A model generated the notes under the pieces. The model was not told the DNA's origin. It did not search any database and worked only from the letters and a program-made list of their open reading frames with translations. Both the position numbers and the translations under genes were made by a program. Of a stretch of DNA of 40,802 nucleotides, positions 1 through 40,802 are shown one piece after another; position 1 is the first letter of the stretch, and each line of letters starts with the position of its first letter. Origin of the DNA: Bacilli bacterium (GTDB lineage: Bacteria > Bacillota_I > Bacilli_A > RFN20 > CAG-826); NCBI GenBank assembly GCA_024695105.1, contig JAILIV010000036.1, positions 1-40,802 of the forward strand, written 5' to 3'.

Positions 1-522
1 ACCGTTGACTCCTATCTCGAGAAGAGCGGAGACACCGACTTCAAGAGGGACATCTTCCTCCGTCAGTATGACTACATGCTGCAGACCATGCTCCTCGCCG
101 TCGCCCTCGCCGATGGCAAGGCTTCCGCAGAAGAAATCGAAGCCATCCGCCTGATCGCCAAAAACGGCAGCATCATCAACTTCCTCAACCAAGGCCTCCC
201 CCTCGACGCGGAACCTTGGGAATGGAAGAACTTCACCGAGCAGAGCCCCTACATCGTCGCGCAGTATCAGCTCGACCTCGAGAAGAAGCTCGAGGACATC
301 ATCGACAACTTCAACGAGCTCCTTGTGATCACCGCCATCAACATCGAACAGCCCCACAAGTTCCTCAACACCTTGGGCGAGATCACCCGTAAGATCGAAC
401 AGGGCGTCATCACCGTCGATGGCATCCTCTCCCCCGAGGAAGACGCCGTCATCGAAAAGAAGATCAAGGAAGTCTACAAAGCCTCCCTTAATCGCGTCAT
501 CGAAAAGTTCAACAACAACTAA
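1..522 (+). CDS. TerB-like / DjlA-N-like helical protein, 5' truncated by window start
   Basis: Reading frame is open from base 1 (TVDSYLEKSGDTDFKRD...) through MLQTMLLAVALADGKASAEEIEAIRLIAKN to TAA at 522; acidic 'ADGKASAEEIEAI' helix pattern recalls TerB-like domains. Confidence 0.6.
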   Translation, partial: TVDSYLEKSGDTDFKRDIFLRQYDYMLQTMLLAVALADGKASAEEIEAIRLIAKNGSIINFLNQGLPLDAEPWEWKNFTEQSPYIVAQYQLDLEKKLEDIIDNFNELLVITAINIEQPHKFLNTLGEITRKIEQGVITVDGILSPEEDAVIEKKIKEVYKASLNRVIEKFNNN

Positions 523-532
523 TCGGTAAGGC

Positions 533-570
533 AAAACCGCAAATCCATTCGGAATTGCGGTTTTTTCTTT
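533..570 (+). terminator. Rho-independent terminator
   Basis: AAAACCGCAA ... TTGCGGTTTT hairpin followed by TTTTCTTT directly after the first CDS. Confidence 0.85.
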
Positions 571-595
571 GTTCTTATTTCGAAAACGCCCATGG

Positions 596-627
596 AAAAA
601 GGCGGCTTCGCACCGCGGAACCGCCTT
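596..627 (-). terminator. Rho-independent terminator of the TraG-like gene operon
   Basis: On minus strand AAGGCGG...CCGCCTTTTT immediately after the CDS stop at 641. Confidence 0.75.
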
Positions 628-640
628 GGGTTAACGGGAA

Positions 641-2377
641 TCAGTCGTCGTCAGGATCGGCGATCTCGTCGAGTTTCTTCAGCAAGTCGGCGAAGGGATC
701 TTTGTCCCCTTTGCCGCCTTTTCCCTCGGGTTTTTTGGGCTCTTCAGGCTCCTCGACGTCGCTGTCTGGATCCTCGATTTCGATGTCTTCTTCGGGCTCG
801 GGCTCTTTGAAGGCCTTCAAGCCACCGAAGACCTTGTTCGCGAGGTCCTTGTCCATTTTGAGGACGCGCTCGGTCAGGTCGAAGAAATGGTATTCCCCAT
901 CCATCTTCGGGAAAGGCACGGCCTCTTTGGTCAGGAACTGCGTATAACGGGAGATATCCGGCATGAAGGAAACGTAGGGACGGCTGCGGTGCATGAGGAT
1001 AAGGGCTTCCGCGCCGCCTTTGGCGCCCACCACTTTCCGCATGGAGGAAAGCTGCTGATAGGTGATGAGCGGTTCGTTCGAACCATTGCCACGCACGCCC
1101 ACCATGCGCTGGACCTGTTGGATGAGCTGGTCTTCCTTGGTGGAGAGGTATACCCAGTTCAAGCAGTTGGTCTTGATGGTCTCCGCGTCGTCTTTGTACG
1201 TCGCGTGCAGTTGGTTATCGGATTGCACGACCAGGAAGAAGCGCATGTTGCGGCTTCTTGCGGCGGTGATCATCGAAGGCATGTCGGCGATGAAGGGAAG
1301 GTTGGCGAATTCGTCCAACACGAAATTGAGACGGCGGGGCAAGGTGCCACCTTGGCGGAAGGCTTCCTTGACCATCGCGGTGTACACCTGCTTGATGAAA
1401 CTGGTAACGATGAAGTTATAGGTGGAATCTTCGTCCGGAACGATCATGAAGACGGCATGGGGTTTCCCGCCACGGCCGATCGCGTGGATGTCGAAGCTGG
1501 TGTGCGAGGTAAGCGCCATCAGGGAACGCGACGAGGTGAAGGCGGTCACCGAGCCATAGGCGACATCTAAGACGCCCGCCAAGGTCGTGGTCGCGCTTTT
1601 GGTCATGTTCACGGCCGAGAAGAGGTTGTTCTTCAAGGAGCATCCCTCGGGGAGGTCATTGACGAACTGGAGGAGCGTGCGCACGTCCTCGTCGTCATCG
1701 TCAAACCACGAGCTGCTGCTTCCGGTGGGCGATTTGTCCGCGAGTTTGACGCGATCAAGAAGGGTGGACAAGGACCCGGGGTTGCACTCGGAAGGATCCT
1801 TCGCGCCACGGATCATGAGCTCGACCAAGCCGTCGAGGAGTTGGCGCGCGGCGATGGACCAGCTGGGGGATTTGGCGTCCTGCAAACGCGAAGTGATCGC
1901 GTTGACGAACTCGTGGGCCAAGTTCAAGCCGGCTTCCTCTTCGCCGTTATGGAATTGGACATAGGCTTCCTCTAAGGGGTTCCAGCAGTCGCTGTTGGCC
2001 ATGTCGCGGAGGTTGATGACGTTAAGTTCGTATCCCTTTTCCTTTAAGAACCCAGAGGTGCGGGCATAAAGCTCGCCCTTAGGGTCGGCCACGAGCATGC
2101 TCTCGCCCGCAAGGCCCAAGGAGAAGATGGTGGGGAAGATGAGGGTGCGGGATTTCATGGAGCCCGTGGAACCCAAAATGAGGGAATGGTAGTCCTCGGT
2201 GTCGCAATAGATGGTCTTCGTGTCGGAGATCAGGGGCAACCCGGCGGACTTGACGCTGGCGTTGGGGTCGGAGATGTCGACCTTGGTCAACTTGGACTTC
2301 ATCTCCTCTTCGGTGGCGAAGCGGTTCTCAAACTCGCGGTCGCCGACGTAATTGAGGTAACGGTAGTTGTGTTTCAT
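641..2377 (-). CDS. TraG/VirD4-type (type IV coupling protein-like) ATPase without obvious TM helices
   Basis: Motifs YHSLILGSTGSMKSRTLIFPTI, MLVADPKGELY, LNFVLDEFANLPFI (Walker B), FLVVQSDNQL; start at ATG 2377 preceded by GGAGGA; upstream in-frame ATG at 2446 lies within the previous CDS. Confidence 0.85.
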   Translation of the reverse strand: MKHNYRYLNYVGDREFENRFATEEEMKSKLTKVDISDPNASVKSAGLPLISDTKTIYCDTEDYHSLILGSTGSMKSRTLIFPTIFSLGLAGESMLVADPKGELYARTSGFLKEKGYELNVINLRDMANSDCWNPLEEAYVQFHNGEEEAGLNLAHEFVNAITSRLQDAKSPSWSIAARQLLDGLVELMIRGAKDPSECNPGSLSTLLDRVKLADKSPTGSSSSWFDDDDEDVRTLLQFVNDLPEGCSLKNNLFSAVNMTKSATTTLAGVLDVAYGSVTAFTSSRSLMALTSHTSFDIHAIGRGGKPHAVFMIVPDEDSTYNFIVTSFIKQVYTAMVKEAFRQGGTLPRRLNFVLDEFANLPFIADMPSMITAARSRNMRFFLVVQSDNQLHATYKDDAETIKTNCLNWVYLSTKEDQLIQQVQRMVGVRGNGSNEPLITYQQLSSMRKVVGAKGGAEALILMHRSRPYVSFMPDISRYTQFLTKEAVPFPKMDGEYHFFDLTERVLKMDKDLANKVFGGLKAFKEPEPEEDIEIEDPDSDVEEPEEPKKPEGKGGKGDKDPFADLLKKLDEIADPDDD

Positions 2378-2379
2378 GG

Positions 2380-3243
2380 TTAGTCCTCCTCCCCGACGAG
2401 ACCCAACCGGCGGGTCTTCTTCTTGTTTTGGAAAATGCGGGTCCATTCGCCTCCGGGCAAGAAGGAGGCGCTATTCTCCTCGTTGAGGACAAGTCCGACT
2501 TCCTTCTCGGCCTTAAGGGCGCAATAACCCATGTCCAAGGCGAGTTGACGGATGGACTCGATGCCTTCCGAACCAGGGGTATGGAGCACCATTTCGACGG
2601 TCTCGCGCATTTTCTTGCGGAAGCCTTCCTCGAGGGAGAACCCATAGAAGGCGAGGTTGTCTTCCAGTTCCTTTAACCCGGCATCGACGTCTTTATAGGA
2701 CATATGGAGCAGTTGGATGCGCATCGCCAGGTCGAGGCTATCGAAGGCTTTCCTCGAAGGCTCGTCGTTGCCCGAGCGGTCCAAGAAGATGGCCATCGTG
2801 CGGTCATCGATCGTGTCCATGTAAGAAAGGAAGTCGATGAACTTTTTCTCCGACACGGCACCGGGTTTTTCGACCCATTCGGTGATGTCGACGACCAAGA
2901 TGCCGTCATAAGGATGGCTGAAGCGGTTCAGCTCATGCTCAACGGCGTCATAAAGCATTTGGAACGAGGTGAAGTTCGGCTCGTTGGGAGAGGAATACTT
3001 CAGAAAGAAGGAATACACCCTCGTCTCGCTTTCGAAGGCCATGAGCTCCTGGGCTTCCAGGTAGCCCGCCATCGCTTCGAAAAGCTCCTCGAAATCAAAT
3101 CCGTCGTCGGCAATCAGATAGTAATTGGGGAGAGGGACCTTGTTCTCTTTCCCCTTCTGGCGGGAAGCGACGCGTTGCCACTCCTGCCCGATGGCCGCGA
3201 TTTCTTCGTAACCGGGCCGCAGCACAAGTTTTTCAAACTCCAT
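2380..3243 (-). CDS. Uncharacterised protein resembling a degenerate AAA+ ATPase (no P-loop)
   Basis: Single ORF with AGGGGG SD; 'LPNYYLIADDGFDFEELFEAMAGYLEAQ' in the place expected for Walker A and 'YDGILVVDITEWVE...DDRTMAIFLD' in the place of Walker B/sensor 1; stop lies 2 nt before the TraG-like ATG. Confidence 0.5.
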   Translation of the reverse strand: MEFEKLVLRPGYEEIAAIGQEWQRVASRQKGKENKVPLPNYYLIADDGFDFEELFEAMAGYLEAQELMAFESETRVYSFFLKYSSPNEPNFTSFQMLYDAVEHELNRFSHPYDGILVVDITEWVEKPGAVSEKKFIDFLSYMDTIDDRTMAIFLDRSGNDEPSRKAFDSLDLAMRIQLLHMSYKDVDAGLKELEDNLAFYGFSLEEGFRKKMRETVEMVLHTPGSEGIESIRQLALDMGYCALKAEKEVGLVLNEENSASFLPGGEWTRIFQNKKKTRRLGLVGEED

Positions 3244-3331
3244 ATGTACCCCCTAAGTAGACGTTAAAAGAGCTAAGGAAATTGTGCTCTTTTCGCGCAC
3301 GCCTTGCAATTACGTATATTGGAAACCAAGA

Positions 3332-6300
3332 CTATAAAACCAACGCGAGCAACGCCTCCAGCATCACCGAACGGCTTTGTTGGAGTTTCAGCGCCCGGAA
3401 GGGCAAAAGTCGGTTGGAATAATGGCTGGTGAAGCGGTTCTGGTCGTCGACGTCGCGGAACACCCAGGAATCGCAAATGAGGTAACGTACGTCGCGATGG
3501 TGGGCGATGGAGCACAAACGGCTCAATAGCTCCGCCTCATTGACTCCGCCCCGGCGTAACACGTCCGCCTCGTTTTGCAGCGCCTTTAGGAAGAGCCATG
3601 CGTTCACGTAATAACGCTTTTCCTCTTCGCATAGCGCATTCCATTCCGCGTCATATTCGGAAAGGTTCAGTTTCGAATAGGCGGAAGAGGCCTTGGAAAG
3701 GAGGCCCTTGGCTTCCAAAACGGACTTATCGGTAATCGCGTTAGGACCTTTGGCCCAGAAGGACTGCGCGGCCTTGCAAAGGGCGTCGATTTGCGGCGCG
3801 GCGGTGGCAGACAAAGAATGAGGGTGCTTGGCGGGATCGAGTTTCCCTCCGCCCATCGTGAAGGCGAAGAACCGGAACCCTCCCTCGTCGGCCTGGGCCA
3901 CGTGGACGCCACGGTCCATCAAATGGATCCGCAGGAATCCCAACTTGGCTTCGGCTTGGATTTGCTTGGCCTGCTCATGAAGAGGCCCATCGCCTAGGCA
4001 GACGTAGACCGTGCAGCTCTCGGCGGGGAAGGCGTCAGAAGCCAAGATCTTCTTGAACAAGTAGACCAAGCGGCGGAACAAACAGAACGTCTTCTCGTCG
4101 TCTTTCATGGACAAGACGATGTAATCGGGAAGGTTTTTGCGGTTATGGGCAATGGAGTCCACGAACTCGGTGATGAAACCCAATCGGCCAGGGTCTGAGG
4201 CGTTGAACTGGACGTCGGGGAAAGACATGTCGGTCCGTACCGCTTTCGTGCCACCGATCCTTTTCAGCGAATCGCTTAGATTCGTTAACAGTTTCCCGTA
4301 GGAAGTCGTCGTCGTGGAGATGACGCTTTCGCTTTCGAATTCGCGGAGTTTGTCGGTGACGATCGCAAAACTGTGCCGCACACGATATGGGGCGTAATCC
4401 TCGTCACCGTAGATGCTGCAATGGAAGCGGTTGGGCTCCAAGGCGTCTTTCCCGCGCACCTTGTCGTAGGTGTTTACGAAGATCGCCTCGGCGACGGCCT
4501 CGCCCTCCTTCCCAAATCCGAAGCACGTGACGAAGATATCCTTCTTCCCGTCGTCATAGGCGCGGGGGTGGAACACGCTGATGTCCATGGTGGCCTGCTC
4601 GGTGATATTGTGGATCTTGGTCCAGTCCATGGCCACGGAGAACCCTTCCTTGCGGTCGATGGAATCCATGCACAAAGACACCCCAAGGAAGACGTTGAAC
4701 AAGTCATACGCCAAAGTGCCTTTGTCGATGAACCCGGCCGGCAATAGGCAATAATGGCGGCGCAGCCCGTCGTCGCGTTTGGGCGAATAAAGCCATCCGT
4801 CGGCCAAATGGAAACGCATCCAGCGTTGATGTTCCACGCGGGCCAACTTGGCGAAGAAAATGCCGAAGTTCTCACGGTTGTCCCAACGCTTCATCATTTG
4901 GTAGAACGCAGTCCGGAAGCGATACGAAGCCGCGGAAGACACTCGTTTCCATAAGGTATTGCCCCGCCAGGAAGCCAAGGCTTGCGCTTTTTGGTGGGCG
5001 GGAATGCTTTCCCACAGATCGGCTTTGTTCCTAGCGATGTCGCTGGCGCCCCGAGGGACGATGACGCTCTTCACGGCTTTGGGGTTCAAATAGTAAGCAT
5101 GGGCTTCGTCGTTGAACTGGTTGGTCTCCTGGGCGTTGCCATCGGCGACCAATTCATAGACGCGGTTGTAGTTGATCGCGTCGTAGTTCTCGATGATGCG
5201 GTCATATCGATACACGTCCCCATTGTTTCCGATGATGACGATGCGGACGTTGGGGGCGTAAATGAAGTCTTGCTGTTTCTTGGGATTCGCCACGTCGAAA
5301 TCACGGTTGAACCCTTCGACGAGGTTGTTGTTTTTGTCATCCCAGACGTTGACGAACAACGTCACCATGTTCCGTGGCTTGCGTTGGGAAAGAAGCGCGG
5401 CGATGGCGTTAACCACACGTATGGATTCATAGTCATCGCCGGTGGCCACGACGATGTAATCGGGGCAATAGAATTGGCCTGCGCCCGTTTCCCCTGCCCC
5501 ATATTGGTCTTTCTTTTCCTTCCAAAGGGCAGGCCCTTCGCGAAAGAGTTCCGCGAAACCCACTTTCCCAAAGCCACCGTTATGGAAGCAGAAGGCGGGA
5601 AGGGGCATCTCTTGGGCCAAAGCCAGGCGCAATTCCCGAGTGGGCGCGTTGTTGTGCGCGAGGGAATACTGCTTGCAGATGTCATCCAAGGTTTCCTTGG
5701 AGGCGTCCTCATACGTCTTTTGCGGATCATAGCCAAAGGCTTCCGGCGTATAGGAAACGCAAACGGAATAGGGCATTTCCATTTGGAACAAGCCCGCGAT
5801 TTGGGTGAAGCCACGAGGGTCATATACGTCGCAGAAGAAATCCGCGGCCTTGCCTTCGTCGTTGATTTGGGAACTGAAGGAATACAGGGCCTTCGCGATC
5901 GATTGGCCGTTGGTGCCAAAGCCAAGGGACACAACCCACGTGAGGTCTTTGTCCGGGGCCGGCGGGCAATCGCCGTCTGAAGGCGAGGAGTAGATGGCGG
6001 TCTGGGCTTCCGAGGCGATGGAGTCGGCTTCGTTCCACACGTGGATAGAGAACGGCTTGGCGAGCTGCCAGCACGCCTTCTCCCGCGCCAACTTTTCCTT
6101 CTTCAAAGCCTTTGCCGCGCCGATTTTGCCTTGGTCCCCCGACTGGTTCGCCTCCTCAAGCGCGCATGAGGCCATCTTCCACTCATGATGGCGGATGAGG
6201 TATTCGTCGTTGGAAGAAAGGTAGAGTTCACGGAACCGTTTCTCCAGCGAGTTGATTTTGTCTTGGTAGGCTTGGTAATCGATGCGGCGCTTGGTCAAGA

Positions 6301-7855
6301 TGTAGTAGCCGATGTGGGACAAATCGTACCCGTGCCGCAAGTCGGACTTTTTCTTGAACTCCTGAAGGGCGAAGAATTTCTCGTCGGTGACTTTGTCCCC
6401 CCAAGCGTCTTCCAAGCCATGGACGCGAAGGCTGAGGTCACGCTGGTTCTTCAGCCAACGGTAATAGGATTCCTGTTGCTCGTCGATGATGAAAAGCTTC
6501 TCCTCCAACGCGGCGATCTTCTCCTTGATGAAATCGGGGCGGTTGGCGGGGTCGTTGCCCCCGATGCCAGCGAGTTCCTCGATGTCTTTGCGGATCGCCT
6601 CGGCCTCCTTGCCGCGGGAAAGGTATTGCCAATTGCCGGGTTGGCGAAGCTCCAACTCCAAATTCCGCGCCTCGATCTTCTTGGCGATCTTGAGGAAATC
6701 CGTATCACCGGGAGTGCATGCCTCCAGCTGTTTTTCCAACGCTTGGATGTCCTTGCGGATGCACGCCCGATAGGCGCGGAATCCGCGATGGCATTTCGTG
6801 GTCCTGGCCTTCATGTGGTTCAGGCGGTTGTTGATGTCGAGAAGGACGTAATCCATGTTCTCCTCTTCGTTGGGGATGTGGTCGTTATCCGAATCGAAGG
6901 CGAAGACCGTGATGGACGAATATTGCGAGGCCATGCCCGATTTGCTATGGGGCCAAAGTTTCTCGAGGATCGTGTTGGAATCATTGGCGGACACCGACCA
7001 ATAGATGTAGCCATGGGCCATGACCTGGACGCAGTTTTTGTCTTTTCGGTCAAAGGGTTCTAACGCCGAACCGGAGAAAATGATCAACGCGTTGCGGGCT
7101 TTTTCTTGATCGGGGTTAGAAGAGATGGAATCCGCAAGGTTCAAGGTCTCTTCGTTCAAAGCCGTGAAAATATAGATGTCCATCCCCTTGGTACGCAAAA
7201 CGCGTAGCAGCAGGAAAGAGTAGAACTCGTAGGCCAAAGAGGAGCCGATGGCGCTGATGAACACCAGGCCCGCGACCACCGATGTGCCATAGAAGGCACA
7301 GATGAGGAAGATTTGGGAAACGAACTGGGCCCCGTCGGGCAAACCCTCGAACGACAATCCGCCTAACGCGGCATATACGGCGCCAAAGAAGGAAGAGAAG
7401 ACGTCCTTGAACCCCGGATCCATGATGCCTTGGGCGGCCAGATCCGCAGCGGTCGCATTAAAAAGCACCCACGCCTTGAACGCGATGCTAAGCGAAATGG
7501 CAACCGCCACCGTGATCGCCTCACAGCGCAACTTCGCCGTGGCGTGACGCCGCTTGTACACGAGGTAGACGATCATGATGAGCAGATAGAGCAAGGCCAC
7601 GAAGGCGACCGTCAGCAAAATCGCGACGACCCAGCTGGCGACCGGGTGCCAGCGGGAGGAGAGCAAAACCGTGGCCAGCCAATCGGGAAGTTGTTCTACG
7701 TCCGCCGCGAATTGGTTCTCGAGGTTGCCATACCAAAGGAAGAATCCGACCAAAAGCAAAATCGCCGTGACGATGGCGATGAGGAAAGACGAACGGACGG
7801 GCAAATAGAATTTGCGCTCTTTCTTAGGGGAATTGGCGGCAGGCATCGAGCTCAT
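3332..7855 (-). CDS. Large multidomain membrane protein: N-terminal TM/channel-like region, TrkA/RCK-like Rossmann segments, RyR domain
   Basis: Start ATG at 7855 (MSSMPAANSP) with GAGGTG SD; hydrophobic segments in first ~250 aa; glycine motifs VVSLGFGTNGQSIAKAL and FVTCFGFGKEGEAVAEAIF; RyR-like LARVEHQRWMRFHLADGWLYSPKRDDGLRRHYCLLP. Confidence 0.75.
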   Translation of the reverse strand: MSSMPAANSPKKERKFYLPVRSSFLIAIVTAILLLVGFFLWYGNLENQFAADVEQLPDWLATVLLSSRWHPVASWVVAILLTVAFVALLYLLIMIVYLVYKRRHATAKLRCEAITVAVAISLSIAFKAWVLFNATAADLAAQGIMDPGFKDVFSSFFGAVYAALGGLSFEGLPDGAQFVSQIFLICAFYGTSVVAGLVFISAIGSSLAYEFYSFLLLRVLRTKGMDIYIFTALNEETLNLADSISSNPDQEKARNALIIFSGSALEPFDRKDKNCVQVMAHGYIYWSVSANDSNTILEKLWPHSKSGMASQYSSITVFAFDSDNDHIPNEEENMDYVLLDINNRLNHMKARTTKCHRGFRAYRACIRKDIQALEKQLEACTPGDTDFLKIAKKIEARNLELELRQPGNWQYLSRGKEAEAIRKDIEELAGIGGNDPANRPDFIKEKIAALEEKLFIIDEQQESYYRWLKNQRDLSLRVHGLEDAWGDKVTDEKFFALQEFKKKSDLRHGYDLSHIGYYILTKRRIDYQAYQDKINSLEKRFRELYLSSNDEYLIRHHEWKMASCALEEANQSGDQGKIGAAKALKKEKLAREKACWQLAKPFSIHVWNEADSIASEAQTAIYSSPSDGDCPPAPDKDLTWVVSLGFGTNGQSIAKALYSFSSQINDEGKAADFFCDVYDPRGFTQIAGLFQMEMPYSVCVSYTPEAFGYDPQKTYEDASKETLDDICKQYSLAHNNAPTRELRLALAQEMPLPAFCFHNGGFGKVGFAELFREGPALWKEKKDQYGAGETGAGQFYCPDYIVVATGDDYESIRVVNAIAALLSQRKPRNMVTLFVNVWDDKNNNLVEGFNRDFDVANPKKQQDFIYAPNVRIVIIGNNGDVYRYDRIIENYDAINYNRVYELVADGNAQETNQFNDEAHAYYLNPKAVKSVIVPRGASDIARNKADLWESIPAHQKAQALASWRGNTLWKRVSSAASYRFRTAFYQMMKRWDNRENFGIFFAKLARVEHQRWMRFHLADGWLYSPKRDDGLRRHYCLLPAGFIDKGTLAYDLFNVFLGVSLCMDSIDRKEGFSVAMDWTKIHNITEQATMDISVFHPRAYDDGKKDIFVTCFGFGKEGEAVAEAIFVNTYDKVRGKDALEPNRFHCSIYGDEDYAPYRVRHSFAIVTDKLREFESESVISTTTTSYGKLLTNLSDSLKRIGGTKAVRTDMSFPDVQFNASDPGRLGFITEFVDSIAHNRKNLPDYIVLSMKDDEKTFCLFRRLVYLFKKILASDAFPAESCTVYVCLGDGPLHEQAKQIQAEAKLGFLRIHLMDRGVHVAQADEGGFRFFAFTMGGGKLDPAKHPHSLSATAAPQIDALCKAAQSFWAKGPNAITDKSVLEAKGLLSKASSAYSKLNLSEYDAEWNALCEEEKRYYVNAWLFLKALQNEADVLRRGGVNEAELLSRLCSIAHHRDVRYLICDSWVFRDVDDQNRFTSHYSNRLLPFRALKLQQSRSVMLEALLALVL

Positions 7856-7998
7856 AAAGGGCACCTCGGGATATCCATTATTATGGATGGCTCCCTTAAT
7901 TGTAGGAAAGTGGCGCGATAGGGCAAGGAAAACCATTCGCGCCTGTTATCGCGGGGGAAAGAAGCGTATCATTACAACAAATACACAGGGGGACATTT

Positions 7999-8565
7999 AT
8001 GCCTGAACTCGAATCTTCTCTTCCGCTACTCTCCGAAGGGCTTGTGGAGGAATTCCAAAACCAACGTAACATCCTCATCACCGGTCCCATCAACTCCGAC
8101 CTTGCCTTAAAGGTGATGATCCTTCTTCGCCATCTCGACAACGAGAGCCATGACCCGATTTACCTTTACATCAACTCCCCGGGTGGCTCGGTTTCCGCGG
8201 GACTTACCATCGTGGACAACATGCGCCTGATCAAATCCCCGGTCCACACCGTCTGCTTCGGCTTGGCCGCCTCGATGGGCGCGGTCATCTTCGCCGCCGG
8301 CGAGAAAGGCCACCGCTACGTCTTGCCTCACGCCGAAGTGATGATCCATCAGCCATGGAGCTCCATCGCCGACGACCTCAAACAAAGCGACCTGGAAATC
8401 ATGTCCAGCCATATGCGTCGCACCCGCGAACGTCTCGAAACCATCTTGGCGGAAGCCTCTGGCAAGACCTTGGAGCAGATGCACGAAGCCTGCGAAAAGG
8501 ACAACTGGCTCAACGCCGAGGAAGCCATCGCGATCGGCTTGGCGGACAAAATCCTCAAGAAGTAA
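7999..8565 (+). CDS. clpP: ATP-dependent Clp protease proteolytic subunit ClpP
   Basis: ITGPINSDLA, YINSPGGSVSAGL, GLAASMGAV (Ser), EVMIHQP (His), EKDNWLNAEEA; SD CAGGGGGAC. Confidence 0.96.
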   Translation: MPELESSLPLLSEGLVEEFQNQRNILITGPINSDLALKVMILLRHLDNESHDPIYLYINSPGGSVSAGLTIVDNMRLIKSPVHTVCFGLAASMGAVIFAAGEKGHRYVLPHAEVMIHQPWSSIADDLKQSDLEIMSSHMRRTRERLETILAEASGKTLEQMHEACEKDNWLNAEEAIAIGLADKILKK

Positions 8566-8567
8566 AA

Positions 8568-9485
8568 ATGAGCCACCCCGCCCTCGCCTCTTTGGAAGAC
8601 ACCCTTTGGGACTTCGTCGCAGGCGAGGACTGCCCCACCTTCTTCGTCCACGGAAACGGCCTCTTGCTACAGGAGGCCTTTCTTTCTGCCCTGACCATCG
8701 CGCATCCCTTATTTGGACGGACTTGCTTCCGTATCGATCAGGAATATGCGGAAGCCTGGAAACCAATCGTCGAACGCTTCGACCTCGCTTCCAAGCAAAG
8801 CCTTGTCACGTTTGAGCTTGCCCCGCTGCAAGAAGAGGAGATACGTGACACGATTCTTCTGACCGACCAAGCCCTTTCCGAGAAAACGATGGCCGTCCCA
8901 AAAGCCATCATCCGCCTTGACGAAGGCGAGCAGGAAGAAGAGACGGAAGAGGAAATGGACGAAGATTACCGCGCCACCGTCGCGTTCATGTCCTTATACG
9001 GAAAAGGCATCGAAGGGTTTACTTTGCCCCAACCGCCCTACCATGTCTTTCCACGCGACTGGCATTACCTAGGGCCTTCGCGCAACATGGGCGCCTATGG
9101 CGTGCTGGAGGACGAGCTTCGACGCGGGCTTGAAAAAGACGATGGCACCTTATGCCCCCAAGAAAGCCACGAAGCGATCCTCAAGGCTTTGCGCGGAGAA
9201 CCAATATCCGGCCCGGCGTTCTATCATGCGCTCCGTAGCTGCTACCGTTCGCCTTGCCTACTTCGCGACATGGCCAGTTACCAGCATGACACCTGGGAGC
9301 TACGGACGCTTGCCTACCACCGCGACCCAACGAGCAAAACCTCCATGTTGGTCCCCTACCCCTTCTTGCTCCAAACCGAGTTAAAGAAAATGGAGGGGCT
9401 ATCGGATGAAGATGCCTTTGGCATGGACATCCTCTACAGCGATTTCCTCATCCCTTTGCTCCATTTACGAAGCTTGCTCTCGTAA
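8568..9485 (+). CDS. Hypothetical protein, translationally adjacent to clpP
   Basis: ATG 2 nt after clpP stop; continuous 305-aa ORF with acidic internal stretch EGEQEEETEEEMDED; no family recognised. Confidence 0.65.
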   Translation: MSHPALASLEDTLWDFVAGEDCPTFFVHGNGLLLQEAFLSALTIAHPLFGRTCFRIDQEYAEAWKPIVERFDLASKQSLVTFELAPLQEEEIRDTILLTDQALSEKTMAVPKAIIRLDEGEQEEETEEEMDEDYRATVAFMSLYGKGIEGFTLPQPPYHVFPRDWHYLGPSRNMGAYGVLEDELRRGLEKDDGTLCPQESHEAILKALRGEPISGPAFYHALRSCYRSPCLLRDMASYQHDTWELRTLAYHRDPTSKTSMLVPYPFLLQTELKKMEGLSDEDAFGMDILYSDFLIPLLHLRSLLS

Positions 9486-9606
9486 CGCCTTGAATCCCAA
9501 ACCCCCGCTTTTCGGCCTTTGGTAGCGGTATCATGGCCCGATTTCGTTGTCTTCTTCGCGCGCAATGGTACAATGCGCACAATTCGGATACGAAAAGGAG
9601 TTATTC

Positions 9607-10350
9607 ATGGACAAAGTTATCGGAATTTTGAAAAAGCCGGCCCGTTGGATTGTCTTTGGCGGATTGTGCGGCGTCAACCTCTTTGGGTTGCTCTACGCGA
9701 TTGGCTTCATGGCCAACTTCGGCAACGGCATTAATGTCATCGGTGCGTTGCTTTACATCGTGGTGCTCACCGGCCTTTGCGGCGCGACGGGCTATGCCAT
9801 CCTCACCAAGAAAGGCAACATCGCCAGCGCTTTGGGCAAGCTGCTCATCGGGTTCTACCTGGTTTCCTCTTTGCTTGGATTCATCGGCGGCTTGGGAAAC
9901 GACGCGGCGGGCGTCCTGCACTTCATCGCCCTTTTCTTCCTGCTTGCCACCTTTGGCGTCTGCCTGCTCAACATCGTTTTCCCCAAGTTCGCGCAGAACA
10001 AGATCCTAAAGATCGTCGCCTTTGGCGGCGTCGCGGCCTTCGTGCTTTTCGAGCTTGTCTCCTTGCTCATCGGCTTCGGTGGCGCAGGCGACTGGGGTGA
10101 CATGGCTTGGGTCATGGTCGTGGGAAACCTCGAAAGCATCGCCATGCTCCCCGCCTTGCTCTTTGGTTACCTGCTTCTTGCGGTCAACGAAGAGGACTTC
10201 AAGTTCCAGCGCGCCCCCAAGGCTCAACCCGAACAAAAGGAAGAAGAGCCGGTTGAGGAAGAGCCCGTAGGGGAAGAGCCTGCCGAGGAACCCACGGAAG
10301 AAAAACCCGCCGAGGAACCCAAAGCGGAGAATCCCGACGAAGGAAAATAA
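9607..10350 (+). CDS. Multi-TM membrane protein with E/P-rich C-terminal tail
   Basis: ATG 9607 preceded by AAAAGGAG; several hydrophobic helices then QKEEEPVEEEPVGEEPAEEPTEEKPAEEPKAE. Confidence 0.75.
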   Translation: MDKVIGILKKPARWIVFGGLCGVNLFGLLYAIGFMANFGNGINVIGALLYIVVLTGLCGATGYAILTKKGNIASALGKLLIGFYLVSSLLGFIGGLGNDAAGVLHFIALFFLLATFGVCLLNIVFPKFAQNKILKIVAFGGVAAFVLFELVSLLIGFGGAGDWGDMAWVMVVGNLESIAMLPALLFGYLLLAVNEEDFKFQRAPKAQPEQKEEEPVEEEPVGEEPAEEPTEEKPAEEPKAENPDEGK

Positions 10351-10367
10351 CCGTCTTCTTAAACAAA

Positions 10368-10396
10368 TGGGTCGGACATTACTCCGGCCCTTTTTT
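10368..10396 (+). terminator. Rho-independent terminator
   Basis: GGGTCGG...CCGGCCC followed by TTTTTT (one G.U pair). Confidence 0.7.
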
Positions 10397-11676
10397 CATT
10401 CTTCAAGAAGATCGGCGATAGATAACGTGATTGGCTCAGGGAAGGACGCTTTCCTTTCATTGCATAACGTCATCACGTGTCCTTCCAAAACGGTAGTTTG
10501 GATGAAATAGCTCTTTCCTTTGTAAACGCATTTCCCATCGGCGAAACGAGAGAAGCCAACCTTAGTGGGCGTGAGAATCCCCTCCCCTTCGCATTTGGCT
10601 AGGGCTTCCTTCGTGGTCCACGCCTTGGCAAAGCTTTCCTTATCCGTGACTTCCTTCGCCTCTTCTTCCGTGAAGGCATGGGGCACCGTGCCCATAGAGC
10701 AACGGGCAATCTCCTCGATATCCAACCCCACCTCATAAGGGGCAGCGTAAAGACCGATGTAATCCCCGCCGTGGGAAAGGCTAAAACAAGGACCACCTTC
10801 TACATATGGTTTCCCTGAAGCGATTAGTGATATGGGCTTGCCGCCCGTGGCTTTCCTTATAAGCAACGTCCCCACGGCGGACCGCGTTTTGTCTTCCAAA
10901 CGAACGTACCGCAACGCCTTTTCCTTTCGCTCCCCCGACAAGACGTCAAATAGACGTTTGGCTTCGGGTAACGCGTCAAATAGACGCACCAAATAAAGGC
11001 AGGGTTGGTTCTTCTTCCCCTTTCCAAGGGCCAATGCGCGAGAACGTTCTAGGCGACGAAGCAAATCATCGGGGTCGTTACGCCCATCCAAGATCATGCA
11101 CACCCAGCTCTTTTTGTTGAGATGGTATCCTGGAAAGACGGTTTTCATGTCCACGTCCTCTGGGTTTCCGCGGAACGCCACGATAGAGCAAACCCCTTCT
11201 TTCGGTTCCCCCACTTTTTCGTAAGGTACCTTCATGAACACCGCATACCATTTACGGTTGTCCTTCCGCCGAATGATTCCGTTTTCATCATCCCAGAGGT
11301 ATTCGATTCCTTCCCCATGATGAGAAAGAAAATGATCCATGAGCAAACCGAATTCCTTACCGACATGGGGCAAAAGGGAATAGCAGCGCTCGCAGATATC
11401 CTTTAAGCGTTCCTTCACCTCATCCCGAATGGAAATGAGGTATTCCCCATGCGCGGATGGCATTTTGTAAAGGTTGTATTCGTCACCCGTCTCATTATCG
11501 ATGAGCCGAGTGTCCATCGTTCCATCGAAATCGATGCTTACGTGCAACGAAAACGTTCCGCCCTGAATGGGAAATTCATGCACGTATGAATCGTTTTCCG
11601 AATGAAAACCATAATCCAGAAGGCGATCGAAAAGAGGTAATGCCCCTTGGATGATTCCTTCTTCGAACTCGGACAT
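10396..11676 (-). CDS. Fusion protein: MmcQ/YjbR-type domain + 4'-phosphopantetheinyl transferase (Sfp-like)
   Basis: N-terminal 'YLWDDENGIIRRKDNRKWYAVFMKVPYEKVG...PGYHLNKKSWVCMILDG' MmcQ/YjbR pattern; C-terminal 'EVGLDIEEIAR...FTEEEAKEVTDKESFAKAWTTKEALAKCEGEGI' PPTase pattern in one continuous frame. Confidence 0.8.
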   Translation of the reverse strand: MSEFEEGIIQGALPLFDRLLDYGFHSENDSYVHEFPIQGGTFSLHVSIDFDGTMDTRLIDNETGDEYNLYKMPSAHGEYLISIRDEVKERLKDICERCYSLLPHVGKEFGLLMDHFLSHHGEGIEYLWDDENGIIRRKDNRKWYAVFMKVPYEKVGEPKEGVCSIVAFRGNPEDVDMKTVFPGYHLNKKSWVCMILDGRNDPDDLLRRLERSRALALGKGKKNQPCLYLVRLFDALPEAKRLFDVLSGERKEKALRYVRLEDKTRSAVGTLLIRKATGGKPISLIASGKPYVEGGPCFSLSHGGDYIGLYAAPYEVGLDIEEIARCSMGTVPHAFTEEEAKEVTDKESFAKAWTTKEALAKCEGEGILTPTKVGFSRFADGKCVYKGKSYFIQTTVLEGHVMTLCNERKASFPEPITLSIADLLEE

Positions 11677-11803
11677 GACCCTATTTTACAACAGGCGAGT
11701 GCCTTCATCGAGAAAGACGTCTTCAATGAAGAAGAAAATAGTGGCGCGTTTTATCCAAAAGAGTAGAATATCCCCGCTAGCGAGAAGAATTCCCGCTTCG
11801 CGT

Positions 11804-11891
11804 GGCCCCCTGGTGGAATTGGTAGACGCGGTGGACTCAAAATCCACTGTCTGATGAGGACGTGCCGGTTCGAGTCCGGCGGGGGCCACCA
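11804..11891 (+). tRNA. tRNA-Leu (CAA)
   Basis: Acceptor GGCCCCC/GGGGGCC, anticodon arm GTGGA-CTCAAAA-TCCAC, long variable arm, T arm GCCGG-TTCGAGT-CCGGC, encoded CCA. Confidence 0.95.
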
Positions 11892-11898
11892 TAATTAG

Positions 11899-11930
11899 AA
11901 AAAAACGGATCCGTCATTCGGATCCTTTTT
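11899..11930. terminator. Bidirectional Rho-independent terminator
   Basis: AAAAAAACGGATCCG-TCATT-CGGATCCTTTTT: A-tract and T-tract flank a perfect 7-bp stem; sits after tRNA-Leu (+) and at the 3' end of the ECF gene (-). Confidence 0.8.
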
Positions 11931-12492
11931 CTTCGTTCTTCTTCGCCGCCGGGGGCAATAGGAAGGCGATGGCCCGATGAAGGGGCAATACCAATATGGC
12001 CACCAACACGGCGGTCACTTGGCTCGTCAGGAAACGGATGCCCGTCTGAAGCCACGTGTAATGGACGGGATAGCCCATGATGAGACCATCCAGGTAAAGA
12101 AGCCCCGTGTCCAAACCAGAGATGAACAACGCCGTTCCTAGAACGGTGATGAAATAGATGACTTTGTGCTTGGTGATATGGTCCCCTTTGCGAGCAAAGG
12201 CCAGGGCGACCAGCCCAATGATAAGTCCACGGATCGCGGGCGGAAGGATCCACAAAGGCGTCGTCGGCGTTAATCCATATCCCGAAAACAGGATTTGGTT
12301 GAGGAATTCGCCGATGAGCCCAATCGTCACGGCTTCCCATGGGGATAAGGCCACCGCGGCCAACACGATGACCAACGAACCTAAACCGATTTCAAGAAAG
12401 GTACCGATGCGAAACCGGAGTAACCCAAACACCAAAAACAGACCAATGAGCACGCCGTTAAGGGTAATCCTCTGAAGATTCTGATTTCCCAT
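11914..12492 (-). CDS. folT: ECF transporter S component, FolT-like (folate)
   Basis: Hydrophobic ECF S-component pattern (TLNGVLIGLFLVFGLLRFRIGTFLEIGLGSLVIVLAAVALSPWEAVTIGLIGEFLNQILF), preceded by a THF riboswitch. Confidence 0.85.
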   Translation of the reverse strand: MGNQNLQRITLNGVLIGLFLVFGLLRFRIGTFLEIGLGSLVIVLAAVALSPWEAVTIGLIGEFLNQILFSGYGLTPTTPLWILPPAIRGLIIGLVALAFARKGDHITKHKVIYFITVLGTALFISGLDTGLLYLDGLIMGYPVHYTWLQTGIRFLTSQVTAVLVAILVLPLHRAIAFLLPPAAKKNEEKGSE

Positions 12493-12555
12493 AAAGAAAA
12501 CCTCCTTTTCGTTTTCTTAAAGGGAGGCAAAAGGCGTTCACGTCCCGTTTATCCC

Positions 12556-12648
12556 TAAGCGGCTGCGACGATGCACCGCGAGAATATCTCTCTTCGTCCG
12601 CGGGCGACCTCCCATCCCGTGGCACTTGACGCGCATCGTCTACTCTTA
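12556..12648 (-). ncRNA. Tetrahydrofolate (THF) riboswitch
   Basis: Minus strand UAAGAGUAGACGAUGCGCGUCAAGUGCCACGGGAUGGGAGGUCGCCCGCGGACGAAG...GCGGUGCAUCGUCGCAGCCGCUUA matches the THF riboswitch conserved blocks (GAGUAGA, CGCGUyAAGUG, GGGAUGG.A..UCG, GCGGUG...GCA.CCGCU). Confidence 0.92.
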
Positions 12649-12760
12649 GGCGGAACTTCCGCCAAGGCAATTGTACCCCAAAACCGCCCCGTTTCCACCA
12701 TGGCTATACCCCATGGCTCTTCAAACGGGCACGAAAGTTCTCTAACATAGAGAAAACCTT

Positions 12761-14728
12761 ATGGCGGAAAAGAAAAAGAAGATCCCATTCGTTTCCAAGT
12801 TGACCAACGCCATCTTTTCCCGTCGGGGCGTGGTCATCAACGGCATCCTTGGCCTTGGGCTCTTCGCGTGGATTCTGGCGCTTTTGATCATACCTGCGCG
12901 CGTATGTGGCGACCCTGGGGCTTATGGGGATCCGCAATTCATCGCCCTGCGGGAGAAAACGCTCCAAGAAGGAACCCGCGGCGGCCCCAACAATTCGGGG
13001 CTCAGCGGCGACGATACCTCACGATGGTTGGACGTCAATGTCAACGGAAGCGATTATTTCTTCCTCGTATGGAGTCCCTCCGTCCTTTCCCACTACTTTG
13101 AGATTTCCACCTCCGTGGTTCTTGCGGAAAACGTAAATGCGATCGCCGCCTTTTCTAACGAGCTGATCCTTCCAACGTCGGACGAGCTTGCGCAGGGGAT
13201 GGTCTTCGAAGGGACCGCCGAGCTTGCAAACGCGAAAGGATATCCTCTATTTTGGGACAAAGGAATCTACGCCTCTACCAAAGCACGCAGCAAAATCGAC
13301 GATAAGTTGCGGGAATATCCCGATACTACTTTGGAAAACCCCAAAGACTCGAGTATGGACGATGCGACGTTCCAAGGTTACGCCGACCAAGCCCTCGCCC
13401 TCCGCTCCAAACTCCTCCAAGACATTCCCGACGTGCTACGCCAACTAGGCGCGACCGAGCCAAGCACCCTTCTTTCCGGGGCGGTGCGCATCCAACAAAC
13501 GATCGTGGACGTCCTAGGTCTCCCCGCGCAGTCCATCTTGCTTTCCGTGCCCTGTGGGCCACTTCTATGCCTATTCGCCGTCGGATGGGTGCGCTTGCTT
13601 ATGGAAGACAAGCGACATCGCTTGGTGTCCCGTGGCGAATTGCCGCCCATTCGACGCGCCGAGCTTTATCCCTGCGCCATCATCGAGCCAGATCCCCCAG
13701 AAGTCGTCGAAGAACCCAAGGAGCCCATCGTCTCCGAACGGCAAAAAGCCTATGAGCGATTCATTGAGCGCACCAAACTCCGCCCTATCTTCGGGGAATG
13801 GTTCTTCCGCGCCCTCGGCCTGCTTTTGATCGCAATCGGCGTCACGTTGACCTTCTTCGCCACCAAAGCCGCCAGCGGGATATACGGGGATGCGGGATAT
13901 GCCTTTGCCTCCGGGGCGGAATGGTATGAGACCATCGAGCAGGCAGGACGGTTCATCTTGGTCATCGGCATCATCGGGGTGACCTGCGAAACCCACCGCA
14001 ACCTCAAATTCTCCTCCGCGGTCTTCTTCTCGCTCGCCTTCATCTATTACCTGACCGCAAACTCCATCTTGCTTTTCATCGACTACTCCATGCCGATGGA
14101 ATCCTCCAGCGGCTTCAGCCTAGGGTCGGTGATCAGCAACCTTTTGCCCGGGAACATCTTCCTTGGCATCGGCCTATTCGCCTTCATTGGGTTCTTCCTT
14201 TTCTCCAACCCGCCCAAATGGTTCATCAACCGAACCGCGTTCCGCGCGCTTTCCGCCATCCCCACCGCCATAGCCATCTTGTCCATCGTCTTCTCCGCGC
14301 TTTTCCGCGCAGGGGTCTACACGCCAAACTATTGGATCAAAAACATCCTCTTCATCCGTGACTTCGACGCGATCTTCATCGGGGTATCCTATGAGTTCGT
14401 CATCTTCTTCCACCGCAGACACATGATCCGGAAATACGGCGAGGAAGGCATCGATGAGCGCATCGCCCAGCCCTCCCACCAATTCCTGAAGAACCTCATC
14501 CTTTGCGGGCTGATCGTCGCGTTCACCATCTTCTTCTATTCCGTCACCGGGGATTGGAAGAAGAACCTCGACCTCCCCAAACACACGTTCATCTATTTTC
14601 TGATCCCCTTGTTCCTTTTCTACAAGCCCGCGGGCGTCAACCACAATAACAAACTCGACATCCTCTATTACGGCCTATATTTCCTCGGCATGCTTTTGCC
14701 AAAGATTCTCAATTTGATCGTCTCGTGA
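12761..14728 (+). CDS. Large multi-TM membrane protein, uncharacterised
   Basis: 655-aa ORF; TM at N-terminus, long extracytoplasmic-like region, then about 8 hydrophobic segments; no family recognised. Confidence 0.65.
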   Translation: MAEKKKKIPFVSKLTNAIFSRRGVVINGILGLGLFAWILALLIIPARVCGDPGAYGDPQFIALREKTLQEGTRGGPNNSGLSGDDTSRWLDVNVNGSDYFFLVWSPSVLSHYFEISTSVVLAENVNAIAAFSNELILPTSDELAQGMVFEGTAELANAKGYPLFWDKGIYASTKARSKIDDKLREYPDTTLENPKDSSMDDATFQGYADQALALRSKLLQDIPDVLRQLGATEPSTLLSGAVRIQQTIVDVLGLPAQSILLSVPCGPLLCLFAVGWVRLLMEDKRHRLVSRGELPPIRRAELYPCAIIEPDPPEVVEEPKEPIVSERQKAYERFIERTKLRPIFGEWFFRALGLLLIAIGVTLTFFATKAASGIYGDAGYAFASGAEWYETIEQAGRFILVIGIIGVTCETHRNLKFSSAVFFSLAFIYYLTANSILLFIDYSMPMESSSGFSLGSVISNLLPGNIFLGIGLFAFIGFFLFSNPPKWFINRTAFRALSAIPTAIAILSIVFSALFRAGVYTPNYWIKNILFIRDFDAIFIGVSYEFVIFFHRRHMIRKYGEEGIDERIAQPSHQFLKNLILCGLIVAFTIFFYSVTGDWKKNLDLPKHTFIYFLIPLFLFYKPAGVNHNNKLDILYYGLYFLGMLLPKILNLIVS

Positions 14729-14767
14729 CCTAGAGTTTTCCCTTCGGGATAGTAAACTTATAGGACC

Positions 14768-15898
14768 ATGAGGTTTTTGCATTTAGCCGATTTGCACCTC
14801 GGCAAGAAAATCAACGACTATTCCCTCAAGGATGACCAGCGCCACGCCTTGCTTCAGGCCCTTGATTTGGCCAAGAAGGAAAAGGTGGACGCCGTCATCG
14901 TCGCGGGGGACGTGTATGACTCGAGCCTCCCCACCGCCGAGGCGACCGAGTTCTACGACTGGTTTTTAACCTCGTTCCATGCCTTAGGGGTGCCGTTATT
15001 AATGATTTCGGGCAACCACGACTCCCCCGAGCGCCTCGCGGTGGGATCTTCGTTGCTGAAGGCCGCCAACGTGCATATCGTCACCAAGGTCGAAGATAGC
15101 CTTTCCCCCATCACAATCAACGGCGTCGACTTCTATTTGCTCCCCCATTTCCGCCCCAGCGAAGTCAACCGTGCCTTCGGGACAGACGCGCGCAGCTTTG
15201 AATCCGCGATGAAGGAAGTCCTTTCCCGCATCGAAACCCAAGAAGGGAAGCCAAGCGTTTTAATCACGCACCAAGCTATCTTGCCCGTGGGACTAACCAT
15301 TGAGAGCTCGGGTTCAGAGACCGCTTTGGACGTCGACGTTAACGGTGCCGTCGGGGGAAGCGAGACGATCGACGTAAAACTATTCGAACGTTTCACCTAT
15401 TTGGCGTTAGGCCACATCCATAAAGCCCAAAACGTCGGAAAAAACGCCCGCTATCCTGGGGCGTTACTCAAATACCACATCAAAGAGGCCAACGCGAAAC
15501 GCTCGTTCACCGTCGTGGATATCGAAGGCACGTCCTTCTCCATCCGCGAATTCCCGATTCAACTGATACGTGACGTCGTGGTTTTGGAAGGGACGCTAGA
15601 GGAAGTACTTGCCATGCCAGGGAACGAGGACAACTTCGTCCACGTCCGCCTCACCGACGAGGAATTTGTGGACTCCCCCTTTGCCAAACTAAAGGCCCGT
15701 TACCCCTATTGCTTAGGGCTGGAGTACCCCCATGCAAAACCCGCCTCCGCCGACGTGGTGGAATTCGAAAACGTCGAGGAGATGGATAAGGCGGAACTAT
15801 TCCAGAAGTTCTTTGAGCAGTTCGGTTCCGGGGAGTTAGACACGCAACAGAAAGAACTCGTGAAACGCCTATTAGACGAAGCGGAGGGAAAGGCATGA
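14768..15898 (+). CDS. sbcD: Exonuclease SbcCD, subunit D (Mre11-type nuclease)
   Basis: MRFLHLADLHLGKKINDYSL, VIVAGDVYDSSLPTAEA, MISGNHDSPERL, LALGHIHKAQ. Confidence 0.95.
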   Translation: MRFLHLADLHLGKKINDYSLKDDQRHALLQALDLAKKEKVDAVIVAGDVYDSSLPTAEATEFYDWFLTSFHALGVPLLMISGNHDSPERLAVGSSLLKAANVHIVTKVEDSLSPITINGVDFYLLPHFRPSEVNRAFGTDARSFESAMKEVLSRIETQEGKPSVLITHQAILPVGLTIESSGSETALDVDVNGAVGGSETIDVKLFERFTYLALGHIHKAQNVGKNARYPGALLKYHIKEANAKRSFTVVDIEGTSFSIREFPIQLIRDVVVLEGTLEEVLAMPGNEDNFVHVRLTDEEFVDSPFAKLKARYPYCLGLEYPHAKPASADVVEFENVEEMDKAELFQKFFEQFGSGELDTQQKELVKRLLDEAEGKA

Positions 15899-18800
15899 GA
15901 CCCTTAACGCTGACCATGCAGGCCTTTGGGCCCTACAAAGGAAACGTCGTCATCGACTTCGCCCTTTTGGGCGATGGCATCTATTTGATCCATGGGGACA
16001 CCGGCTCGGGGAAAACAAGCATCTTCGACGCCATCTGCTTTGCCTTGTATGGGCAAAACAGCGATCCCAAAAGGCCCAACGAATCCATCCGCTCCCAATA
16101 TTCCGACAGCGAAACCAAGACCTACGTGACGCTAGTTTTCTCTAGCAACGGCAAAACCTACACCGTCACCCGTTCCCCCGCCCAGCGCATCAAAGGGCGA
16201 AGAAGAGGAAAGAGTGAGGATGGTCTCATCGACGTCGGGGCGGAAGTCTCCTTTTCAGGCGAGGGGCTAGAGAAGACGTACACCAATGTATCCGAGGCCA
16301 ATGCCAAAATCGTGGAAATCGTAGGCTTGCAGTTAAACCAGTTCCGCCAAACCACGATGATCGCGCAAGGTAAGTTCCGTGAACTGGTGGAAGCCGACAC
16401 CAAGCAACGCCAGTCCTTGTTCCGCTCCATCATGGAGTCCGGGCCGATCCAAACCTTCTGCGAACGCATCGCGGAAGAATCCAAGGGCCTACAAACGCAA
16501 ATCGAGAAAGACAACGCCCTCATCACGCAACAGGCAAAGAGTTACCAAACGGAAGACATCGCGCTGCAAGAAGAGTTAAAGTCCGCCAACGTCCACGAAA
16601 TATTGATCACCCTTCTTCCAAAGCTACGTGCAGACCTCCTCGCCATGAAAGAGAAGGAACGCGTTTTGGAACAGGCGTCCCTTAATGCCAAAAAGCAAGC
16701 CAATCAAGCATCCTTGGAACGCGAAAAAACGGAACGGGGCAACGCAAACCGCCAGCTTTATGAGGAAAACCACAAAAGGCTCGAGGCGCTTGTTTCCAGC
16801 CAAAAGGACATGGAGGAACTTTCCCTTCTTTTGTCGCGGCAAGAAAAGGCCGAGAAGGCGTTAGAACGCTTCCGCTTATGGGAAGGCGTAGCCAAGCGCA
16901 TCGCAAACCTTCGAAAGGAATTAGGGGAACTCCAAGAATCCCATCGCCTCAACCAAGAGGCTTATGAGCAGGAGAAGGCCCTATTTGAAACGATTCCGCA
17001 GCTTAATGCCCAAATCGAACGCTTTGCCCAACAGGAAGCCGAACTTCTCCGCAAGAAGGCTGAAGCTGCCCGGCTTGCCGCTTTGCGAAAATCCATCCCT
17101 TCTTTGGACGATGCCCTTCAGACAGCGGAAAAATCGCTCAATGGCCTGCAAAGCGAAAAAGAAACCCTTTTGAAACAAGAACGGGAATTGCGGGAAAAAC
17201 ACGCTCAAAGCACCTGGGCCAAAGACCTTGCCTCCAACCAAGCTCGCAAAGCGAACCTTCAAGAAGACCAGCGTGTACTTGGTTCTTTGGAGGCGCAACA
17301 AGGCCACATCGCCCAAGCCGAGAAAGCCTATGCCCAAGCGCAAAACCTCTTGAATGAAGGAATGGAAAACCTATCCAGCGCCCGACAAAAATACGATTCC
17401 ATTTACCACGCGTTCATCCTTGCCTCAGCGGGTCGCCTCGCCGAAGGCTTAGACGAAGGGCAGCCTTGCCCGGTATGTGGCTCAACCCACCACCCACACC
17501 TCGCGAAGAAAGAGGAAGGCGACGCCAGCGAAGCAAGCGTCCAGCAAGCCAAAGAGGCAGTCGAAATCCTCAACAAGGAAATCCAAGGACTCGCAGGCAA
17601 AGAAAACGCGGCCAAAACGGCCTTGGAGGAAAAGAAGGGCTCGTTCCTTCATGCCTTGAAAGAACGCTTTAATATCGACCTGCCATATGGGGAAGCCCAA
17701 GCGGAACTCACGCGCCTACAGGAAATCAATCGCGATGACCTTCGCATCACGCAAGAGCGAATCGAATCCGCCATGCAAGCCAAAGAGGCAGAAGAGAAAG
17801 ACCTAAAGGAAGCCGATCGTTTGCGGAAACAAGCGGAAGATAAAGACGGGCAACGGACGCGACTCGAGGCTAAGAAAAACGAGGCCGCGACCTCTTTGTC
17901 CATCACCAAACAGCAAATTAAGGAATTGGAAACGAAGTTAGAATCCAGCGACGAGAAAACGCTGGAGGCCCAAGCAAAGCAAGCCCACGACCAAGCGGAA
18001 TCTTTACGCAAAAAGCGAGGGGCCATCCAAGACGAGCATACCCGCCTCCATGGTTTGTGCTCGCAAGAAGAAGCCAAGATCGAGGCAAACACCAAAGCCG
18101 CCACACAAGCCGCCGAAGAGGAAAAGAAGGCCCAAGAGGAACTATCCAAGGCTTTAAGCGACGGCGCGTTTGCTAGCGCGGAGCAAGCGAAAGAGGCCAT
18201 CAAGTTTGACGCGGTCGCTTTCGCGCAAAGGAAAACCGAGCACGACCAATGGAAGATTGCCCTGCGGGCCGCGAAAGAAAACGAGAACGCGTATGTCGCA
18301 AAAGGTTTCGACCAATGCGTGCGCACCGACGTTGAGCCGCTCAAACAACGCGAAGCGGAATGCGCGCAAGCCTATGGCAACGCCCTAAGCGCTTCTTCCG
18401 CCTTCTCCACCACCCTAAGGCAAAACGAACGGGTCTTGTCCGATTTGGACCAAATCATCGTGAAGAAAGAAGAAGCCATCGCATGGGCCGATAAGGTCGA
18501 TATGCTCAATCGCGTGGCCAATGGCAAGCTTAGTGGCCAGCACTTCAACTTCGAGGTGTTCTACCAACGTCAAATCTTCCTCAAGGTCATCCAACGCGCC
18601 AGCGCCAAACTCCAGCAAATCAGCAATGGCCAATTCTCCCTTGTCAGTCGGAGTCTAGACTCCGCCAAAGGGACGGGGCAAGTTGGCTTGGACATCGACG
18701 TCTTCGACGCCCAGACGGGGCAAAACCGCGACATCGCCTCCCTTTCGGGCGGTGAGAAGTTCAAAGCCGCCTTGGCCTTATCCCTAAGTTTCTCGGAAGT

Positions 18801-19035
18801 CATCTCCGAACGGCACGGCTACGTCACCATCGACTACATGTTCATCGACGAAGGCTTTGGCTCGTTAAACGGCAAAGACATCGCCGAAGTCGTCCAATTG
18901 CTCAAACGCATATCCGCCGACTCCCGTTGCGCGATTGGCATCATTTCGCACATCGAGATGCTCAAAGAGGCCTTGCCCAAGCAAATCGCCGTTCAAAAAG
19001 ACGCCTCAGGCGCCCATTTGAAGATCTTGGCTTAA
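15895..19035 (+). CDS. sbcC: Exonuclease SbcCD, subunit C (Rad50-type SMC ATPase)
   Basis: Walker A HGDTGSGKTSIFDAICFALYG, zinc hook GQPCPVCGSTHHP, signature SLSGGEKFKAALALSLSFSE, Walker B MFIDEGFGSL; overlaps sbcD stop by ATGA. Confidence 0.95.
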   Translation: MRPLTLTMQAFGPYKGNVVIDFALLGDGIYLIHGDTGSGKTSIFDAICFALYGQNSDPKRPNESIRSQYSDSETKTYVTLVFSSNGKTYTVTRSPAQRIKGRRRGKSEDGLIDVGAEVSFSGEGLEKTYTNVSEANAKIVEIVGLQLNQFRQTTMIAQGKFRELVEADTKQRQSLFRSIMESGPIQTFCERIAEESKGLQTQIEKDNALITQQAKSYQTEDIALQEELKSANVHEILITLLPKLRADLLAMKEKERVLEQASLNAKKQANQASLEREKTERGNANRQLYEENHKRLEALVSSQKDMEELSLLLSRQEKAEKALERFRLWEGVAKRIANLRKELGELQESHRLNQEAYEQEKALFETIPQLNAQIERFAQQEAELLRKKAEAARLAALRKSIPSLDDALQTAEKSLNGLQSEKETLLKQERELREKHAQSTWAKDLASNQARKANLQEDQRVLGSLEAQQGHIAQAEKAYAQAQNLLNEGMENLSSARQKYDSIYHAFILASAGRLAEGLDEGQPCPVCGSTHHPHLAKKEEGDASEASVQQAKEAVEILNKEIQGLAGKENAAKTALEEKKGSFLHALKERFNIDLPYGEAQAELTRLQEINRDDLRITQERIESAMQAKEAEEKDLKEADRLRKQAEDKDGQRTRLEAKKNEAATSLSITKQQIKELETKLESSDEKTLEAQAKQAHDQAESLRKKRGAIQDEHTRLHGLCSQEEAKIEANTKAATQAAEEEKKAQEELSKALSDGAFASAEQAKEAIKFDAVAFAQRKTEHDQWKIALRAAKENENAYVAKGFDQCVRTDVEPLKQREAECAQAYGNALSASSAFSTTLRQNERVLSDLDQIIVKKEEAIAWADKVDMLNRVANGKLSGQHFNFEVFYQRQIFLKVIQRASAKLQQISNGQFSLVSRSLDSAKGTGQVGLDIDVFDAQTGQNRDIASLSGGEKFKAALALSLSFSEVISERHGYVTIDYMFIDEGFGSLNGKDIAEVVQLLKRISADSRCAIGIISHIEMLKEALPKQIAVQKDASGAHLKILA

Positions 19036-19038
19036 TCT

Positions 19039-19446
19039 CTATTCCTTTGGTTTTTCCGCCACCTCTTCCGCGGGGGTTTGTTTCATGTTGGCGTCAATGA
19101 TGAAGAGCACGCCTGGCACAAGGCTTAACAATACGATGGCCACCGCGCCGAGGATGTTGCGTTGGACGCGGGAAAACTTTTCTTTATAGACCAGCGTCGC
19201 CAGAATGAAGCTATAGATCGTCGCGCACAAAGCAACGAAAGAGAACACGAACAACGTGACGATAAGGCTGTCGGCACTGGCGATAGCTTCCGCTTCGGAC
19301 ATGCCTCCCTCGACAAGTTTCGCGACGGCTTCGTCTTTGGTCGTCACGCATAAAGAGGCGACGATCACCAACACCAAGGTGACGATGGAACATAGGATGC
19401 CCCAGATAATGGATAAAGTTCGAACGGCGGATTTCATGTGCACCAT
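19039..19446 (-). CDS. Small membrane protein, DUF4064-like
   Basis: Three to four TM segments, convergent with sbcC; alternative ATG at 19437. Confidence 0.6.
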   Translation of the reverse strand: MVHMKSAVRTLSIIWGILCSIVTLVLVIVASLCVTTKDEAVAKLVEGGMSEAEAIASADSLIVTLFVFSFVALCATIYSFILATLVYKEKFSRVQRNILGAVAIVLLSLVPGVLFIIDANMKQTPAEEVAEKPKE

Positions 19447-19489
19447 TATGGCGCGCTAGCGCACGAAAACAAAGACCGCGAGAATAGGC

Positions 19490-21172
19490 TTATGGCCTTG
19501 CATCGTCCAAAGCCTGGACGAACACCTTCTCGAATTCCTTGGGTAGATTAAGGCGCTCATCAAATTGGACGACGGATTCATAACTCTTTAAGTCGAAGGC
19601 CTCGGGAGGGTCTTTTTCCTCCTCCTTCGCATCCTCCAACGCCTTGTTAACTAAGGAATTGATATAGGAAACGGAATCCTTCTTGGCTGCTTGCTGATCG
19701 ACCTCTTCTATAAGAACCGTATAGTTCATTTCTTCTAGTTCGTGATAGACTGCACCGTCCGTGGCCCGCGATTCGATGCCTTGTAAACTGGAAAGATCTT
19801 TGCCTTCGAAGCCTTTGATCTCCTTCATATCTTCTGCGAGGTCCTTGCTGTACCACGCCCGGGGACGGGCGAGCCGGAACCCCATAAACGTCATCACGCT
19901 CGTGCGTTCGTAGGGATTGTAAAAGGTGAATATCTTGGTGCAACCATCGAATCTTCGGAAAGCGAAGCGAATCTCGCGGTAGGCATCGGTTTCCTTCCCC
20001 ATCAATCTTTTCTTCATGTCCTTGGAGAATGTGTCATAGGAAACCAACTGTTTGATTTCCGAGGACAGGGAATCATAGATTTCCTTGATTTCTTTGGCGT
20101 AAGAAGGGATTAGGTAACGGAACAAAGCGACGTCTTTCTTGGGCTGGAGATAGTCGTCGATCGAAAGAATGTACCTGCTCTTGATTTGAATCTGGGGCGA
20201 AAGAATTTCCTTTTTGCCTTCCCACTTCACGGAAACGGAGTACATGGACGGATTGGCTTTGTCCTTGTTGATCAGGAATTTGGGCAAAGCTACTTGCCCT
20301 TCTTGCTTCTGCTGCGCTTTTTCTTGCTTCTTGATCCCACTTTTCTTCTTTCTTATCGCCGCCACTTGCTCTCTGAACTCCGCGGAATACAAGGTGCTTT
20401 TCGGAATCGACAGTTTAATGGAGGAAGATCCAAAAGAAGCATAGGCGGCGATCTCAGGATCCGCCTTAAGCTCTTCGCTTATATAACGATAGTTGGATGG
20501 GCTATCTTGCATGGCCATGAGAACAATGTCACGGTCATCTCGCATCGATTTGTCCATGCACAAAAACAAAGATGGTTTTTTGGAAAGGAGCAGCGACACA
20601 AAATCCTTTCTTTTTAAAAGGGGCGTGTCGTGAAGATGAGTGAAATATTGCGCGGACACCATGGAGTCAGCGGCCGCTTCCATTAATTCAGGATCCTTCA
20701 ATAAGGATTCAGACGCAAATTGGAAGGAACATCCAAATTGTTCGATGGCCTTCAATACCACTTGCCTATCGTTTTTCAACCGATCGGACACAAACTCCAA
20801 GGCACGGCCTTCCTTTCCTAATAACTCAAGGACCAATGCCTTATCGTCGCGAAAGCGGGCGGGTGCATATTGTAGGGCAATCGGATTGTTCCTTACCGCG
20901 TTTAAGACAAAGACTTCGTCGGATAAAAGGGAATCGCTGGCGATGGAAAGGGCAAGTCCGCTAATCGCGGCGGCTTTTCGCACGAAGTCGTCGTTATTCC
21001 TTACTTTTTCGGGGACGAATTTAGCTAAATGGGCAGCCATATAAGGCTTAGCCTTAATGGCTTTCAAAAGAAAGTCTTCGTCTTCCAACTTCTTCTTCGG
21101 AAAGGATTTAGGAAGGGGCGTCCCGCCATTGCAGTAATACGCCAGATGGTTGATGCATGCTTCGTCTGTCAT
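19490..21172 (-). CDS. DUF4116-repeat protein with uncharacterised C-terminal domain
   Basis: Repeated 'dkeVVLkAIeqfG.sFqFASesLkdDpelm' units (VRNNPIALQYAPARFRDDKALVLELLGKEGRALEFVSDRLKNDRQVVLKAIEQFGCSFQFASESLLKDPEL); extended -10 TGATATAAT upstream. Confidence 0.75.
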   Translation of the reverse strand: MTDEACINHLAYYCNGGTPLPKSFPKKKLEDEDFLLKAIKAKPYMAAHLAKFVPEKVRNNDDFVRKAAAISGLALSIASDSLLSDEVFVLNAVRNNPIALQYAPARFRDDKALVLELLGKEGRALEFVSDRLKNDRQVVLKAIEQFGCSFQFASESLLKDPELMEAAADSMVSAQYFTHLHDTPLLKRKDFVSLLLSKKPSLFLCMDKSMRDDRDIVLMAMQDSPSNYRYISEELKADPEIAAYASFGSSSIKLSIPKSTLYSAEFREQVAAIRKKKSGIKKQEKAQQKQEGQVALPKFLINKDKANPSMYSVSVKWEGKKEILSPQIQIKSRYILSIDDYLQPKKDVALFRYLIPSYAKEIKEIYDSLSSEIKQLVSYDTFSKDMKKRLMGKETDAYREIRFAFRRFDGCTKIFTFYNPYERTSVMTFMGFRLARPRAWYSKDLAEDMKEIKGFEGKDLSSLQGIESRATDGAVYHELEEMNYTVLIEEVDQQAAKKDSVSYINSLVNKALEDAKEEEKDPPEAFDLKSYESVVQFDERLNLPKEFEKVFVQALDDARP

Positions 21173-21303
21173 AATTCGATAGCCTCTTTTTGTATTATAT
21201 CAAGCCCAATCTTGTGAAAGTCGTTTGGATGATAAGCGCGATTAAACGCAAGCAGTACTACGGCTGACCATGCGAAAACGACGTTCTTTCGCAATGACTC
21301 TTA

Positions 21304-23505
21304 TTACTCTCCGGGCAAGTAGACTTTAGGAACCCCCTCACTGCGCCAGAAATCCCAATTTTTGCCAGGCTCGACAAAGTAATAGGAGGCGTGGAAATAG
21401 GTTTTGCCAAACGACTCTTTGATTTTTGCCTCCAATTCGACGCGTGCTTTGGCGCGTTCTTCTTGGTATTCGCGTTCGTCTTCTTCGGAGAAACCAACGT
21501 GGCTGGCGTTGGGGTTTTCCTCAAACGTGAACTCGATTTTGAGGTGGCCTTGCTTGTATTGTTCTTCGCTGCCCATGTAAAGAACGTGCTCAAAGCCGGC
21601 TTCTTCCAAGGCGCGTACATCGAAACGGATGGTGCCTCGCTCGGGTAAAACCAAATACTTTATCCACCCGCATTGATAGAAAGCCCGCGCTTGGATGGTG
21701 AGGTCCTCCGAATGAATCCAAAAGCAGTTGAGGTAACGGCAATTGGAGAAGGCATATTCGCCAATCGTGCGCACCGTATCTTGTAGTTCGATCGTGGCCA
21801 CGCCGGAATGTGAGAATGCGCTCTTGCGGATGTTTGTTGAGGGAACCTTCACAAAGCGGAGGTTTGGACAATCGCGGAAGCTGGAATTACCGACGTCCAT
21901 ATCTGCCTGTATGATCTCGACTTTCTCGAGGTTTTTGCAACCACGGCACACCTCATCAGGAATGGTCGTTTCACGACCCGCAAACCGAATACTTCGAATG
22001 GCGGAGTTCATAAATGCCTGCTCTTTAATATGGCCACAAATCTCCAGACGTTCTTGTGATAACGACGACCCTTTAAAAGCCCTAGCGCCAATTTCATCAC
22101 AAGATGGTGGCAGAGAGAAATCGGTTAAGCCCGTGCAGTTTTCAAACGCGGAATCACCGACGACGCGGATAAGTTTTTCCTTGTAAAGAAGAACGTCTAG
22201 ATTGGTGGGCAAGCCGTTTGCGCTTCGCTTCAAGTGTACGTCGTTACCTTTAAACGTCACCTTGCTCAGATTCGTGCAATTATAGAAGGCGCAGGGCCCG
22301 ATGACGGTCGGGCCGTCAAGAACCACCTCGCGCAGATTTTGGCAGTCATGGAAGCAGCCTTCCGAAATCTCGGGAAAGGTTTCCACCAGTTCCAAACGCT
22401 CAAGCTCATTGCAATAAGCAAAGGCGTTTTTGCCAAGGTGCATTTGGATGGAGTGTTGCTCTTCGTTGGGGATGACGCGCTCCCCTTCCCCCGTCGCGCT
22501 GTCATCGGGGACGAGCCATTCCTCCATCACCGTCTTCAAATCTTCCTCGAATTTTGCGTTTTCGTCCTCTTCATACGTTTTGGCCAAATCGATGGAGTCT
22601 GCTTGGGCCATCCTCTCGCTCAGCGTGGCCACATGGGGGAAATAGATGCGCGCAACGCCACTGCGCTCAAAGGCGGAATCGCCTAAGTGGACGATGCTAC
22701 GCAAATCGACCTCGTGCAATTGGCGGCAATCCGCAAAAGCGTGCGAATCGATCTCCACCACTTTAGAGAGATCAATCTCCTTCAAGTTCATCATGTTCGT
22801 GAACGTCGCGTCACCGATATAAGCAACCTCCACCGGAAGGTTTACGCGGACACAATAAGGGTCATTGCATTGGGCGAGCATCTTGCCCCGGGCCATGGAT
22901 CTGGAATTCAGTAAGTGGATGGACGTCTTATCGTCGATATCAATAATGTTCAAAAGCTTCGTCTCGTCACGGGCGTTTTGGACATAATTCATCTTGCTTT
23001 CGACAGGCGAATCCCCTTCAAGGTAAAGGATGCGCTTCCCAAACGCCTTCTCGACCAGGGCAGTATCCTCTTCGTTTAGCTTCAAGTTGGCTTGGAACGT
23101 TTTGACGATATCCCCGTCCAACAAAGCGTCTTTTTGAAGGACGATGGGAATCAAAGGCTTCCGATACGTCGAAGCCAGGCGGATTTCCTCTAGCACCGCT
23201 TGAGATTTCAAAGAAAGCGCGGACAAATAGATGATGATGCCTTTGCACGCGAACTGGCTAACGAAGTGCTCCGCGTTCTCTAGCCAATCCGTCCCCGGCT
23301 TCATCCCGCGGTCGAACCATATGGCCAAACCACGTTCTTGAAAAGCGAATATGTCTTTGTAAATCGCCTTGTAATCCCCATGGCTATAGGAGATGAAAAA
23401 GAACTCTCCGGCGAAATTGATGGGTGGTATCGCGTCTAAGGCGTAAAGTTCAGCGATGCTTTTGCTTTGGTCGATCTTTTGGAATAGTTCCGCGCATTTG
23501 TCCAT
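21304..23505 (-). CDS. TIR-domain protein with C-terminal BspA-type (LRR_5) leucine-rich repeats
   Basis: TIR: EFFFISYSHGDYKAIYKDIFAFQERGLAIWFDRGMKPGTDWLENAE...IIIYLSALSLKSQAVLEEIRLA; LRR_5: 'IGPCAFYNCTNLSKVTFKG', 'VVGDSAFENCTGLTDFSLP', 'IGEYAFSNCRYLN'; start ATG 23505 with AAAGGGGAG SD. Confidence 0.88.
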   Translation of the reverse strand: MDKCAELFQKIDQSKSIAELYALDAIPPINFAGEFFFISYSHGDYKAIYKDIFAFQERGLAIWFDRGMKPGTDWLENAEHFVSQFACKGIIIYLSALSLKSQAVLEEIRLASTYRKPLIPIVLQKDALLDGDIVKTFQANLKLNEEDTALVEKAFGKRILYLEGDSPVESKMNYVQNARDETKLLNIIDIDDKTSIHLLNSRSMARGKMLAQCNDPYCVRVNLPVEVAYIGDATFTNMMNLKEIDLSKVVEIDSHAFADCRQLHEVDLRSIVHLGDSAFERSGVARIYFPHVATLSERMAQADSIDLAKTYEEDENAKFEEDLKTVMEEWLVPDDSATGEGERVIPNEEQHSIQMHLGKNAFAYCNELERLELVETFPEISEGCFHDCQNLREVVLDGPTVIGPCAFYNCTNLSKVTFKGNDVHLKRSANGLPTNLDVLLYKEKLIRVVGDSAFENCTGLTDFSLPPSCDEIGARAFKGSSLSQERLEICGHIKEQAFMNSAIRSIRFAGRETTIPDEVCRGCKNLEKVEIIQADMDVGNSSFRDCPNLRFVKVPSTNIRKSAFSHSGVATIELQDTVRTIGEYAFSNCRYLNCFWIHSEDLTIQARAFYQCGWIKYLVLPERGTIRFDVRALEEAGFEHVLYMGSEEQYKQGHLKIEFTFEENPNASHVGFSEEDEREYQEERAKARVELEAKIKESFGKTYFHASYYFVEPGKNWDFWRSEGVPKVYLPGE

Positions 23506-23662
23506 AAAACTCCCCTTTGAGCTATGTTCGTCGTCTTCGTCAAAGGATTCCTTAGCGAAATCCATAGGCGGTTTCATATCCATCGTCACGGATGGACGCC
23601 ACTTTTCGTAATTTTCCCACAAAAAAAGCATTCCGCGATACGAAATGCCAGTTTTCAAATAA

Positions 23663-23740
23663 TGGCGCGCCCGAGGCGACTCGAACGCCTGACCTCAACC
23701 TTCGGAGGGTTGCACTCTATCCAGACTGAGCTACGGGCGC
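23663..23740 (-). tRNA. tRNA-Arg (CCG)
   Basis: GCGCCCGTAGCTCAGTCTGGATAGAG...CAACC-CTCCGAA-GGTTG...GGCGTTCGAGTCGCC...CGGGCGCGCCA. Confidence 0.95.
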
Positions 23741-23746
23741 ATCAAT

Positions 23747-23831
23747 TGGTGCCCAAGAGGGGATTTGAACCCCTACGGCTGTTAACCACTCGCCCCTGAA
23801 ACGAGCGCGTCTACCGTTCCGCCACTTGGGC
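23747..23831 (-). tRNA. tRNA-Leu (CAG)
   Basis: GCCCAAGTGGCGGAACGGTAGACGCGCTCGTTTCAGGGGCGAG...GGGGTTCAAATCCCCTCTTGGGCACCA. Confidence 0.95.
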
Positions 23832-23898
23832 ACAGGTAGAAATATACGCTTACGAAAAGGAAAAGTCGATGTGATATTTGAAGCCTTCTATAGAAAGG

Positions 23899-24828
23899 TC
23901 ATTCCGCTAGGAAACCAAAGATCTCGCCCATCACTTTGGGGTCATCTTGGTTCAGGCGTTGGTAATCAATTTCCAAGGAGTTGTCAAAATTAAGTCCGAA
24001 AGCGTGTTGCTTGTTGCCTAGTTCGTAAAGGTACTTCTGCGCATCCAAAGTCCAATAAGGGTTATGCATCGCTCCTTTGACCAGCATCAAGCGAACGTTG
24101 GGCTTTCCCTTGCATAAGGATTCAAGCACATCATAGTTGCCTGGTTTGGGCACCATCGGGTCATTCTCGCCTTGGATATAAAGCACACGTGCACTGGTTT
24201 TAAAAACCAAATCCGCCATCTCCAAGGCGCCAAACTCCCCATATCCAAGCCTTAATGCCTTCCGTAGAGAATGCTCCATCTTGGCCAACGCCTTCTCTTG
24301 ACTCATCAGCGTACGGGTCAAGGAAATGAAGCCGGAAATGCTCACGACCTTCTCCACGCCATAACGCGGATCCAATGCCCCTAACGCGGTATAACCGCCC
24401 CAGGAATGCCCCACTGCGTACCGAGGCAGGCCTTCCGCCTGCTTCTCCGAATCCAAGAACGTAAAGAACGCCTGTTGGTCCAACAAAGATTGCGCCAAAC
24501 AACCGATGCCCTGCCCTTCTGAGGTCATGCACCCGGTATTGTCGTAGGCATAAACCAGATAACCTCGTTTCGCAATCGCGGCGATCTCTTGCATGTAGGC
24601 GTTATAACCTGCGCCTAGTCCATGAAAAAAGATAACAACCGCGCGCGGGAAATCTCCTTCCACGTAAAAGCGTTTGCCGCGCAGCAGATTCTTGCCGCTA
24701 TAAAAGGAGAAAGGAGTCGAAGAGATTCCGAACTCCTTTTCGCGGAAGTATTTCAAAAAGGGATTGCCATCGCCACGGAATCCCATCGCCTTGCGAAGCA
24801 TCGACAGCAAAAAGCGGTCCAGGATCAT
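23899..24828 (-). CDS. Alpha/beta hydrolase
   Basis: AVVIFFHGLGAGYNAY, VYAYDNTGC, YAVGHSWGGYTALGAL nucleophile elbow, late VKGAMHNPYW His. Confidence 0.85.
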   Translation of the reverse strand: MILDRFLLSMLRKAMGFRGDGNPFLKYFREKEFGISSTPFSFYSGKNLLRGKRFYVEGDFPRAVVIFFHGLGAGYNAYMQEIAAIAKRGYLVYAYDNTGCMTSEGQGIGCLAQSLLDQQAFFTFLDSEKQAEGLPRYAVGHSWGGYTALGALDPRYGVEKVVSISGFISLTRTLMSQEKALAKMEHSLRKALRLGYGEFGALEMADLVFKTSARVLYIQGENDPMVPKPGNYDVLESLCKGKPNVRLMLVKGAMHNPYWTLDAQKYLYELGNKQHAFGLNFDNSLEIDYQRLNQDDPKVMGEIFGFLAE

Positions 24829-24834
24829 GAAGGC

Positions 24835-27321
24835 TTATCCTTTACGGAACATCAAATGCCACAAAGCCAAGATCAACCTGCCGTTTGCGCAGTCGACGAT
24901 GGCCTGGGCCACCTTATCGGAAATACCGTTCATCACCACGTTGCGGATCGGGGTTTGCAGCATGGAACGATATAAAGGGTTCTTCTCATCCTCAATGCCC
25001 GTCACCTCTTGGGCCCGACGCACCAAAATACGGCCGATCCACGTGTTACGGATGTTCTCGATCGTGGAGTTGAGGGTATAGGGCCGGGCTCGGGGATCGT
25101 CGGGGAAAGGCACTTTATAGCCCAATAGTTTCTCGTAGACGTCATCGTAAAGCCAGAACCCGTCTTTCGGTGGCTTGTAGTACACCGTTAACTCCGTACG
25201 AAGGGAAGGGAATTCCTTATCCCCAGGGATCTCGACTTCGCCTGAGAGCACGATGTCTTTGTCCATGCAGGTCTGACCGATTTCGATCGCGTATTTTCCA
25301 CCTTCGACCAAGAAAGAACCTGATTCGGTGTCGTAGTGCTCAAAGGCGCGACGGGACAACTCGAGTTCCACTTCCACGCGGCGATTGCCGTCCACATAGA
25401 CTTTCTTGAAAGCCTGCAACGTACGCTTTGCCTTAAAGACATTCCCTTCTAGCGGACGCACGTAAACCTGAACCAGGGCAGCGCCTCCTACTTTGGTGTT
25501 GTTCTTAATGGATACTTTGACTTTTAACGGGGTTTCCTCCAAATTTGCGGGCTTTTTGGAGGAAACGCGCAGATTCTCAAACGCGAACTGTGTGTAGCTT
25601 AAACCGTACCCAAAGGGGAAACGGACGGCCTTCTCCTCTTCCGCCGAAACGTAATAGCGGTATCCGACGTAAATGCCTTCGCGGTAAAGGGATTGGGCTT
25701 GGTCGCCGGGATAGAAACCGAAGGATGGCGTCTCGTAGTTGCGCTTGGGCCAGGTCTCGGCGAGATGGCCGCTGGGGTTGGTCGCGCCGGTGATGATGTT
25801 ATACAAAGCCTCTCCCCCACCTTCACCTGGGAAATAAGAAAGGATCTCCGCCGCGGAAGTTTCCGCGAAGGCCACCTCCACCGGTCCGCCGGTGGCGATG
25901 ACGACGATGGCGTTGGGATTGCGCTCCACGACGCGGCGATAAAGCTCGACCTGATTATCCGGGAGACGAAGGCTCAGCCGGTCGAAGCCCTCGCTTTCCT
26001 GCTCAGGGGAAGTCCCAAGGAACAAGATCACGTTGGGGCAACGGGTCGCCACATCCACCGCGTCGACGATGAGCTCGGCGGCGTTTTCGTCGTCGCTATC
26101 GAATTCGCGGGTGGCCAAATCGTAGCCACGGCTATAATGGACGTTTCCTTCACCCACCGCTTCGATGCAGCGCTGCAAAAAGGATTTCGGCGCGAAACCT
26201 TTGACTTGGCTAGAGCCGCCTCCACCCAAACGAGGATTGGCGGCGAGTTCACCCAAAACGGCGAGCCCCTTCACGGACTCTAACGGAAGGATGCCGTTAT
26301 TTTTGGTAAGGATCATGGAACTTTCCGCGATCTTCACCGCAAGTTGGTGGGCCTTGCCATCATTTAGGTCAAAGGCAGGTAGTTTATGCGGGGCGTGCGT
26401 TCGCTCGGAAAGACGGAGCACGCGATCCGTGATGTCGTTGATGCGCTTTTTGCTAAGGCGGTGCACGGTCTTGGGTTCTTTCCCAGTCTTTCCTTCTTTA
26501 CCGACGATGACGCGACGGTCCGCGGCGAGGAAAAGAAGCCCTTGGCGGTTCACAAAGCAAGGCATTTCCACGTCCAGACCGTTTTCGTGGCAAAGGATGG
26601 GGTCGTTCACCGCGCCCCAATCAGAAAGGACCACGCCGCTATAATGCCAGCCGTTTTTCAAGGTATCGAGCAACAGGCTCTTGGATTCGCAGGCATAGGT
26701 GCCGTTGATTTTGTTATAGGAGGCCATGATGGCCCAAGGGGAGCATTCGTCGATCGCAATTTGGAAGGCGCGAAGGTAAATCTCGTGCAGCGTGCGTTCG
26801 TCCACGATGGAGTTGTTGACCATGCGATAGCTTTCCTGCGAGTTGCAGGCGAAGTGTTTTAGGCACGCCCCAACCCCGACGCTTTGGGTGCCTTTGGTGA
26901 AACTGGCGGCAAGCATGCCCGAAAGATAAGGATCCTCGGAATAATACTCGAAGTTCCTTCCGCACAAGGGATTGCGCTTGATGTTGATGCCAGGCCCGAG
27001 GACCACGTCCACCCCGGCGGATTTGCATTCGAGTCCAAGCATGCGCCCATACTCTTCCATCAAATCCAAATCAAAGCTGCAGGCGGCCAGGGCGGAGCAA
27101 GGATAGGCGATGCTGTCCTTGGTGGTCGCGTCGCTGCCGACCTCCATGACGTCATTCGGCATGTAACGCAAACCAGAAGGGCCGTCGCTGACGCGGACCG
27201 GCGGGATGCCGATGCGGGGCACGCCATGGATCGTCCAGGCCTTCTCCCCATACATCAGACGGATTTTCTCCGACAGGGTAAGACGCTTTGCTTTTTCGCT
27301 TCGCTTTGCCATGGCACCCAT
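24835..27321 (-). CDS. Glycoside hydrolase family 3 protein (beta-glucosidase-like)
   Basis: IHGVPRIGIPPVRVSDGPSGLR, LKHFACNSQESYRM, GVVLSDWGAVNDP (nucleophile Asp), C-terminal GFYPGDQAQSLYREGIYVGYRYY and Fn3-like tail; start ambiguous (27321 or 27312). Confidence 0.93.
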   Translation of the reverse strand: MGAMAKRSEKAKRLTLSEKIRLMYGEKAWTIHGVPRIGIPPVRVSDGPSGLRYMPNDVMEVGSDATTKDSIAYPCSALAACSFDLDLMEEYGRMLGLECKSAGVDVVLGPGINIKRNPLCGRNFEYYSEDPYLSGMLAASFTKGTQSVGVGACLKHFACNSQESYRMVNNSIVDERTLHEIYLRAFQIAIDECSPWAIMASYNKINGTYACESKSLLLDTLKNGWHYSGVVLSDWGAVNDPILCHENGLDVEMPCFVNRQGLLFLAADRRVIVGKEGKTGKEPKTVHRLSKKRINDITDRVLRLSERTHAPHKLPAFDLNDGKAHQLAVKIAESSMILTKNNGILPLESVKGLAVLGELAANPRLGGGGSSQVKGFAPKSFLQRCIEAVGEGNVHYSRGYDLATREFDSDDENAAELIVDAVDVATRCPNVILFLGTSPEQESEGFDRLSLRLPDNQVELYRRVVERNPNAIVVIATGGPVEVAFAETSAAEILSYFPGEGGGEALYNIITGATNPSGHLAETWPKRNYETPSFGFYPGDQAQSLYREGIYVGYRYYVSAEEEKAVRFPFGYGLSYTQFAFENLRVSSKKPANLEETPLKVKVSIKNNTKVGGAALVQVYVRPLEGNVFKAKRTLQAFKKVYVDGNRRVEVELELSRRAFEHYDTESGSFLVEGGKYAIEIGQTCMDKDIVLSGEVEIPGDKEFPSLRTELTVYYKPPKDGFWLYDDVYEKLLGYKVPFPDDPRARPYTLNSTIENIRNTWIGRILVRRAQEVTGIEDEKNPLYRSMLQTPIRNVVMNGISDKVAQAIVDCANGRLILALWHLMFRKG

Positions 27322-27417
27322 TATCTTCTTTTTGCTAAGCAAAAGGAATGAGGCAGATGCGCAAGGCAACGCAAATTGATTCCTTTATGGAAGGCCTAAT
27401 ACGCTAAAATGTGGAAC

Positions 27418-27915
27418 ATGACCAAAACCATTTACTTGGCAGGCGGATGTTTCTGGGGCGTCCAGGCCTATTTCAAATTGCTTAAGGGCGTGGAAAGCAC
27501 CCAAGTCGGATACGCCAACGGTACCACCGCCTTCCCCACGTACGAGGACCTAAAATCCGGAAAGGCCGACCACGCGGAAACCGTGAAGGTCGATTACGAC
27601 CCGGATATCATTTCGCTTCAAGACCTCATCGGCCACTACCTTCGCTTCGTCGACCCTTATGCGATCGACCGTCAAGGACACGACGTCGGCCACCAATACC
27701 GGGCGGGCATCTATTACACCGACTTGCTCGACGCCGTGGACATTGAAGTCTACCTCAGCGAACGTTTGGGGAAGGGGCACCATATCGAACTCGCCATGAT
27801 GCGCAACTTCTTCCCCGCGGAAGCCTACCACCAAGACTATCTGGACAAGAATCCCGGTGGCTATTGCCACGTGGATCTAAACCTTGTTAAACCTAACGAA
27901 AGAAAAAAACCATGA
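27418..27915 (+). CDS. msrA: Peptide-methionine (S)-S-oxide reductase MsrA
   Basis: YLAGGCFWGVQAYF active-site motif, VGYANGTT, DPYAIDRQGHDVGHQYRAGIYY, AEAYHQDYLDKNPGGYCH; alternative ATG at 27409. Confidence 0.95.
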   Translation: MTKTIYLAGGCFWGVQAYFKLLKGVESTQVGYANGTTAFPTYEDLKSGKADHAETVKVDYDPDIISLQDLIGHYLRFVDPYAIDRQGHDVGHQYRAGIYYTDLLDAVDIEVYLSERLGKGHHIELAMMRNFFPAEAYHQDYLDKNPGGYCHVDLNLVKPNERKKP

Positions 27916-29066
27916 AACACGAAATCATCGACGGAAGAATCATCTTTCATCCCAAGGGGGCCATTACCTCCACGACCGCCCCGGAAGTGGAACGAGACAT
28001 CGAGAAAACCCTTCAAGGCCAAAAAATTGAGGCCATCGACCTCGACCTAGAGGACGTCAACTATGTTTCCTCGGCGGGGCTTCGCGTCATCTTAAAGTAC
28101 AAGAAGCTCTATCCCGACACCCGGGCCATCAACGTGACCCCCGAGGTGTATGACGTCTTGGAAATGACGGGATTCACCACGATGATGGATGTCCGTAGGC
28201 AACTTTTGGAAGTCAGCGTGGAAGGCGCCAAACTCATCGGGGAAGGCTTCTTCTCCCTGGTCTACCGTCTCGACCACGACACCATCATCAAAGTGTTCCG
28301 CAACGAAGTCCGCATCGAGGAGGTCGAACGCGAATTAAAGCTTGCCAAACAAGCCTTCGTCTTGGGAATCCCCACCGCCATTTCCTATGACGTGGTGCAC
28401 GTCGGGGACCGTCTTGGCGTACGCTTTGAGATGCTCGACTGCGCTTCCCTCCGCGATTGCTTCCGCGACCATCCGGAAGACCACGAAACCCTCGTGCGGA
28501 AATACGCCGAATTGCTCACGACGATCAACACCACCACCACACTAGACCCCAATTTGCCCGATGCACGTGTCTTATGGCTAACCAAGGCCGATGCCTGCGC
28601 CCCCTTCCTTTCCAAAGAGGAGGCCAAAAAACTCAAAGGGCTTATCGAAAGCGTGGAAGACCGTGACACCTTCGTCCATGGCGACTGCCACTTCAAAAAT
28701 ATCATGGTCCAAAACGGCGAACTATTGCTCATCGACATGGACACGCTATCCAAAGGACACCCCATTTTCGAGCTGGCCGCCATCTACGCCACCTACATCG
28801 CGTTCGAGGAGGCTACCCCTGGCAATAACCTTAACTTCCTTGGGATCGATTCGCCTCAGGTGACCACAATCTTCCACGACGTCCTCGCCCACTACTTCGG
28901 GAAGTTCGACGAAACCATCTACGCCAAAATCGCCCTGGTTTCCTATACCCACATGATTTGGTGGAACCAAGTCAATGACCCAACCAACCAAAATAGGCAT
29001 GACGTGTGCCTGCAAAACCTGCGCAAGCGCTTGGCCCAAGTGTCCGATTTGGATATCGGAAAATAA
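27912..29066 (+). CDS. STAS domain fused to APH-like phosphotransferase/kinase
   Basis: STAS: LDLEDVNYVSSAGLRVILKYKK; kinase: GEGFFSLVYRLDHDTIIKVFR, FVHGDCHFKNIMVQNGELLLIDMDT; ATGA overlap with msrA. Confidence 0.85.
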   Translation: MKHEIIDGRIIFHPKGAITSTTAPEVERDIEKTLQGQKIEAIDLDLEDVNYVSSAGLRVILKYKKLYPDTRAINVTPEVYDVLEMTGFTTMMDVRRQLLEVSVEGAKLIGEGFFSLVYRLDHDTIIKVFRNEVRIEEVERELKLAKQAFVLGIPTAISYDVVHVGDRLGVRFEMLDCASLRDCFRDHPEDHETLVRKYAELLTTINTTTTLDPNLPDARVLWLTKADACAPFLSKEEAKKLKGLIESVEDRDTFVHGDCHFKNIMVQNGELLLIDMDTLSKGHPIFELAAIYATYIAFEEATPGNNLNFLGIDSPQVTTIFHDVLAHYFGKFDETIYAKIALVSYTHMIWWNQVNDPTNQNRHDVCLQNLRKRLAQVSDLDIGK

Positions 29067-29067
29067 C

Positions 29068-30072
29068 CTATTTAATCAGCGAATTTTTGCATTGCCCCGT
29101 GGCGAGGTATTCGTCCATGTTCTTTAATGACACCTCGATCATGTCCACCAAGGCCAAATCCGTCGCGGAACCAATGTGAGGGGTCACCAAAACCTTGGGG
29201 TAAAGGTCCACCATCTCTTGAAACAAAGGGTCACCCATATTCGCGGGATCGAATTCCTTATTGAACAGCTTCCCTTCGTTTTCGACCACGTCGAGGCCTA
29301 GACCGTCCAGTTGCCCGGACTTCACCGCATCCAAGGCGGCTTTCGTATCCATCACTTCGCCGCGGGCGACATTGACGATGATGGAGCCTTTCTTCATCAA
29401 GGCGATTTTGCCTTTGTCGATGAAGCGGTCATTCTTTCCTTTAACGTAGGCCATGTGGCAAACGAGGATATCCGCTTCCGCAAACACTTCTTCCGCGGAT
29501 TTCATTTCCATGAGTTCCTTGGCCCGGTCGCTGACGAAAACGTCGTAACCAATCACCTTTGCGCCAAGGCCTTTGAATAAAGAGGCGCTGGTGCATCCGA
29601 TGCGTCCGCAGCCCAATATTCCCACGGTGCATCCACGGATTTCACGGGAAAACATGGTGTTCGTGACTTTGAATTTTCCCTGTTTCGCCAAATCGGTCGC
29701 GTAGGAAGCATGACGCAAAAGCATCATCGATAACGTCACCGCCAGTTCGGAAATGGCGTTAGGCGAATAGCCTGGGACGAAGGCGGTTTCGATGCCAAAC
29801 TCTTTGCAGGCCTCCACGTCCACATGGTTATAGCCCGCCGTGCGGGTAAGGTAATACTTTAGGCCCCCTTCGGCGAGTTTGCGCATGCTCTCTCGCCCCA
29901 AAGGACAGCCTCCGCGCACCATGACGACTTCATAACCCAAAGCCAATTCATAGCAGGAATCGTTGATGTACTCTGGGCGAAGCACCAACTCATAATCGTA
30001 TTGTTTGCCGAGCTTCTCAAAATAGGGGATTTCGTATTCGCGAACCCCAAAGCAAATGATGGTCTTTTTCAT
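29068..30072 (-). CDS. D-lactate dehydrogenase-like 2-hydroxyacid dehydrogenase
   Basis: TRTAGYNHVDVEACKEFGI, VGILGCGRIGCTSASLFKGLGAKVIGYD, KGSIIVNVARGEVMDTKAAL, LVTPHIGSAT; AAGGAG SD. Confidence 0.92.
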   Translation of the reverse strand: MKKTIICFGVREYEIPYFEKLGKQYDYELVLRPEYINDSCYELALGYEVVMVRGGCPLGRESMRKLAEGGLKYYLTRTAGYNHVDVEACKEFGIETAFVPGYSPNAISELAVTLSMMLLRHASYATDLAKQGKFKVTNTMFSREIRGCTVGILGCGRIGCTSASLFKGLGAKVIGYDVFVSDRAKELMEMKSAEEVFAEADILVCHMAYVKGKNDRFIDKGKIALMKKGSIIVNVARGEVMDTKAALDAVKSGQLDGLGLDVVENEGKLFNKEFDPANMGDPLFQEMVDLYPKVLVTPHIGSATDLALVDMIEVSLKNMDEYLATGQCKNSLIK

Positions 30073-30081
30073 ATGCGCTCC

Positions 30082-31263
30082 TTACCCAACGTAGAAGAAT
30101 CCCGTCGCCTTCACGACGACTAAGATGACAACCCAAATGACGACGCCGATGACGGCTCCAAAGGTGGAAACCAACGAGATGTGGGAAGCCATCTCCTTCT
30201 CTTTGTCGAAGTTAATGCAATACCCCACGGCCACCGTGGCGGCGGGAGCAAGCCAGGTAAACACCGTCGACTGGACGGTCTCAATCGAAATGATTTCGCT
30301 ATGCCCGGCGGCGATGGCAATCGCCTGAACACCAAACAAGACGCCTAACGCGACGGCAGGGGCAACCAACACTTTGATCGCGGTCCAAACCCAAGCACGC
30401 CAATCCGATACCGCGGCGGCGAGAGAGCCCGAACCCAACGTGCAGCCAATCGCAAACAGGATCAGCGTCGAGCTGATATTTCCTAGCGTGTTCGCAGCTT
30501 GGAAGATCCATGGAACGGTGACGTCTAATCTCCAAAAAGCAACGGGAGAGGCGAGTTCTGCGCCGGTATAAGGATTAACGGTAATGAAATTCACACTCGG
30601 AATCGCCTGCAAAACCCAAAGCAATAGGCCCGCGAACGTCGCAATGAGAATGGGATTGAGGAACACCCGTTTCAAAATGTCGCGGATGGGGTGTTCTTCT
30701 TTCTTCTGCTCGCCCACGGGATCTTCTTCGATGGCGCTTTCCTCTTTCTTTTTCGGGAATAGCGTCGTGCCAGAGGCCACTAAGTAAGCGTAGCTATAAA
30801 GGAAGACGCGATAGGCAACGTTCATGATGTTGAAGTAATTGCCCGCGGTCGGACCATAGATCGCGTTCACTAACGGATAAGAGAAGAACGTCGTGGAGCC
30901 AAATGCGAACAGAAGCGCTAAGACGTCCCGTTTGCTTTTGTCCTTCACCCAAAGGAAGACGAGCTTCCCGAGGAAGATGAAACCGATGTAGAACACAAAG
31001 CCGAGGATGAAATTCACGATGGCCCCTACCCCTTCCGTCACGGAGAAGGACTTCATGAACGAACAAAACGCCAAGCAGGGAAGGCACACGCCCATCACGA
31101 ACTTCGTGAGCACTTTTCCGGTGGTCTCCGGAAGCCATTTCTTCTTGGTGAACAAGAAGCCTAGCAGGATGAAAATGACGGTTTTGGCAATATTAGTCCA
31201 AAGCGTCTGGTCGGACATGGCGATCACAAGATCGTCGCCCAACGAACTAAGAATAGGAACCAT
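30082..31263 (-). CDS. Auxin efflux carrier (AEC)/malate permease-family transporter
   Basis: About 10 TM segments, 'LTKFVMGVCLPCLAFCSFMKSF' AEC-like N-terminus, AAGGAG SD; stop 9 bp before the dehydrogenase start. Confidence 0.85.
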   Translation of the reverse strand: MVPILSSLGDDLVIAMSDQTLWTNIAKTVIFILLGFLFTKKKWLPETTGKVLTKFVMGVCLPCLAFCSFMKSFSVTEGVGAIVNFILGFVFYIGFIFLGKLVFLWVKDKSKRDVLALLFAFGSTTFFSYPLVNAIYGPTAGNYFNIMNVAYRVFLYSYAYLVASGTTLFPKKKEESAIEEDPVGEQKKEEHPIRDILKRVFLNPILIATFAGLLLWVLQAIPSVNFITVNPYTGAELASPVAFWRLDVTVPWIFQAANTLGNISSTLILFAIGCTLGSGSLAAAVSDWRAWVWTAIKVLVAPAVALGVLFGVQAIAIAAGHSEIISIETVQSTVFTWLAPAATVAVGYCINFDKEKEMASHISLVSTFGAVIGVVIWVVILVVVKATGFFYVG

Positions 31264-31374
31264 GAGATCTCCTTAAGATGAATGGTTGTCGTACCCTAAT
31301 TTTGCCGTATGGCCGCCTTCCCTTTCAAACAAAAAGGAAAAGGTCGACGAATCGCCCTTGCCTTTGACCGAAGA

Positions 31375-32271
31375 TTAGTCGTCCTCGGGATCAACTTTCT
31401 CATCGACGGCTTCGTCCACGGTGAGATAAACGTCGTTGCGGTGACGGAAGTCGTGGGTCGCCTTGTCGATAGTGTCGGCGATGATGCCCCAGATGGGGAT
31501 GGAGAGGAAGACGATCCATCCCGGATGCCACCAACCGTAGCCCATGCCCATGATCAAGAAGGCGATCACCGAACCAAAGACGAAGATTGGCGTGAGGTCG
31601 GACAGTTTCCAATGCTTAAGGAAGGAGAAGATACCGCCCACGATGGGAATACTGAAGTAAATGACCCAGCCGATCGGCCACACCAAGGGATAGGGCCAAA
31701 CCCCGTCATAGAGGCAGCCTAAGGTGATATATAAAACCGTGCAGATGAATACCAACGAGCCACAGACGGCGCCTTCGACGATGCCAAGGATCTTCCTTCT
31801 CCTTTTTTCCGCCTCGTTCGGCCGACGGACCAGACCGTCCTTGTCAGGTCCTTCATGGATATGGATGCCACCCGACCCAAGGTGCACTTCTTCCCCATCC
31901 TCGGACTGAATGTGGATGCCGCTGGAATCGATGTGGATGTGATCCTTACGTTTGGTCTGAGTGGTTTCTTCTTCGGGCTCGGCTTCCTCTTTCGCTTGTT
32001 CTTCTTGCTTCTCTTGCTCTTTGCCTTCTTGCTCCAAACGCTTGTCCTCGATGATGTCATCCACGGATTGTTCCGTATTCAGCAGATCATCCAAAGAGAC
32101 GTTGTACAGTTTGGCCAAGCAGATGAGGTTGTCGGTGTCGGGGGAGGCTTCCGCCCTTTCCCACTTGGATACCGCCTGACGCGTAAGGCCCAGACGTTCC
32201 GCGAGTTGTTCCTGGCTCAACCCGCTTTTCTTGCGCAGCTCCGCAAGACGATTGGCAATTTCGATGTTCAT
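31375..32271 (-). CDS. XRE-family regulator with acidic linker, GIHI-rich segment and C-terminal TM domain
   Basis: MNIEIANRLAELRKKSGLSQEQLAERLGLTRQAVSKWERAEASPDTDNLICLAKLYNVSLDDLL; start ATG 32271 with AGGAGG SD; C-terminal hydrophobic helices. Confidence 0.88.
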   Translation of the reverse strand: MNIEIANRLAELRKKSGLSQEQLAERLGLTRQAVSKWERAEASPDTDNLICLAKLYNVSLDDLLNTEQSVDDIIEDKRLEQEGKEQEKQEEQAKEEAEPEEETTQTKRKDHIHIDSSGIHIQSEDGEEVHLGSGGIHIHEGPDKDGLVRRPNEAEKRRRKILGIVEGAVCGSLVFICTVLYITLGCLYDGVWPYPLVWPIGWVIYFSIPIVGGIFSFLKHWKLSDLTPIFVFGSVIAFLIMGMGYGWWHPGWIVFLSIPIWGIIADTIDKATHDFRHRNDVYLTVDEAVDEKVDPEDD

Positions 32272-32293
32272 GGTTTTTGCCCTCCTGTTTACG

Positions 32294-32364
32294 GCAACCA
32301 GTTTAGGGAACGGCGTTTGGTTGCTACTACCAACTCTAGTTTGAGATGGGGAAACTTTTGGTTG
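32294..32364. promoter_or_regulatory. Possible operator region: three GGTTGC/GCAACC elements
   Basis: GCAACCA 32294-32300, TTGGT-N7-ACCAA inverted repeat 32317-32333, TTTTGGTTGC up to 32364, upstream of the XRE gene. Confidence 0.4.
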
Positions 32365-32471
32365 CGTCCAGTATATTCTTTCGATGAACAAAGGGGAATT
32401 ACATCTAAAGAAAACCTGCAATTTCCAAATCAAACGCGCAAAACACGCAGTGATGACGCTAAGATATAAAC

Positions 32472-32693
32472 ATGAAAGCCAAACTATTCGATATCGTTAG
32501 AACAACTAAAGATGTGGGCCAAATCAAAGCGGGTTCAATCGGTGCCGTGGTCGAAATCTGGGAAGATTCTGTTCTCTACGAGATCGAAATCTTTGACGAG
32601 GATGGAGATACGGTGGATTACGTTACCCTCAAATATGGCGACTTCGTTCCGCTAACTCCAGAAGAAGTCTCCAAGCTTAAAACTGGTAAGTAA
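32472..32693 (+). CDS. Small DUF4926-like protein
   Basis: MKAKLFDIVRTTKDVGQIKAGSIGAVVEIWEDSVLYEIEIFDEDGDTVDYVTLKYGDFVPL; KOW-like beta pattern. Confidence 0.7.
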   Translation: MKAKLFDIVRTTKDVGQIKAGSIGAVVEIWEDSVLYEIEIFDEDGDTVDYVTLKYGDFVPLTPEEVSKLKTGK

Positions 32694-32751
32694 TTATCAA
32701 GAAAGGCCAGTGGGCCGGGCGGCAATCACACCCTTCGTTTCCCACGCTTCG

Positions 32752-32775
32752 AAAACAAAACCGCCCGAAGGCGGT
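32752..32775 (-). terminator. Rho-independent terminator downstream of tRNA-Ala
   Basis: Minus strand ACCGCC-TTCG-GGCGGTTTTGTTTT (UUCG-loop hairpin plus T tract). Confidence 0.85.
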
Positions 32776-32787
32776 ATCGATGTCATT

Positions 32788-32863
32788 TGGTGGACCTTGT
32801 CGGGCTCGAACCGATGACCTCCTCCATGCCATGGAGGCGCTCTCCCAACTGAGCTAAAGGCCC
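32788..32863 (-). tRNA. tRNA-Ala (GGC)
   Basis: GGGCCTTTAGCTCAGTTGGGAGAGCGCCTCCATGGCATGGAGGAGGTCATCGGTTCGAGCCCGACAAGGTCCACCA. Confidence 0.95.
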
Positions 32864-32886
32864 AAATGCGCTTTTCAGCGTTGACT

Positions 32887-32915
32887 ACTCTACTTATCTT
32901 TGGGGGCGTTGTCAA
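32887..32915 (-). promoter_or_regulatory. Sigma70-type promoter for tRNA-Ala
   Basis: Minus strand TTGACA - 17 nt - TAGAGT, 24 nt upstream of the tRNA. Confidence 0.75.
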
Positions 32916-32952
32916 ATACTTTCAGCGCCCCAAGCGCAAAGAAGCAAAAAGC

Positions 32953-33522
32953 TTAGTCCTTCTTCCGCTCAATAAGCGCGCAAACGAAATAGTAGACAGG
33001 GATCAGCAGGAACTCCGCCCAGAACGGATGCCAGAAGTTTTGCCCATAGGCGTGGCCGATGATGCCCATGCAGCAATACACACCGATGACCAATACCGCC
33101 AACTGGAACTGCGAAGGCTTACGGGACTCGATGGCCGCCATAAGGCTGGTAATGATCACGGGCACGAAAAGAAGCACCCACATCGAGGCCCAGCCCAAGG
33201 CTCCCGTAGGTCCTTTCCAAAGGAATCCGACGAACAGGTAGGCGATCAAGGCGATAAAAGTCCCAACGGACTGAACCACGGTTTGGGCATGGGACATCAA
33301 CGGTTTTTTCGGATTGGCGGGACTGCCTTGCATCAACTCGTCCACGCTGATGCCATAATGGCCGGCTATGGCGCGGAGCTGCTCAGGATCCGGAGATCCC
33401 TTCCCCTGCTCCCACTCATTTACTTTGTCTTCGCTTACCCAAATGGCTTTGGCCAGGTCTTCTGTGCTTTCCTCGGCACTCTCCCGAAGGTCTTTAAGAC
33501 GTTTCCCAAGATCATTTTCCAT
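32953..33522 (-). CDS. XRE-family regulator with C-terminal TM domain
   Basis: MENDLGKRLKDLRESAEESTEDLAKAIWVSEDKVNEWEQGKGSPDPEQLRAIAGHYGISVDELM followed by four to five hydrophobic segments; longer ORF upstream overlaps tRNAs so ATG 33522 preferred. Confidence 0.85.
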   Translation of the reverse strand: MENDLGKRLKDLRESAEESTEDLAKAIWVSEDKVNEWEQGKGSPDPEQLRAIAGHYGISVDELMQGSPANPKKPLMSHAQTVVQSVGTFIALIAYLFVGFLWKGPTGALGWASMWVLLFVPVIITSLMAAIESRKPSQFQLAVLVIGVYCCMGIIGHAYGQNFWHPFWAEFLLIPVYYFVCALIERKKD

Positions 33523-33587
33523 ACTGTGTTTCCGTGAATAATCCTTAAGCCTTATTAGTATACGCGCACACGGGCGCTCCCAAAGAA

Positions 33588-33613
33588 AGAAAAAAACCTC
33601 GAGGGACCCGAGG
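33588..33613 (-). terminator. Rho-independent terminator downstream of the tRNA-Pro/tRNA-Arg pair
   Basis: Minus strand CCTCG-GGTCCCT-CGAGGTTTTTTTCTTT. Confidence 0.8.
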
Positions 33614-33621
33614 GATTGTTC

Positions 33622-33699
33622 TGGCGCGCTTGATACGATTCGAACGTACGACCCCTTCCTTAGGAGGGAAGTGCTGCTATCCAGCTGAGCTACAAGCGC
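33622..33699 (-). tRNA. tRNA-Arg (CCT)
   Basis: GCGCTTGTAGCTCAGCTGGATAGCAG...CTTCC-CTCCTAA-GGAAG...CGTTCGAATCG...CAAGCGCGCCA. Confidence 0.95.
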
Positions 33700-33707
33700 A
33701 TAAAGAA

Positions 33708-33784
33708 TGGTCGGAACGGCGGGACTTGAACCCGCGACCTCCTGGTCCCGAACCAGGCGCACTACCAAGCTGTGCTACGTCCCG
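33708..33784 (-). tRNA. tRNA-Pro (CGG)
   Basis: CGGGACGTAGCACAGCTTGGTAGTGCGCCTGGTTCGGGACCAGGAGGTCGCGGGTTCAAGTCCCGCCGTTCCGACCA. Confidence 0.95.
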
Positions 33785-33804
33785 ATCGCCTTTAGGGCGC
33801 GGAG

Positions 33805-33833
33805 ATTATATACCCGCCTTTACATGAAATCAA
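33805..33833 (-). promoter_or_regulatory. Sigma70-type promoter for tRNA-Pro/tRNA-Arg, -35 embedded in polC 3' end
   Basis: Minus strand TTGATT - 17 nt - TATAAT; -35 at 33828-33833 within the last codons of polC, whose TAA is 33820-33822. Confidence 0.75.
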
Positions 33834-36800
33834 AGATACTTCCCTGATTTTTCTCACTTAGGCCAGATAAAACGCCGAGCTCGTCCAATTTCTTCAGGTG
33901 GGCGCTACTGAGTTTGCTCGCGCGATCCAAAAGATCCTGTTTGGAAATAAAGGGTCTCTTCTTCCCGTCATAGCCGACCTCTTCCCGAGCTTCGCAAATG
34001 GATTGGGCCGCGGACAAGCCAAGGCCATCGATGACGGAGAAAGGAGGGATAAGCGCACCGCGCTCATGGTCTACCAAGAACATCTTCGCGTCGGAACGGT
34101 ACAAATCTAGCGGCAAGAACTTATAACCACGCTGCAACATCTCCACCGCGACCAGAAGCGTCTTATATTGGTCGGTTTCCTTCGTGGAAAGAGGGTTGTC
34201 GCGTGACTTCATTCTCGGCCTCCACTCCTGGATGCGGGCGATGACGGAATCCTCGCCCTCGATCATGGTCTTGATGTCCCAGTCCTTCGCGCGGATGGAG
34301 AAGTAAACGGCATAGAACTCCAAAGGATAATACAATTTGAAATACGCCACGCGGACGGCCATCGTAACGTAGGCGGTCGCGTGCCCACGCGGGAAGAGGT
34401 AAGCGATCTTGTTACAGGAATCGATATAGAAATCAGGGACCCCGTGACTGCGCATTTCCTGCTCTTGTTCCGGACGGAGCTTCTTACCTTTACGCACGGC
34501 CTCCATGATTTTGAAGGACAAAGAGGAATCCATGCCCATCGAAATAAGGTAGGTCATGATCTCGTCACGGCAACCGATGATCTCATTGATCGTCTTACCT
34601 TGTTTGGTGACGAGGTCTTCCGCGTTGCCCGCCCACACGTTCGTGCCGTGGGCCAAGCCAGAAATGATGATTAGGTCGTTGAACGTCTTCGGGCGCAGCG
34701 TGGAAAGCATCTGCATACCTTGGTTGGTACCGAATTCGGGCAAAGCGGCCGCGCCAGTGTCATGTTCCAAGAAGTTTCGGTGCATCTTGAGTTCCCGTAC
34801 GGAGGAGAACAAAGAAAGAACCTTGGGATCGTTCATCGGGATCGACTCGATATCCACCCCCGTGAGGTCACGGTAATAACGCATGGCCATCGGGTCGACG
34901 TGGCCTAAAATGTCGAGTTTTAAAATCTCGTCGTGCATCGCGCGGAAGTCGAAATGGGTGGTCAGCCAGTCGGAGTTATCGTCATCCGCGGGGTATTGCA
35001 CCGCCGTGAAGTCATAAACGTCCATATCCGCGGGGACGACGACGATGCCACCCGGGTGACGGCCCGTAGTACGTTTGACGCCTTGACAGTGCGACGCCAA
35101 ATAGGCGATATACGTAGAGCTGATTTGCGAAGGATCGCGGCCGATTTCCTCAAAATAGCCACGCACGAAACCGAAGGCGGTTTTGTCCGCGACCGTTTCG
35201 ATCGTGCCGCAGCGGAAGACATTGTTCGCACCGAGCAAGTCTTTGCAATAATTGTGCGCACGCTTCTGCGATTCATCCTCGAAGTTTAAGTCGATGTCCG
35301 GAACCTTATCGGCATGGAATCCAAGGAAGGTCTCAAACGGAATGTTCTGGCCGTTGGACTCCAAAGGTGCGCCACACTTAGGGCATACCTTGTTGGGAAG
35401 GTCGAAGCCCGAACGATAGATGGAGGTGTCCTCAAAATGCAGATAATGGCATTTGGGGCAATGGTAATGGGCGGGAAGGGGGTTGACCTCCGTGATCTCC
35501 GCCATCGTCGCGGCGAAAGAAGAACCGACGGAACCACGTGAACCCACGATGAAGCGCTCGGGCTCTTGGTTGGCACGTTTGATGAGGCAATGGGCGATGT
35601 AATAGGTGACGGCGTAGCCCGAACCGATGATACCGCTTAGCTCACGCTGCATGCGATCCCAGGCAAAGTCGATGGCCTTTTTGACTTCAGGGTCGTCATC
35701 CCCAAATAGATAGTCGTAGTTTTTGTGGAAATTGGTCTCGCACAGATTGCGGATGATGGTCTCCGAATTCGGCAAATTCACGTTGGGCGTGTGCGTGATT
35801 TCGGAAACGATTTCGATATCGTCCTCGATTTGGTCCGCAATGAGGTTGGAGTTGGTGACGACGAATTCCTGCGCCTCAGCCTCGGTACACCACTCACGGA
35901 AAGCATCAAGCATCTCACGGGTCGAACGGAAATGCTGGTCCGGATTATCGAAATGCGGAACTTTCTTACGGGCGGGCGGGTAAAGCGGGTGCGTACCATT
36001 GCCGATACCTTTCGCGGTGATCATGATGTCGCGGTAGATTTTGTCGGAAGGGTCCACGTAATGGGCGTCCCCGGTGGCGACCACCTTCTTACCGGCGACG
36101 CGGGCGGCATCGACGATGTCGCGGAGATAGCTGATCAACCGCTCCTTGCTGGCGATTCGGCCCATGTTCAGCAAATAGGAATAGTTCTCCAAGGGTTGGA
36201 TCTCGATGAAGTCATAGAATTCCATCGCCTTGACCAAATCCGCTTGGTTGCGCGTGCTGGCGATCTCGAAGATTTCGCCATTAAAGCACGCCGAGCCAAT
36301 GAGGAAGTTCTCACGGTACTTGGCAATCAACTCCCGTGGAGTTCGCGGCACGCGGCCGATATATTTGATAAGCGACTGCGTCAGGACGTAGAACAGGTCA
36401 TGAATGCCCTTCTTATTTTTCGCGTAGACCGTGACATGGTACTCCCTAAGGTGACGGCAGAACTGGCGGTAATCCTCCATGGCCTTGGCGTATTCTTTGG
36501 CCTTGGGGTCGTTCGGATCGTTAGGGTCGCCTTGTTCCATCACGCCCTCGGGATCGGGAATGGAAAGATGTTCCAAATCGCAATGGCGGAGCGACGGGTT
36601 CTTTTGGCTTAGGCGCGAAAGGATTTCCACCCAGCCTTCGCTTAATGCGGTGGCGTCGTATTCGGCGCGGTGGGCGGATTCAACGTCATAAACGTCGGCA
36701 AGACCCAACCTGCGGAGCAAAGCGCCTTCGTTATGGGCGCCAGCGGCGGGAAAAAGGTAATGGGACAAAGCCAAGGTATCGATGACGGGGTTGGTAATGG

Positions 36801-38811
36801 GAGGCAAACCACGCTGTTCTAACACGGCATTAAGGAAGCCAACGTCGAATGTCGCGTTATGGGCGACCAAAACGCAATCCCCCATGAACTCCAGGATCTG
36901 GGGTAGCACTTCGTCTAACGTCGGCGCTTTCAGCAATTCGGCTTCCTCAATCTTGTTAATTGCGAGGGCCTCCCTGGCTTGGGATAGGTCGATCTGTGGG
37001 TTGATCAGCGTGCCAAAAGACCGCACAACCCTCCCGTTTTCCATAATAACGCCACCAAATTCGATTAATTTGTCGTGACGGGAGGATAGACCGGTGGTCT
37101 CGGTATCGAACACGCAATAACGGGCTTTGTCCAATGCGATTTCGCTGGGGTTAAGGATGTAACGCTGGGCGATGTCGAACATGTACATCTCGCACCCATA
37201 CAGAATCTTCAAGGGCTTCTCGTCCGTATCCTTTCCGGAGAGACTATCCGCGTGGGCGGCGCGTGCGGCCTGGGCCGCGGGGAAGGATTGGACGCCGCCA
37301 TGGTCGCAAAGTCCAATGGCTTTCATGCCCATCGCCCGGGCGGCGTCATAGAAATCACCGAAGGATGCGATGCCATCCATCGTGGACATGTTCGTGTGAA
37401 GGTGGAGCTCCACGCGTTTCACCTCTTCCTCGTCCTTGCGGAAAACCTTCTTGGGAAGTTTGTTCATGAAATGGACGATGATGACTTTCTGGTGGGTGAA
37501 CTTATCCACGTCGATCGCGCCGCGGATCCGATAACGATCCCCCACTTTGATGCCTTCGACTTCCGCTTTTTTGATCCTGCCTTCAAAGGCGCGAAGGTTG
37601 ACGGCGCCCGTGGCGTCGCCCATGGAGAAAGAATTGGACGCGTGGCCATTACGCCCAAGGCTTGGCTTCACTTGGAACACCTCACCCTCAAAATCCACGT
37701 TGCATAAGGAAATCTCGAAGATCTCGCTGATGCGCTTCAACGGGCGATAATTGCCTTTGCTCCACACGCGTTCGCGGTTTTCCTGTTCCTTCTTCCATTC
37801 CATGCGGCGCTGGTGCTGATCGAACATGGCATCCTCAGTCTGGGTCCGGTAATAGATGGCCTCTTCTTCAATGAGGCGCGCGGCTTCTTCCTCGTCGGGA
37901 ATGAAAACCTCTTCTTCGGGCTCGGAAGGTTCTGCTTCTTTCTCTGTTTCGTCCTCTTCCTCGGATTCGTCCTCGTCTTCCGGTTCGGGCTCGTTATCCT
38001 CTTCGGGCTCACAGGGCTCTCCGTCTTCTTCCGGCCCTTCGCTTAAATCGGGTTCGGGTTCTTCGACGACGGGCTCGGGTTCTTCGACGACGGGTTCTTC
38101 TTCCACCGCTTCGGGTTCTTTCTGCGTCACCTCTTCCACGAGTTCCGGTTCAACGGATGCGACGGGCTCTTCTTCTTGGACGGGTTTTTCCTCCGCGTCC
38201 AAATCAGACGCCATGTTCAGCGCCTCGTCCATCGACTCCTCTTCCTCGGTCAAACCTTTCGCGCCGATAGAAGGATCCATGATCGGCTCAGGTTGGGGTT
38301 CGGGCTCAGGTTCGGGCTCAGGCTCAGGTTGGGGTTCCGGCTCTTTTTCCGGCGCGGCCTCCAAACCAAAGCCATCCTCTTCCAAAATGGAAAAGGGATA
38401 GTTCACGAATTTCAGCAAGTCGCGGAAATCCTTCAGCGCCCGTTGGTTTTTGTCTTTGCTTTCTTGACTCGGATAAACGACGGAAAGCACATATGGGGCT
38501 TTGCTCGCCAAGGATAGACCCGGGACGTCTTGGTACCGCATGAAATACCAGTTGTAAAACAAATCCGCCGCATCTTCCGCGGTGGGGTCCACCCCATAGG
38601 AAAAGCGCAAGGTATAGGGGTAACGGATCGTCGACAAAGCCTGAATGAACTCATCCAGCAAAGGGTATTCCCATGGGGAGGATTTCTCCATGGCCATGTC
38701 CACTTGGTCTTGGTTATAAGGGTTACGGGCAATCAGGATGAAGCTCAAATCAAAACGTTCGACGTCCTCAATGCCGATGGAAGAAAGAAACCGTTGGATT
38801 TTGCTGGCCAT
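33820..38811 (-). CDS. polC: DNA polymerase III alpha subunit, PolC type, with E/P-rich N-terminal insertion
   Basis: [46 protein letters not shown] (PHP), [24 protein letters not shown] (DnaQ exonuclease), [110 protein letters not shown]. Confidence 0.97.
   Translation of the reverse strand: [1663 protein letters not shown]
37880..38350 (-). repeat. Low-complexity Glu/Pro/Asp-rich coding region in polC, with short tandem repeats
   Basis: [20 protein letters not shown] (38284-38342) and tandem [16 protein letters not shown]; hexamer-like ggctcaggttcg repeats in DNA. Confidence 0.85.
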
Positions 38812-38824
38812 ACCCTTACCTCCC

Positions 38825-40249
38825 TTAATGAATGAGCGAAATGACGTCTTTGATGGCGATGAAGATCATCAGCCCGAATAACAAAATGATGCCAATGGTC
38901 GAAACGATGCCCTGCACTTTTTGGGGCACTTTCTTTTTGGTGATCCCCTCGATGACGGTGACCAATAATTGCCAGCCATCCAACGCAGGGAAGGGAAGCA
39001 AGTTGAAGAAGGCGAGGTTAATCGAAATCATGCCCGCGTAGAACAGTATCATCCGCGCTCCGCCCGCGGCGTTGATTTGGGGCATCGCCGCGGTGATACC
39101 GATAATGCCGCTGAGGTTTTGCAAGCCACCTGGGGTGAACAAGGAGGCGAACCCTTTCACGACCGCCCCGCACGCCGTCGGAACGTCTTTGGCCCATGCT
39201 TTCCAAGACTCTTCGAAAGAATTCCATGCCTGGATGACTTCCACGGTCACGCCTGCGCCACTCAAGGCGCCCGACTTCACGCTTAATCGGAAGCGCGTAT
39301 CCGAAGAAACGGTCTGGATCAAATGTTCGGCGTATTTATCCGCATCCCGTGAAAAAACCTTCGGGATAAAGGACAGGTCCAAACCGATGGACACACCATC
39401 GGCGGAATTGCTGAAGTTATAGCTTTGGGTGTTCCCTTCCGCGTCGTAAATCTGGGGCAAATGCGTAACCCCAAGGGCTTTAAGCGATGCGGGCACTTCT
39501 TCTTTGGAGGCGGGGAAGACCCAAATCGAATCGCCTAACCCATGGCGGGAGATGACGGTCGAAGGGCTATACAAAGCGACGTAGACGGTATCATCCACGG
39601 GCGAGGCAGCATCGGGGGTGGCATACATGCGTACGTTGCTGGAAAGGATCTGGACGGATTGCTTTTGGTTCGAGCCAAACACGGGGGCGTCATAGCAAGA
39701 CAACTCGACCACATAATCTTTCGCCGTGTATTCGGCCGAGGCGGGAACGCGCGAGGAAAGATATTCCAAAACGGCATCGTCATACGTGGTGTCTAACGTA
39801 ACGGACTGATAGGTTCCTTCGGTATTGCGGATGCCACCGTTTCCGGAATAGAACACGGGGCAGGCGCTATCGGCGATGTAGATCAAAACAAGGCCAAGCA
39901 CGAAATTCAGCGTCACGCCCGCCACCAAAACGATGCATTTCTTCCATTTCGCGATGTTTTGAAGCGACCGTTCGGCGGGAGGTTCCTCAAAGCCATCGGG
40001 CACCGCGCCAGGCTCCCCATACATCGCGACATATCCTCCGAAAGGAATGCCACGAATGGAGAAATAGGTCTCGCCGTCTTTGCGTTTCTTCGAAAAGAGT
40101 TTGGGACCCATGCCGATGGAATATTCAAAGCAATACACCTTGAACATCTTCGCGGTGGCCAGATGCCCTAACTCATGGATGGCGATAAGGACGCCCAGCA
40201 TGACCAGGACGATCAGAATGTAGAGAATCCATTCAACCCAAACCGGCAT
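38825..40249 (-). CDS. rseP: RIP metalloprotease RseP (site-2 protease family)
   Basis: [59 protein letters not shown] (HExxH), C-terminal [20 protein letters not shown]. Confidence 0.94.
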
Positions 40250-40252
40250 AGG

Positions 40253-40802
40253 CTACCCTCCGATACGACGCTCCACCGCTTCTCGGGTTTCGCGGTCCGT
40301 CTCGATGAGTTGCTCAAGGGTGGGATGTTCCAAGAATGGGAGAGTGCATAAAGCGTATCGCACTTCTTCTTCAATTTGAAGAAAGGGAATGCGGTTTTCC
40401 AAAAAAGCGTATACCGCCGCTTCGTTGGCGGCGTTGAGAATCGCATTGGAATTGCCTCCGCGCCGATGGGATTCCAAAGCCATGGGCACAGCGGGATAGC
40501 GCTTTGGGTCGAACGGATGGAAATGAAAACCATGGTAATCCTCTAGCGACCGCGCCTTCACGGGGACAAAGTCCACTTCCCCTTCCATCAAGGCGTATTC
40601 GATGGGCCCATGCATATCGGGTTTGGAGATATCCGCCAAAAAGGTTCCATCCTTGAGTTCCACCAAAGAATGAACGTAGGACTCGTCGTGCATAATGGGG
40701 GTGACGCGGTCTACGCCAATACCGAACAACACGTCCGCCTCGATGATCTCAAACCCTTTGTTCATCATGGTCGCGGAATCGATGGTGATCTTCGCGCCCA
40801 TG
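40253..40802 (-). CDS. dxr: 1-deoxy-D-xylulose-5-phosphate reductoisomerase, C-terminal part (5' end beyond window)
   Basis: MGAKITIDSATMMNKGFEIIEADVLFGI...VHSLVELKDGTFLADISKPDMHGPIEYAL...NAANEAAVYAFL. Confidence 0.94.
   Translation of the reverse strand, partial: MGAKITIDSATMMNKGFEIIEADVLFGIGVDRVTPIMHDESYVHSLVELKDGTFLADISKPDMHGPIEYALMEGEVDFVPVKARSLEDYHGFHFHPFDPKRYPAVPMALESHRRGGNSNAILNAANEAAVYAFLENRIPFLQIEEEVRYALCTLPFLEHPTLEQLIETDRETREAVERRIGG

Follow-up and report, generated by a model that had tools for sequence, protein, structure and literature searches.

A recurring bacterial gene cassette that combines ClpP, a P-loop-less AAA+ protein with a docking-type tail and a VirD4-like ATPase

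In the window, 40,802 nucleotides of a Bacilli contig, a clpP gene lies beside three genes on the opposite strand, two of which encode an AAA-like protein devoid of a P-loop and a VirD4-like ATPase, and these two recur together with clpP in related genomes. We estimate a probability of roughly 60% that the combination encodes a dedicated ClpP protease, in which the dead AAA+ protein would dock on ClpP and couple it to a VirD4-type motor. A literature search that mostly left out subscription papers returned no report of ClpP joined with VirD4 or of the cassette, and PADLOC detected nothing beyond weak similarity to mad8 and a ThsB-like neighbor in one genome (G524). This recurring bacterial cassette of ClpP, a dead AAA+ protein with a docking-type tail and a VirD4-like pump is apparently undescribed.

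The original prediction had singled out the three minus-strand genes as a unit, and its coordinates, strand and 2-nt gap between the AAA-like and VirD4 genes were all reproduced (Table 1). Its claim that each gene carries a good Shine–Dalgarno (SD) sequence holds for the VirD4 gene, which is preceded by GGGGAGGAGG, and for the AAA-like gene (TAGGGGG), but less so for the long gene, where the SD-like CGAGGTG is the weakest of the set; clpP has AGGGGG. An intrinsic terminator past the VirD4 gene had also been proposed, and a hairpin with a T run is indeed present there. The 305-residue protein encoded next to clpP matches a homologue in another genome of the genus (G018) at 44%, where it likewise adjoins clpP, and it aligns with the 1192-residue protein of G030 (29% over 170 residues, E = 1e-15).

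Table 1. Features of the cassette and its flanks; positions are those of the window unless a locus is named.
Feature	Position	Strand	Basis
TerB-like gene, 5' end lost at contig edge	1-522	+	46% to G018 gene; weak PF05099
Terminator-like hairpin and T run, 3' of VirD4 gene	602-616	-	Sequence scan
VirD4/TraG-like ATPase, 578 aa	641-2377	-	PF02534 8e-35; NF045973 2.5e-72
P-loop-less AAA+ protein, 287 aa, proposed ClpP-docking adaptor	2380-3243	-	AlphaFold and Foldseek; Walker A absent
LGL docking-type tripeptide, residues 280-282, in disordered tail 277-287	2398-2406	-	Homologue alignment; pLDDT <50
Large membrane protein, 1507 aa, lineage-specific module, proposed sensor	3332-7855	-	RyR profile match; homologues in G018, G024
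Second RyR-like motif, RLEHQRYVRSLIADSWTF, near C terminus of large protein	3458-3532	-	Alignment with G018
RyR domain core LARVEHQRWMRFHLADGW of large protein	4736-4855	-	PF02026 0.0023; profile to RyR structures
N-terminal membrane region of large protein, residues 16-211	7223-7810	-	Hydropathy
ClpP peptidase, 188 aa, divergent neighbor, proposed core component	7999-8565	+	PF00574 1.2e-57; alignment
305-aa protein, directly 3' of clpP	8568-9485	+	Homology to part of type-B first-gene product
FtsK-gamma-like winged-helix proteins and one small FtsK, 3' of VirD4	L086 11392-12953; L088 3474-5380; L089 11915-13417		

The distribution of clpP among relatives ties it closely to the other genes. 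In a search of 61 relatives, the AAA-like gene is present in six genus genomes (G000, which is the genome of the window, and G018, G021, G024, G025 and G030), and a short VirD4 gene occurs in the same six, in line with the expectation that the trio genes recur together. clpP is found in exactly these six of the 31 genomes of the genus and was not detected in the other 25, one of which is rated 100% complete. The chance of such a match between clpP and the AAA-like gene is 1 in 736,281 if the two are independent, a figure that ignores kinship in a set where G025 and G030 are near-identical. Since the genes co-occur in exactly six genomes and clpP adjoins the trio in five of them, we conclude that clpP very probably belongs to the system. 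The original prediction had used clpP as a mere landmark, but it proves to be a constant partner, and a housekeeping neighbor was rejected as an explanation because 25 of the 31 genus genomes yielded no clpP. In the sixth genome, G021, a tandem clpP pair (L056 7441-8537) lies on another contig (C17) beside a VirD4 gene and another middle protein of 302 residues ending in GFGFRIDEE; the upstream clpP copy has its catalytic Ser and His replaced. The alignment shows the Ser-His-Asp triad to be kept in the window copy and in every other cassette ClpP except this one extra dead paralogue.

The cassette extends well beyond the genus. At the level of the order, clpP matches led to three loci (G035, G043 and G048) in which genes for ClpP, a 517–554-residue protein and VirD4 follow one another in that order. 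A profile of this middle protein, searched blind to gene context in samples of the order and class, retrieved 10 further full-length copies, and ClpP is encoded immediately upstream and a VirD4-like protein immediately downstream of all 13. These cassettes span six families (f1, f3, f8, f12, f23 and f27). A draw of 392 genomes from the phylum contained no full-length match outside the class, and plasmid and phage records gave no match to this protein.

Although neither type of middle protein carries a recognizable Walker A motif, both are modeled as AAA+ proteins. The 287-residue AAA-like protein has no sequence-family match, and its profile found nothing significant among PDB sequences. Its AlphaFold model (pLDDT 77, pTM 0.69) was matched by Foldseek to AAA+ ATPases, with CbbX as the top PDB match (E = 8.6e-07, TM 0.62). 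The near copies are 38–61% identical overall to the window protein; the pattern GxxGxGK[ST] was found in none of the six copies, and the expected P-loop site of the window protein reads YYLIADDGFDFEELF. As modeled, then, the protein is an AAA+ fold without a P-loop, which bears out its earlier description as a P-loop-less AAA-like protein. The longer middle protein of the wider cassettes is weakly Sel1-like in its N-terminal half, and its C-terminal half is modeled as a Lon-type AAA+ domain (pLDDT 87, pTM 0.79), for which all 50 PDB matches listed are Lon (best E = 1.4e-07); Walker A was not found in these Lon-type proteins either. Neither middle family thus supplies the AAA+ partner with Walker A and B that defines a Clp ATP-dependent protease. 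A comparison of the two families by hhalign, made with shallow alignments, detected no homology. Because they have no detectable sequence relation, dead AAA+ proteins were either recruited to this position on more than one occasion or have drifted too far apart for a common origin to show.

What the middle proteins share is a short hydrophobic motif at the C terminus. The AAA-like protein of the window ends in RRLGLVGEED and its homologues in KRLGLVGGDK, RRLGLVA, YYMGLVGE (twice) and FYMGLIGD, so that the tripeptide is LGL in three copies and MGL in three, with G281 and L282 invariant. Of the 13 Lon-type copies, 12 end in YGF, LGF or VGFGF, YGF being dominant, and the one from G082 has IGH; the unrelated 302-residue protein of G021, a singleton, ends in GFGF. 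A [hydrophobic]-G-[F/L] tail is therefore present in 19 of 20 middle proteins from three sequence-unrelated groups, against a background of 20 in 461 other proteins (4.3%) that carry one within the last 15 residues. Both AlphaFold models show the tail as disordered (residues 520–529 in the Lon-type protein). Clp ATPases dock on the hydrophobic (H-) pockets of ClpP via (L/I/V)-G-(F/L) on a flexible loop (PMC8745299). The YGF tail falls outside the strict L/I/V consensus. In the lineages with YGF, the LYINS of housekeeping ClpP is replaced by IQINS or LQINS, and its LPN or LEN mostly by TEN. We take the altered sites to be the pocket residues Tyr62 and Leu114 in E. coli numbering, and the changes suggest, at the level of sequence, a co-adaptation of pocket and tail. 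Mainly because motif, disorder and gene linkage agree, we read the middle protein as a predicted, and likely, ClpP-docking adaptor.

In the dedicated protease that we favor, ClpP would be the proteolytic chamber, and the dead AAA+ protein would form a ring, dock physically on the ClpP rings and cap them through its C-terminal tail, as ClpX, ClpA and ClpC do through their IGF/IGL loops, and would give specificity. The soluble VirD4-family ATPase would be an ATP-driven pump whose power stroke would thread substrate proteins, possibly ones encountered on DNA, through the ring of dead AAA+ protein and on into ClpP. We put VirD4 feeding ClpP at about even odds. VirD4-family ATPases are motors of DNA and of type IV secretion systems (T4SS); to our knowledge they have not been known as unfoldases, and all known ClpP machines use active AAA+ unfoldases. 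In common with ClpXP, ClpAP and ClpCP, the cassette has a ClpP chamber with catalytic residues and an AAA+-fold partner with a tripeptide like (L/I/V)-G-(F/L). It differs from them in that the AAA+ protein lacks a P-loop, that the tripeptide sits in a C-terminal tail rather than an internal loop and that a VirD4-family ATPase, itself without a docking-type tail, is always encoded alongside. The cassette would then be a variant of the ClpP protease and, if VirD4 is its motor, a new kind of machine. If true, this would broaden the accepted view of what can power a compartmental protease, and would explain both some orphan VirD4/TraG genes that are usually annotated as conjugation and the ClpP genes of lineages from which ClpX has seemingly been lost. 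It also makes a precise prediction, a docking tail of about eight residues.

The VirD4-like protein of the trio scores just below the model cut-off of the NCBIfam CD1115 family (NF045973) and retains the DE of Walker B. Its Walker A reads GSTGSMKS, and all near copies conform to G[SA]TGSMK[ST], in which Met takes the place of the final Gly; Walker A in the wider family is ordinary (for example, ATRLGKT or STGSGKT). Several VirD4 genes of the wider cassettes are followed at their 3' side by genes for FtsK-gamma-like winged-helix proteins (5e-07, 2.3e-05 and 3.9e-05, under the curated cut-off), to which G488 adds a small FtsK, and these neighbors point to DNA as the track of the VirD4 motor. A fuller version of our proposal would be an ATP-dependent protease of a wholly new category, with ClpP driven by a hexameric translocase of the VirD4/FtsK-HerA type in place of an AAA+ unfoldase. 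Dead AAA+ rings, drawn on two or more occasions from separate AAA+ clades, would serve as its adaptor, and the whole would possibly track along DNA to strip and destroy DNA-bound proteins. We advance this version tentatively, with the odds leaning against it. Several points count against the dedicated ClpP protease that we favor: the departure of YGF from the consensus, the single IGH, the Met in Walker A, the role of VirD4-family ATPases as DNA and T4SS motors, the winged-helix neighbors, the undetected homology between the two middle families and the ClpA-like proteins described below (G000, G024 and G035).

The same winged-helix and FtsK genes fit a second arrangement, in which the dead AAA+ ring alone would open the ClpP gate and select substrates, and VirD4 would be a DNA translocase carrying the protease towards proteins bound to DNA. 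By analogy this resembles PafE/Bpa of the mycobacterial proteasome: PafE/Bpa and Mpa dock by a C-terminal hydrophobic motif, and PafE/Bpa, a nucleotide-independent ring with a QYL tail, works free of nucleotide (PMC5515868). The cassette differs from both in its peptidase and in its VirD4 partner, and from PafE/Bpa also in its fold. We consider such an ATP-independent activator unlikely: it leaves the constant linkage of VirD4 to the dead AAA+ protein unexplained, and the window, G018 and G024 have no FtsK-gamma-like winged-helix gene directly 3' of VirD4.

The hosts might alternatively supply an ordinary unfoldase. Most of the genus shares a strong AAA_2 match that is ClpB-type (TIGR03346, 1090 bits, below the cut-off of 1232, with the N-domain absent), and five copies examined have no IGF/L loop in the second AAA domain. 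In G018, G021, G025 and G030 no strong AAA_2 match was found besides this one, so at the sensitivity of the search these four genomes show no ClpX, ClpA or ClpC; with genomes that are 61–95% complete, this does not amount to proof. ClpA-like AAA_2 proteins of one kind, with an N-terminal FIIEGNI-like motif, are present in G000 (contig C66), G024 (contig C11) and G035, in the last case within the cassette operon. It is thus conceivable that the ClpA-like protein of Ter-type operons is the unfoldase and that the dead AAA+ protein and VirD4 regulate ClpP or act on it otherwise. None of the three proteins shows a clear extra IGF loop, however, though in the G000 copy TSNIGF occupies the usual place in the fold, and with the four genomes above yielding no strong match of this kind we judge the idea to be improbable.

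The original prediction put the large membrane protein at the center, as the channel of a RyR-channel/TraG conflict cassette with clpP as an incidental neighbor. The modules themselves are real. About four hydrophobic segments are confined to the first 211 residues, followed by a long soluble region, and a RyR match that remains under the cut-off with a single sequence in Pfam (PF02026, 0.0023) reaches 1.3e-09 over two stretches when a three-sequence profile is compared with a RyR structure. The RyR half of the RyR/TrkA label thus stands. For the TrkA/RCK half, which has no family-level support, the protein gave no Pfam or NCBIfam match and showed the hydrophobic segments and, by eye, a Rossmann-like GFGTNGQ motif. 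As the core of the system, the channel was rejected. Its full form occurs in three genomes, with full-type homologues only in G018 and G024 among the 61 relatives; an unrelated protein of 1192 or 1270 residues replaces it in the other three trio genomes (type-B loci), and it was not found in the wider cassettes. A 785-residue relative with the membrane region, Rossmann-like parts and one RyR-like motif is encoded in G030 (C2) and G025 (C48) (L011 7833-17411 and L012 291-9752), where it adjoins a STAND-like ATPase and a protein of 1421–1860 residues that begins with a TIR-like motif. These neighbors would suit a conflict system, yet the co-inheritance of clpP with the AAA-like gene, together with the missing channel, makes that reading very improbable.

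Genome-wide searches support the earlier proposal that the TraG-like ATPase does not belong to a T4SS. The relaxase family PF03432, the only relaxase family searched, was found in none of 12 genomes (the six with the trio and six others of the genus), and the positive control was detected. A VirB4 (CD1110) homologue was not found in G000, G018, G021, G025 or G030 and is present in G024 on another contig; five of the six genus genomes chosen for ordinary VirD4 genes of about 800 residues do have VirB4, and those genomes lack clpP. With no PF03432 relaxase detected in the six trio genomes, and VirB4 found in just one of them, the VirD4 gene is not accounted for by conjugation. The protein shares the motor domain of VirD4/TraG coupling proteins (CD1115) but, unlike them, has no N-terminal transmembrane helix by hydropathy, no detected relaxase, mostly no VirB4, and fixed ClpP and dead AAA+ partners. 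A decayed conjugative element that happened to retain its coupling protein, as nearness to the CD1115 conjugation family might suggest, was rejected on these searches and is scarcely credible for a cassette that stays intact over several families. In G341 and G487 the cassette is flanked by a ribosomal protein gene and rpoB, the former being rplL at some sites.

The original prediction also allowed that the genes might belong to a larger known secretion locus. A larger locus does continue beyond the contig edge, but it is Ter-like signaling and contains no secretion system. After the trio, G018 carries a convergent TerB gene and genes for a 1737-residue LRR protein, four vWA proteins, a PP2C and a kinase. 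The window contig starts inside the counterpart of this TerB gene, which is convergent with VirD4 as in G018. On contig C66 of the same genome, the right end (L099) encodes a 2127-residue LRR homologue, 32% over 1646 columns to that of G018, and then vWA and PP2C genes. Synteny makes it probable that C66 and the window contig were once adjacent, and the window accordingly covers just a portion of the locus. In G025, genes for vWA, kinase and PP2C proteins are also found close to the type-B trio, and in G482 those for vWA and kinase proteins come before ClpP. The TerB-like, vWA (TerY-like in Ter), PP2C and kinase genes after the trio, in G018 and partly on two contigs of G000, are a likeness to Ter-type stress loci; in contrast to these, the core triad stands without Ter genes in G081, beside a ribosomal protein operon, and in G082, and it is likewise on its own at the rpoB sites of G341 and G487. 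The genes for RyR, TerB, LRR, vWA, PP2C and kinase proteins are additions particular to individual lineages. To the dedicated ClpP protease that we prefer, the RyR protein of the window lineage would be the likely sensor of a ligand or of membrane state and the Ter-like module (TerB, LRR, vWA, PP2C and kinase) the likely regulator, the two together switching the protease on; this division of roles is our guess from domain content.

With MADS, the cassette has in common a weak profile similarity of its VirD4-like ATPases to mad8 (8.9e-06 and 1.1e-07), and the trio proteins matched none of the remaining MADS components. TIR-type genes lie upstream of the cassette in G524, the genome with the ThsB-like neighbor. 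In the window, about 12 kb from the cassette, a minus-strand gene (21304-23658) encodes a TIR domain (8e-10) fused to BspA-type LRR repeats. Two further fusions are encoded there, an unusual combination of a STAS domain with an APH-type phosphotransferase (27912-29066, plus strand) and a YjbR-like region joined to a 4'-phosphopantetheinyl transferase (10396-11676, minus strand). A separate gene that by eye is PPTase-like adjoins clpP in G024.

Follow-up and report, generated by a model that had tools for sequence, protein, structure and literature searches.

The locus studied here raises the question of what a very large membrane protein carrying a ryanodine receptor (RyR) domain does in a gut bacterium. 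RyR domains have recently been found to bind immune signals of the cADPR type, mainly in small phage proteins, and they were reportedly discussed by Burroughs et al. in 2015 in connection with nucleotide-centric conflict systems. The window, by which we mean the whole stretch of 40,802 nucleotides that was analyzed, had been given a preliminary description in which the architecture of this protein was read as suggesting a nucleotide- or ligand-gated ion channel. All the motifs quoted there were found in a single open reading frame (Table 1). The uninterrupted frame runs on the minus strand from 7936 to 3332 and encodes 1534 aa; residue numbers used here refer to that frame, in which the ATG at 7855 is Met28. 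This ATG is probably the true start, since GAGGTG lies 8 nt upstream of it and a promoter-like match is found at 7926-7899. The homologues in loci L010 and L009 contain 1535 and 1007 aa, respectively. From the N-terminus, the predicted order is four transmembrane (TM) segments with a loop, Rossmann-like block 1, Rossmann block 2, the RyR domain, Rossmann block 3 and a degenerate RyR end. The gene is accessory, being present in a minority of the genomes of the same genus, and a tblastn search of plasmids gave no match. Proteins of 470 aa that were weakly matched by the family profile were rejected as hydrophobic noise, and the case checked turned out to be Na+/H+ exchangers.

Table 1. Features of the locus; positions are those of the window and residues those of the 1534-aa frame.
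Feature	Residues	Position	Strand	Remarks
TerB-like protein		76..522	+	At contig end; PF05099 4.7e-5; convergent with VirD4-like gene
VirD4/TraG-type ATPase		641..2377	-	Pfam PF02534 8e-35; NF045973 244 bits
Q287 companion, 287 aa		2380..3243	-	C-terminal ...RRLGLVGEED, proposed ClpP-docking tail
RyR/Rossmann membrane protein		3332..7855	-	1507 aa from ATG at 7855; frame open to 7936
Degenerate second RyR-like end		3335..3520	-	Limits approximate; from alignment
Rossmann block 3 (GFGKEGE)		4049..4573	-	Second copy of Rossmann-RyR unit
RyR domain	1028-1090	4667..4855	-	H1036, W1039, H1061, D1078
Rossmann block 2	665-930	5147..5944	-	GFGTNGQ; TrkA_N/RCK-like
Rossmann-like block 1	252-372	6821..7183	-	No glycine motif; directly after last TM segment; kept in eight homologues
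Pore-like loop	176-199	7340..7411	-	Invariant G192-x3-F196-E197-G198, between TM segments 3 and 4
ClpP protease		7999..8565	+	PF00574 1.2e-57, 195 bits; divergent from RyR gene
305-aa protein		8568..9485	+	Downstream of ClpP

The RyR homology of the protein, originally proposed from a consensus pattern, is real. The single sequence scores 18.6 bits against Pfam PF02026, under the cut-off of 27.4, but a profile built from eight relatives matches the animal and Bacteroides RyR structures in the PDB with an E-value of 1.2e-15. The four residues listed for the domain in Table 1 have a spacing (0/3/25/42) identical to that of the ligand residues H75, W78, H100 and D117 of RyDEP (PMC13232231); all four are invariant in the eight relatives, and the two histidines and the tryptophan also in 19. 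We infer that the ligand is an adenine-containing signal, most likely an ADP-ribose-type one such as ADPR or a cADPR isomer. The RyR fold, as judged by sequence profile, and the positions and spacing of these residues are common to the window protein, the Bacteroides protein 3nrt and phage RyDEP (PMC13232231). The latter two are small and soluble, whereas a membrane part and three Rossmann blocks are added in the window protein, along with a decayed second RyR; RyDEP is moreover a phage anti-defence enzyme or sponge, while the window gene is a chromosomal gene of the host.

The Rossmann blocks that had been proposed fared differently. In hhalign, block 2 scores 75% (E 2.5e-5, over 110 residues) with a small profile made of TrkA, Kch and KefC; the corresponding value for an ordinary Rossmann enzyme, used as comparison, is 0.7%. 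G672 of this block is invariant in 19 relatives; the GFGTNGQ start is therefore TrkA_N/RCK-like by hhalign, and a Pfam scan of the window protein gave no TrkA_N/RCK match. The GFGKEGE start of block 3 begins a second copy of the Rossmann-RyR unit, as the repeat is detected with an E-value of 2.3e-9 in the window protein and 9e-18 in a homologue. Judged by this repeat, the C-terminal half duplicates the Rossmann-RyR unit in decayed form, ending in IAHHRDVRYLICDSW in the window protein and in LARLEHQRYVRSLIADSW in the homologue. The third proposed start, MDIYIFTALNEETLNLADSI, does open a conserved, alpha/beta-looking block (block 1), but comparison with the PDB and with the RCK profile gave no match, and similarity to RCK domains is undetectable at the profile level. 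Neither the degenerate second RyR nor the operon context figured in the preliminary description.

Hydropathy analysis predicts four TM segments at residues 49-67, 104-122, 141-159 and 209-227, and SFFGAVYAALGGLSFEGL, which had been regarded as a possible pore-like element, sits between the third and fourth. The loop reads GGLSFEGL. An alignment of eight homologues has six positions that are invariant within the TM block, and four of them (G192, F196, E197 and G198) lie in this loop (hypergeometric p 2e-5); five of the homologues share no more than 21-28% identity with the window protein. The K+ selectivity filter TVGYG is absent from this loop, and a profile comparison of the pore region with solved channel pores and E. 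coli Kch gave no similarity. AlphaFold models, made from two sequences only, had a mean pLDDT of 44.8 for the N-terminal part and 35.1 for Rossmann 2-RyR, values too low for the fold to be judged from them. The four segments and the conserved loop fit the proposed topology, while a profile match to known channels is missing. From the TM-loop-TM arrangement followed by a Rossmann-like block, and from the invariant G-x3-FEG loop, a pore in the membrane part is plausible. What stands of the ligand-gated channel is that the RyR profile, the spacing of the ligand residues and the Rossmann 2 profile support a ligand- or nucleotide-binding, membrane-embedded protein of RyR/RCK-like type; its pore part is only plausible, with topology and the invariant loop in favor and profile comparisons that found no channel.

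It is possible, if doubtful, that the protein does not conduct at all and is a membrane-anchored sensor, in which the TM part is a tether and the VirD4-ClpP module described below is recruited or released when the ligand binds. Similarity to channels is undetectable, relatives in other genera retain Rossmann-RyR and have lost the FEG loop, and some of the related gene clusters encode RyR as a protein of its own, about 85-111 aa in length, all of which would suit such a sensor; however, no other part of the membrane block is as strongly conserved in the clade of the window as the loop motif, and an anchor would have no need of such a motif.

The genomic neighborhood places the protein in a wider setting. 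Upstream of it and divergent from it lies a gene for a ClpP protease whose catalytic Ser/His/Asp motifs are intact (AASMGA, MIHQP, CEKDN), followed by a 305-aa protein for which no Pfam family was found; a protein in the same position in L010 matches the latter with an E-value of 6e-76, and a segment of a 1192-aa protein adjoining ClpP in L132/L133 is related to this 305-aa protein. On the other side are the companion Q287, for which neither Pfam nor the PDB yielded a family, and a VirD4-like ATPase that likely starts at 2377, immediately after the Q287 stop. The ATPase retains its Walker motifs (Walker A GSTGSMKS; DPKGEL), and no N-terminal membrane anchor or TM segment was found by hydropathy. 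A likeness of Q287 to a decayed AAA+ domain was seen by eye (VDITEWV replacing Walker B), and it was dropped when the Pfam and PDB searches did not support it.

Among 221 genomes of the family, which comprises small Bacilli, ClpP was found in only 36 (17 of the 119 good ones); because most of these genomes are incomplete MAGs, some gene absences may be gaps. Since ClpP is missing from most of the family's genomes, we rejected the reading of it as a plain housekeeping copy. In 22 genomes ClpP adjoins a VirD4-like gene together with a companion protein, and a RyR-domain gene lies near this pair in 11 of the 22 within the stretch examined around the cassette, so that the RyR protein is an optional member of the cassette. 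ClpP is divergent, outside the operon of the other genes, in the window, L009 and L010. Literature searches for a ClpP/VirD4/RyR system returned nothing relevant, and the recurring cassette built on ClpP and the VirD4-like ATPase is undescribed in the papers searched. As the gene belongs to this cassette, its likely role is that of sensor/effector of a larger system rather than of a stand-alone channel. A stand-alone K+ or cation regulator with accidental neighbors, under RCK-type osmotic or c-di-AMP-type control, would explain the RCK-like Rossmann block and a TM-loop-TM layout like that of the RCK-gated channels Kch and BK; we consider it improbable, as the same neighbors recur beside low-identity homologues and in differing gene orders, and the gene is accessory. 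Equally improbable is an origin of the VirD4-like gene in a decayed conjugative element, with the cassette as mobile-element cargo without joint function, for although the conjugal VirD4-like CD1115 family is the model that the gene product matches best and the distribution is patchy, the protein keeps its Walker motifs without a membrane anchor, its pairing with ClpP and a companion is constant in the 22 genomes, and VirB4 (NF045971) was not found in five cassette genomes including that of the window (G000, G018, G431, G314 and G177).

The companion proteins suggest how the cassette might work. Q287 and N306 are two unrelated companion families with a [LIMFY]G[FL] motif at the C-terminal end of each, which resembles the ClpP-docking loop of Clp ATPases (the tripeptide IGF, LGF or IGL). 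The relaxed motif [LIMVFY]G[FL] occurs in the last 10 residues of 10/10 Q287 and 7/7 N306 proteins and of 14/333 other ORFs, counts made on related sequences, so that p-values derived from them are too small. We propose that the C-terminal tail of these companions docks on ClpP. Q287 at the window, and N306 elsewhere, would then serve as adaptor between ClpP and a soluble VirD4-like ring ATPase acting as the unfoldase, adaptor and ATPase together standing in for ClpX/ClpC. The RyR/Rossmann protein would be the membrane-bound sensor/effector of this cassette, relaying the binding of an ADP-ribose-type signal via its RCK-like Rossmann blocks to the membrane part; the four helices there would probably form a pore that conducts ions and has GG-x-x-FEG as an unusual loop. 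We hold with about even confidence that the protein senses nucleotides of the ADP-ribose type, is probably channel-like, and controls a proteolytic module of VirD4 and ClpP whose likely field of action is phage defence or stress. The fully specified form, in which the soluble VirD4-type ring ATPase and the tail-bearing adaptor drive ClpP while an RCK-gated RyR channel senses the signal, is put forward only tentatively. The cassette as a whole suggests a signal-controlled machine for defence or stress, and its most likely role is in defence against phages or in stress; PADLOC gave weak matches only on the window.

Comparison with known systems shows where this proposal departs from them. The ClpP catalytic residues and the tripeptide-like tail of the partner recall ClpXP, ClpAP and ClpCP, but the partner that recurs here is a VirD4-like ATPase with a tail-bearing companion, and G000 and G018 each yielded a single Clp ATPase, whose Clp domains lack an [ILV]G[FL] loop. 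With the T4SS coupling proteins (VirD4/TraG) the cassette shares the ATPase domain and its Walker motifs, but not the membrane anchor or the VirB4 partner. If the proposal is true, ClpP, a VirD4-like ATPase and unrelated companions sharing a tail would amount to a new design of regulated protease, and the ATPase would be a concrete example of how a conjugation motor is repurposed. RCK-gated channels (MthK, Kch, BK and plant CASTOR/DMI1) likewise have TM-loop-TM followed by tandem Rossmann blocks, and Rossmann 2 of the window protein matches TrkA_N; unlike them, the window protein has no TVGYG and no detectable pore homology, its first Rossmann block is unrecognizable as RCK, and it carries an added RyR domain. 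Animal ryanodine receptors also combine a membrane protein with RyR repeat domains binding adenine-type ligands, but they are about 5000 aa long, their pore differs, and they contain many further domains; the Pfam scan found the RyR domain and no MIR or RIH domain in the window protein, and outside the RyR domain we have no evidence from the sequences for common descent. A membrane protein with a RyR pocket, RCK-like blocks and a pore-like loop would, if real, be a bacterial counterpart of cADPR-ryanodine receptor signaling and make that long-disputed link testable in a simple system.

Thoeris and other systems using TIR-made, NAD-derived signals are related to this proposal in that RyR domains bind cADPR-type signals and TIR proteins are encoded next to several related loci (L034, L035 and L175). 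They differ in that Thoeris has no ClpP/VirD4 core and the window cassette no TIR gene: scanning of the window ORFs gave no TIR match, and no other NAD-cyclizing enzyme was found in the window. The TerB-like gene at the contig end is probably cut at its 5' end, and TerB-like genes also adjoin the cassette in L010, L035, L036 and L089.

The ATG at 7855, taken as the start in the preliminary description, is the likelier true start of the RyR/Rossmann gene because GAGGTG sits 8 nt upstream, but residues are numbered here in the 1534-aa frame. Hydropathy and profile searches confirmed the transmembrane (TM) block, loop, glycine-motif Rossmann starts and RyR motif noticed earlier by reading the sequence; there are four TM segments, and the loop lies between the third and the fourth. 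Residues 252-372, after the membrane part, form a conserved block, which a variable stretch separates from a Rossmann block of the GFG type (665-930). Next come the RyR domain (1028-1090), another GFG Rossmann block and, last, a second RyR domain in decayed form. The C-terminal half thus repeats the Rossmann-RyR unit: the family profile detects it again at E 2.3e-9 in the window and at 9e-18 in the homologue at related locus L010. This repeat is missing from the 1007-aa homologue at L009 (genome G024). Taken by itself, the protein is a novel variation on RyR/RCK-like membrane proteins.

The RyR assignment was to be checked by a Pfam search, in which the single window sequence fell below the cut-off (18.6 against 27.4 bits; 22.4 bits in the genome scan), whereas a profile of eight relatives compared with the PDB recovered a chimera of ryanodine receptor 1 (E 1.2e-15), the animal proteins RyR1-3 and, from Bacteroides, the RyR-like protein 3nrt. 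Phage RyR-domain proteins (RyDEP) bind 2'cADPR and 3'cADPR through H75, W78, H100 and D117, residues reported as conserved in animal RyR domains (2026 preprint, PMC13232231). The window protein resembles RyDEP at these positions with exactly equal spacing (H1036, W1039, H1061, D1078); none of the four varies among the eight relatives, nor do the H, W and H vary among 19 relatives.

The earlier interpretation as a gated ion channel is partly supported. Four of the six membrane-block residues invariant in the eight relatives fall in the seven-residue G192-x3-F196-E197-G198 between TM segments 3 and 4 (p 2e-5), a clustering that a functional loop would show. Over 110 residues, the GFGTNGQ Rossmann block could be aligned with a small profile built from E. 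coli TrkA, Kch and KefC (hhalign E 2.5e-5, probability 75%), compared with a probability of 0.7% for the ordinary Rossmann enzyme AroE entered as a single sequence; block 1 (MDIYIFTALNEETLNLADSI...) had no match in the PDB and RCK profile comparisons. Against a channel, the loop has no TVGYG filter and the membrane part matched neither a solved channel nor Kch in profile searches. More distant relatives keep the TM-Rossmann-RyR arrangement and have lost the FEG loop. The overall layout is similar to that of RCK-gated channels, including plant CASTOR, a channel of this type with tandem RCK domains (PMC6697748), and we infer from such sequence features that the protein may conduct ions.

Genes of the cassette and other genes in the window
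Feature	Position	Strand or orientation	Remarks
RyR/Rossmann protein ORF	7936-3332	minus	1534 residues open
clpP	7999-8565	divergent from RyR gene	
287-aa companion gene (Q287)	2380-3243		after RyR gene
VirD4-like ATPase gene	641-2377		after 287-aa gene
PolC-type DNA polymerase III alpha	33820-38811	minus	exonuclease and PHP domains; ordinary for Bacilli
560-aa protein	19490-21172	minus	six DUF4116 repeats
STAS domain fused to APH-type kinase	27912-29066	plus	
YjbR-like domain fused to phosphopantetheinyl transferase	10396-11676	minus	YjbR-like domain below its cut-off

The same four cassette genes occur in the same order at L010/L002 (goat-rumen Bacilli MAG RGIG3500) and L009, with RyR proteins 36% and 40% identical to that of the window, respectively. 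The gene at 8568-9485, downstream of clpP, has a homologue at the equivalent position of L010 (E 6e-76), and part of a 1192-aa protein adjoining ClpP in L132/L133 is a relative of its product. A TerB-like gene lies at the opposite end of the cassette in the window and L010. L013 and other cassettes carry two ClpP paralogues side by side; in one copy (L013:5131-5697) the catalytic residues Ser and His are missing (FANGYAAL, INFEQP), as in inactive ClpR subunits known elsewhere.

ClpP matches were found in only 36 of the 221 genomes of the GTDB family (17 of 119 good ones), and the stretches surrounding these loci were fetched and scanned with profiles. ClpP adjoins a VirD4-like gene in 22 genomes (window, L009, L010, L013, L035/L175, L036, L089, L132-L138, L140, L141, L142, L144, L145, L147, L148, L161), counting L135, where only the VirD4 tail remains at a contig edge. 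Of the remaining ClpP genes, four from a single genus (L139, L146, L170, L171) resemble ordinary housekeeping copies, one lies on a truncated contig (L107), and the rest are matches that score low or look phage-like. ClpP plus VirD4 is the cassette core; a RyR-domain gene lies within the fetched stretch in 11 of the 22 (window, L009, L010, L013 twice, L035/L175, L036, L089, L136, L140, L142, L148), and across the order the RyR family profile has matches in only 28 of 281 genomes. Because gene order varies, the cassette is not a single inherited block copied once. It appears undescribed in the literature searched, mostly without subscription papers.

Where the available sequence is long enough, ClpP/VirD4 cassettes also encode a companion protein. 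The Q287 family (window, L009, L010, L132, L133, L141, L142, L145, L147, L148) and the N306 family (L013, L036, L089, L134, L136, L137, L175) showed no similarity to each other in profile scans, and the members of each terminate with a short motif, for example RLGLVG, KMGLVG, RIGLI, RIGFIL, KLGFKV or KIGFKI. A relaxed form of the motif, [LIMVFY]G[FL], is present within the final ten residues of 10/10 Q287 and 7/7 N306 proteins, compared with 14/333 among the remaining ORFs at these loci, and the 529/536-aa companions of L138/L140 have YGF at their end. The companion tails resemble the IGF/LGF/IGL tripeptide that Clp ATPases use for docking to ClpP. No tripeptide of this kind occurs in the Clp domains of the single Clp ATPase found in the window's own genome (G000) or of the single one found in G018. 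Walker motifs are present in the VirD4-like protein, which lacks a membrane anchor, and no VirB4-type ATPase was found in G000, G018, G431, G314 or G177. Together, the tail motif, the Clp ATPase lacking the tripeptide, the unanchored VirD4 and the missing VirB4 suggest that ClpP, VirD4-like protein and companion could form an unfoldase-adaptor-protease module.

A candidate ligand of ADP-ribose type fits the RyR proteins, because several loci have TIR genes adjoining relatives of these proteins: the cassette of genome G439 (L035, L175) is surrounded by genes for a TIR-NTPase and a TIR-methyltransferase, a TIR-HD gene adjoins another RyR protein in L034, and a TIR-NTPase gene lies near a RyR protein in L088. 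No TIR gene was found among the scanned ORFs of the window. A second RyR family (L034:5959-8187, L080, L087, L088) of about 690-757 aa has no TM segments and a C-terminus that is SLOG-like by eye, with TIR genes nearby in L034 and L088. The cluster at L035:3310-7538 encodes a TIR-NTPase, a stand-alone RyR protein, TerB-like proteins and a metallo-beta-lactamase with weak similarity to the anti-Pycsar protein Apyc1.
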